Below are positions 1-64,000 of a stretch of 64,000 bases of DNA, piece after piece; position 1 is the first letter of the stretch, and every line of letters begins with the position of its first letter. Made by a program: the position numbers and the translations under genes. The DNA comes from Clavelina lepadiformis (taxonomy: Eukaryota; Chordata; Ascidiacea; Aplousobranchia; Clavelinidae). The DNA lies in contig NC_135246.1 in NCBI RefSeq assembly GCF_947623445.1, positions 16,289,856 through 16,353,855 on the forward strand, written 5' to 3'. The notes under the pieces were generated by a model that saw nothing but the letters and a program-made list of their open reading frames with translations, had not been told where the DNA came from and made no database searches.

Positions 1-1139
1 ACAATCATTTTATGTGGCCCGCATAACGTAAATAAAATTAGCCTTGACTATAATTTCAAAAAAATTTTAACAAAAGTTTTTGTTATCTTTTTATTTTTCT
101 ATGTGAACTATGATCGCTAAATGCGTATGTTTAAGGCTATACATGATACGGCACCAAGTTTTTGCAATATTTACTACAGACTTATATATCATATTGTATT
201 GTAGATTATGCAGTGTCAAAACGTATAAAACCTAAAATAAAAAATACCTACTCATGATGAAATTCTTTGGGGTAATGAATTGCTACTTGGGCAGTGTAGT
301 TGAAGAAATTAAAAAATTGATTAGCTATAGATATTGTCATTCGAACCCGGAACGAACCGTAGCGGCCTAGCCTATATTAGCAAGCTTGCTGAACCTAAAC
401 CCGAAGCGGAATGAATGTGTGTGTGCACCCTATGTAAACTTGAACCGGAGTAGAACCGGGAAAACAAAATTTTGCTAGACCTGAACCGGAGTTAAACCGT
501 TTTCCTCTGCGGTTCGACTCCCTGCTTGTAACTCACTGACTGCAGGTTTCAAAAACTACCTTTATTTGCTTTTTCTTACTCTATCCTGGTTCAAAAAAAA
601 CTGGTTAGCAGGCGGAACCAAAATTAGTTTCTTTGATAAATTCTCGGCTACGTTAGAGCTTCTGATTTATATAAGTCAGGTGACAAAATGTTTCTGATAA
701 ACTAGGCCTAGTATGTCTGTTTGGCCATGTTTTGCAGCGAAATTAATGCCCTTTAAAATGATGGCAGCGGTATTGGCGCCCTGCAAAATAGGTAACATGA
801 AACTTTTATTTTTTCGGTCGAAGCCATTGTCTGGAACTTAAGCCATGGGCGTAATAAGCCAAAGCACAGTTCGAAAGCTAAAATATCGTCGTTAGAAAAG
901 TAAGCCAAGGTATATGGGGCGGAACAAAAAATCGACCGTAGTGGGAAAAGACGTACGCGACACCCTAAGCCCAGGGACAATGACACAAGATTGTTGTCAT
1001 GAAAGTAAACTCAAACAAACAGAAAAACAGGATCAAAGGATGGTTCCCACACGTCAGGAACCTAATTAGTCGGTGTGCAAAAACACATCTACCATGGTAG
1101 AAAACGTTGTGCAGAAGCATAGGCGGGCATTATTACTGT

Positions 1140-1540
1140 ACCGCGGTTCTTTTGAAAAAAAGTACCGAATTACTTTTTTGAAGAAATTTCAGTCGATCTC
1201 GATACTTTTCACGTGAGTATTTCAAATTTTAACAAGTAAGTTTTCAAAGATACATTTTAATTAATCCTTAATACTAATTTTAGCATCTGTTGATGTTTTT
1301 AAATCTAGAAATGTCAATTAAAATTGCAAGCGATTAACGTCCAATATGTTTTGACCAGGAACAATCTTTACCGGGGGCATAATAGCGGCAAACATTGCAT
1401 TTGTAGCAGAATCTTTTGCACAAAAAGTACCGGTACCGAGTACCGAACTATTTTTTAAAATAGTAACGAAAATCGGAACCGTCGGTACATTTTTTGCCAA
1501 GTACCGATACCATTACCGATGGTACTTTCAAAGTACCCAC
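1140..1540. repeat. TACCG-rich degenerate repeat segment
   Basis: The pentamer TACCG/CGGTA recurs many times at 1140-1180 and again, more densely, at 1425-1535, including the palindrome GTACCGGTAC. The density and partly inverted arrangement resemble the ends of a decayed DNA transposon. I could not delimit termini or a target duplication, so the family is unassigned. Confidence 0.3.
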
Positions 1541-4120
1541 TGCATGCCCATCTCTGTGCAGAGGTTGCCTGAACGAAATGGAACAGGCAACCAAAATGGA
1601 AGCCCAAGCAGAGAGACAACAATTAACACACGACCGTACGACTTCGAAGGCCCAAGAGGAACAGACAATAACCATTGCCGAAGATGGAATGGAAGGTTCC
1701 AACAGAAATATCGGGAATGCAAGAGCGCTTTTCCTCGAAAGGGCAAACGAAACTAAAAATTGTAAGTCAAGTAAGATCGCTTAATTGCCGTGTCCCAGGC
1801 ACACACAGATCGAAAACCCGAAGCTACAGACTGATCGTAGAGGTGTTTCAGCGATGCGTAACTGCCTGAAAATTATGAATAGGACTACGACGGAGGTCCG
1901 GGTTGCATTACATTGATTGAGGTCAGGGAACCCACTGATGAGAATATTAGGGTCGTAAAGGCACCAGGACCACTAGCACTCTAATGCGATGGCAAAGCAC
2001 GCGGGCGAAAAGGAGGTTGGAGGTGAAAGGTTGGGGAAGGAGGTGAGCACGTGGTGAAAAGGTGACTTCTGTTGCCTCATCAAGTCATAGGAGCCCTTCG
2101 AAGATCGAAACTGCCGTGGTACAATGGCCTTGTAGCATAGCCTACAGTATGACTATGACAAATAATGTTTCATTGTAGTATTAGGCCTACTTGGTGTGAA
2201 GTATTATACAACAACCATATTCGCCATAACGACGCGTACACTGCCGGCTATTGGTACAATATGAGCGAGGACGATTGAAGATTGATAACTTATTTTACTT
2301 TTACTTCAATGGTATGAGTCCCCATTCCTCAAACGGCATGATTATGCTGTTATTTGCTTTATTTTGTCTATACATTTTACTAAATGATAAAGTTCCCATT
2401 TTTATTTATTGTCAGACACAAAGGCTTACACCTTTGGGCAAAGCTTACTGAATGTTACATTGCGCAGTAGTGATCGACAAGTGAAAGAGTAAAAAGTGAA
2501 GATTGCAAACATTACAACAGTAGCCTATATATATGACACACCAGTTCAAGAGAGGAAATTTATCTGAACGTCATTAAGGAGAATTTAAGCTTGGTCAGCA
2601 ATTGAATCACAAGATCCCATAATAAAATTTCAGCATTTACAAAACAACTCATGACTGGTGACGTAACCGTCAGAGGACAAAGCACAGTCCAATTGAGCAT
2701 TATTCTTGGATGATGCACCCGAATCTTCCCTACTGCAATTAATTGCAGCGTGAAACCCACAAAGAAACTTTTCAGCAAGAACATTAGGACATATCCGTCA
2801 TCAGGATCCGGACCTAAACGTTAATAATTAATGATTTTACGAAAGGCTAATGAAAACAGACAAAGAGGGCAGCAAAACCTTGAATAAATAATTTAATTAG
2901 TGGCTGATTTTATAGCAAAAATCATTAATAAAAAATAAAACCTTGACGTTGAAAATAATATGAAAAGTAGGGTATAGCCTATTAAGGATAAAATTAATTA
3001 CCTAATTCTCTGGAACACCATCTCGATACCTGAGAAGGCAAATACAAGACAGGAAGAGACGGAAGATGAGTCACTCGCTGACAATATAGGTCTATGCATT
3101 ATAAAAATTAGTGTCTGGTGAGGTGTGAGGGCTATCTCCTTTACAGGCCTATCTATCCTGGACATGATATGAAGCACTTTGTAATTACTAAAATAGGGTA
3201 TCCCATGGGATAAAAAATCGTGCAGATAAGAGTTTCACTTGGAAAGACCTTAAAATCCGTTTGATTTAATTCTAGCAAGTCTATTGTCCTTGCCACCGCA
3301 ATGTTGCGCACTTTCCGGATGAAATTCAAAATAAAAATTGTTAACAAGTTACGAACTTTGGGCAAATCGAAAATGCTTCAGTGTTTAACGGTGGCTTGAC
3401 TTGGAGATGAATATTTGAAAGTCATATCAAATATTGTTGTTTTGTAGTGATCACCCTAATCACAAAATTTCCCCAAAATTGCGATTTGATATGGTAACCA
3501 TAAACCATTTGAAAACGTACTACAAAAATGTTTTAATGACTGAAGTTAAGCTACATTTAAAATCAATGTTCGTTTAAGGAATCCCGCTGAACTAGTGACA
3601 GCCTTTAAAATAAATAAATCCAGCATTGTAGTTCGAAACTCAAGTAAAGCAAAATACAGTAATTTTGCAAAACAATGATGTGACGCCATTTGTGACTGGA
3701 TAAAAAATTTCGATAAAATTTTTTATTGTAGTTCAAGCAAACTTTTTGCGAACTTTGGTCTTAACGAACTTGTACCATTTCGGAAGTATACCGCCGGGCT
3801 CCCATTTCTTGTTTTGTATACGCTAGATCTGCGTTGTTCGGTTTGACTGTCTGCTGATTGTTGTTTGCTGTCGCTTCTGCAGGTGCTGTTGTCAGTGTTA
3901 CCAAAATTAATAAAAAAAAACATGTTTTCTAGGCGTTTTGACTTTGGGTGTTACGATGTAGCTTATACGGACGTTAGTCTACTAAGTGTAACTTATAGGT
4001 AAGGTAGGTCTATGTGTTTTCAGGTCCCTATTACATTCGCACTTACGTATACTATAGGCTGAAGGAGAAGCAAAAATGAGGTAATAGACAAAAAAGTTGT
4101 GGTTCTAGTGCACAACCAAA

Positions 4121-4128
4121 TGACGTCA
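4121..4128. promoter_or_regulatory. CRE-like palindrome TGACGTCA
   Basis: A perfect CREB/ATF palindrome lies about 760 bases upstream of the inversin start codon. It is seen directly. That it acts on inversin is only a guess, because the 8-mer can occur by chance and no other promoter element frames it. Confidence 0.25.
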
Positions 4129-4888
4129 CAATTTGGGTAACTGGAGTCTAATATACAAACGTATGACATGGCTCTGATTATGCACTATACACCTGAAAGC
4201 TTAAGTACCTTATGAAGTACCAAAATAATATCTCCATACTCGATCCTCTTAGCCAATGCAGATATGGGAATGTAGGCATGTAGCTATGTAAAGGAGACCA
4301 AACCAGCCTTTATCTAAGCTCTTTACTATGTTATTATTGTAATATGCATAAAAGTGATATTAAAAGGTTTATTCAACATGTAGCTTTTATATGTCTATAA
4401 TATGATGATATTTAATAGGCCTAGTGGTACCACTACTACCAGTATTTCTCATTTGCTGTCTGGCATAGCTCTATAACTTGGAGATAGATAGACTCACAAA
4501 GAGTGGTTGTTGAGTTTAAGTTGTGCAAAAACATGTAAGTTGTTGACCCCACCTGTCATTACAGATGGTGAACGATAGTTATAACAATGTGGAAATGAAG
4601 TTAATGGCCAATGGCCATCGTTTTGCATCAGCTCTGACTACTTGCAAAGACAGAAGGACTTTTTTTAATCATTATGGTTTGAGATCTGAGGATAAATATT
4701 CCATAGCCTAACATATTTTTGCAAATTTTTATTTGTGTTACAGTTTTGTAATTGTTTAATATGAGACACACTGATATAATTTTGCAGTAAATCGTAATTT
4801 GTAACACTCATGCTCTAAGCTGGCTTAAAATATGTTTGAGCGGAATATCCGCAAATATAAGAAGGTTCAGTATCGGAATTAAAAGCCA

Positions 4889-7800
4889 ATGAACTTTATC
4901 AAGCGCCATTTTCGTCGAGCAACAGTGTCCGTGTTAGAGGACACTGAAGATGAGGAAGTAACAATCAAACGGCAAACTAATTCTGCCGGACTGAGGCGTT
5001 CTGGTGGTGTTTCTTTTTCAAATAGCTACCATGACAGTGAAACAAAACTATTTGAGGTATTTGGTTGTAAACAAGACAGTTAATAAACAAAGTGTATTTA
5101 GTAATTTATGTGTATACGTAGTTTTTGTTAGTCCGTGTTATATATTTTAAAGAAACAAATGATATAAAATAGCATGCGCAATTCTTCTTGATTTGATACT
5201 GTCATAGATACCTTTCGGTCCATACATATAATAACAAAATAAGTCGGAAGCTTGAATTAGATTACAGTGGAATGTACTGTAAATTTATTCAACATCTATT
5301 TTGCGAAGCAAGATGTTTTTTCAATTCAAAATTAATGTCAATAAAGCTGGGATCTTTTGTCTGTTGTTTTTACCTTTTTTAAGCTTACTGACAATGCTAT
5401 CATAACATTCACTCTATTAAGAGCCACTTCCCATTATGATTGAGAGGTATTAAACAGAGACTTGTGCTATTTTTAACTCTCACTTTACTACACATTCATT
5501 GGGCCCGTGGGTCAACATATTTAACAATCCCTACAATTACAGAATTGTGCGTTAAGTGGGCTGTTTGAGATTGTCAAGTTCTTTGGACTTACTCATTGTT
5601 TGACATGTTTTGCTCATAGGAACCCCCTCTTATTGAAGTACAATCTAATCATACAAGAGATGGAGATGAAGATTCCATTGTTGTGCCAGGTAGCACATAG
5701 TTGGTTTTAAATTATTGGGCTACCAATTGTAGTGGTCTTGTACACCAACGCTGATATGACATTGTTAACAACAAATCAACTGACTGATGCAGACGAGTCT
5801 GTCTATAGTGTGTAGATATTTAGTTTTTTTTGTATAGACATGAACAGCCACCATATGCCACATCCTGAAGTGATTGTAACTGCACCATCTGATGCATCAA
5901 ATGTGATTACTCACCATTTCAATGAAAATAATAATTACCAGAACAGTAACTACCATCTTTCCCCAAACAACATTCCTGCTGTTGCGTCTACTACAGAGGT
6001 AAGTGTCAGCAATCTTTTTCATCAGTATTCATTATGGATTTTATTAAATATTTTCATTCTACTATCAGTGTTATTAGATTTTAAAAAATTGTTACAGGGG
6101 GAACCTACTACAGTTGGCAGTGATATGGGAGATGAAGATAAAGCAAACCAGATGATGGCTTTGTATGCTTCCATCATACGTGGTGAAAAATCAGAAGTGA
6201 AAAAGCTTTTAACTGGTACTGTGTTTCAATCTATTCTATTGATTTGACTTACTAAATTTTAGATTTTAAAATTACATATGATGTATATTTCACGGCTATT
6301 TATGATCTTTTCACAGTATCCAGTGTGTACTCATACTGGTAGCTTCTACTTACATATATAAATGTGGCAGTTTTGGAAAAGAATGGCTTGTGTTCAATTG
6401 AAATAAATGTGCTAGTCTTGTATACTTTGCCATTAGCTTTATTAATTGAAAACATATTGGCAGTGATAGCTTTTTGATCATGTTGGTATCTTTTTGTACT
6501 ATCTGTTTCAACTTGACACTATCTAATGTTCAGCGTATCCAGATCTGTTGGAAGCTCCAGACAATTTTGGTCGGACACCGTTGATGTATTGCGTACTGTC
6601 AGATCGACTTGAGTGTGCAAAGCTTTTGCTAAAACTCAAATGCAAACTTGATCAAGTGGATAAGGCTGGCCGAAGTGCGTTGCATCTTGCTGCTCACAAA
6701 GTTAGTCATTTATGCCTGGTGCACTTGATGTCTTGATTCACACGCAAACTGCATTATATATTGCACAATTGTTTTAAAATTTCTGTTCTTTTTGGTGTAG
6801 TCCTGTAATACTATGAAACTAGTAAACTGTAAATTGCTCTGATAGACATCGGTGTATCATTAAATGTTCTCGATGGAAATATCTATTTTTTTGAAAGAGC
6901 TCTTTGTTTTATGTTTTCACCTAACACATTATTATACAATGGGAAGAAAGTTGTGTTTAGGTAAGAAGCATGTTCTTGTAGGTAACAGTTGATAATGATT
7001 TTAGGCCAGTTACAAGTTTCTCGAACTATTGCATGAGAGGGGTGGCAACATAGAAATGAAAGATAACGATGGACAGACGCCTCTTCATCTGACGACACGA
7101 AACCGCCATGCACGTTGTCTTCATTTCTTGCTTAAGCGCTTAGGTCCAGGGATGGTAGAAGTTACCGACAATCAGGATGTATGTGACGATAGCTGGCATA
7201 AGAAAACTCTTAGTTTACTTGCATACTTTGTATATGTTATAAAATTAACCCAAACCACAAAACATGTCGTTTTTCTACTACTCTTGTTTGATCTTATTTC
7301 ATTGTTAAGAGTTGCAAGTTACTTTTCATAAACAAATGCCTTGCTGCATGTAAATTAGATTGTGATTGCTGTGAGAAAATAAGTCTATTTTGATCTTATT
7401 TAAGAGAACTGCTCTGCATTGGAGTGCTGCATTCAATAACACCGAATATGTGAAACTCCTCATTAAATACAAATGCAACCCGGCTTTGTCGGATAAAGAA
7501 GGAAAAACTCCATTGCATTGGGCCGCAAATACACATGACCCCAACGCTGTTGCCACTGTTGAAGCACTTTTGGTGAGATATAGTTTTTTACTGTCATGTT
7601 TTCGTTGTCCTGTTCCAGTTGCCTTTTTGTGTAACATTTTTTGTCATCATTGGTCTTCATTAGTAGAATATTATTGCTAGCTTTTGAGGTGCCCCCATAT
7701 GGCTGACTAGTGAATAGTTAATGTTATGTTGGACAGCTTATAGTCGGCGCGTAGTTTTGATAACTTAATAACTACAACCACTCAGTACAATCTACACAGG

Positions 7801-10800
7801 TCTGTGCTCGAGTTGCTCTTAATTGGCAAGATTATGAGGGTCGAACGGCTCTTCACTTTGCTGTCGCTCATGGCAACCTTCCTGTTGTTAAATATCTGCT
7901 TAATTTTGACGAGGAAGCGTGTGAAGTAAATCGTCTTGACCACACCTACCGCACCCCATTACACTGGGCAGCACAGCTAGGTATGACTTTTGTTTGTCTG
8001 ATTTCTATCCGTTGGTAAAGAACAACATGTTTTTGTGTATACACGCCATTGTTATTAGATAAGTGTTGTTTATCAACAATTTCTGTATATACTTGTATCA
8101 AATGTAAATTTTTTTCAATTCAGGCAATACAGAAATTGTAAAGTTGCTCCTGTCATTTGGTGCTAAGAACAAGATATCTGATGGCAATGGGGCCACACCA
8201 CTTTTGTATGCTGCTTTACATAACAAACCTGTAAGTGGTATATTGGAAATTATTGTGCTTATTCTTTATTTCAAAGCTTAATTTTGAATATATACCTTGC
8301 TGATTTATTGCATTGCTATGCTATAGCAGTTATCGTATTTCTATTGTCAACACTCATATTGAACAAATTCTCCACATCGTTTTATTAAGTTAAAAGTATT
8401 CAACTGGTGTTGTTTGTGCTGGTAAATCAAGTGCCACTTAGTGACGTTTATTTCTGATATTGCTATGTATTAAGCACTTGAATTCAATGAATAGTGGATA
8501 ATAAGTATGGAAATAATATGATTATTGTACTGCTTTGTTATTAAGCTATGGATGTACACTTTCCTTGACTTTACTTATTGACATGTAGCGGTATGTATTT
8601 GTATTGCAAAAATCTTTTTCCAAGTTTGGGTTTATTTTGTAACACTGCCCCAATGCCAGTAAATTCAAACAAGGGATTAATTTGTGTCAAAATTAAATTG
8701 TCGTGTTTCTAATAAATAGGAAGTTGTCATGGAAATGATGAAACATGATGCAAGCATTCTCGATCAATCTGACATTGAGGGACGAAATGCCCTAATGTGG
8801 GCTGCGGGAAAGGGAGCAAATGATGTCATACAAATGTTATTTAACCTGGGAAACTTAAATAAATCCACAGATGGCAACAGCGATGGTTCGTTGAATCTTC
8901 AGATTTATTCAACAGCATCCTCTGATATTTGTCATCTATAGGATTAATCTGCTTTTTCATAGGAGTTTACTTGTTTTAAGTGTCTTTAAAATTGATTGAC
9001 AGGCCAGTCCCAAGAAAATATCTCTCCAAAACTAAAAAAACAAGAGGCGATCATGATTGACATCAACAGGACTGACAACAAAGGCAACACTGGTGAGCGA
9101 CAGCTAAAAAGCCTTACTGAATATCACTGGTTTTATGAGTTGAAATATTAGCATTGTTTTTCTGACTCTTTCGTGAAAGAGACTGTGAAAAGTCTTTATT
9201 AGCTGAATTGATGGTGGTCGAAGTAGAAATGATTTAATCTAGTTTATCAGTGTTTAAGTGGCGTCGGTCATTTTTTTCTAGCTCTTCACATGGCTGCATG
9301 GAGTGGATGTGCGAGATCAGCCGAGCTCTTGCTACATTTTAACGCTCGCCACGATCTTCAGAATAACATGAACCACACACCCCTATTTGGTGCCTGTGAG
9401 AAGGTTAAGAGTTTCATTATTTATTTTAAACGGAACATTTGAACGACTCAAGTGGAGACTTTAAAGTGGTTTTTAATAATAAGTTTATTGAATCGATAAA
9501 ATAATCTCAGCTTATCCTCAACCTTTCTGCTTAATTATAGTTGTTTTTGTAGCTCCTCTAATGCTTCTTGTGGTTTAAGTTCAATATTACCACACGCTAG
9601 CACAATACATCCATCATCCATAAACTCTATCAACACAATTACTGCGAACAGTTTAAAATATTACGATTACACGATTACATACTTATTGCAATTTAGCGTT
9701 ATTTGCTTGTTTCAAAATTATAACACCTGATACACATTAAACAGGGACACATCAATGTGGTTAAACATCTTTTGGATTACAACGCGAGCATTTTCCTTCA
9801 CGACCAAGAAGAAAGGTCGCCTCTGCACTGGGCTGCCCTCGGAGGTCACGCTGAGATATGTGACCTACTCATCAAAAAAGGTAAATTATGAAGCTTTTGA
9901 ATACTAGATCATTAAATTCACTACATTTTTAGGTTTTTGTTATTATGCATTAGTTGTGCTATGATCCTGATCCCCCGAAACTTTTAAACCTTTCAAAGAA
10001 TGCTCTATCTGAAATAAACCGTTAATGTACAAGTTATACTGGTGTTGTGTTTACCATGTGAAGGACTATCATGCTTGATAGGTAAAATACCAGTAATCGC
10101 AAAACCACAATTTTATAACAGGAAATTGTTGTTTTAGATTTTCTGTTGGTTGTCAATACTGTATATTTAAGTGAATGATAGCTTATGCAAACACATTCAC
10201 CACAAAGCAGGATAGGTGTGTTGCATGCAGAGTTATGCGCAATTGTATTTTGGGGCAACGTTAATCATTTGTGCTTTTCATAATGAACAGAGTGAAGAGT
10301 ATAACAAGCCTTAGGAAAAGAAATATAGAAAAAGTAATAGATCTACCAATGGCAAACTATCTGGTATATATTATTGTTGCATTTTACAAATCTTTTTAGA
10401 TTTTGTCACATTGGCAAGCATTTTAATTGGGATGTTTACAAAAAAATCGTTGAGCTGGGAAATTCGCATAGTTCTTCCGCTATCAATGCTTTAATACCAA
10501 GTTGCTGCGGCTTGGTCAAATCTCAACGAGTCAGTTGTTGAACCTGACAAGGAAGGGGCACGAATACTCGACATTAAACCGTTTGAAAATGAAAATGGGA
10601 TTGGATATTACGAGCACATTCAATACTATTTTCCTTCTCGAATACCAAAACCTATACAGAAGTTGGCGAAAACCTTTCTACCTCGATCTTCAGCGTCACT
10701 AGATTTATTTGAGGATACCTGGGTGACGTTTCCATACATGCATTCTGTATTCAAAATGGAATGTTTTTTAAAGAATAAGATCAAATATGAAATAGACACA

Positions 10801-13800
10801 GTAGTTTTGCCAGATTCGGGGACATCAGATAATGTTCATAATCTGCCGGAAGAAGAATGGGAAGATGTGATAATAAAACATTTAGATATATGCGACGTTT
10901 TCTTTATGCCGCAACGAGTATAAATCTGAAAGTCCACTTGACTTTGTTTTGAAGAAAATTGATCGTGATCAACTTACTTCCACCTGGCTTGAAGATGCGA
11001 GAAAAAGTACTGGTGACTGTAGCAATCAGACATCGTATGTTTGTGTCTATAAACTCCTGAGGTTAGAGGTCAGCGTATGGGCAGTGCAGAGTTATATACA
11101 GAACCGTTTGTTGGAGAGACAGCTTGGCATCATCCTATCTTTTCATAGAAATCTTTATTGTTGGATGGATGAATGGACTGGTTTATCATTGAATGAAATT
11201 CTTGATAAACATCACGAAAAACTTTTTAAGGCCTAAAATGCTGAATTATTGTTCAAATATAGCGATTGGTTCGCAAATTTTGTTTACTGTGTGGACATGT
11301 CATCTATATAAATCAAACATTGTCCATACAAATACATTATAGAGCTGAACATAATTCCACATGGTCACTTTTTCCTTTAAAATGAGGTTTCAAACATACT
11401 GGTTTAATATTTTTCCTTGAGAAATATGCACTGATTATTTTATATAAACTTGTAAGTTGTTCTTTTTTGTGATTTATATACACTATTATATATAATTAGT
11501 AGTTTTTAAAAATGAAATTTTTTTCGTTGAGTTGATGTTTTGATGGACTCAATGTTCATGTTCAAGATGTCCCAAATGCTGTTTGTAAAGATGTCTTTCC
11601 TAGCGTCATACACTAAATTTTTGCTAAATCGTGTAGATTTTATGTTAGTTTTGCTTGACTAGGATCATAGAATTGACATGAAAGGTTCATTATAGGCACC
11701 AACTACAGCGTAGTTTGCCGTTACTGTATGTTTATAGGAAATTTATTCATGTACAGAAAACAATTGTTTGTGCCGACTTTGTAATTATGTTTGATTGCTA
11801 GGTTTAGATCCAGACTTACGAGATACTTACAAGCGTTCGCCGTTACTATGTGCTGCATTTGGTGGTTTTATCAATTGCATGAATCTTTTGCTGGAAAATA
11901 AAGCGAATGTTGATCTACAAGATCAAGAAGTAATTGATTTACCTTTTTTAATCTCAATTTTTATTGGTTGTTGCTCCAGCGGAGCTGGCATTGTATTTCC
12001 AATATTCAGCGAAGAACATTTCAACTAAACTGATTTTGTTGTAATGAGGCAATAACACAGTAACCTACATATGACCCTCAGCATTTCTAATTCAAACAAG
12101 TTTATTTTCATCACTTTAACTTTTTTTATGTCTTTAGGGGTTATCTGCATTACACTGGGCTGCGCAGTCTGGTCACCTTGATGCTACGAAGCTGCTCTTC
12201 CAATATTCTGCATTCCCAAATCCCATGGAGTATACAGAGGAGCGTTTGACTCCTCTCGACCATGCTCTTTTCAACGAGAGAGATGAGGTTGCCCAGTACC
12301 TTATCGAACAAGGTAATATCATCATGTCATGGCTTTTGTTTTGTAAAGCACTCAGTTGCCTAGTTTTTGTTGTTGTGTTATTTCCTCTTTTCGTCAGGTG
12401 CTTTGTCGTCTGAGACCATACGTCACATCGCTGCTGCTCAAATTCAAGCTTGCTTCAGAGGGCACCAGGTAGCTTAATGCTGCGAGCACCGAGAACATTT
12501 AAAATTTTTGCGGAATATAAATGCGTAAGGTATCAGAATATGTAGCGATGATATTTCTCTGTTAAGTAATTGCATGTTTTGCCCCAGGTGCGGAAAGAGT
12601 TCCTTCATCGCAAAGAATTTCTCGTTCGACACGAAAGGTTACGCAACAAAAGCAGGAAGGACAGGTGCCAGTGTGTTTTGATGTATAATAATATGTCATT
12701 GCGCCATGTATATTGGATGCTATGCAATATGTGTATTATCAATATTGATTTTGGAACTACTAGTGCATTAGTATCTTTTAGAAAAACGTTTTTTTTTTGA
12801 CAAACTTGGTCATTGCAAGGACACTAGAACTCAAACAAGTGCTGTACATTCAAAATTGAATAATAGAGGCACATTTTCTGCAGTGCAAAACTCTTTCTTA
12901 TTGATTCAGCTTCTTATATGTTAATACAGAAATCGTGGAAAGCACAAAATCCACTCCTCAATGGATCACCTTAACTCAGTTGGAGAGGAACCAACCCCGA
13001 CTACTCCAAACACAAACTCCATCTTGGCAGACAGTGTGTATTCAGGCGACGAATCTCGTGCGGACATTCTTGAAGAAAATTCTCTGCTTGTTAAAACAAT
13101 TCAGTCCACATCAGAACATTTGCTTCGTGTCAAGTACACAAGCGAAAAACCTGTCATCGAAACAAATGAGGGTTTGTTATTAGTGGATAAAATTAGAAAC
13201 GTTGAAGTAATGAAGAAACTGTTGTGTACCAATACAGCTGCTTTAAATATACCGTGTTTGATTTTTATCTAGTTTTTTTATTTACAGAATCTGATGGTGA
13301 TTCAGTAAAAGTCTGTGAGAAGAATGAAGACGAAACCAGCCCAGTTACTCAAACTTCGACATTTACAGCAGGTGATGTTGAACCAAAACGATCGGAAGAC
13401 AGTGGAATTGGCATCCAGGCTGAACCTGAAAACAATGAACGCGATGATGAAACTTATTCTCAAGACTTTGAAGAAGGCCAGCAAACTGAAGGTGAAGAAA
13501 CAAAGCACTTGAATGATGCTCCATCGGAAGGAAAGGCAGTAATCCCTGACTCCGCATCCGATAGAAGTGGTTCGAAATCACCAGGAAGTCCATCACCGAC
13601 AAATATAATGGATAGGGAAAAAGAGCCAACATTTGAAGATGACGCTTCTGAGAAGGATTGTAAACTTCAAGAGGATGAAAATGAAAAAAATAATGTTATT
13701 TTGGGGATAAGTAAAGAACCTCCACTGGAGAATGTCCAACGAGAAAATCAAACGTCATCAATAAAGAAATCAACTACTGAGGAAAGTCTTCCCAATCTCA

Positions 13801-16468
13801 AAGTTTGTCATATGAATTTTTATTTGTTAATCATGGTACAAACCACAGAGAACTTTGTATGATGGTAATTCTAAGCCGATTGCATTAACTGCATTTTGCA
13901 TGTTTTGAAAGATAGGTAGATGGGTTGGAATGTGGAATTTACTACATATTTTCTTTTTGTCTTAGGCTAGGGAAACTTCACCTATTGGAACAACTTCAGA
14001 TGCTGTTGTCTTAAAAACCAATCCTAAGAATCGAGAAAGGCTGAAAAAAAAGAAGAAGGAAAGGCCTGAAAGATTAAGTCATAATCGGACGTTTGATAAA
14101 ACTTCAACGGAAAGTGAAAAAGAAACTTCAAGATCAAAGGAATCATTTCGAAAACGAAAAAGTCAAAAGTCTAATGAAATAAAAACAAAAACTTCTGTTT
14201 TACCTACAAGCCAGCAGACTGACCATCGTAATGGCAGTGAGGATCAGATATCACAAACGACCAAACCTAAAACTGTTTCAAAATCTGATAAAACTGTAGC
14301 AAATTTACCAAATCAAACGAAGTCACCAGAAATAGGTGGACCCAGTGTGCAACCAATGGACAATGACTCGGTTTCAGATAATGATATTATTCCTGGCATA
14401 AAAGCTGGAGATATCTTAATTCATAGAGTCAATGGTTTGGCGTACAAGTCTGATGAATCATCCAGTTTTGAAGTTAACAATTCAGCAGACAGTGCCCCAG
14501 TAGGCACTTCGGGTATACTTGACAGGTATAATAACTCATATCAATGTACGCTACTTTACTTTATTATAAATTGAATGAAGAAAAACTATGCAGCATTAGG
14601 CTGGAACACAGGCCATTGCAAGTTACGGGGACTTACATAGCAGTTAGGTTATATGTTGCATACATTATTTCATGCTTCCTCTGCAGTAACCTCTCACTTT
14701 CCGAGTACATCGAAAGTTTGATGTCAATCTCTCCAGCTGAGAAAAGAGTTTTGATTCAAATTCAACGTAATCGAAAGAACGCTTTTAAGCAAGCGACAGC
14801 CGCTGCGAAGATCATTCAAAATGCATGGAGAGGGTAAGCAAATAAGCATAATACATTTAGACTCTAAACTTTAGAGTGTTTATGGGGGCAGCTGCAAATA
14901 AGGTGAAAATTTACTTTACCCTTTTAATTGCTATTGACAAAGTATTTAAAAAGATTAATAATATCAACTCTGATTCAAATCTTTAAAGATTTAGGAGTTT
15001 ATGTTTTTAATAGGTATGCCAAACAGAAATATCCCAATCGCAAAGATAACAACATTTACCACAGAAGCAGTGTTTCAGAAACACCTCATCTTTTTGAGGT
15101 GGAACCAGTGTCAGATGCGTCATCTCAAGGTTCAAATGATGAAGGGAAAGTTGAACGGAATAAAGCCGTTCCAAGTAAATCGAAGCCAAAAGAACCAAAG
15201 AAGAAAATTCATCCCAAGAGTGCAGTGAACCGAACTAGAATTTCTCAAAATGCAGAGAAAGTTTCAGTCAAGAAGAAAAAGCGCCCACGTACTAGCCGAG
15301 TTGAACCAAAATCAGAAGTAAGAAGACCAGATTTGAAACGGGCATCTCTGTTGTCGGATATCATTTTGGAACCAAGCTCCCAGTAAATATTGCTTCATTA
15401 AATGTCTACCAAATTAACGAACATAATATTTATAAGTAAATATCAACAGTAGTACCAAAGCTGTTACGAAAACATTAAGAATTATCACTTTGCAAAAAAT
15501 AGTCATCAGAGAAAAGTCCGGCCTCGTACAAGCCATCCGGTTCGAAGAAAACAAAAATCGATACTTACGGCCCATGATGTTGCCGTGAGGGATAAGATTC
15601 AACAAATGTGTAAGGTTTATGGTGAGTTTAAACACCAACAGCATGTTGTAAACTTGTTTAGACCGTGCAGTAAAATTTGCCTGGCCACTTATAGAATAGT
15701 GGTGTGATCTACCAGTATTTTCTATGTAAGTTGGCTTAAGCAATTGAAATTGTTGGCCTACGGCTTAATCAATTTCACATAAATGGCTACTGCATGTTAC
15801 TTGGGTGTAATTCCACAATTAACTTGTTAGGCCAAACGCTGGTGTTGCATGAGCTGTATTCGCCAGAAAGAAAAATGACAACTTCCAAAACTCAATTCAA
15901 AACAGTTGCCGCACCTTCGTGGAAAACATTGCGACCGAAAACGTCTCACATGGCATTTTACAATTACGACGACTTTGATACAGATGACGGTCGATTTGAT
16001 GAACCTGTTACCGCGGTAGAGAGTTACACCCCAATTCAGAGGAAAACTTCATCTAATATTAGGTAAAGTAGCCAAAATTTGTGTTGAATCTCATATTTTG
16101 AGGAAAATCTTTCTTCTTAATGTGTGTTGGCTAACAGTAACAGTAAATATTTCTAAACTTGCGCAGGTTTGAGAACCAGTTACCAGAACAAAGTCCCAGA
16201 CCTTCAACTTTGCTCAGTCGGCGCCGTTCAATGCAGCGTGGACCTCGTCTGCATGAAGCGGACATTGCTCAGCTTCCATTACATTGGCAGAAAATGTGTA
16301 AGTTTTGTGATAAATTAACCAGATGTTGACCGAATTACCAGCACTGAGTAAAACGAACTCGACTACTTGCTTGCAGATGGCGCTCTGAAAATGTCATCAG
16401 CGTTAAATTCTGGCCGAAAGGGAAATTCTACTCGATTTTCATATAACATGCAAAGTGCCAATTTTTAA
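4889..16468 (+). CDS. INVS: Inversin (nephrocystin-2) homologue, 26 exons
   Basis: Ankyrin-repeat scaffold of the ciliary inversin compartment; in vertebrates it acts in left-right patterning and in Wnt and nephrocystin signalling. Exons: 4889-5056, 5620-5689, 5838-5998, 6098-6215, 6534-6700, 7005-7178, 7405-7572, 7800-7980, 8124-8230, 8720-8885, 9003-9092, 9282-9403, 9745-9880, 11802-11929, 12138-12312, 12398-12468, 12588-12664, 12930-13171, 13288-13802, 13966-14525, 14687-14833, 15014-15317, 15480-15609, 15831-16062, 16167-16297, 16377-16468. All phases join, giving 1543 residues (human 1065). About 15 ankyrin repeats span residues 173-710 (GRTPLMYCVL, GKTPLHWAAN). IQ motifs lie near 722-740 and 1237-1256. 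The C-terminus (FSYNMQSANF) resembles human FSYNLQSAT. The first ATG follows an in-frame stop. The roughly 170-residue N-terminal extension and the acceptor at 15479 are the least certain parts; without that splice, exon 22 would run to a stop at 15386. Confidence 0.93.
10432..11236 (+). pseudogene. Intronless phosphatidylinositol transfer protein (PITP) pseudogene
   Basis: This copy lies inside the 1.9-kb inversin intron between exons 13 and 14, on the same strand. From an ATG at 10432 the translation follows class I PITP from end to end: EIRIVLPLS near the start, YYEHIQYYFPSRIP, a DLFEDTWVTFPY segment, then VCVYKLLRLEV and FHRNLYCWMDEW, which match CAYKLVTVKF and FHRQLFCWLDKW of vertebrate PITP. 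An in-frame TAA at 10492-10494 stands where the family has Glu before YQV. The frame shifts between about 10920 and 10949. Uninterrupted homology over some 800 bases without introns indicates a retrocopy, though no poly(A) tail is obvious. Coding capacity is lost, so it is probably inactive; a short spliced or re-initiated product cannot be excluded. Confidence 0.82.
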
Positions 16469-18156
16469 GTCTGATCAGTGATCACAATATTTCTAAACTA
16501 CTAATCTGATGGTGCCACGTTTCTGTAATCATTTTCAGGCAATAATTTTGTTTTACTAAAGCATTTCTGTGTATGTTCACTACTTTTTAATGTTCTGCTT
16601 ATATGTTTAAGCGTCGAATCATGCAATAAGCTACCTCTCTGTTTCGCATTTTGTGTTTTTATCACATGTATTTAATACAGCTACACTGTGCTCAAACTAA
16701 CGTATCTTTTTCCACACATGCCCAACTTATATTAAAACTCAGTAACAGTTGCTACGATTCATGCCATTGCACCACAAGACCCTGTGGATCTAGATACTTT
16801 CTTACTTCTGCATTTGTTTGTTGTAATTTTGATATGACAACAATTTCCCGAGGGGAAATTTGCTGATGATTAAGTATTGTCTTTATCAAGGTTATATATA
16901 AAACTGTGAACCTTTTCTTGCCTTGTGAATTAAATTATTTTCATACATACTTCTATTTTTTTGTATCAAGAAGTAATTTGATACAGTAGTGAGACATTGT
17001 CCACTTCTGCCCACTGCATTGTGATTGTACTTCAGGATCCTAGAACGGTTCTAAGAAAAGAACAAAACATTTGTCCAAATCGACATGCCAGGTGGTGCAC
17101 CACAGACCTGGTTCATTATTTATATTTTGCTGAAAAAATGCCACTTTTACTTGTTTGCTTTTACTTGACAGAAACAGGAAAATCAGAACATTTTACATTA
17201 AAGTTAAAAATACTCCGAAGAAAAATTTCTATTAATGTACAACCAATACAATAAGACATAAACCTATGAAACCGCACATGGAGTAAAATCGCAAGCGACT
17301 TTCTCAGAATAATCAATAGGATACCAATTTTCCAAATCCAACTTTTTTCTCTGTCTCTTAAGTTTGTTCTACTGTACTGTCCAGGAATTAAAAATTTAAT
17401 CACGTTCATATCTGTTATGTTACACAGATATACAATCTGATAATAATCGCTGAATTACAATATGTTACCATACTGGAAACAGATTTTATTTTTTGTACTC
17501 GAAGTAGGAAAATGTCTTCACTTGTGTTCTACAGCGTTTTTTGAAATCAGCAAAAGTTTATTTGGCACACAATGTATCTCTTCCTAACCTTTGGTAGGAT
17601 CAGTATTACACAACCCAACAAATTAATCGCTGCTAAATAGATTTCCAATCCAATCAGTAGCTTTAATATGAACTCTTCTGTAACTTGGCACCCAGAAAAT
17701 ATGCTTACTCAACATAAGACATACCAGACGTGTATATTGTAGCTGATTCTTTAGTGTGAAACTTAAAAAACTCTACTTGCCAGAGAATATAGTCATGTCT
17801 TAATCAAGATTACTTTAACCGTGATCCTTTTTTACTTTTGTAATAAAATATTACCCACATTCATAAATGCTTTTAAAATCTGAATAAATTTAAATGTAAT
17901 ATATAACACAAATAAACACTGAAATGGCAACAAACATGATCCTACCTCAACCTCTGCATGACAATCAGAAGTCAGATGATGGAATTCCAACAAAAAAATT
18001 AATAAAACCAGATATTATTTAGTTAAGTATGAAAATGTACCAGAACTTATTGCGTTGATGTAAGTATTCAGGCAATTTTGAGCTTATTCCAGTCATTATT
18101 CTGGATATAAAAAAGAACCCCCACTGACAAGCTAAGCGGCATAAAGTACAGTTATG
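16469..18156. other. Intergenic 3' flank of inversin and transporter copy A
   Basis: This lies between two convergent genes. No exon or structured element is recognisable. The whole stretch is repeated at 24099-25787 with small substitutions and indels, as part of the segmental duplication. It must contain both genes' polyadenylation sites. Confidence 0.6.
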
Positions 18157-21100
18157 TTAGTTGTCATCTGAAGAAGTGTTGCCGCAGCTCGTTCCTGTGA
18201 TGGAGCCGTAAGTTTCACTCCCTGAAGTACTTCTCACAGATTTTCTCATTTCATCCAGATGTAAGCGCCGATTTTCATTTTTAACAAAAATAAATAAAAC
18301 AGGGACAGAGAAGGTAAAACAGCCAAGCAGTATGTAATTTGCAAACGTCGGATCTGAAACAATTGGTCATATTGTTGAGTGGAGACATATTTCTAAATTT
18401 CCAAGTTATCACAATGTGCTCCTAATGAATTTATTTGAACAAAGAGACAGTCACTCTTATATAAACAGAACAGAACTTTTCATTCATAAATCACAGCAAC
18501 TAACTTATATGCGCAGTACCTGTGGCGTAACCTAGTGCCAAGAGAAAGAAGAATGATGAAATGTTGAAAAGCCAAACTAAAATAGAAGTGGATGTGCCTT
18601 CACTGACTGGGTAGGCTCCGTCAGCTGCCATTTCCATGCCCAAAGGAATAGCTGCATTTACTGCAATTCCCAGGATAATATTGGTTGCCCATATTTCGCC
18701 TGCAATGCTGAGAGGTGTTAGTTTTGAGTTAAAAATTTCAATCGTTGTCAAAATTTAACCTATTGTACCTTTCTGTGGTAAAAATGGAGTGAACTTTAGC
18801 CATTTATTTGTGATAATGATTAAATAGAGAAACATGATGAGCGCAAGTAAAAAAAGTATGCTGAGCATTATCTTCATCTTTCCTTTCAAGCGATCTGTAA
18901 ACCTGAAATTTAACATTTTATATTATAGTTTTAAAAAGTTGTCAATGATGAAAAGCTGTTTTACTTACCAGCCAACAACCATTCCAACACCACAACCTAC
19001 TAAAGTCATGATGAATCCAATTTCACCAGCTTCATCCTGTAAATTGTAGTTTTTGTGTAGGATAGATTATTCTCATTACAAAATGCTGATTTTAAATACA
19101 ATTTTTTCAAACTAACAGTTCTTTAAATAAACTTCTGTACTAAACGATTAGAATTGCTTAAATACTTTCAAATATTCTTTTATTATTCATACAAAAATAG
19201 AATCAAGTTGATAAAGGACATCTGTACCTGAGATACATTAAGAGGTTGAACTATAAGTGGCATGACACCAGTCCATGCCCCCCAGGTACCAAGAGTTAAG
19301 GCCAGGACCAAAGCTATAAAATTATACTGGCGATTTTTGCTGACATTTTTCAAACCTGCCTAAAAAAGGTAATTTTGCTATTAAACTTTCATGTGTTTCT
19401 GTACATAATTTATTTCTTGATAAAACTGTTGCACTACTATGTATACTCACTTTAAAATCCATCCGCTCCACAGATGCAGACAGGCTGGGTGGAAGTGGAG
19501 GATGTCGTGGAAAATATGCGAAAATGGCCAGAAAAATAACCACAGCGATTCCAAATTCAACATAAAGAACATTTTGGATGTCTCTTCTGTCAAGCATCAA
19601 CAATTATTTATGTTAAATCCTGATTACAGGGTAAAACTGAATACGCACTTTTAAAAATTTAAAATTGTTCAACATTTTTAAATTTCAGATTTAAAATTTG
19701 ATGTAACCTTATTTGAATAACTTCGTAACAAGTGTCATTCTTGGTCAAATTTTGAAGAACATGCTGGAAGCATGATGCATTAACGACATCCTTTGAAGGA
19801 GATTTAACCAAATCGCCAATAATATATGCCGTGCCAGTTCCTATAGCAAGACAATGAAAAACTGTAACAATATATGTAATAAGTCTATGATTGATAAACT
19901 TCCATTAATATTTACTAACCCATATAATTTAATAGTGTTGATATACTTGTCGCCGTAATCCTTTCATTTGGTGGAAACCATGTATTTGATAAAAGTGGTG
20001 GTGCGGCCATTACGACACATCCACCAATTCCATTTAAAAAATGAGCAAAATGAATAAAACTGCAAACAAAAGATGTTCTATTTTCACCGTTCCGTTGTTT
20101 TATTGTTGGCGTTGAAACTAAAGATAGATCCAAACTTTATTAACTTACTATTTTATGATATTAACATGCAAGGGAAAACATCGAATTCCTGCTCCGATTG
20201 CTACAAACAATGCTGTTGAAACACAAGCAACCCTAAGTCCTTTTTGATCCAAGATCCACATATAAATTGGCATTGATACAATAAAAGCAATGGGTCCCCA
20301 GTTCGTTAGTAACTCAATGTCAACTGAATAGAAAACAACAAAATGTTGGACACTAAATTTTGGCAGAATAGTCTGTTGTACATAACATAGTTTTGATAAT
20401 TGGAAGTAGCCAAGACGGCCAAGACAGCTTGGTAGCCAAGTGTTCGAGAGCTGGGCTTGCAATAATGCAGCCCATGTTCTGATTTTTGATACCTTGTGGT
20501 ACTACCGTAAGATTGCCCATGGCAAGGCATTAATGACGCTTGCTTTTGTTCAGTGGTTCTAATGAACAGTTCCTAGTTCATGTAATCCAATAAAAAAATA
20601 CAAATAAAAAATGAGCATCAGTTGGAATTTGAACAACGACTAACTTGGTAATCGAGGCTCGAGTGATGAGGAATCATTGCTAACTTTAATTTGTGCAAAG
20701 ACTTTCCTCAGTCCAAGGATAAAGATTATGATACCATACCATCACTAATATTAATTAAATAGGGTTTTTAGCGAATGTAAAACAAAATGCCTTTAGTACT
20801 GGTAGATCGTTAAGAATAGTTGCGAATAGTAAAAAATATCTTACAAGATGTGAAACCATAAGCTACTTTTGCAGAGTCGGCTATAGGAGACCAAGTGTTC
20901 CAAATACATCCTTGCAACCAACCCATAAAAGAAAATATAAGACAAATGTACCAGCGATACCAATAAGTTTGACAACGAACATAGACAGTAGATGGAGCAA
21001 TTTCTTCGCTTTCATCGTCAGAATATTTTGGAAAGGAAGTCACACCATCATCTTGTGTTTTGAACTTTAAACAGAAAGCAACATAAACATGTTTGTTAGT

Positions 21101-21229
21101 TAATAAACGCAATATTTAATCTCGAATAACATGTAACAAACTTACATTTGTTGCTGATATTGGAACATTATTAAGTGATGGCTGGGATTCATATGATTTG
21201 CTCGAAATCAATGCTGTCTTTTCATCCAT
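18157..21229 (-). CDS. SLC49A4/DIRC2-like MFS transporter, copy A
   Basis: Twelve-helix major-facilitator protein of the SLC49 family; vertebrate SLC49A4 (DIRC2) is lysosomal and has been reported to export pyridoxine. Exons on the minus strand: 21229-21146, 21064-20845, 20323-20149, 20059-19920, 19840-19708, 19586-19451, 19359-19228, 19036-18969, 18902-18769, 18699-18520, 18353-18157. All phases fit, giving 532 residues (human 478). Family words: WNTWSPI, TNWGPIAF, TWFPPNERITAT, YFPRHPPLPPSL, FTDRLKGKMK. The N-terminus DEKTALI holds an acidic dileucine-type sorting signal (ExxxLI), fitting lysosomal targeting. A predicted luminal loop in exon 5 has N-glycosylation sequons (NAS, NLT, NDT) and two cysteines. 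A SINE sits in the intron between exons 2 and 3. Substrate is inferred from family only. Confidence 0.9.
20400..20610 (+). mobile_element. tRNA-like SINE, copy in transporter A intron
   Basis: This is homologous to 28038-28232, at the same intronic position in copy B. The shared body starts around GCTTGCAATAATGCAG and runs to an A-rich tail with AATACAAATAAA. In this copy the A-box region is degraded and carries a short insertion. Its presence in both transporter copies means it inserted before the duplication. Confidence 0.65.
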
Positions 21230-21904
21230 TTTGTTTTATTTATTATCTAGATATAGAATAGACATTCATCCTAATACTCTGATAAACACACATACATCTG
21301 ACAGAGAATTATAGACTCATACTTATCCACAGATCCTGATTTGACAAGACCTTCAAATAAGTTCTAAAGAAATCTTTGACAAATTACCAAAAGCAAACTG
21401 CTAATCGAAAGCTTCCTTAACTTCTAATGTAGAAATATATTACTTATCTTAATATCAGAAATATATTACTTTGAAGCTGCTAAATAAATATTAATACCAA
21501 GCTAGAACTACTCGGCGTGCTGGCTTAATGAAACATTGATTAATACATGACCTTTGCACCCAGCACAAGTTGATTTAACATGGTGTTTGCATTTATTGTT
21601 TACATTGCAAGTTCCTTGCCTGCAAAGCAATAGGTGTAATAGGTTAGGTAATTTGAGAAGCTATATTGGGTTACATAAAGAATTTTAACAAATATTATTT
21701 TCACAGCATCAAGTGGAACATAAAACCGTGTGAAATGGCAAAAATGCAAGTAACAACCAAATATTGCTGATTATGAATAAGCTCTTTAAAACCATTCTGT
21801 CAAAAAGATGGTGACAAGTTTAATAGTGTCAAAACTCTAAACCTGCTGCATAATTTTGTTCTAGCCAAGGTTTTTGCAATTTGTCATACAACTTTTAGAT
21901 AAAA

Positions 21905-22790
21905 GTAAAGATAACCTTAAAACTCATTCTTTCTGTTGTAGTAGACAAGCTTGGTGGAAGTGGAGGGGAACTTGGATAATAAACCAATATAGTAAGAAAC
22001 ATATTAACAGTCGCAGCGCACTCAGCATACATAATTTCCTTTCTACAAAGAGCAACAGAAATTATGACAACACAACAATCTCATTTAATGTTGTTACTTA
22101 ACTCACAACAAACACAATAAAAACCAAAAAAGGTTACATTTATAGAAAAGCGCTTTTTGCAATTTGCAGTATGTATAAAAAGCACAATACATATAAAAAC
22201 TCCCGGTACAAATGATAACCTGATTTCATTGATTTTGTTGCAGGACTTATTGCTGCTGAACATTTCCATGTCAAAGCAATTTATGTTTAAAGACTCATTC
22301 AAAGGTGCTTTGAAAAACTTTCCTACAACATAACTGCCACTAGCACTTGTTTAAAACTTTTGTAATTTATATTGAGCAAGACATAAATAGCATGAACAAA
22401 ATAAGCACATATCATGATAATAAAAGTCAAAGACAATGAAACTGATGACCAATTTAAAAATTAGTTTACATTTATAGCTTATCATATGCCACAATTATGC
22501 ACCTATACATGCTCTACAAAATATTGAATCAACTGTTTTCAGAATTTAGTCAACAAAGCAATTATACATATAAAACACATTAAATACAAAATGCAAGTGA
22601 TAAAACTACCAGTGATCAACTAAAAAAATATTGAAAAATCCTACCATGTAACTAAATGAAGTGGATATAGCAGTCGCTGTAATTCTTTCACTGGGTGGAA
22701 ACTACTTCTTTGATAAAAGTGTCGGAGCTATGGCAATAAAGCAACGTCCGATGCCGTTCAAAAACTGACTCACATATATCAGGCTACAAA
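21905..22790 (-). pseudogene. Relic of a fourth SLC49A4-like transporter
   Basis: Three decayed exons lie in the right order on the minus strand. The segment at 22788-22642 matches exon 4 of the array (FPPSERITATAIS), with a stop codon (complement of 22702-22704) replacing the conserved Trp. The segment at 22350-22250 matches exon 5. The segment at 22050-21905 matches exon 6 (SPPLPPSLS). The remaining exons are not recognisable. Some words, such as GACAAGCTTGG and the exon 6 start RKEIM, are closer to copy C than to A or B, so the parent was probably a C-like gene. It cannot encode a transporter. Confidence 0.8.
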
Positions 22791-24020
22791 CAATATCTTT
22801 GAAAATTTAACTGCCAAAAAATATTTCATTGTTTGAGAATTGATAAAGTTTAATATGTTAACTAGTTCAGCTCTGGCAGAACTACATATGATTGTGCTTG
22901 GACAATGAACATGATAAGAAGAGTTCATTAATGCAAACTTGGTTTTGTTATCATATACATGTACCTGACAAAGCAAGTTTAAGCTTGCAAAAGCCTGCAT
23001 TAGTATATAAAGTTTAACCTCTTACGTGTTACCATATTTTACTTTTGTTTTCATTATTTGTATGACGGTTTATGTAATTCTGCCAACATATATTTATTAT
23101 ATTTTAAGTTTCAACTCCAATTTACATCAAACTGTCCTTATGCTTTCGATAAATCATATGTTCACAACCACTAGTGTGTTAACTTGATATTTTCAATATC
23201 AGCTATTTTAAATGAATTATTATGTACACAAAATGATTGTTTACTGGTGATAATACAGAGCAGCATACTTGTGACTATTTCCTGTTGTCAAGCCTTGAAA
23301 TTAGGTTGTATAATTTCCTACATTTCAGGTAGTATGTCATAACATTGGTTCAGACTAACACCATTCAAAACCAAACATCAAGCACAAAACTTAAACAGTA
23401 CCATAACATTGGGTTTTCAGCGAACATCATGAAACACACAAAAATATTGTCCTGGTATCATAATGTATTTAAAACTTATCCATAAAGAAACTGATCACTG
23501 GTGTTAATGAGGTGGATTAGTGATTTTTTATATGTCTTGGTGTTGTCAAGAAAAGTGTTTTCAATTGGTTAAGCATTTTATTTGGTTCAACTTAATTTGC
23601 ATTGCGTCTTTTTTCTTAAGTTGATAAAAGGTTTCCGTATAAACTTCCAATATAAATTTGTTAAATTACATTTATGTTGTTTGACTGACTGTTTAGTTGG
23701 ACCCTGGTGTATCAATGCAATCAAGCCGAATATACTGTAATGGTGTCTGTTATAAATGATCTGGATATAAATATATTGTGATAACATACCATACAGTGGC
23801 CAATACGGTCTTATGCCATAGCTTCAAGTTCAAACCAAATGTTTGCAAAAGCCCAAGCTTCACATTTATTCAACTTTTCTGAGCAGAGTCGCATTTTAAT
23901 TAGTATAGTAAAACATATAATGCTTCATCCAACACAAAACAGAGCACAAACGGTACAGTTGAATTCATCACAGCTTTTTGATAGCTCTGTGCCTAACGAT
24001 TAAATTTCAGGATTTAGCAA
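22791..24020. other. Non-coding remainder of duplication unit 1
   Basis: A/T-rich DNA without recognisable exons. From about 23215 to 24020 it matches 29180-29963 in unit 2, while 22510-23215 has no counterpart there. No RNA gene or element boundary is visible. Confidence 0.5.
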
Positions 24021-24098
24021 ATGTCATCAGCGTTAAATTCTGGCCGAAAGGGAAATTCTACTCGATTTTCATATAACATACAAAGTGCCAATTTTTAA
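24021..24098 (+). pseudogene. Duplicated fragment of the last inversin exon
   Basis: This is the duplicate of 16391-16468 with the inversin stop codon (TAA at 24096-24098). The splice acceptor and the first 14 bases of the exon are missing because the duplication breakpoint falls within the exon. It is therefore a coding remnant carried along with the duplication. Confidence 0.9.
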
Positions 24099-25787
24099 GT
24101 CTGATCATTGATCACAATAATTCTAAACTACTAATCTAATGGTGCTACGTTTCTGTAATTATTTTCAGGCAATAATTTTGTTTTACTAAAGCATTTCTGT
24201 GTATGTTCACTACTTTTTAATGTTCTGCTTATATGTTTAAGCGTCGAATCATGCAATAAGCTACTTCTCTGTTTCGTATTTTGTGTTTTTATCACATGTG
24301 TTTAATATAACTACACCGTGCTCAAACTTCAATATTATTTTCCACACATGCCCAACTTACATTAAAACTCAGTAGCAGTTGCTACGATTCATGCCATTGC
24401 ACCACAAGAACTGTGGTTCCAGATACTTGCTTACTTCTGTATTTGCATTGCATTTGTTTGTTGTAATTTTGATATGACAACAATTTCCTGAGGGGAAATT
24501 TGTTGATGATTAAGTATTGTCTTTATCAAAGTTATCTATAAACTGTGAACCTTTTCTTGCCTTGTGAATTAATTTTCTTTCAAATATAGTTCTATTTTTT
24601 ATATTAAGAAGTAATTTGATACAGTAGTGATCCTAGAACGGTTCTAAAAAAGGGCATAACATTTGTCCAAATTGACATGCCAGGTGGTGCACCACAGACC
24701 TGGTCCATTATTTATATTTTGCTGAAAAAATGCCACTTTTACTTGTTTGCTTTTACTTGACAGAAACAGGAAAATCAGAACATTTTACATTAAAGTTAAA
24801 AATAATCCGAAGAAAATTTACTATTAATGTACAACCAATACAATAAGACATAAACCTATGAAACCACACATGGAGTAAAATCACAAGCGATTCTCTCAGA
24901 ATCATCAATAGGATACCAATTTTCGAAATCTAACTTTTTTCTTCGTCTCTTAAGTTTATTCTACTGTACTGTCCAGGAATTAAACATTCAATCATGTTCA
25001 TATCTGTTATGTTACACAGATATACAATTTGATAATAATCGCTGAATTAAAGTATGTTACCGTACTGGAAACAGATTTTAATTTTTGTACTCGAAGTAGG
25101 AAAATGTCTTCACTTCTGTACTACAGCGTTTTTTGAAATCAGCAAAAGTTGATTTGGGACACAATATTTCTCTTCCTAATCTTTGGTATGATCAGTATTA
25201 CACAACCCAACAAATTAATCGCTGCTAAATAGATATCCAATCATTAGCTTTAATCTGAACTCTTTCATCTGCATCTAGTTCTAGGTTAACTTGGCAAACA
25301 GAAAATATGCTTACTCAACGTCACGCATACCAGTCGTGTATATTGTAGCTGATTCTTTAATGTGAAAATTTCTGTTTTTTGTTTAAAAAACTCTAATTGC
25401 CAGAGAATATAGTCATGCCTTTATCAAGATTACTTAAACCGTGATTTTTTTTTTTACTTTTGTAATAAAATATTACCCACATTCATAAATGCTTTTAAAA
25501 TCTGAATAAATTGAAATGTAATAACTAATAAGTAACACAAATAAACACTGAAATGGCAACAAGCATGATCCTACCTCAACCTCTGCATGACAATCAGAAG
25601 TCAGATGATGGAATTCCAACAAAAAAATTAATACATTCAGATATTATTTAGTTAAGTATGAAAATGTACCAGAACTTATTGTGTTGATGTAAGTATTCAG
25701 GCAATTTTGAACTTATTCCAGTCATATTATTCTGGATATAAAAATGAGCCTCCACTGACAAGCTAAGCGGCATAAAGTATAGTAGTG
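24099..25787. other. Intergenic stretch, duplicate of 16469-18156
   Basis: A non-coding copy of the inversin-transporter intergenic region. Substitutions and small indels relative to unit 1 are visible, for example the loss of some bases near 24625. No new feature is seen. Confidence 0.6.
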
Positions 25788-28700
25788 TTAGTTGTCATGT
25801 GAAGAAGTGTGGCCGCCGCTCGTTCCTGTGATGGAGCCGTAAGTTTCACTCCCTGAAGTACTTCTCACAGATTTTCTCATTTCATCCAGATGTAAGCGCC
25901 GATTTTCATTTTTAACAAAAATAAATAAAACAGGGACAGAGAAGGCAAAACAGCCAAGCAGTATGTAATTTGCAAACGTCGGATCTGAAACAATTGGTCA
26001 TATTGTTGAGTGCAGACATATTTCTGAATTTACAAGTTATCACAATGTGCTCCTAATGAATTTATCGAAACAAAGAGACAGTCACTCTTATATAAACAGA
26101 ACAGAACTTTTCATTGATAAATCAAAACAACTAACTTATATGCGCAGTACCTGTGGCGTAACCTAGTGCCAAGAGTAAGAAGAATGATGAAATGTTGAAA
26201 AGCCAAACTAAAATGGAAGTGGATATGCTTTCACTGACTGGGTAGGCTCTGTCAGCTGCCATTTCCATACCCAAAGGAATGGCTGCATTTACTGCAATTC
26301 CCAGGATAATATTGGTTGCCCAAATTTCGCCTGCAATGCTGAGAGGTGTTAGTTTTGAGTTAAAAATTTCAATCGTTGTCAAAATTTAACCTATTATACC
26401 TTTCTGCGGTAAAAATGGAGTGAACTTTAGCCATTTATTTGTGATAATGATTAAATAGAGAAACATGATGAGCGCAAGTGAAAAAAGTATGCTGAGCATT
26501 ATCTTCATCTTTCCTTTCAAGCGATCTGTTATCCTGAAATTTGACATTTTATATTATAGTTTTAAAAAGTTGTCAATGATGAAAAGCTGTTTTACTTACC
26601 AGCCAACAACCATTCCAACACCACAACCTACTAAAGTCATGATGAATCCAATTTCACCAGCTTCATCCTGTAAATTGTAGTTTTTGTGTAGGATAGATTA
26701 TTCTTGTTACAAAATGCTGATTTTAAATACAAATTTTTCAAATTAAAAGTTTTGTAAATAAACTTCTGTACTAAACGATTAGAATTGCTTAAATACTTTC
26801 AACTTTTCTTTTATTATTCATACAAAAATAGAATCAAGTTGATAAAGGACATCTGTACCTGAGATACATTAAGAGGTTGAACTATAAGTGGCATGACACC
26901 AGTCCATGCCCCCCAGGTACCAAGAGTTAAGGCCAGGACCAAAGCTATAAAATTATACTGGCGATTTTTGCTGACATTTTTCAAACCTGCCTAAAAAAGG
27001 TAATTTTGCTATTAAACTTTCATGTGTTTCTGTACATAATTTATTTCTTGATAAAACTGTTGCACTACTATGTATACTCACTTTAAAATCCATCCGCTCC
27101 ACAGATGCAGACAGGCTGGGTGGAAGTGGAGGATGTCGTGGAAAATATGCGAAAATGGCCAGAAAAATAACCACAGCGATTCCAAATTCAACATAAAGAA
27201 CATTTTGGATGTCTCTTCTGTCAAGCATCAACAATTATTTATGTTAAATCCTGATTACAGGGTAAAACTGAATACGCACTTTTAAAAATTTAAAATTGTT
27301 CAACATTTTTAAATTTCAGATTTAAAATTTGATGTAACCTTATTTGAATAACTTCGTAACAAGTGTCATTCTTGGTCAAATTTTGAAGAACATGCTGGAA
27401 GCATGATGCATTAACGACATCCTTTGAAGGAGATTTAACCAAATCGCCAATAATATATGCCGTGCCAGTTCCTATAGCAAGACAATGAAAAACTGTAACA
27501 ATATTTGTAATAAGTCTATCAACGATAAACTTCCATTAATATTTACTAACCCATATAATTTAATAGTGTTGATATACTTGTCGCCGTAATCCTTTCATTT
27601 GGTGGAAACCATGTACTAGATAAAAGTGGTGGTGCGGCCATTACGACACATCCACCAATTCCATTTAAAAAATGAGCAAAATGAATAAAACTGCAAACAC
27701 AAGATTTTCTATTTACAACGTTTCATTGTTTTATCGTTGGCTTTGAAACTAAAGATATATCTAGACTTTATTAACTTACTATTTTATGATATTAACATGC
27801 AAGGGAAAACATCGAATTCCTGCTCCGATTGCTACAAACAATGCTGTTGAAACACACGCAACCCTAAGTCCTTTTTGATCCAAGATCCACATATAAATTG
27901 GCATTGATACAATAAAAGCAATGGGTCCCCAGTTCGTTAGTAACTCAATGTCAACTGAATAGAAAACAACAAAATGTTGGACACTAAAATTTGGCAGAAT
28001 AGTCTGTTGTACATAACATAGTTTTGATAATTGATTTGTCGTCTCGGTAGCCGAGTGGTTAGAGCGCTGAGCTTGCAATAATGCAGCCCATGTTCTGATG
28101 TTTGATACCTTGTAGTGCTACCGTAAGATTGCCCATGGCAAAGCATTAATGACGCTTGCTCCTGTTCATTGGTTTTAATGAATAGTTTCTAATTCATGCA
28201 ATCCAATAAAATAAATTAGAAAATACAAATAAAAAACAGCATCAGTTGGAATTTAAACAACGACTAACTTGGTAATCGAGGCTCGAGTGATGAGGAATCA
28301 TTGCTAACTTTAATTTGTGCAAAGAATTTCCTCAGTCCAAGGATAAAGATTATGATACCATACCATCACTAATATTAATTAATAGGGTTTTCAGCGAATG
28401 TAACACAAAATGCCTTTAGTACTGGTAGATCGTTAATAGTTGCAAATAGTAAAAAATATCTTACAAGGTGTAAAACCATAAGCTACTTTTGCAGAGTCGG
28501 CTATAGGAGACCAAGTGTTCCAAATACATCCTTGCAACCAACCCATGAAAGAAAATATAAGACAAATGTACCAGCGATACCAATAAGTTTGACAACGAAC
28601 ATAGACAGTAGATGGAGCAATTTCTTCGCTTTCGTCGTCAGAGTATTTTGGAAAGTAAGTCAAATCATCATCTTGTGTTTTGAACTTTAAACAGGAAGCA

Positions 28701-28849
28701 ACATAAACATGTTTGTTAGTTAATAAACGCAATATTTAATCTCAAATAACATGTAACAAACTTACATTTTTTGCTGATATTGGAACACTATGAAGTGAAG
28801 GCTGGGATTCATATGATTTGTTCGAAATCAATGCTGTCTTTTCCTCCAT
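25788..28849 (-). CDS. SLC49A4/DIRC2-like MFS transporter, copy B
   Basis: Near-identical tandem duplicate of copy A. Exons on the minus strand: 28849-28766, 28684-28465, 27954-27780, 27690-27551, 27471-27339, 27217-27082, 26990-26859, 26667-26600, 26533-26400, 26330-26151, 25984-25788. Splice sites and phases equal those of A, and the reading frame is open to a TAA, giving 532 residues. Differences from A include EEKTALI at the N-terminus (sorting signal retained), WITDRL for WFTDRL, SSTWF for SNTWF, ADRAYPVSES for ADGAYPVSEG, and a changed C-terminal tail (GGHTSSHDN). Exons 5-7 and their introns are identical to A. Role: predicted lysosomal small-molecule exporter, by family only. No disabling change was found, so it is probably functional. 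Confidence 0.9.
28038..28232 (+). mobile_element. tRNA-like SINE, copy in transporter B intron
   Basis: The 5' part resembles a tRNA: GGTAGCCGAGTGGTTAGAGC acts as an A-box-like block, followed by a degenerate B-box (GATGTTTGATACC). After it come a non-tRNA body and an A-rich tail with repeated AATAAA-like units. The better preserved A-box here than in the A copy helps to identify the class. Parent tRNA not assigned; the block looks most like a Ser/Leu-type D arm, but that is a guess. Confidence 0.72.
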
Positions 28850-28872
28850 TTTATTTTATTCTGATTTCATTG

Positions 28873-28975
28873 CAGGACATTTCCACGTCAAAGCAATTTG
28901 TGTTTAAAGACTCATTCAAAGGTGCTTTGAAAAACTTTCCTACAACACAACTGCCACCAGCACTTGTTTAAAACT
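28873..28975 (-). pseudogene. Exon 5 remnant of the relic transporter, unit 2
   Basis: Duplicate of the exon 5-like piece at 22250-22350 in unit 1, sharing ACTCATTCAAAGGTGCTTTG. The neighbouring exon 4-like and exon 6-like pieces of unit 1 are deleted here. It lies just upstream of copy B's start codon, so it may now form part of that gene's 5' flank. Confidence 0.7.
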
Positions 28976-30855
28976 TTTGTAATTTATATTGAGCAAGACA
29001 GAAATAGCATGAACAAAATAAGCACATATCATGATAATAAAAGTCGAAGACAATGAAACTGATAAGCAATTTAAATTTTTTTTTACATTTATTACTTGTT
29101 GTTTATCATATGCCACAATTATGCACCTATCATTTATCACACCTATACACCAATATCAACTAATTGACATGAACTATAATATACACAAAATGATGGTTAC
29201 CGGTGATAACACAGAGCATCATACTAGTGACTATTTCCTGTTGTCAAGCCTTGAAATTAGGTTGTATAATTTCCTACATTTCAGGTAGTATGTCATAACG
29301 TTGTCAGACTAACACCATTCAAAACCAAACATCAAGCACAAAACTTAAACAGTACCATAACGTTGGATTTTCAGTGAACATCATGAAATACAAAAAAATA
29401 TTGTCCTGGTATTATGATGTAATTAAAACTTATCCATAAAGGAAGTGATCACTGGTGTTAATGAAGTTTTATTTGCCTTGGTGTCGTCAAGAAAAGTGTT
29501 TTTAATTGGTTAAGCATTTTATTTGGTTCAACTTTATTTGCATTGTGTCTTTTTTTCTTAGAGTTGCCCTATGCTTTCTATATAAACTTCCACTATAAAT
29601 TTGTTAAATTTACATTTATGCTTTTTGACCGACTGTTTAGTTGGACCCTGGTGTACGAATGCAATCAAGCCGAATATAATGGTGTCAGTTATGAATGATC
29701 TGGATATAAATATATTGTGATAACATACGATGCAGTTGCCAATATGGTCTTCTGCCATAGCTTCAAGTTCAAACCAAATGTTTGCAAAAGCCCAAGCTTC
29801 ACATTTATTCAACTTTGCTGAGCAGAGTCGCATTTTAATCAGTATAGTAAAACATATAATGCTTCATCCAACAAAAATCATAGCACAAACGGTACAGTTG
29901 AATTCATCACAGCTTTTTGATAGTTCTGTGCCGAATGGTTTAATTTCAAGATTTAGCAAATGGCGCATAAAAAACACAGGGCACCCTCAAAGTCTTAACA
30001 TAATTTATAGCAATCTACGTTTCAAATTTTCTTAAGACTTAGAGAACGCCCTCTATATAGCAAGTACTAGGCAAATAACTATAACACTGGACACTTTTCA
30101 AGATGAAAGAAGGCACATCACAGCAATAACGCTTTTGATTGCAAGAAAGGAATAATTTTAAATTGTGAAAACTGCATAAACTGTGAAATAATTTAACGCT
30201 AATCGGACATTGCAATCATTAAAAAAACAGTTATCAGTTAATAAACAACTGAAGGGCAGAGCTGAAGTCAGAAACAAAAAGGACAATAATATAATTAGCA
30301 ATATTTAAAGTTTACGGAATGGAAATCTATAGAAAAAACACCCTATGAGCCGTATCAATCAAAGCATATTTGGCATTAGGATTAACAACTGGGACTACCA
30401 AGAAAAAGTGGAAAACACAAACTTAAGAAATTAACATTTCCACATTAAAGATTTTTATGTATTATTTATATTATTTTTATTTATATTATTTTTGTTTTTT
30501 TTTATATTTAACCATCATCTTACAAAACGAAAAAATTGCACTGTAAAAGTTAAAGCAAAAGATTAGTAACCATTGAACAAGAATTGAACAATATAATAAA
30601 ATGCCAGAAAAAAAGAAACTAAATCGTCATGAAAAAATATGCATTTCCTTCATAGAAGTATAGAAGGATGACAATAAACTGAAACATAGATGTATATACC
30701 AAACAAATTCTCATGTGATAGGATCTTGTACCCTTCAAATGTTCAAATACGGTATTTACAATAAATTAAGTTTTTCATTTTTAAAAAAGATTCCAACAAA
30801 TAGAGTATCAGAATGAAAAGAGTTTCAAATTCCTTATGTTTGATTTAGTAATTAG
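28976..30855. other. Intergenic between transporter copies B and C
   Basis: Up to 29963 this is the right part of duplication unit 2. Beyond that lies single-copy A/T-rich DNA, including a TTTAT-rich low-complexity run at about 30460-30510. No exon is recognised. Confidence 0.6.
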
Positions 30856-33800
30856 TTATGCATGTGCTGCTTCATCTTTTAAAGAGCAACTGCTGTCAAA
30901 TGATCCATAAGGTGACGATAAAGTGGATGGTGAGATTGACTTCCTCTGCACATCAAGTTCTAAACGGCGATTTTCTTCTTTGGTGAACAATATCAGCAAT
31001 GGAAGACCGATAGCATATGATCCAAGCATGATATAATTTGCAAAAGTGGGGTCTGCAATAAAAGATTATTGCAAAAAAAATATAAAATTTTCTTATTTGA
31101 AAGACACTGAAAATAGACGTTTGCCTGGTCCTCTTAAAGAGGTTGAGCTATTCAAAATAGACGACGCTTCACATACCATACATATGAACCTAACAGTAAA
31201 ATTACAACTGCAATCACCAGGAGAAAAATTTAATCCGAGAAGAAAGAAAAATGAAGAGATGTTAAGCAACCAAACCAGGATGGAAGTTGACGTTCCTTCC
31301 CCAACAGGATAAGCAGCATCTGCAGCCATCTCCATTGCTATTGGAACACTTGCATTCGACAGAATCCCAAGGATAATACAAGCCGCCCAGATTACACCTA
31401 AAATAAGACAAGATGGAAAACAAAACTGAAAATGCCTTTGTTCCGATAGATACTTCCAGAGTGAGATGATACAGACTTGATCGCTTTATGCATCACATAT
31501 TTTATCTCATAAGCATGTACGTCAACAAAGACTACTTCACAGATCCTGAAAATAAGCTGTAAATACCACTTTGGGGCAGAAATGGAACAAAGTGGAGCCA
31601 TTGATTGTTAACTATGACAAAATAAATGAACATTATTAGGGTCAGAGCAAAAAGAACCACAAGCGTTCGCTTCATTTTTCCTTTTAGTCGATCGGTGATC
31701 CTAAATGATGGTAATAAATGTATATAAATCAAAATGCAATCATACTATGCAAATTTCTTAAGAAAACCATATCTTAAGTGTGAGATTACAATCTACATTT
31801 GCCTACATCTCCTTGCTACATACCATCCAACAAACATGCCAACCACACAGCCAGACAGTGACATAAAGAATCCAATATTTCCAGCTTCTTTCTGCAAAAT
31901 AAAACCAAAACTCAAAAAGCATTAGCTTTGTTTACTCAATGCATATTTGTTTAAATATTTCAGGGCATGCAACCTGAATGTAAGTGATATCAAAGCAACA
32001 CAACAGCCACCAACTTGCGACAATATAGTTCATGAAAGTACCTGAGTCACATGAAGCGGATCCAAAATGAGAGTCATGACACCCGTCCATCCACCCCAGA
32101 AACCCTGGGTCAGTCCAGCAACAAGTGCCACAACCAAGTACCGCTTGTTACGGATGACTATTTTTAAACCAGCCTGACAATAAACCAATATGTTAGTCTC
32201 TATATATGATAAATTTGTGAACATTTTAACTGGGCATTTTTGAGCGGCTTCATACATAAATTTAGTAACATTGTAAAAACAAGTTATTGCGAATTTTTTT
32301 TACCTTTAAATCCATTCTTTCACAAGAAGCAGACAAGCTTGGCGGCAAAGGGGGACGTTTTGGAAAATATATGAGCATAGCAAGGAAAACGAATACAGCA
32401 ATACCACATTCCACATACAAGACATTCATAATTTCCTTTCTGGTATTTAATAAGAATCGATAGTGCTTATTAGTAAGGTTACTATCATTTTAATAGATTA
32501 ATTGTAACTTAGTAACGTAAAAAAGGCATGTTATTGTTATAGAATTCTCATTATCAGTCCTTTGATAAAAAGAAAGTGTGTGATTTCAAACCTAATTTCT
32601 CTGACTTCAGCACAAGAGTCATTGTGCTTTAAAGATTTGGTATCGAAGCAAGACAGATTTGAAGATCTATTGGATGGTGCTTTAACATATTCTGCAACTA
32701 TATATCCGCCACCAGTTCCTGAATGGTGACAAGCATATCAGTCTTTGAAACAATAACAGACCAAAAAACTTTATGCAGTTAGTATTGGTCTAGCTGGGAC
32801 ATATATCCCAACTCACCTAAATAATTGAATAAAGTTGATAAACCAGTTGCCGTGATTCTTTCATTTGGAGGGAACCAGGTATTTGATAAAAGTGGAGGGG
32901 TTGCCATGACAACACAACCGCCCATTCCATTAAAAAATTGGCCCAGATGCATCAGGCTGTAAAAATTCTGCAAGTTTTATTTTCACATTTTTCACACAGT
33001 TATTTCTTTCACACAATTAAAAGTTTCAAAAGCTGAATAGAGCCTAAGTGGTTATACATGAAAAGTACACTATTTCAACATGAACGCCATAAGTATTAAA
33101 GTGCAAAGCATTGTAGCGTCTTGGCCATATCACTTCATAGTACAGAAGTTCTTACTACTTCATAACTTGTAATTGAAAAGGCAGGCATCGAACAGCTGTT
33201 CCAAGTGCAACAAGAAAGGCGGTGGATAAGCAAGAAACTCGAAGACCCTTCTCTTCAAGAAGCCAAGCAAAAAATGGCATTGAAACAATGAATGATATTG
33301 GTCCCCAGTTTGTGAGAAGTTCTATATCGCCTTGGATCATAACATTTTGTTAAACTGGTTTTGTTCATAAATATAAAACATATTTAGAACCTTTGTGGAT
33401 CAAACTTCTAAAAACAAATACTGGTACAGCATATATAAAGACAAAGAAGGTACATTACGATGCATAACAGACCTTTTTCAACAGTGGTTGGCTACGTTAA
33501 AATAGAGAGGCATGATTGTCTTATTATCCGTGACAACAATGTAGCACAGAAATATTTTTGTTAATTGCTACATTAAAATGTTGCAAATAGCACAAGAGCA
33601 GATGCGTTTATGTAATGTTTCTCATAGTATATATACTCCAACAAAGAACTAACTATTAAGTCTGAAACATATAAGTGTTTGGAAATATTATATGAATGCA
33701 TTTGCTCTTGTTTTGCTATTTACAGCAATTGTTTGGCATAACAAGTCTATTTTAACTCTCCTCAAGTTATATTGATTTGTTGATTGCAAAATGTTTGATG

Positions 33801-34786
33801 ATTAGATTGTTCTTTTAATTTGGTGAGCACCACACAGCTTCTTGCATCCGCAGCAATTAAAACTAGTAATATACTTAAGTAAATTATTTGCTTAACTTTT
33901 AATAGCACTTTAAACTCCACCTACAATTGCGCCAAACTTTACATAAGTTTTAAAACACACCTTCAGCTCAAAGAGAGATGACCTAAAAAGATGTGTACAT
34001 ATACTGTATAACTAGTTCATTAAAATAATTATTTTTAGAGAAACTTCAAGAAACCCTATGCTACACACCAAGTTAAAACATTTAGGAATTAGTGGTGAAA
34101 CATTTTGAATTAATTAAAATTAAGAACTTTACAGCACTCCTTTGTCTCAGATAGGTTAGAGAACATTGTGAGTGACTGTTGTGAATGGACGAATGGTCTA
34201 TTGTGGATGCTATTTATGACAAATATTATATAGGTAATAGTCTGCCTACATGTCTATTGTAAAATATGTACCGCTTATGCAATAGCACAACTGCAAAATA
34301 ATGTTATTCAGATGGCTGGACTGTGTTTAAATTTCTTTTATAATAATCACAAAATACATAAACTCTTACCAGAAGTGAACCCATACACTGCCTTTGCTGA
34401 AGTATCGATTGGAGACCAAGTGTTCCATATGGCACCTTGCAAGAATCCCAATAATGAAAAGATAAGGCATATGTACCATCGATACCAGTATGTTTGACAT
34501 TTCACATATACTGAAGACAAATGTTGGTTTTTATTTTCATCGATGCTGCCATACGACGGTGGTGGGGATGTAGTTTCTTCAGAATTTGCAATGTTGTGGT
34601 TTATAGGCAAAACATTATCCTGCAAAACAGTTATATTGCTCATCAGAAATTTCTTATAATGAAGCTCATACAAGTGACAGCAAGATTGAGCCAACTTTAA
34701 GTATCGTGCACCTTTCTTGATACTGCTGTATCGCCATCACTTTCACAAGGGTTTGGGTCATAATGGAGCAGTGGAGATGATTCCAT
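30856..34786 (-). CDS. SLC49A4/DIRC2-like MFS transporter, copy C
   Basis: A more diverged paralogue with the same exon plan. Exons on the minus strand: 34786-34712, 34619-34370, 33330-33156, 32956-32817, 32718-32592, 32439-32304, 32173-32042, 31891-31824, 31700-31567, 31397-31218, 31052-30856. The phases join to 537 residues. Family words: WNTWSPIDTSAKAVYGFTSG, TWFPPNERITATGL, YFPKRPPLPPSL, WITDRLKGKMK. The N-terminus MESSPLL contains a textbook ExxxLL lysosomal sorting signal, similar in type to those of A and B although the surrounding residues differ. The exon 5 luminal loop carries sequons NRS, NLS and NDS and two cysteines. It lies outside the segmental duplication and has larger introns (about 1 kb between exons 2 and 3). 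Family is secure; substrate and cell type are inferred. Confidence 0.9.
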
Positions 34787-35347
34787 GATAAGTGCGGTGT
34801 CAAAAAATATACACAAACATTTAAAACAGGTCTGTTAATGTAGCAGTCTTACGGCGGTGCCATGTCTGCCGAAAATTTGTTGTTATTATAAACCATTTGG
34901 GGATGTGTAGAGTTCCAGTTAGATACTTAAACAAACTGGAATTTTCTATACAGAACAATAAACAGATTGGAAACAATTGCACAGGAAAGTACCAAACTGA
35001 AAATATCTAAACAAAAAATAAACAAACTGCATTAATTTATGCAGAAATGTGTCTGACGTTATTTATTCCAAACAAGAAAATAAGAACTTCAAAATATGCC
35101 AAAACAGAAAATAAACACATATGAATAAAAAACAGAAAACTATTAAATTAAAAAAGTTCATTAAACAAAATACTAGGCCTGCTGTAAAACATCAGTAAAC
35201 AAATAACTAAGCCCACGGTACTAAAAATGTAACACAAAAATAAAAGATCGGTTGCACTGTAAAATTCCAGTAGCCTACAAAATGTAAATTATTTTCAAAC
35301 AGAAACAAAAAAATGGAAACAACTGAACTGGAAACATCCAAAAAAGA

Positions 35348-35441
35348 AGTTGCAAAGATTTAAACAAAAATTTTTTAGAGTAAACTCCAGAACAAGTTGC
35401 AAAGATTTAAACAAGAATTTTTTAAAGTAAACTCCAAACAA
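35348..35441. repeat. Two-copy 47-bp tandem repeat
   Basis: AGTTGCAAAGATTTAAACAA begins a unit at 35348 and again at 35395, followed by similar TTTTTTA and GTAAACTCCA words with a few differences. It lies in intergenic DNA and no function is apparent. Confidence 0.8.
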
Positions 35442-36003
35442 AGAATCAAACAAAATCAACAAAAATCGGAACTACGAAATGGCTAACATTAACGGCATGA
35501 TTGGTTTGTTTTGGGGCCTTGGCTAGTCCAGTAGGCCAAATCAGTGTTTATAAGAGGCACACACACTTGAGGCATATAGAATAGGAAAGGATCCGGGTAA
35601 GACGGATCTTGATTCAAGGAACTTAGCGCCTTTCATTATTCCTATTAAAACTTTGCTTTGCAACACAAACCCCCTAACATAATACTTTAACAAGCTGGTG
35701 AGTAATAAATCAACCGATTGTTTATGCACGCTTGATTGCGTTGGCCAATCAAAGAGTGTCTTTGCTGAACGGAGACCTACCACTTACCAAACCTGCAAAT
35801 TAACGCAAATAATATATTTCAAATAGCATCGTAAGTTGGAACATTCCAATCAAAGCTTTATTCAAAAGTATAAAAACATTATTAAAACCAAATGCATCAT
35901 CAAGCAAACTGGAGAAGTATTTCCCCATTTATTTTGACGCATATCGCCCCTCGAGTTTAGTTTTCACACAAAATTCTTCAGCAAATTTTAACAGCAAACA
36001 AAC

Positions 36004-36004
36004 A

Positions 36005-36036
<32 letters not shown>
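36004..36036. repeat. (TAAA)n microsatellite
   Basis: About eight uninterrupted AAAT/TAAA tetramers. A simple repeat, probably length-polymorphic. Confidence 0.95.
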
Positions 36037-36788
36037 ACACGAAGTTAAATAGAATCGAAGTCGGTTTAAAAAGTGTTTTGGGCTTTGCAGTATTGATTGT
36101 TTGTTCCAACTTTTTTATACTCGTGTGACATAGCAAACTTGCGTTCATTGTCCCTCAAGACCCATTCTTTGGTGAAATCAAAACGGATTTCAGGACACAA
36201 AAACCAGCTTTTTATAAATGACCCGTCAGCTTTGTTAATTGCCTGCAATACCCTAAATCGATCTTGAAGAGCGACTTGACATATTAACAGTTAGATGATG
36301 TTGTCGTAGTAACGACGTGCTGCAACAATGGTGTATCGTCATCAACGGTAGCTACTTCCTGATAAAGGCAGGAAATTGCATGCTTAGTTGTGTTATATGC
36401 AGTACTAGAAAACCGTTACATTGTTTTATCCCATTATGTTAGCTGGCGGTAACAACATGATTTGATATCGTAATTTGTCCATTATTTTCTTAGAAATCAG
36501 GAATGTCTTTGCTAACTGTCATAATACTCGAGTGGTAGTCTAAAGTTTAGATTATAAGCGTGCCGCAGTTCATAGTTTGAGGTTATTCCTTGATAGTGTG
36601 AAAAAATGAAACAACTATCTTAATAACCTTGTTTAATCTTAAGTGGCTTTTCAATCTAAAATAGTGGTAAAATATGATATGAAAATTATTGGAAAAGTAA
36701 TAGCTTACATTTATTTCCGGTAAAAAACGACTAGGCTTATAGCCATACGTAATATAGTGTAAGATTATTATTATATTAGGTAAAGGTG

Positions 36789-37636
36789 ATGGCTGGACAT
36801 CAGCTGGAGGAAGCTGACATTACCAAAGAAGCGATGAAAGAATATGAAGACTTGATCGTGCACACTCACTTACCAGTAAGAAAGAATACAAAAGGCGAAA
36901 AAGGTAGGCTGAATCTGCGCTATGTACAGTATACAAATTATTTACTAAACTTTCATTAAAATTGAAAGAACAATTATGCCGCAAATAAAACAAGCCGTTT
37001 GTAATACTGCAGTAAAAGGTCATAAAGGCCTAACTGGATGGAAATAAATGATATTTTCTACTATCAGATGAAAACTTTGCGTGGGGAGTTCATAACGGGA
37101 ATTTACTGATAACTAACCCACCAACAGCTAGGAGGGGAAGCCGCCTTGACACCACCATCACTGAACACTGGATGCTTTTTCCCGATGAGATTGAAAGTAG
37201 CATTAGAGAAAAGCTGTTTGCACGTAAGATACTGTTCGCAGAAGAGAAAGCTTACCTTACTTACGCATACGTAAAAATATGAGAATATTTGTGTTGTAAA
37301 TACCATATTTTGTAACTGTATGGGCTCATCAACTACCTGCCACCACAGAATAAAAATAAAACTCCTGGCCATTAACTTGTGTTATGTTTTTATTTTAATT
37401 TTAAAGTGACTGACCAAGAAAAGTTATTCGGTGTGAAGTATTCTCTGCACAGTTTCACTGATCTCTGCATCACATTGGAATATCGAAATCCGGAAGCGTA
37501 CGAGAAGACACAGGCGCTTTACAGCAGTGGTCAGCTTAAAGATTCTGTTGTGGCAGGCCTGAAAAACGCTGGCTATGATTGTGACGTTGATGTGACGTAC
37601 TTTGATTCAGTGATAAAAAGTGATGTAAAAGACTGA
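36789..37636 (+). CDS. Three-exon gene, 166-residue protein of unknown family
   Basis: Exons 36789-36903, 37068-37223 and 37407-37636 join in phase (115+156+230 bases) to an ATG-to-TGA frame. The product has no signal peptide or membrane segment. It starts MAGHQLEEADITKEAMKEYE, and the middle holds ENFAWGVHNGNLLITNPPTA, then a TTITEHWMLFPDEIE segment. The C-terminal part (FGVKYSLHSFTDLCITLEY, then SGQLKDSVVAGLKNAGYD) looks like a compact alpha/beta fold. A competing donor at 36876 would put exon 2 out of frame, which supports the chosen splice. I do not recognise the family and propose no function. The three matching phases and balanced composition make a real gene likely. Confidence 0.75.
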
Positions 37637-40600
37637 ATACCTGGTGACTTACTACAGTAGATCTATATAAAGCAAAGATTATTCCGCTGAAGAACTTATA
37701 AAAGGCTACAAGCAAATTCCATTGAGACTACAAGTAGAATATTGCGACACCTTTGAAACCTAAGCCATCTTACAAATCAACCACATAATGACATGGTAGA
37801 GCAATTTATGGATTGCAAAACTTGCTTTAGAAAAATTTATCAAAAATCTCGGAGAAACTTGAACGTTGTACTATATACACACAATTAAGTAAACCTAATG
37901 CTTGAATGAGATTTACTTTATACGTAGAGAGCATTTGCTAACTTCAAAAGTTGCAACTATTGCAATATTTTAGGGTGATTGAAAGTAACGAACGCATTAA
38001 CATCGATTAATTTAGCACCTTTATGGAACTTGTAAGTTTGAAACCATTTTTGCACTTTGCGTTTACGTTTCTTAGAGCTGGCTGTTTAATTGATTCTCGA
38101 TTCTGTTAGACTTATAGTAGTCCGTAGTATCGTAGTATTCGTCCGTACTGTTGTAGTCCTTTTTCATAAAACAGCTACCGGTTTGAGCATTACAGGATGT
38201 GTATATTATACATGTAATTTTAATTTTTTGTTTGATGGTTTTAACTAAGACAGGCCAAAGGGATGAGTGGCATCACTAAAGTTTGAGCGTGATTTTATAA
38301 GACTATAAAACGTGCATAAGAAACAATACTGTTGTGCATGTCGGAAAATGCCTGTTGTCTTTGTTGAGATAGATTACATTAATCCATACACAGTATTGTT
38401 GATGCACAGCATTGTTGAAAATAAAAACAATTGCCATCAACTATGTATATATTTAATTTTTTTAACTGGAAAACAAATTGCCATAATATGTCCCATATAG
38501 ATCGATTTCACGCATGCCGTCATTCATAATTAAAAGAATTTGTGAGTGTTTTCTATTTTCAGGGAATGATATCCGACGGTTCGATCGATTTAAATCAAAT
38601 CAAGATTTGTTTTTATGCTCGCATTGAAAGAAAATAATCGCGCGGCATGAACAAAGCGCCCGACACACGAGCCAAAGCGGGAAATGGAACAGGGAACACG
38701 ATTTAAGTGATAAAATCGCTCAAACAAATAAATTCATGAATAAAGCATATGTAGATGGAGGCATTGTTTGTGTCCGGAAGGGATTTTATGGGATATTTTA
38801 AAGTAAATCTTCCGCGTTTTTGCTGTCTTATTTATACTCAAAATGTGTCACTATTTATACCATGGGTTTCATGGCGAAATTGTTGTTGACATATCTTCCA
38901 CGTGAATATATAAGAATGTGTAATAAGTATAAGACCATGTGTTCGAAACAATATATTGCATATGTTAAATAGACAAATACTGAAGTTTGTACACGTATTG
39001 ATACAATAGGCATTTTGCTGGATTTAATAGGTGAGATATACAGGATGATTAAAAATACAAAACGACATACAATATAAAAAATCCAGACAAACATGTTTTT
39101 ATGAGTAAACCGTTAAAGAACAATGTCAATCATGATTTCAATGACAGAGTGATTGAATGACTAAAATGCGTTTCTATATAGCTATGCAAATTAATGGATT
39201 ATAAGAAATAGATATAAGTTTGAATTTAAATAAAACCACCGTGTGTCCATTTTGAGCTGATATATCAGTGTACCGTATTGTACCCGGCTAAGCGCGTTAA
39301 AGCATTAATCTGATCGCATCTGGATATTAATGTATGCAGGAGTAGTCACCAGAAAAATTTTCAAACTGAACCTGAGTTAAAAAATTCCAATCAATATCTG
39401 AGATATTAATCGATATTATATAAGCAACAGCAAGACACCTTTTAAAAAAAATAGCCAAAAGTTTTCTTATCATCTATTCATCAGTTTGGATTGATATTAC
39501 AAGAACGTGATAATTTTTACTGTTTAATATCTTTGACAGTATACCTTTCCCCTTCCCACTACATTTCTTGAGCTTTTCTAAAAACTAATTCCACAAATAT
39601 TTGAGGCAAAATTATTGATTTCATGAAAGCAGGCACCAAAAGTCATTGTTATGGGCTTCCTTTCTGTGAAATTTAGTGTCGTAAATTTTTGTTTTTATGC
39701 TGTTTGCTTATTTTAACCTCGTGTTAGCAGTGACAGGAGAACACGGTTTTAAACAGTAATTAAAATTTTATGCTGCTCTTTTAGTAAAAACACCTGAGAA
39801 ATATCTTGAAAAAAATTGAATAATTGAACGTGCTTTTAATATTTAATGTTTGCAAAAGCGCCTAAATTATGTTAAAAGTAAAGCAAAGTTTACGTTTAAT
39901 GGCGCCGAAAGAGTTTCTATAATCCGCCACAGATATCCCCAAAAATACAGAGTCCCTCGTATATGACAAATATTTGGATTTTAAAGGCATCAATTTTAAG
40001 GTATAACAACAAAAGGTGAAATGTTTTCTAAACGTCTGGCTTAAAAAATTAAGAAGTTCCGACTAAGCTATTTACGCAACGCTTGATGCTTTTGTAATCA
40101 AAACGTCAATAATTTAGAAATATTCAACTAATGGTAAACATAGAGATTTATCAACTTCATCTCTGGAACACTTTATTGCCCTGTACCAGGTGTTTTGAGA
40201 AAAAGAGATTGCAGTGAAACAACCATCTTGAAATTATTGGAATGCTATTATAAAGTGATCTTCTATCAATACTCACAGCTTCTCAAGGGAGTTGATTTTT
40301 ATTAAAAGTTTTCATACGACAGCTATCGCATGGAAATGCAAATCTGTGACGTAAAAAAGTTCTTTTCTCTGCTAGGCTTCTGTGATGACGTCAAGCAATA
40401 AGCCTACGTGAAATAACTCACACGTCAGATTTTTCGCTCCGTCAAAAAGAGTAAATTTATAAAATGAAACGTGATTCGAGGAGACACATATCAGAGATAA
40501 AAGGTATTAGCTCATCAGCGAAACCGACAGATCTTTATTTGGTAAACAGGAGAAAAAGCCGGAAAGGAAAAGGGGAATTAATTTTCAAAATTAACAGCAG

Positions 40601-41365
40601 TGAAATGTCTCACAAGTGCTTAAACACAGTTTCGAAACCTTGCTCGCAACGCTTGTACAGCTGGTCAATACCTGCTGCTTGTCACGTGTTAAGCCGCACG
40701 GGGGTTGGGTATAACTCAATGACCCCTCACGACATGTTATCTAGAGCCACTTGATGGTTAACGAAAAACAAAGCATTTTTCCGGAGAAAAAATGGCTGTT
40801 ATACTGCCAACGTGAAGTTGTCATATTTAGTCATCATATAGTGTTCTCCATGATTATCTTTAGTCACTCGATCGTACATTATGTAGCCACAAAGAGTTGC
40901 TGAACTTTAAATGAATTAAGAAATTACATACACCAAAAATTTCCAAATATAATTAGGATTGCTTCCTCTTGTCACTAGTTGAGAATATAGTCCAGAAGCG
41001 CTTAGGCTATGCCCGGGAAAAAAGACTGCGCGTTGAGGCCGCCGAAATCCCGGTCTACGCTCCCTGGAATTAAATTAACACGGAGCAGCGTGTTTGCTTC
41101 CGCCAGAAAAGAGAAAAGAAAATCTTCCTATAAAAGATCAAGCGGGTCACGAAGTCAGTGTCACAACACGACCGACAACCTTCCTGTCATGTTGAAGCTG
41201 AAGAGAACAGGAAATTTTGTAGATAATGTTGTTAGATCAGAATAAAATATCGTTTAAAAGACTTGCTCCTGTGTCTTAAAGCAGCTTTATTTTCATGGCG
41301 CTTGTACTGACGTAAATTTTAAAGTTCAAACATTCATTTGACAAACGTGTTAATACCTGAGAAGT
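37637..41365. other. Gene-free stretch upstream of the GnRH gene
   Basis: No exon is recognised over 3.7 kb. Two ATG-led open frames (40464-40754 and 41009-41245, +) are basic, match nothing I know and are probably chance. A CRE palindrome lies at 40386-40393, with CRE half-sites close by (TGACGTAA near 40348, ACACGTCAG near 40420). The distal regulatory DNA of the GnRH gene may lie here. Confidence 0.5.
40386..40393. promoter_or_regulatory. CRE-like palindrome TGACGTCA upstream of GnRH gene
   Basis: A perfect CREB/ATF site about 1.2 kb upstream of the GnRH start codon, with a half-site about 40 bases to the left. It could respond to cAMP signalling, as in neuroendocrine genes generally, but the distance and lack of comparative data make this weak. 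Confidence 0.3.
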
Positions 41366-41375
41366 TATATAAAAG
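41366..41375 (+). promoter_or_regulatory. TATA box candidate for the GnRH gene
   Basis: TATATAAAAG matches the TATA-box consensus well. Transcription would start near 41395-41405, giving a 5' leader of about 200 bases before the ATG at 41607. No better TATA-like word is nearer, except a weaker TTATAAAG at about 41584. Confidence 0.5.
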
Positions 41376-41606
41376 CTGGAGAAATTTTTATAATATTCAA
41401 TTCAAGAAGTTGCTTGTGAGTTAATTGAATTCAATCTAGTCCTGAAACGAGGGCAAGAAAACTATGATAACCAAAAATTGGTAAACGCTAAACATAACCT
41501 GCCTTCTTCATTTTATTTAAGATTTAAAATTCCTCAAGCTACTTCATCTTTTATCAGCGTAGAAATAGATTGCCCACAACACTGTTATAAAGTGATATAG
41601 TTTAAA

Positions 41607-42251
41607 ATGAACGGCCTAACAGTTTTGTTGTTAAGTTGTACGCTCTCTTGTACCCTAAGTCTTCCGTTGAAGGACAAAGGAAACGACAACGACAACGACG
41701 TTGCGTTTTTGCTAGATTTGCTCAAAGGAGGTTTTCTGGACAACGCCAACTTAAACGATCAAATAGAAGACTCTTGGCCGGCTAAGGTAGATGAAGAAGC
41801 AAATAGTCAGAAAAACGATGCTGGCAAATTTCAAAATCTCGGATACGGACAAATCGGGAGCTACGGGTACCGCCCGGGAAGCAAGAATATTGACCAGCAA
41901 TGGCGAAACGACGAGAAAACGGAAGAGGAATACGCGGCAATGGATGGCGAAGATCACCAACTTTCAGACAACGACATTGCTGCTCTTCACAACTTCTACA
42001 AAGCAGTAGTTGGCGAAGATGCGGTTCAAAAACCTGTTCCGCGGCAGCACTGGAGCTACGGCATGCGGCCAGGTGGAAAACGGAGCATTCCTGATTTTGA
42101 CGGACACGCCATAAGCAAGCGGCAACACTGGAGCAAGGGTTATTCACCTGGAGGAAAACGAAGCTTTGGGAACACGGAGAGGGTTAAAAGATCAGGTGGA
42201 ATGAAGGAGGAAGTCTATCCTGTGGAACAGCCGAAGCCGAATAATAAATAA
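41607..42251 (+). CDS. Gonadotropin-releasing hormone (GnRH) precursor
   Basis: A single-exon prepropeptide of 214 residues, secreted from neurons; products would act on GnRH receptors. A hydrophobic signal peptide covers about residues 1-18 (LTVLLLSCTLSCTLS). Two complete decapeptides follow. Residues 147-156 read QHWSYGMRPG, preceded by Arg and followed by GKR. Residues 173-182 read QHWSKGYSPG, preceded by KR and followed by GKR. Gln would become pyroglutamate, and the Gly after each peptide would donate the amide. A third, decayed copy at 82-91 (QIGSYGYRPG, followed by SK) lacks His-Trp, a dibasic site and the amidation Gly. From memory, Ciona gnrh1 also encodes three GnRHs, ending with the same QHWSKGYSPG (tGnRH-6), so this is probably its orthologue. 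Start choice: first ATG, directly before the signal peptide. Confidence 0.95.
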   Translation: MNGLTVLLLSCTLSCTLSLPLKDKGNDNDNDVAFLLDLLKGGFLDNANLNDQIEDSWPAKVDEEANSQKNDAGKFQNLGYGQIGSYGYRPGSKNIDQQWRNDEKTEEEYAAMDGEDHQLSDNDIAALHNFYKAVVGEDAVQKPVPRQHWSYGMRPGGKRSIPDFDGHAISKRQHWSKGYSPGGKRSFGNTERVKRSGGMKEEVYPVEQPKPNNK

Positions 42252-42257
42252 AATAAA
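42243..42257 (+). terminator. Overlapping AATAAA polyadenylation signals at the GnRH stop
   Basis: Three overlapping AATAAA words cover the stop codon (TAA at 42249-42251). If used, the 3' untranslated region would be only some 20 bases. Another AATAAA near 42381 could serve instead. Confidence 0.55.
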
Positions 42258-43443
42258 ACTGTGGCTTGACGGGGTTTCTACTCTATCTTAACGCGCCATT
42301 GTGAACATGACCGTGTATTAAAACCTATTTAAGCACCTTCGTCGTCTCTAAGTTTTGTTTTGTAGTTACCGAAGATAAACGAATAAATTATTGCATAAAT
42401 TTACGAGTTTTCTCGGCTGTAAAGTTTGAAAAACTTGAGGCCACCATTGTTAGGTTGATAACTGCTTTAGGAAAATATAGGGCAACGGTTATGATGGAAC
42501 AACCCTACCATTATAATCAACAAAAAGAACACTTTTCGCTAAAAGTACAACCAAAGAAAGACCTTTGCAGTGTACATGAATCATTCTTAGTGAAAGGGTG
42601 TTTAATCTAATTCGGTTACATAAATATATAATTAGTGCATTAAAATAATATTATATTACACCAAACACCGATTTCGTTCACTGAGATTTCTCAAGTTAGA
42701 AGGAATTTAATCTTGTTATGTATTTAGTTCAAAATTTTCTTTTCTATGAACAACGCATTAACAATAAATAAAAAAGGACGTCGGAGTAACACGTATAAAA
42801 AAGTCTATATTGAAGAGGACACTTATTCACTAGTTTTAGAAGAAATAAAATATGCAAATCCCATGTCTAAGAATATTTATTAACGTTACACATATTATTG
42901 TACCAACACCAATTTTCCGGTGCTTCGACGATCCCCTGCTACAAATAAGTTTATCAACATTTGTCGCTACAGTCAACAACATTGGGCAGGCCTAATTGTA
43001 GATATTTTCGTCGCCATCGGTAATCTCTTTACGGGCAACCTCGGTAGTCTGTACTTTAGTTTAATGAATATGACATGAATAATAAATGGACCCGTTTGTC
43101 TTTATGCGTTGTAACAAAGTTAGGCATGATTATTATCCAATCGTTAGAACAACCGTTTTGGGTGCAATTTCATGAAATTTTAATCCATCTATGTTTAGTA
43201 GCGTTACCAGTTTAAAAATGCCATTTGGTAATAATTGGCTTCTATTATGGCCGAATTTAAGACCCACAGAAAAAAAGAAATTTGATACAAAAATTACAAA
43301 TAAACGCTATAGAAGTTGCTAGTGTTATCGATCGACTTACAAACATTTGTGTCCGTGTTCAGACATTTTTAAAGGTAATTCGGATTGTTGCTGCGTGGAT
43401 TATCTTTAGGGATACTTTAAAAATCTTTAAGCAAAGCATTTAA
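42258..43443. other. Intergenic between GnRH gene and piggyBac-type element
   Basis: A/T-rich, with no exon or RNA gene recognised. It ends at the TTAA target site (43440-43443) of the adjacent transposon. Confidence 0.55.
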
Positions 43444-43634
43444 CACTAGAACGACGGTGGTTGTCATTTTGACACCTTTTGAAAAATAAAGTTGTAGCCT
43501 ACTAACCCAAAGTCGTTTTACAGTAGAAACGCTTTTTTTGTGACTTTTACTGCTTTAATGAGCTTAATGCAGGGCTGTAACCATTTTTTGTTTCAAGTAC
43601 AAGAAGTGCCCTAATCTGTGTTGTTTACCTAGAA

Positions 43635-44139
43635 CAGTGGTTCCCAAACTTTATCTACTCGCGTACCATTTTTTTGGTTCATGCAGCGTTCTCGTACCAC
43701 CTACATTGTAGGTGGTCCGACAAAACTCCAGAATTCAAAAATAAAAAATGATAGGCAAAATGTTTACTAAAGGCTCGTGAATATTAAACAAAAATTAGTC
43801 TAACTTTTACCGCCCTCGCTACAGTGCTACAACATAACTAACGTATTACAAAAACTGACTTCAAGGATTTGCTACGTAGTAATTAATGACGTTCTATTTC
43901 GTCACAAAGAAACCCTGTTTTACAATCCAATGCGTCAATACCTTAAGGAATTAGTATTCAGTAGGGAATATAGCATGAAATTTCACGCTCTACCTAATTT
44001 ATTTGAATTAAAATAATGCCGACGACAATAAAAGATCTTTTGTGATCGTTTGGTGTGAACTTGATAAGTTGCTCGCGTACCACCTGGAAGACCTTCGTGT
44101 ACCACTAGTGGTACGCTTACCATAGTTTGGGAACCACTG
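43635..44139. mobile_element. Non-autonomous hAT-type element nested in the piggyBac-type element
   Basis: Terminal inverted repeats begin CAGTGGTTCCCAAACT (left) and end AGTTTGGGAACCACTG (right). The flanking 8-mers are ACCTAGAA (43627-43634) and ACCTGGAA (44140-44147): an 8-bp target duplication with one change, as expected for hAT elements. Joining the flanks restores the host element's subterminal repeat, so this insertion came second. At 505 bp it has no transposase. Confidence 0.88.
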
Positions 44140-44498
44140 ACCTGGAACGACGGAAGGTGACATTTTGACACCCTGTTGTACGATGCACAAACAGGTCCCA
44201 CCAAAGCTATGAATCTCAAATATTTTTGTGATATAACAATCTAAAACTCCTCGTCTGTGATACATGCATCGTTTCATCATGAAAGATCAATTGTCTCCAC
44301 ATTCTTGCTTCCCACGGCCGCTTTTGTTGCGTACATGAAGCGTAGGCTTACTGTACATTTTCCTGGCGCAAAATCCGCAACTGCAGTGAATTTCTCACGT
44401 AGTATGCATTCGGCTGCAAACGAGCTATAGATGGAATTTGTAGTGAATAGTGCAGTTTTTGTTCACTGCATCTGCAGACGAGGTAGTTTGGCCGACTT

Positions 44499-44816
44499 GT
44501 GCAGTTTTTATTTGGGTATTTTCTTTTCTTTCTCTGGGTCCTGTATAAGGAAATCAATCATATAAAACGTCCAAGGCGGATATTTCTGCAAAACTTGGCG
44601 GAAGAACTTGGGATGCTCTCTGTAAAAAGTTTCTCAATGCCTCGCTCTATAGAAGAAGCAGCTGCTAGTGGAGATCAACAACCACCAACACGAAACTGCA
44701 AAGTCAGAGACCATTGCAAAAAGAACCGATCTGTTAGCAGATGCCAGAAATGTGATAACTCTCTATGTGGAAAATGCACTGTCAGTATACAGCGTGTGTG
44801 CAAAGGCTGCAAATGA
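44499..44816 (+). pseudogene. piggyBac-type transposase C-terminal remnant
   Basis: The open segment includes VLYKEINHIKRPRRIFLQNL and AEELGM, matching the C-terminal region of piggyBac/PGBD transposases. It ends in a cysteine-rich motif (CQKCDNSLCGKC, then CKGCK) like their terminal zinc-binding domain. The catalytic DDE core is absent; the room upstream is taken by the hAT element and unreadable sequence. Confidence 0.75.
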
Positions 44817-44995
44817 AGTATACTCGCGCATTTTGGCATTATATGTCACTTGTTTGTGATGTTTGACTTGTTTGTGTTGTTATGTTAAATAAAAACGTAA
44901 ACAAAACAGACTTTTGGACTCTAAAGTACATAGGTGTCAAAATGACACCCTCCGTTGTTCTAGGTAAATCAAAATTTCAGTCTTTCTAGTGTTAA

Positions 44996-45635
44996 CAAGC
45001 ATTAGGCTAAGCTACACTGTTGTTTGTGGGTTTTTAACAGTATTTGTAAAGAATCCAAGTTTAGTGACTGTTTGCGATTGCGACTCAGTATATAAGATCC
45101 GATTCAATTTGCAGATTCCGATTCATTCACTTATAGAAGAAGATCAAATTATACCATTTGCTTATAGCTGGCCAACGTCTGAAATTGGAAAGTTTGATGA
45201 TTAAATTAATTTTTATATAACTATATAATTCTGCAACCAGATAATTGTATTTGTGCAGCAAGCTGATATACCGCATTACGCCACATCACGCCGCATCACC
45301 ACTGCACAGTGTGAAAAATTTGAACATCAAATAAAGCCAAAATAAAGTGGCTGTGAGATTATATTAAAATGAGTTAAATTAAATTCTAAATTGTATAACT
45401 TTGATATAAATAACCTAAGAAAAAAACGTACTTCATCTTTGAAACAACCTTATATTTCCACTGTTTCAAACACATAAACCAAACAATTACAAACGAAATG
45501 AGAAGCAAGCAAGAAGTTATAAACAACGCGACATGCATCTACATAATTGCATAAAACACTGTGATTGTTTTGCTTTCTTATGTACATAAAATCACGTCAT
45601 GATCTACGTCTTATAATCGACCAATTTATGCGTGC
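44996..45635. other. Intergenic stretch
   Basis: An open segment ending at 45204 (+) follows a possible acceptor (TTTGCAG before 45115) but has no partner exon I can find. No other feature is recognised. Confidence 0.45.
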
Positions 45636-46864
45636 TTAAGCTCCCAGGAGATCTTCAAGCTCCATTCGGAGGCCTTCCATCTCCTCGAATATGCCTTCCA
45701 TCCACTCCGGTTGCTCCCATGCAAAAGAGTTCAGGTGATGAATGGAATCGCTCATGTTTCCTCCGTCTTGGAGAAGTGCTTCATCAAAGATAGAAACGCA
45801 TAAAACATTAAAGAAACGGTAAAGTATGAAATAAAACGACAAAAATAAATATTTTCCAATAAAATTTCAGATCGTATTCATCATTCAGAATGCTTTCGAA
45901 TCTTTAGATTCCAAAATTATCGATCTTAACATCCCTACAGCACTAAAAGTTTTACCTCTGTGAATAGGCCACATGTCAATCCTGTCAGGATACATGTTGT
46001 TCAGCTTCTTAAGCTGCCTTCGTAGTTTCAACAAGTAATTATAATGTTCTTCCAATAAAATAGCCAATCCTTTTTCCACCTTAATAGAAGAATGAAGGCT
46101 TTATGGAAGAAGAACCCGACAACAACAGTGGATACATTTGAAACGCAAGCATGGTTTTAGCAAAGAGTGGACAGCATAAACCTGTCTTACTCTATCAAAC
46201 TTCCAATAGCCATGCAGCAATTTACAAGAAAGGAGACAAAATGTCTTTTTCGGAACTAACCACATTCATTTTAAAAGCGATGATTCCTTCGTGACGGTCA
46301 TGGGTGCTCTTGTCCTTTGGTGTGGGTAAGGAATACCATCGGTTTGGGGGTTTATGACCCATCATACTATTATCTTCTAACTCGCTGTCCACGCTTGCCT
46401 AACGTTAAAAAGGCAACATTAGGGGCCCGCAAGCAAGCGGTAATCAACTAACTTTATATTCGAACGGTTTCAGTGCTTCAGACCACCTAAATGGATATTG
46501 ATGTGCCAAGAAGCTGTTAGATGTAAGTTCTTTGTCAACACTTTCCTGCCAGCAATTAAAGGAAGGTGTTTATCGATTACATAAAGACAAACTGATAATC
46601 TGTTCTACAACCAGAATCAACCTACATTTATTTACATGTTGCTTTGTTAATAAACTAATAGGTTTTTAATACATTAACCAGCGCGATGGCCCACATAAAT
46701 AACACTAAATTTCTAAAATTGTAATCGTCCTTTTTTACCGTTACTTGATCCAAATAATCTTCCATGGTTATATACTGGGCTTGAATTTCATCTTCATGAA
46801 GAGAGTAAGTTGTTTCCAGAACAGAGAGGCCACACAGAAGGCACAAAATTAACTTTGCTTTCAT
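45636..46864 (-). CDS. Small secreted protein, unknown family, four exons
   Basis: Exons on the minus strand: 46864-46745, 46398-46261, 46079-45956, 45778-45636. Phases 0, 0 and 1 match at each junction and total 175 codons with the stop (174 residues). The N-terminus MKAKLILCLLCGLSVLETTY is a clear signal peptide. The mature part has no cysteine. It contains an acidic segment (MEDYLDQ, SVDSELEDNS), a central block NRWYSLPTPKDKSTHDRHEG, a helical stretch EEHYNYLLKLRRQLKKLNNM and an acidic, Trp-containing tail (WEQPEWMEGIFEEMEG). The helices suggest a helical cytokine or extracellular coiled coil, but I recognise no family. The initiator Met is the first codon of the signal peptide. Confidence 0.72.
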
Positions 46865-48809
46865 TTTTTTTATAGTCTAGTCCAAGTAACACATATATTC
46901 TGCACTGCTGGAACAGATTTGATTTATTTGAAGGAAAACTTATACTTATCTTTCAATTTTTTGAATAAATGAATTTATACAGAGAGTGTTTATGGCTGAA
47001 AGCACCGTTCACTTGACTTATTTTTCTGTCAGACCGAACAAGCAAAACAACCTTCCCATTAAAACTTTCTGCTCCTGTTGTGGTTGGTTTGTCAAAGTGA
47101 GTTTCGCAGAACAGACAATGGACTTTTATTCTGAGTTAGTCATTGCATTGGGTAGGGCTGAAACCTGCCAAACATTGCGGTGAGAACAAAAAGACTTGGG
47201 ATTATGAAGTGTTGATGTCATACGCTCGAGTGTTTATGCATCCCTTTGATTTAATGTAGTGGAGTATCTTGCAAGTCTAAACTGGTTTGAACTGGCTCCG
47301 AAATTTGAACGAAAAGTGGTGCTTGACTCATGAAAGGTTACGTTAGTTCAATATTTTCTTTAGGTGTGCCCTCATGATAAAGACGAGGAACTATCGGGAA
47401 ATTTACACAAACGACTTATCACTTAGCCTATCAGCAATTACACTAACCCTTCTAGACAAACTGAAAGTGAAAACATAACAATGAATTAATATCCTGGCTT
47501 TAAGTAACTCTTAACATAGTCTAGTTCTTAAGGCTTCCTTGCAAGAAACTTCCACGGTCAGATAAACAGAAACACCCCTGGCTGGCCAAAAAAGTAAGCC
47601 ACAGCAACACACGATGTTATACCGCAATACGCTATAAGCACAACGAGTAACGTCAAGCATAATAAACAGACTTTATTATGCGGATTTGAGCGAATAGACA
47701 ACCGACAAACTCAACATACAAGACACTTGAGAAAACGAAAAAGAACGAAACACAGCTTTATGGAGCAATCTTTGCAACGTTCGACTTGACAAATTAATGT
47801 AGACCCAGTTCACAGTTTATAGGTGGGTAACAAATTTAGACTGAAGTTCCAGTCAGAAAACGGTACTGTACTATGTTTACAAGAATTAACATCAGACACA
47901 GCACCTTTAAGACGTAATACTATTAGAATTGCTGTTATGAAGGGTAATAGGGTGTTAGTAATTTAAAAATTAAATTCTAAAAATGGCGCCTTTTGAGTAG
48001 GATGGCAAAACGAAAGCGTCACACCAAGCTTTGTAAAATAGGAACGACGGGTGACGGTAAAATTGCCACGTACGACGAGGTCCAAACGGCCTATAATTTC
48101 GTGATAAACAAAAAAAGGAATATTTTTCAACCGTTAAGATTCATTGCAAAATTCTAAAAACTTCATATTGATTAAGGTAGTAGTTCTTTGTTGTTATGGA
48201 CAAAGTGCAGCCGTCTTATCGGCAAAAAATAAAATACATTGTGATACATATTGTTACCAAATAAATCATGACTTATGGTACGGGACATCATCACAAGCAA
48301 GTTCTTAATACTTCGTCACAAACGGGAGGTATGACAGTGATAATAACACCAAGCTACGTCAGCTAATTAAATCAAGTTTAATCGTGACGTAATATGACGG
48401 CAAGGGCGCTATACAAATTAGGGACCGACACGTATCACATGTTCCTGTAATCAGTTGGTGACATTACAATAGAAAAATGAAGACATTGGTCCAACAGGAA
48501 TCGAGAGTTTGTCAAATTATTTTGTAGGACAAGCGACAATATTTTCATTGGCACTGTATCGATTATGTCAAAGAAGCAATAACTTTGTGTCATACTCATT
48601 GAAGCGTAATAAAAAATATATTGCTGTATATTGATTGATACGACAGCCGTGTCGTATTCCATTATAATTTTGATATAGCCACATCCCGTCAAAGAATACA
48701 AACCAGTGACAATTTTTCACCCGGCGTCTAGGACCGTACGACGTGATAACACTGCATTTTGTGAAATAGCTGCATTTTATAAAGTTTTTTCTTTCGCGGG
48801 GTCACCATT
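46865..48809. other. Intergenic between secreted-protein gene and CLASP
   Basis: No exon is recognised. It holds the 5' flank of the secreted-protein gene and the 3' flank of CLASP. The sequence is A/T-rich and lacks obvious repeats. Confidence 0.55.
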
Positions 48810-51800
48810 TCAAGCATCTCCAGCGCCGCTAGCGTTTGCTTGCGATCGTTTTATATAAAGTTGTAGCAATTTCATCTGAAAAAATATAAAAGATTTATTG
48901 ACGAAAATTGCTGTAAAAAACAAGTCGAAATAGATTAAGTCTAATCAATGCTCTAAAATGTAGCCTAATGAGACTTTAAGACATTCATATAAATTGAAAA
49001 CATATCATAAGGAAGTAGATATTTTGACTGTTGAGGCAGGCAAAAATTCCCTTGCCACAGAACTTACCTTCCCACCGGGTAATGACGTCAGATGTTGACA
49101 CAGTTCAGCGTCACCGATTATGCGATGCAACGCGACAAGACAAAAAACTGCGGCTTTTCTGATGCCGCTCTCAGGGTTGTCGTAGCACTGCAAGTAGGTA
49201 AATTAGATATCTAAAACGAGTGTTTATTAATCTCATAAAAACAAGGCTATTTGGGCGCAACAACAATCTATTCAAAAGTAAGACACCGGCTGCTAGGTGG
49301 GTCATAAATCTCGCCTTCAAGCGTACGGTTAACTATAGTTTACAAGCGTGGAGCCACACAACGGTCTGTGTTTCTGTAACGTTTGGTGGCTCAGTAAAAG
49401 CAAAATCATTGATACCTGGAACTGTTTACCTGTAATAGGCCTGGCACTAACTCGGTGACGGTTTGTCGGGATAATTCATCGCTGCTACACCGGTTTATCG
49501 CGTTCGTTAACATTTTAAGACAGGCCTGGACACCTTCGTTGTTGTTTGACCTGGTCAACGGCGAAAGAACTCTAATGCATATCAGAGGGGGAAGTACCGA
49601 ACACATTACCATGCCTGTCTCTTCGGCCGCTCGAACAAGCTGAAAAATATTGCCAAGCTAATGTTTAACTTTGAAAAAATGAATGACATTTTAATAAATG
49701 TAGGAATAAACTCTTTGCGTGAACTCCTATGAACAAACGAAGCAGGTTTGAAACCTGAAATATACGTTTACTTGGTTGATTTCATTGCGTGGCTTGGTTT
49801 ACAAAAAGCGAAAAGCTTACATTGAAAGTAGTAACTTACCTCTTTGGTTGAATCTTTGTGCGCTTCTAAAATATGAATAATCGTTACTTCGGCGAAATTT
49901 TTAAACCTGTTTGAGAGGTGACGTAACATCTCTTGCATAACGTTTAATGACGTCAGTTGAAGTTCCAGCTAAGGACATAAAAGGATTAGGATTATACGAA
50001 GGTTAAAATGCTATGAATTCAAACAGGCTGATTGGATTTTAATTTGGATCGCATACAACACAGAGTGTGGTGTAACCCTCTCATACAACCCTCCGTTGTA
50101 CACTTTGTATTAAAGTGCTTTATTCAAAATACTCAACGAAGTGGTTTAAGGCGAAGCCGTACTAAGCACTTACATTGCCCGTTCTTAAGATCTCCAAAAC
50201 GGCGTTTAACACAGAATTGAAATACTGGTCCCATTGTATCTGCTGCTGGGAAGCGGCAAGTCCGCCGACCAGGTCGCTGGAGCGCAAAGTCCGCGAAAGA
50301 TTATCCAAAGCTCGGCGTTTGTCGTTGCTGCTCGTCAAAGCGTTGGCAACTTCGGCAATGTTGGAATCCGTATGATCTATGGGAAAATCTACAGAAATGT
50401 TTCTAAGCCAGATTTCGAAATAATATTTCCAAACTGCAAAAAATTTTTGGCTGCTTTAAATGATTGATTTACGTTTGATAATCCGCCAGTTAGCTTTGCT
50501 ACCAAATTACGTACCCAGTGGAAAATTAAGCGCAGGTGGTTCTGATATGAATGCTCAATAACTGTTACAGCAGCAATATGGGATCACGTCAATTGACCGT
50601 GAACAAATTCACCGGCGACAATTGGTCGTGGTCAACTGACCGGCAACAAATTGGCCGGCGACACAAATCAACCGCTACGCATTTTATTTTTAGTTTTTAC
50701 GCAAATTAGCATTGTTGTTTATTCAAATTATATGATTTAAGTGATAATATGATTTAAGGTCAGTTGGTTCTAGGTAAATTTCTGTCACGGTCAGTTGTCC
50801 CCCGGTCAGTTGTTTCCGGTGAGTTTGTTCGCGGTCAGTTTCCCACGGTTAATTGTCGTGGAACCCAGCAATATCGACAGTGTCGATTGCACGAATTAGG
50901 GTTTATTCACGCTTTTAAAACAACTTATTATTCTAGCAGGGTTTTATGCCTTAAATGTAACGTCTTACCTTCATTGAAGCTGTCGTCGTCTTCGTCAAAA
51001 ATGGCGTCCCTGAGATTCTGTTTATTGTAGGTCGGCGATATGTCACTGTACGACGTGGGATTATAATTGCTCTGCCTGCCGATTGAGGCCTGTTGAACAC
51101 AAACAAAAGGTTTTGTGAGATCACTGAAGTGACGGCATGATCAATCGCTTTAAATGCGAAACGTTAGCTGCGATTAAAAATTCAGCTTAAAACAGACTGT
51201 TAAAGAATTTTGACAACAACTTAGTTGCAGCTTGCTATGACTCCATGCAAGAATAACTTTGGTACGTCGATCTAACCCTGCTCTAATGAAACCCAATAAA
51301 TTCATTCCCTGGTACTCTACAAGTCTGGCCCTTTTCAAGCAAAAATACAACCGGTCATATTGCCCAATGCTGAGATGACATAAAAACACTATCATTCGAC
51401 CAACAATCATTGACATCAACAGCAATACAGTATACCTTGGGGACGCGTTTCAATGTCAATAACAGAATAATCCCACCATTAAAATAAGGCCAAACTGAAT
51501 ACACAAAAAGAATTAATTCATCTATTCTGTATTATTTTGTATTGTTAACTCAATATGCTGTTGGTCTTGTTCTTTTAAGTGATGGAATTTAAATGGGCGC
51601 TCGATATCAAAATGCGTCATTAGTCATTACAATCGGCGCGTGTGCCGAAATTAGTACGTCATGACGGCAATATCGTGCAGGTAATAGCAAATTCTCTTAT
51701 AAAATTAGCTTCTTCCAGTAATGGTAATTTGATTCGGGGCATAATAGTGCATGATCTGTCAATATTCGGAAGCAATTTATGACAGAATGTCATTGCCAGG

Positions 51801-54800
51801 AAACAAAATATACCGGCCCCTGATGCATAAAACCAGACACCAATCGTGGAAAACGCATCAGCTACTCAGGTTCCCAACCGGGGGCATTGGTACCGTTTAG
51901 GGGCACGAGATTGAATTTCAAGGTGTACGAAGTTCACTCATTTCATGACTTGTTTGCGTTGGCCTGGATTTACTATTCTATTATAGGAGTAAGAAGAATG
52001 CTCCAACGGAACAAAAGGTTCGACCAATGAAAAAGGTTGGAAACCCCAGCTAGCGAGTGTTTGATTCGAAATACTTCGAGAATTACAGTAATTAATTACT
52101 GTTTCCTATTTACATAACCGACTGCACATCTCTAATTAGTAAGCTCGATCGTAAAACAATCGGGCAGGGCTTGCTTTAAACCACAACAAAGCGATCGCAA
52201 CATGATGAAAAAGCAGGTTATAATTAGAAAACATGAAATCCAGCCAAGCAGCCGCCAAAGAGAGAGTACCTTTGTAAGTAAATTGAGACGCTCTTTAGCA
52301 GCTGATGAGAACGATGGTTTGGCGAACACTGGAGACGCGGCCAGGTTAGCATGTATATGACTAGGTGACGTGTTACTGCTGTATGAATGCTAGCAAAGGA
52401 AAACAACATGAGACCTATGGAGCAACCTCGCTTGATCAGGGTAAAATAAACTCAGCTTAACCCTGTTATACAGCACATATGCACGGCATACAACGCATGA
52501 ATAAAACATACACAAAAGCCTATGACATGAGCTGGGTTAATGAGTCTACATGTTAAATTGATTGGTGATTTAGCAAGTGGTCTATGCATTGTGGTATAAG
52601 CAACAGCGCTTTCAACGACTACAGTGTTACATGCATTCTGTACAACCTTTCTTGATATTAAGTCGTCCGCGCTGCTGTCCATTCTTAGCTTCTGAATACC
52701 GGCGGTGATATCGCGGAAGTTTTCGGCTATTTCTTCTTGGTTCATGTTTTCACCGTCGGTCGTGATGCTCCCCCTAGCGGAATAAATTCAGATAGTAATA
52801 GAAAGAGTTAAAACCAGTAGCTGGCGCTAAATCAATGAGGACTGTGAAAACTAACACGGAACACAAAATCTTCCTTTGTTTGACGCTGATTTAAAAACCC
52901 ATGCATAAAGAGCTTAAGAGCACTGGAAGCTGTCAATGGTAAGTTACATTACTCACACGTACCTCGGAGACATGAGGTCTAAGGTGCCAACACTACCACG
53001 AGGAGATATCACGTTCCGGGACGGGGATACCGCTATCCTGCCCATGACCTGGCCCGATGAACTGTCCGATGGGGTGGAGGACTGTAAAATAAGAGCATGT
53101 CGTCAAGTGGGTTGTTTTGTTTTGTAGCCAGAACAAAAGTAGTATAGTGAATAGTTACAGCAACTTGGTCTTTACCAGCAAAATATGAAGTATTCACATG
53201 ACTTACATTTATATGACCTATGTTCATATTTACAACGACAGGGTGATCATATTTATGACTTATGGTATGTGAAGTACGATTAGTGAAAGAATCAGTAATA
53301 TTTTCTTACAGTTGTTTCCCCATTCGACTTCATGTAACTGTACAAAACTTTCATGGCGCCATCTTGAAAGGTTTTTGGGAGAACGTGGATCATTTTTGTG
53401 AAAATTGGTGCGTTCAACTCGAACACGGATATCACGAGTGCTTCGGCAATCTGTAATGGGGCATTAATGCACAATAATAAAGCACAATGATACTTATAAA
53501 CCACTTTAGTCTTCCATAACAATTAAATTAGGGTTAAATGGTTGCACTTTGTGATACAGAATGAAGTAGAACAAACATTGGCGGTCACCTTTCTGACATC
53601 TTGACTTTTTGGTTCAGTGGTCCATGTTATGATTCTCGATAAAGCTAACCTGGTGTCGCTTGTGTTGGAAATTTCTGAAGCTTCCATCATGCCAAGAAGC
53701 TCCAGCATATAATGAAGAAGGGCCACTTTCACCTAAACCATACTGTGCATACTAACAGCCAGACAACAAATTTAATAGGGTTATGAATCAGGGAAGGTGA
53801 AGATTTGTACTTGCTTTTTGCAAGTTTTTGAAATAAAAAATAATACTTTGTCTTTGTAACAATCAAAATACAACACTGTTATAAAAGAATTGACTTTTGC
53901 TCAAACAAGCCTACCTTAAGACTGGGCCTCTGCGTCTGATCGACGATATATCTTGATAAAATGTTGAATTGTAGCTCAGTTGGAAATGATTCTCTAAAAT
54001 GAGCGAAATAAATTTTAAAACAAACTGCAAACTTTAAAACAAAATCCTCAATGTAAAGCATCAGTTATAGAGGAAGATAAGCACTCTAATCTGCATAGGA
54101 AATGCACACTAACCTGGTAACCTGTAATGCTTTGAGGACTTTAGCCTGCACAGACCCTAACAAGTCAGCACCCATTTTCTTTAGAAGTTGCGTTAAAAGA
54201 ATATAAAGCCACTCATGGATTTGCTCTTTGTAAATGTTTATAAAATCGGGAAGCATTTCCAGGAACATACTGAAGACCTGTGGAAGAGTACGATAACTAC
54301 TACGTGCAGCAAAAGGTTGCCTGACTGAGTGTGATAAAAGTTCGAACATTTCATCACGAGAATTATACGCAGCAGTGGGATATTGTTGGTCTGCACCAAT
54401 TTACATGAATCAGCTGTTGTGGAGCTACAGTTAGTACAGCTTCTACTTGTGATTGCAGTTGTTGCTGATAACAGAACTGCCGTGAATCTGAGTTAAATTC
54501 GTTTAATCCCACCACTGAATACCTATCTCTCAATTTTACATATCTAGGAAACTTGCTTGTAAATAAAAATACAAAAAAAGTTGAGAAATATTTTTCGTGC
54601 AAAAAACATTGCTTAAAAATGTGATTGCTATGTTGGGTCTATTAAGGAAGATATCTGAGCTTTGAGAGAATTTTACTTTCATTTGAAGTACGCATCAATA
54701 CATTGAGAAAGTGATTTTAACTGAGTTATTTTTCAGTATCTTAGTAACTCAAAAAGAACTCATTCCTTATCAAAAATAAACCGAGTAGCAACAAAGAAAT

Positions 54801-57800
54801 TAATTTTCAGAAAACCAAGGAAAAAAGTCTAAACCGTTTTCAACAAAAACTGAAAACAGACTTTTGAAATGCATCACTCTCTCAGTCTCTCTTAATGTTG
54901 ACCAACATGATCAAACAGGTATCTAACGCATGACAACTACGGGCACAGAACAAGCACCAAGAAATGACACGACGACTACAATATCTGTGGTGAATAAAAA
55001 AAAACTATAATGGTTCAGTTGCAGTCGTTGCAGAGTAACTACATGAACTTAAATGAAAATGAAAAAAAAACAAAAAATATCAACACAAGGGAAAATTTGT
55101 AAAGTTAAGCATAAATTTTGGACACGTTTTCAAAAAACACTACTAAAATCTACATGACCTACAAAATGAACCACACTACATGCATTATTTACCCGTTTTG
55201 TTGCCTGGTAATGCAAAAAAAACACAACACAAAGTGGTTATGTAAACTACTGGACATAATTAAAATAACATTCTACCATCACACCACAGTCGAACTAGTA
55301 AACCACTAAAGTTATAACTTTTGCTAAAATTCTCTTATGTAACACGATCATGTCCATAAGAAACAACCATGTGTTTTACACTAAATACAAACCTTTCCGT
55401 GAGGATCTGCAAACATTCGATTAAAAATTTCCAGAATTTTCTTCAGCTGGAGACGACTGAAACAAAAAGATCACAGGTGAAAATTACTCCACAGACTTTT
55501 GACCTAAAACGCGTTTATTTGCTAACATTGGTTCTTACCTAAAATCTTTGTGCTTATTAATTAGTGCATGAAGCCCAGTTAAACCTTCTTTTCTCTCCGT
55601 CCACAGACTGCTCTGACACAGCTGCAGAATCTCAACAATATCTTCACTGGACTGATGACGCTTCAAACCGTTTCTACAAAAATACGAAAACAAGGAAATG
55701 GGTTTCAATGTGGAAGTTGGATATTCTACCGTAAATAATATACATGGCAAAAAACACAAAAATGAATAGAATGAAACTTTTTCATTATAATTAATAGCTT
55801 TGTATGAAAAAGTTAATATTTGCACAGTGTACTACACGAAGGTATTACTAATTATTCTGCTCCCTGGATGAGGCAAAGGAGGAAAAAAATATACTTTACC
55901 GGGAAGAATAGGATGAGGATCGATCAGAGCATACACTGGACGTGTCTGACATGTCATCATCGTTATCTGAAATTCCGTACGATTCATTTCTTCTCTGTAA
56001 TTTTCTTGACTAAAATAAAATAAAGACAAATGGAGTTATGGACAAGGTGAAAGAAGATCTAGATGCCCCCAAAATTATTGCTTTAAACTTTATAATTGCT
56101 TTAGAGCTGTAATTTTCAAGACTCGAACATCACATTGCAATAGCTTGAAGCATACTATAACGTTTCTCATTATCTATCTACAATTGAGGATAGTTACAAA
56201 AAATGAAACACTTTTCAGCTTACCAATGCATCCGTCAGTGCCTGTTCACCCTCTCGGCCTTTAGGTAAAACTCTCATAGGGGGAATACCTCCTGTTGTAC
56301 TTGATGTATTGCGACCTAAATAAGATTTATATGCTGAAAAGCTGAAATTATTTGACTTTGCAACTTAACTTGTGGTAAGAGATGAATAGTTTTGTCAACT
56401 GTTTGAAGCAGTTTTGAAATCGACTGCACATAGTACCTTGTACTGTAATTGCATTATCTGGGTAACATGCACTTAGAATGCTATAAATAGTGGAAAGTTA
56501 TGTGAAGTACTTTTCACAAATTCATAATATCATTAAATATGATAATAAGTAACAGAGATAAATGTAAGTAAATTTCTGTTACTCATAACAAGCTTTAATA
56601 AACAAATATAAAGAATTGCAGAATTTGCATGCACGCTAAATTAAATACAAGCTGGTTAAGCTCATGCAGGTAGGACGTTTTCAGTGCTGTCTAAACTGGA
56701 AAGATCTCTTCTGATATCATGCAGGGATCAAGCATATATGACTGGGGTTGTAAAAAGCTCAAACGATGAAAATGGCTTTTTAGTAGAGTAGTATTGCAGT
56801 AGCAATGACAATAAGAGGGTTACTTTAAGTGTGTACCGGTACTTGGGCACCAGACTTTGTAAAAATTTACAAGAACAGTAAAACAATGAAGATTATTTTT
56901 GACAATGATTCAGTTGAGTGTACTGTACACAGGTAACACATGGACAAATGACCCCACGGAAATAAGTGGATAATAGTCAAAAGAATGAAACCATTTAGTG
57001 TACGTTAAGTACAACTTTGTTACATACAATGAAGCTGCAGGAACAACTTTGCAAGTTCAGCGTCATGACAACAAGTAGTTACACTGACACCGGGTTGACA
57101 CCATCGAGTCTACTCAACAAACCTGGACTAGAATCACGACTGCTGACTTGAGATGAAGTGACTCGACTCCGCGTTCGTGACATGGGTTCACTACGTGGCA
57201 CACGACCACCAATAACTGCAGGGAATAAGTCGTTAATTAAAATCAAAAAGTTTAAAAAAAAGTAAATACTGTTCTGGTCACTGGCAAGGTCACTGATGTA
57301 GAGTCTTGTCATGTTAAAAAGCAAATTTCTGTTTGGTTTTGTTTCCTAAATTTAGTGAGAAAAGATGCAAGTTGATTGTCTTTTTAAGCCTCATAACACA
57401 CTGCCCATTGTTAGGTCACTAACTTGTAGAAAAAAAGGAAGCCAGAGAAAGGAAAAATGCATTTGTAACAAGAGAAGCAAGCAAAGAGACTATATGGCTA
57501 AATTGTTCACATTCTTCAAACAAATAAAGTCATACTCTGTATTACTGCGATTACTAACTGTTTCGCCAAAACATTTGTTTAAAATTGGAGCAATAGTCTA
57601 TCAGCTTTTATGAATGCAGAAACAAAAAATGCAGCTATAGCAAAAGAAATAAGCTCACGAATGCATGAATAGATCTACTTGATTAATACTATCCGAAGCA
57701 ATACATATAGAATTGTCTACCTGGTAAACCTAACCAGTATGGAAGGAGTTAAAAAGTGAACTTGCAAAAGCGAAAAATTCTATCAAAGCAGCAAAAACAA

Positions 57801-60800
57801 TTTTTAGCTACTTTCTGCCAATGCTCACACATTCTAAATAATGACAATGAAGACCTAGTGGTTAGTGACTCTACTCTCTGCTACTGACACCTTAAGTACC
57901 TCTTTTCATAAACTGCCTGTTTGTCTCCAGGCTACACGTGTTTGTGTGATATTGCAAACGCAAGAAAATTTCACTTAGAAATGCATCACTTCGTGTGGGT
58001 GACACTTCAGAACTGCTAGAGTCAGAGTATCGACGACTCCGCAAATTTAAGCTTGCCGGTCGCCGTTTTGATGCTTCTGGATAAGTTGGTGATGAGTGGT
58101 GTCTATGATTTAGTGTTTGCAATTTTGATTGTTTGGTCAATATTAGACCCCGCCTCTCTTTTTTCTTACAGGGAAGCACATCCAGGTTGTCAACTTCATT
58201 AACAATTTCTGGTGTACAAAGAAATAGGCATGCACGGAATTACAACAAATGTAAACAGAATATAAACCATGATGATAAAAAGTAAACAATTGTACAAACA
58301 CTTATGCTTTACACTTTTCTAAGTATTATACAGGCGGGGTGTTCAAAGAAAACCAATTTGGAGAAAAAGCTTGAGATTGAAATCAAACTATTCTTTAGAA
58401 AAGTTTAACATGCACTGACATGTCATGTTTTAATTAATTTCCTGATAAAATTACACCACAATTAGTGCATTATTTGAGTCTATACATCACGGATAATGTC
58501 ATGCAAATGTTAATGCTCAGCTTTTCATATATGATATTAACCAGCATCAGGACTGATTAGTGAAGCCAATATTCACATATGTTGCAATGTAAGACAGGCC
58601 AAGTGGAGCTGCAGCAAATTAAGACCAACAACCAAAGTCAAAGGCCCAACATAAAAACAAAAATCTTGCAGTTTCTTTCCTTACCTCGATACCTTGGGGG
58701 GCTACTGCCTCTACTTCCTGTAGGGGACCCCACCCTCGAACCCACACGTGACCCAACCCGAGATCCAGCTCGTGACCCGGTCCTAGAAGTGGACACGGGT
58801 ATACGTGAACGCCTGGTTGGCGTCGGGGAGGAAGGTGGGGTTCGAGTAGATACGGCAAACACTGAATTGTATTCTAAACAGGAACATTGATTTTTTGAAA
58901 CAATGAACGAGCTAATAATTCTAAGTAGGTAGCACAGAGAAGATTAAGACATTTCACGACCAAGTTGCTTAGTCAACATGCTTGGTGTGGGTGCAACTTT
59001 GATTACAGTTTTGCAAATTTTTAAAGATGTCTACGGTATTAAAAATGTTACAGAATTATATAATCAATCAATTATACAATCTTCTATTTAGTGCCAGCTA
59101 CGCATATGATTGGTATACATTCTTTCCATTTAATCTCTAATCATGCATGAGCATTGTTGTGCAGTTGGTTATACAATGTAGACAGCATCATTTATCAGAA
59201 GAACTTCATTAAATTTAAAATAGTAAAAAATTCTTCATAAATGGCTTGCAACAGGTTTAAAAGTAACATACTACACAACCTGAACGTGTGTAGCGTTTTA
59301 TGCTGTTTAAACTGATTTGGTCAGCCATTTCATAGAATCCAGAGATCTTTTTGTCAAATTTACTATCGCTATATGCTATTACGTTACCAGAATAATTGCT
59401 ATTGGCTAATATTGTCTCAGGTCTCGCTGACATGCCTAGACAATTAAGTAAAACTATCAAATCTCTTCATAAAATTCTCACCTGCATAACTTGGACTCAG
59501 ATCATGTCCTGTGGAAGATGATGAATATTTTGATGTTCTTCCGGTATTTGGAGTTCTTGAAAGAGCTTGTAACCTTCGCTGGGTCCCAGGAGAGTTAGAT
59601 CTGCTTCCAGCTGCAGAGAAAGGACGATGGTTGCAAAATTAATCAAGTTTGAGATGTTCTAATGTTTCTTATTGGTACCAACTTAGTTTCGATGAGAAAC
59701 TTTCAAACAAGCTTTTTCAAGTAAGGCTAAACTCGCATAACAGCATGTCAATTTGAATTGAAACAGTAGTTACATGTCACACACATATCTGTAGAAACAG
59801 ACCATGCAGAATTCAACACCAGGGTTATATGCAGTGCTATAAATAAACGTATACCAAATGAAGGTTGTACAATGCAGTTTTGCATCAGCTTTTAGAAATA
59901 TTGTTTGGCTTTGACAAAACAAACATATCTTGGTACAGTACCAATGCTTATAATGCAGTATGAGACATGCTATAAACATAGTTACAATCAGGATCAGTGC
60001 AAACAGCTTGAAAGTTATTCACACGACATGTGATAGCAAACCAAACAACAAGAAAAAAACTGACATGCAGTCAGGAAAAAACAAGTTCAAACATGCATGT
60101 TTACGAGAATTGTGAAACAGTGAGTATTCTTTGTGCGAAAAAGACACCCGTTACTTGGGAGTTTTTAAAAGGAAGAAGTTTCAAAAGTTACGTCAGTTTG
60201 TGCAAATAGGACTACAAGAAAAAACAGCAAATCTCACTCTCTTACCCCATCTCGTGGCAGACAGAGACCCTTTAGAAATGTCAGTGAATAAAATCAAGAT
60301 TTATATCACCTCTGCTTAATGTGGCAGTGGATGAAAAGAAATATAATTGATTTTATGTTAATAAAACATATGATAAAAATTAGTACATGCTAGGATCGTA
60401 ACATTTATTGCTACTATTTAACATTTCCATGCCTAAGCATACATGTATTGAGGCTCATAAATGAAATAATGGAACAATGTCTTGGTATATGTTATGTTAT
60501 GATAGCTCATGATAGCTATGATATTATGTTAAAATTAACAATCATAATATCTATGGCAAAAATATGACTTAATGGGTGTGTGGAGATGAAACAGAGAAGA
60601 CAAAGTGAAATAAGAAAATGAAATACGTTTAGGAGTGGAGGGCTTCATTGTCAGGAAGAAATCCTCGACTTTAGAGTAAGGTGATAGCGGCTTTTGAAAG
60701 AAGAAATCACGTGGACGCTCTGGTGATGAGGGGGTGGAAGATGATTTTCTTCGACTGCGAGATCTGTGCCGAGTTGGCGTTAACTGTGGGTTTGGTATAC

Positions 60801-63800
60801 TTTCTGGGCCAGGATGATCTTTACTGAAAAGTGGATCACCTGTGTTTTGTTTAACGCTGGGGCTGAGTAAAAGTTTACGGTTGTATGGACTGTTTGACCT
60901 GAACTTATTCGGTGAAGACAACAGATTTTCAGGAAGCAAATCCAACGCTTGTTCAGTTTTCAATGACTTCTCAAGTGAAGGGCCATCATCACATTCTGTG
61001 CTTACCATACTCGGCATTATAAGTGTGCATCTTGCTTTTGATTTGTATTGGAACGATGTCAAATTGTCCATGGACTTCTTACGTACAAGAAGTGGAGAAT
61101 TTCTGGCAGATTGAGGTCTGCCTTGTGAAGTAACAAGTGAAGAAGAGCCGGCAGAAAGTTTGGATTTGCCTCTTCTGGGCAAAGATAGAGAGCAATAGTT
61201 CAAAGGTCGAGGTGTTCGCACAGGAGAGGGATTGGTGGATACAGATTTACAACCTGCTCCATTTAAAAATAGAATTGAATGTAAGCAAAATTAAGAACTT
61301 AAAAGAATGTGGTAAAGAAATGAAAAAAAACTAATAAAATCATAATACAAGGGGAAAAAACACACAAAAAATGTAGAGCGACAAACATATTGCGTACCAT
61401 ATAATTTTATAGTTTATAAATAATTGACAAATTATAATTTTCATAATCACATTAACAGGTTATAAGCAACATACGTTGAGACATTGAGGGTCTATCGGAG
61501 TCTCTGCCCCTGTCTTGTTTTGCCGGGGTTTTATTTGTGGTGCTGGTTGATGAAATTCGTGGATTTACTCTGCTTGGACGGCCTGCAAAAAAGTCGAGCT
61601 TGTATTTAAGCGTTAATAATAATTTGACCGATGATGTTACATACTTATAGTAACTTGGAAAACAAATTAAACTAAAGCAAAGGTTCTGGTTTATCACACC
61701 ACAAGACTAAGAAATATTTTAAGCGAAAACTGTTATATTGCCAAGTATTTCACAATATGAATTGAGAGCACATTAGAAAAACCCGATCAATGTACCCGCA
61801 GACTCACCACGATAACGTGGACGGTAATATGAACGTGATCCTAGAAGTTCCATAAGCAGCAAATAGTAAAATGAAAGACATTTGACACATCAGAGTTCAA
61901 AATTAAAAATTTTTACCAAAAAGTACTGGTATCACATCAAGATTGGTTAATGAAAGTTATAATGCATCAATTATATTATAATTGCTGACCATTTGTCTAA
62001 TGTAAACTGAACAATCTAACATGACAGACATAGTATAAAAGGGTGGTATTGACGAATGTCATTTGACACACTTACCCGAATCAGTGTCGGAATAATAACC
62101 GCCTGGGTCACTAGCAGGCTTTCGAGGCACTGAACGAGTGTGTGAAATAACTGGGAGCACTGGCTGACCAGCACGATACTTACTGGATGGAAAATTTATG
62201 TGGCTATCGGAACCATGATGTGCTTTTCCGTTTAAGCAGCGAGAAAAAATTTTTTTCTTTACAGAATGGTGAAATATTATGATTTGTTTTTACTACTTGA
62301 ATAGTACACATCTAGATGATAGCTTACCCACGGTACCATATCCTGATTTCATTGCCTTCATTTTGGAACGTTTTACAGCTGCAGGATCGATATCTGAACG
62401 AGAGCGAAGAAAGCGCGTGTTTCCATTCTCTACTCCTGCTGCTCTTAATCCAGAGCTTGGAGGAGCTATAATATATTTCACAGCTTAAGCTTCACAACAA
62501 AATTATTATACAAAGGGACTTAATGACTTGTGCAACATAGTGTTAGAGATGCAAAATAATATACCTTTCGGTATATGCCTTCGTGGACCCACTGTTGTTG
62601 TGGCTATAGAAGATCGTGGCTTTCTGGTAACAAAGTAAAACAATGAAGTAATTATTTCATCGGCACATGATTAATCCACTGTACAAGTTAAGTTATAATT
62701 CTTGTGACAATACTTTGTTTAATATCGTTGGAGCAAAAATTGGTTAGACGATGGACAAGCATACATTTAGTTTTCAACTAAATCTAATAGCTACTGGTAC
62801 TTGAGCAAAAACTCACAACTTATATACAGTATAATACAATTTTTTTCCACTCAAGGAATACTGCTCCAGAAACCAAGAAAAACATTTGCCTGAAATTATA
62901 GCTACACTATATGGCACATGCAACAAAACATGTTGTATATATTAGGTATGTTCAGGTACACATACTTTACAGCGGTATCCCCTTTGGAAAGGTTATCAAT
63001 AGATGAAGATCCTGAAATCTGGCCTATAAAAATCAGGAAGAGAGAGTTTGAGTCCGTATTTTGTTCACAAATTGGAAGTTCAAAGCACATACTAATACTG
63101 CAGAATACATGTCAATAAAACAGTTGATCCACAACTTAATTCAACACGTCATTTTCTGACAAAAATCGTTTTCGTTGGCTTTTATCGAAAAAAAGCAGAT
63201 TGGCTTCCACTGATAGTAACAGCAATGTCTAATATTGATTACTGCCGATTAGTTTGCCGCAATTCTACAAGGAAATTACCAATCGCTGAGAGAAACACAA
63301 AATCCCAAGTGATAAAAAAGAAAATGATGAAAGTTGTTAGTAGATGACCGTACCGTAATTACAAAAAATATTTTTCTTAATTTTGGCTCACATAATTGGG
63401 CTACATGGCCATTTGACCTTACAACAATCAACGTCTTCAAATTGTATTGACGGCAGAATGAAATTTCAAAAGATTACACGTGGCTGTGAATCTTACCTTT
63501 AATCAGTTTCTGTTGACTTGCATTTAAACTGTTAAAAACTTGGTCAGCTTCAACCGGAAAATGCTGGTTTAAACCATGCCAAGCTCTGAGAAAGAGGGAA
63601 AAAAATAATTGCACTTTGGTACAAAAAATGTTAACTAATGGCTGATAAAAAAGCAGCAGTGGTAGAATAACTAAAATTATGATAAAAAGCAAAGCAGCAA
63701 AAATTTTGCATCGAAAAAAACAAAATAAAATGGCTGCTACTGTTGGTATGCTTCAGAATAGCAACAACTGAGATGTGGTCAATATTGTTAGCAATTAATT

Positions 63801-63894
63801 TTTTGCCAAATCTTACCGCCGTGCTTCTTCCCTGGCTTCGCTGTCAGCATCGTTGATGCCACGCTGGACTGAGTCTTTTAGTGCAACGACGTGT
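48810..63894 (-). CDS. CLASP: CLASP (CLIP-associating protein), partial at 5' end
   Basis: Microtubule plus-end regulator. Exon starts and ends on the minus strand: 63894-63817, 63585-63497, 63023-62966, 62623-62565, 62465-62328, 62222-62076, 61840-61808, 61582-61475, 61253-60627, 60269-60246, 59610-59482, 58873-58685, 58208-57975, 57215-57102, 56315-56224, 56009-55900, 55673-55539, 55456-55393, 54277-54114, 53993-53915, 53732-53589, 53450-53310, 53081-52963, 52773-52647, 52389-52270, 51089-50969, 50376-50174, 49968-49840, 49639-49430, 49187-49068, 48875-48810. These 1389 codons begin in late TOG2 (INDADSEAREEAR). A Ser/Arg-rich linker with an SRIP end-binding (SxIP) motif follows, then TOG3 (LLTQLLKKMGADLLGSVQAK) and the CLIP-binding C-terminal domain ending MKLLQLYIKRSQA. 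TOG1 and most of TOG2 lie beyond the window. The exon at 58208 also has a donor at 58169. Confidence 0.92.
50580..50866. mobile_element. Inverted-repeat transposon (MITE) in a CLASP intron
   Basis: This 287-bp element begins GGGATCACGTCAATTGACCG and ends with the imperfect inverse (CGGTTAATTGTCGTGGAACCC). Imperfect inverted arms of about 90 bases are full of GACCG/CGGTC words. The flanks carry a perfect 8-bp target duplication, AGCAATAT (50572-50579 and 50867-50874). There is no coding capacity. The 8-bp duplication fits hAT or P-type transposition; the exact family is not assigned. Confidence 0.88.
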
Positions 63895-64000
63895 CTGCCG
63901 GGAAACAATTGATTTAATAACTCCTCCATTTAAATTTATACCAACGATATCGAAATTATTTTCCACTAAATCTAGAACATTCAACACAGGCTATTGCACC
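63895..64000. other. CLASP intron, cut by the window end
   Basis: The intron upstream of the first visible CLASP exon, ending on the minus strand in the acceptor TTGTTTCCCGGCAG. An ATG at 63929-63927 is in frame with the exon, but homology to CLASP starts only after the acceptor, so I treat it as intronic. Confidence 0.7.

What the first reader, a model, noticed from the sequence alone, without database searches (positions are those of the whole stretch)
42045..42074. Tunicate GnRH decapeptide one residue from vertebrate GnRH1
The precursor encodes QHWSYGMRPG followed by GKR. Vertebrate GnRH1 is QHWSYGLRPG, so only position 7 differs (Met for Leu). The Ciona tunicate GnRHs I remember differ from GnRH1 at three or more positions in the 5-8 region. 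Tyr5-Gly6 and Arg8, important for vertebrate receptor binding, are all present. It is either a retained ancestral chordate form or a striking convergence.
Basis: partly seen in the sequence, partly recalled or inferred. Interest (0 to 1): 0.85.

Follow-up and report, generated by a model that had tools for sequence, protein, structure and literature searches.

The report
Sea-squirt GnRH precursor, vertebrate-like peptide
A sea squirt gene encodes a relative of the human fertility hormone GnRH that differs from it by one building block; it is a genuine new member of a known hormone family, but the likeness is probably part inheritance and part coincidence.

Summary
Window 42045-42074 (+) encodes QHWSYGMRPG followed by GKR, inside an intact 214-aa GnRH precursor (41607-42251; Pfam GnRH, E 2.6e-5). 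Contig lengths identify the genome as the sea squirt Clavelina lepadiformis, chromosome 7. The precursor also carries QHWSKGYSPG-GKR, identical to Ciona tGnRH-6, and a decayed third copy, QIGSYGYRPGSK, which the finding does not mention. A second gene on chromosome 8 encodes QHWSVKLSPG. I read this as the counterpart of Ciona gnrh1.

Three of 11 published tunicate GnRHs compared differ from GnRH1 at two positions, and salmonid GnRH1 has Met7. Tyr5-Gly6 looks ancestral to chordates. Arg8 is unresolved: parsimony gives Ser8 for the tunicate ancestor in 3 of 4 set-ups, by one step, and Arg8 in the fourth. Six Clavelina GnRH receptor genes keep three known ligand-binding residues (one gene lacks one), but none has an acid at 7.32 or Tyr6.58, the mammalian contacts for Arg8 and Tyr5. 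I favour inherited Tyr5-Gly6 plus convergent Arg8. New member of a known kind.

The parts
41607..42251 (+). GnRH precursor gene (gnrh1-like), coding region in one exon, 214 aa plus stop
   Evidence: open frame; Pfam GnRH; whole-precursor search of the genome finds only itself, a search too coarse to find the second GnRH gene
41607..41666 (+). probable signal peptide (first ~20 residues)
   Evidence: hydropathy; cleavage point not predicted by a dedicated program
41850..41885 (+). decayed third GnRH copy QIGSYGYRPGSK: lacks His2-Trp3, flanking cleavage sites and the amidation Gly
   Evidence: BLOSUM62 score 39 to copy 2, reached by 0 of 20000 shuffles of the precursor without its first 20 residues and the two intact copies; score 32 to copy 3, reached by 16 of 20000
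42042..42044 (+). single Arg, N-terminal cleavage site of the reported peptide
   Evidence: sequence; monobasic, unlike KR of copy 3
42045..42074 (+). reported decapeptide QHWSYGMRPG
42075..42083 (+). GKR: amidation donor Gly and dibasic cleavage site
42117..42122 (+). KR cleavage site before the second decapeptide
42123..42152 (+). second decapeptide QHWSKGYSPG, identical to Ciona tGnRH-6
   Evidence: PMC7697785 Table 1
42153..42161 (+). GKR after the second decapeptide

Best explanation
This is the Clavelina lepadiformis gnrh1 gene, the counterpart of Ciona gnrh1. The precursor enters the secretory pathway, convertases cut at R|QHWSYGMRPG|GKR and KR|QHWSKGYSPG|GKR, Gln1 cyclises, and the Gly after Pro-Gly supplies the C-terminal amide. 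Two neuropeptides result: tGnRH-6 itself and a new form, pQHWSYGMRPG-amide. They act as neuropeptides directly on tunicate GnRH receptors (six candidate genes on chromosome 4), as in Ciona, where tGnRHs act on gamete release and metamorphosis. The vertebrate-like centre is a mosaic: Tyr5-Gly6 inherited from the chordate ancestor, Met7 its own, Arg8 most likely gained (or regained) in the Clavelina line before or while copies 1 and 2 were homogenised. Shown here: gene, peptides as encoded, decayed copy, second gene, receptor residues. Inferred: processing, secretion, receptor action, direction of change at position 8.
For: Frame, Pfam hit and pattern count with empty control. Copy 3 identical to tGnRH-6. 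Decayed copy with the same SYGxRPG centre, so Arg8 occurs in two of three copies. Tyr5 and Gly6 ancestral in 4 of 4 set-ups; Ser8 at the tunicate ancestor in 3 of 4. Receptors: Asp2.61 6 of 6, Asn2.65 5 of 6, Lys3.32 6 of 6, but acidic 7.32 0 of 6 and Tyr6.58 0 of 6 (table, from the translations and the junctions). Roles of 7.32 and 6.58 from passages of PMC5662886; the three ligand-binding residues from a table of PMC3500703.
Against: No transcript or mass-spectrometry evidence could be seen. The N-terminal cleavage site of the reported peptide is a single Arg. Parsimony puts Arg8 at the vertebrate-tunicate ancestor in 4 of 4 set-ups and at the tunicate ancestor in set-up C (Tyr-type copies only, vertebrates represented by GnRH1), and sea urchin GnRH also ends in RPG-amide. 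Glu7.33 in two of six receptors, or Asp7.31 in one, could in principle bind Arg8 instead of an acid at 7.32. Some vertebrate receptors also lack that acid (PPS, SQS, PHF).
Confidence: 0.62

Rival explanations
1. The whole centre Tyr5-Gly6-x-Arg8 is a retained chordate ancestral GnRH; Ciona and Halocynthia lost Arg8.
For: Arg8 in two of three Clavelina copies, in vertebrate GnRH1 and in sea urchin GnRH; parsimony places Arg at the vertebrate-tunicate ancestor in 4 of 4 set-ups and at the tunicate ancestor in set-up C.
Against: With all tunicate copies the tunicate ancestor is Ser8 (set-ups A, B and D, each one step better than Arg). Amphioxus GnRH as identified in 2023 has Ala8. None of the six receptors has an acid at 7.32.
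Confidence: 0.28
2. The peptide is encoded but not made or not used: copy 2 follows copy 1 into decay, and tGnRH-6 is the working product.
For: Copy 1 has decayed; copy 2 has only a monobasic upstream site.
Against: Copy 2 keeps all canonical residues (QHWS, PG, GKR) despite synonymous differences from copy 3 (codons).
Confidence: 0.1
3. Chance reading frame or contamination by vertebrate DNA.
For: None found; it was the null to exclude.
Against: Copy 3 is identical to a peptide that the published table lists from Ciona, the gene lies inside a 20.4-Mb contig, and the pattern has zero control hits.
Confidence: 0.01

Closest known systems
Ciona intestinalis Ci-gnrh1 (tGnRH-3, -5, -6)
   Same: Several GnRH copies per precursor; one copy, QHWSKGYSPG, identical
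   Different: The other Ciona copies are YEFM and YEYM at positions 5-8; here YGMR and a decayed YGYR
Halocynthia roretzi tGnRH-10 and -11
   Same: QHWSYGF(S/L)PG share Tyr5-Gly6 and differ from GnRH1 at two positions
   Different: Phe7 and Ser8/Leu8 instead of Met7-Arg8
Vertebrate GnRH1 (QHWSYGLRPG)
   Same: Nine of ten residues
   Different: Met7; several copies in one coding exon, against single-copy vertebrate precursors and three exons stated for deuterostome GnRH genes (figure legend)
Salmonid GnRH1 (QHWSYGMNPG; whitefish, Atlantic salmon, river trout)
   Same: Shares Met7; nine of ten residues
   Different: Asn8
Amphioxus GnRH (YSYSYGFAP-amide)
   Same: Ser4-Tyr5-Gly6 and Pro9
   Different: No pGlu, Phe7, Ala8, no Gly10; its authors say the mature peptide awaits mass spectrometry

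Membership tests
Tunicate GnRH family | Decapeptide with QHWS at the start and PG plus amidation Gly at the end | tested here: met
Tunicate GnRH family | Precursor with a signal peptide | tested here: met
   hydropathy only
Tunicate GnRH family | Several GnRH copies in one precursor | tested here: met
   two intact copies and one decayed
Tunicate GnRH family | Dibasic cleavage on both sides of each copy | tested here: inconclusive
   GKR after both; KR before copy 3 but single Arg before copy 2
Tunicate GnRH family | Match to the curated GnRH profile | tested here: met
   PF00446 24.6 bits, cut-off 18.5
Tunicate GnRH family | GnRH receptors in the same genome | tested here: met
   six loci on chromosome 4; joined pieces of two of the six were compared with the PDB and both find GnRHR first
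Tunicate GnRH family | Processed amidated peptide in the animal | not testable with these tools
   needs mass spectrometry
Vertebrate GnRH1 (as a direct counterpart) | Sequence QHWSYGLRPG | tested here: not met
   one of ten residues differs
Vertebrate GnRH1 (as a direct counterpart) | Single copy per precursor, gene of three exons | tested here: not met
   two intact and one decayed copy in one coding exon; non-coding exons not examined; norm
Vertebrate GnRH1 (as a direct counterpart) | Receptor with an acidic residue at 7.32 to pair with Arg8 | tested here: not met
   0 of 6 receptor genes; some vertebrate receptors also lack it (PPS, SQS, PHF)
Vertebrate GnRH1 (as a direct counterpart) | Shared neighbouring genes | tested here: inconclusive
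   10 of 236 window frames of 60 aa or more were scanned, 3 of 10 over a Pfam cut-off: two ankyrin, one PITP; vertebrate GNRH1 neighbours only recalled

The most novel reading that the evidence does not exclude
The chordate ancestor's GnRH already had the centre Tyr5-Gly6-x-Arg8 of human GnRH1, and Clavelina is the one tunicate among those compared that kept it, in two copies of one precursor, while its receptors changed the contacts that mammals use to read it.
Probability: 0.28. Interest if true: 0.6.

Novelty: new member of a known kind. Interest (0 to 1): 0.36.

Why it matters
[quoted passage not shown] A tunicate peptide one residue from human GnRH1, with a decayed sister copy that carries the same Arg8, and a receptor set that lacks the mammalian contacts for Arg8 and Tyr5, gives a concrete system for asking whether peptide and receptor changed together. 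It also adds an aplousobranch: the urochordate peptides in the two review tables that I saw (PMC5592718, PMC7697785) come from Chelyosoma, Ciona and Halocynthia only.

Tried and rejected
The Pfam GnRH profile searched over the genome found nothing, and its 14 control genomes gave nothing either, so that result was not used. A first pattern with the wrong spacing gave 9 chance hits with 7 in the control and was dropped. A one-mismatch search added two sites to the three known. The one on C3 reads RHWWKYFPPGGN without a cleavage site; the one on C6 has TGA in frame and His where the Pro of PGG should stand (read by eye). Both rejected as chance. Further GnRH copies around the second gene (9.9 kb, L020): none beyond the one known.

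Receptors: 12 of the 24 hits fall in the six chromosome-4 loci; the other 12 lack the TM2-TM3 GnRHR motif in their fetched stretch. Of those 12 only L022 was looked at further and is somatostatin/angiotensin-like. A pattern scan for TM6 was wrongly spaced: it found none of the six TM6 exons and one spurious site in L049; the TM6 residues in the report were read from the translations. Exon ends for the 7.31-7.33 triplets were chosen so that the spacing to TM7 equals that of the human receptor, then checked for splice signals.

Shared gene order with vertebrate GNRH1: nothing usable. No structure prediction was run. Paper searches that gave nothing used in the argument: (215 papers, 25 listed); (3,300 papers, 12 listed) led to PMC10321317. 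PMC4923880 and PMC3407064 were seen in passages and not relied on. A published table (PMC5592718 Table 1) prints tGnRH-1 as QHWSYGLRPG, identical to human GnRH1; PMC7697785 Table 1 gives QHWSDYFKPG. I treat the former as a misprint; the original paper was not seen.

Full report
What is there. Window 41607-42251 (+) is one uninterrupted coding frame of 214 codons plus stop. It begins with a hydrophobic stretch and matches the Pfam GnRH profile above its curated cut-off (24.6 against 18.5 bits, E 2.6e-5). The reported decapeptide QHWSYGMRPG is at 42045-42074, followed by GKR. A second decapeptide, QHWSKGYSPG, is at 42123-42152, followed by GKR to 42161. It is letter for letter Ciona tGnRH-6, a ligand of Ci-GnRHR-1 and -2 (PMC7697785, passages and Table 1).

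Which animal. The genome as held has 209.06 Mb in 95 contigs; its first nine contigs are 28.78, 26.53, 25.73, 25.07, 24.62, 20.77, 20.45, 19.51 and 15.73 Mb. The genome note of Clavelina lepadiformis (PMC10884593, passages) lists 28.79, 26.54, 25.74, 25.07, 24.62, 20.77, 20.45, 19.51 and 15.73 Mb, 210.1 Mb in 102 scaffolds. The small differences (0.01 Mb in three chromosomes, about 1 Mb in total) are unexplained, but nine lengths in the same order leave little doubt. The window lies on chromosome 7. Clavelina belongs to Aplousobranchia. A search for papers with both 'Clavelina' and 'gonadotropin-releasing hormone' gave 2 papers; I saw only their listing, and neither title concerns GnRH peptides. 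The exact peptide string is in no held paper. Neither search covers sequence databases or subscription papers.

A third, decayed copy. At 41850-41885 the same precursor reads QIGSYGYRPGSK. Against copy 2 it scores 39 (BLOSUM62), reached by 0 of 20000 shuffles of the precursor without its first 20 residues and the two intact copies; against copy 3 it scores 32, reached by 16 of 20000. It has lost His2-Trp3, has no dibasic sites beside it and has Ser where the amidation Gly should be, so it can hardly yield a GnRH. It keeps Tyr5-Gly6 and Arg8. The precursor therefore probably once had three working copies, as Ciona gnrh1 has, and Arg8 occurs in two of the three. Ciona shows the same grouping: two Tyr5 copies sharing residues 6 and 8 (YEFM, YEYM) and one tGnRH-6. 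The order of the copies in the Ciona gene was not checked.

A second gene. The pattern QHW-five codons-PGG occurs 3 times in the genome, with 0 in the reversed control: twice here and once at chromosome 8:17071114. The latter lies in a frame of 130 residues from its ATG, with a hydrophobic start, and reads KR-QHWSVKLSPG-GKR. It is two residues from tGnRH-7, -8 and -9, and tGnRH-7 and -8 are Ciona gnrh2 products. It has one copy; four relaxed patterns found no other in 9.9 kb around it. A GTAAGT near the end of the frame suggests a further exon, which was not followed.

How unusual is the reported peptide. Of 11 published tunicate decapeptides, three (tGnRH-7, -10, -11) differ from human GnRH1 at two positions, six at three and two at four (the longer Ci-GnRH-X was left out). 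The new one differs at one. If positions 5-8 are drawn independently from the published tunicate columns, a one-residue difference comes up in 2.3 to 4.5% of draws, depending on the pseudocount. It is a record among those compared, not an outlier. Met7 is known in vertebrates: whitefish, Atlantic salmon and river trout GnRH1 is QHWSYGMNPG (PMC10700215, passages).

Retained or convergent. I used residues 5-8 of tunicate, vertebrate, amphioxus (YSYSYGFAP-amide, PMC10321317, passages), sea urchin and starfish peptides in four parsimony set-ups. Tyr5 and Gly6 are ancestral in 4 of 4, for both the tunicate and the vertebrate-tunicate ancestor. Position 7 is Phe or ambiguous, never Met. For position 8 the vertebrate-tunicate ancestor is Arg in 4 of 4, which counts for retention; the tunicate ancestor is Ser in three (A, B, D; Arg costs one step more) and Arg in one (C; Tyr-type copies only, vertebrates represented by GnRH1). 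The trees were assumed, not inferred, and the site changes often, so this is weak. My reading is inherited Tyr5-Gly6 and a gained or regained Arg8, at roughly two to one.

Receptors. Joined pieces of two of the six were compared with solved structures; both find GnRH receptors first (E 4e-29 against 9.8e-12 for the next family; 1.7e-18 against 5e-6). Across the six, Asp2.61 and Lys3.32 are present in 6 of 6 and Asn2.65 in 5 of 6; these are listed as ligand-binding residues in PMC3500703 (table), and that they read the two ends of the peptide is recalled. An acid at 7.32 is present in 0 of 6: the 7.31-7.33 triplets are PAP, GVL, DVV, PAE, PHT, PAE. The junctions have AG acceptors in 6 of 6 and as donors GTAAGT in three and GTAGGT, GTTAGT and GTGATT in the others. 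Tyr6.58 is present in 0 of 6 (Asp 3, His 2, Leu 1). In mammals Asp7.32 is thought to pair with Arg8 and Tyr6.58 with Tyr5 (PMC5662886, passages). Vertebrate receptors vary at the triplet too: SDP, SEP, PEY, PPS, SQS, PEA, PHF. So the ends of the peptide are probably read as in vertebrates, and the vertebrate-like centre is probably not read as in mammals. Asp6.58 in three receptors could pair with Lys5 of tGnRH-6; this is a guess. Receptors may have been missed.

Caution on processing. The reported peptide is preceded by a single Arg (KPVPR), not KR. Cleavage there is plausible but unproved, and no transcript or peptide data could be seen.

Verdict. A genuine tunicate GnRH gene with a new decapeptide, the closest tunicate match to GnRH1 among those compared. 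New member of a known kind. The added findings are the decayed copy, the tGnRH-6 identity, the second gene and the receptor set.

Noticed in passing
L045-L050 (chromosome 4: 4.96-4.98, 5.54-5.62 and 15.80 Mb): Six GnRH-receptor-like genes; position 7.49 is His in 5 of 6 and Gln in 1, where the human receptor has Asp.
   Followed up: partly
L013 1315-1707; chromosome 8 about 17.071 Mb: Second GnRH gene with one copy, QHWSVKLSPG-GKR, and a likely splice donor near the end of the frame.
   Followed up: partly
window 20151-34736 (-): Very similar frames, transporter-like by eye, repeated two to three times (20151 and 27782; 20813, 28436 and 34350), suggesting a tandem duplicated gene; the frame at 20151 and a neighbour at 31096 gave no Pfam match.
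   Followed up: no
window 7005-7677 and 10495-10920 (+): Ankyrin-repeat exons and a phosphatidylinositol transfer protein exon (PF02121, E 6.5e-22) upstream of the GnRH gene.
   Followed up: partly
PMC5592718 Table 1: tGnRH-1 is printed as QHWSYGLRPG, at odds with QHWSDYFKPG in PMC7697785; taken at face value it would make a Chelyosoma peptide identical to human GnRH1.
   Followed up: partly
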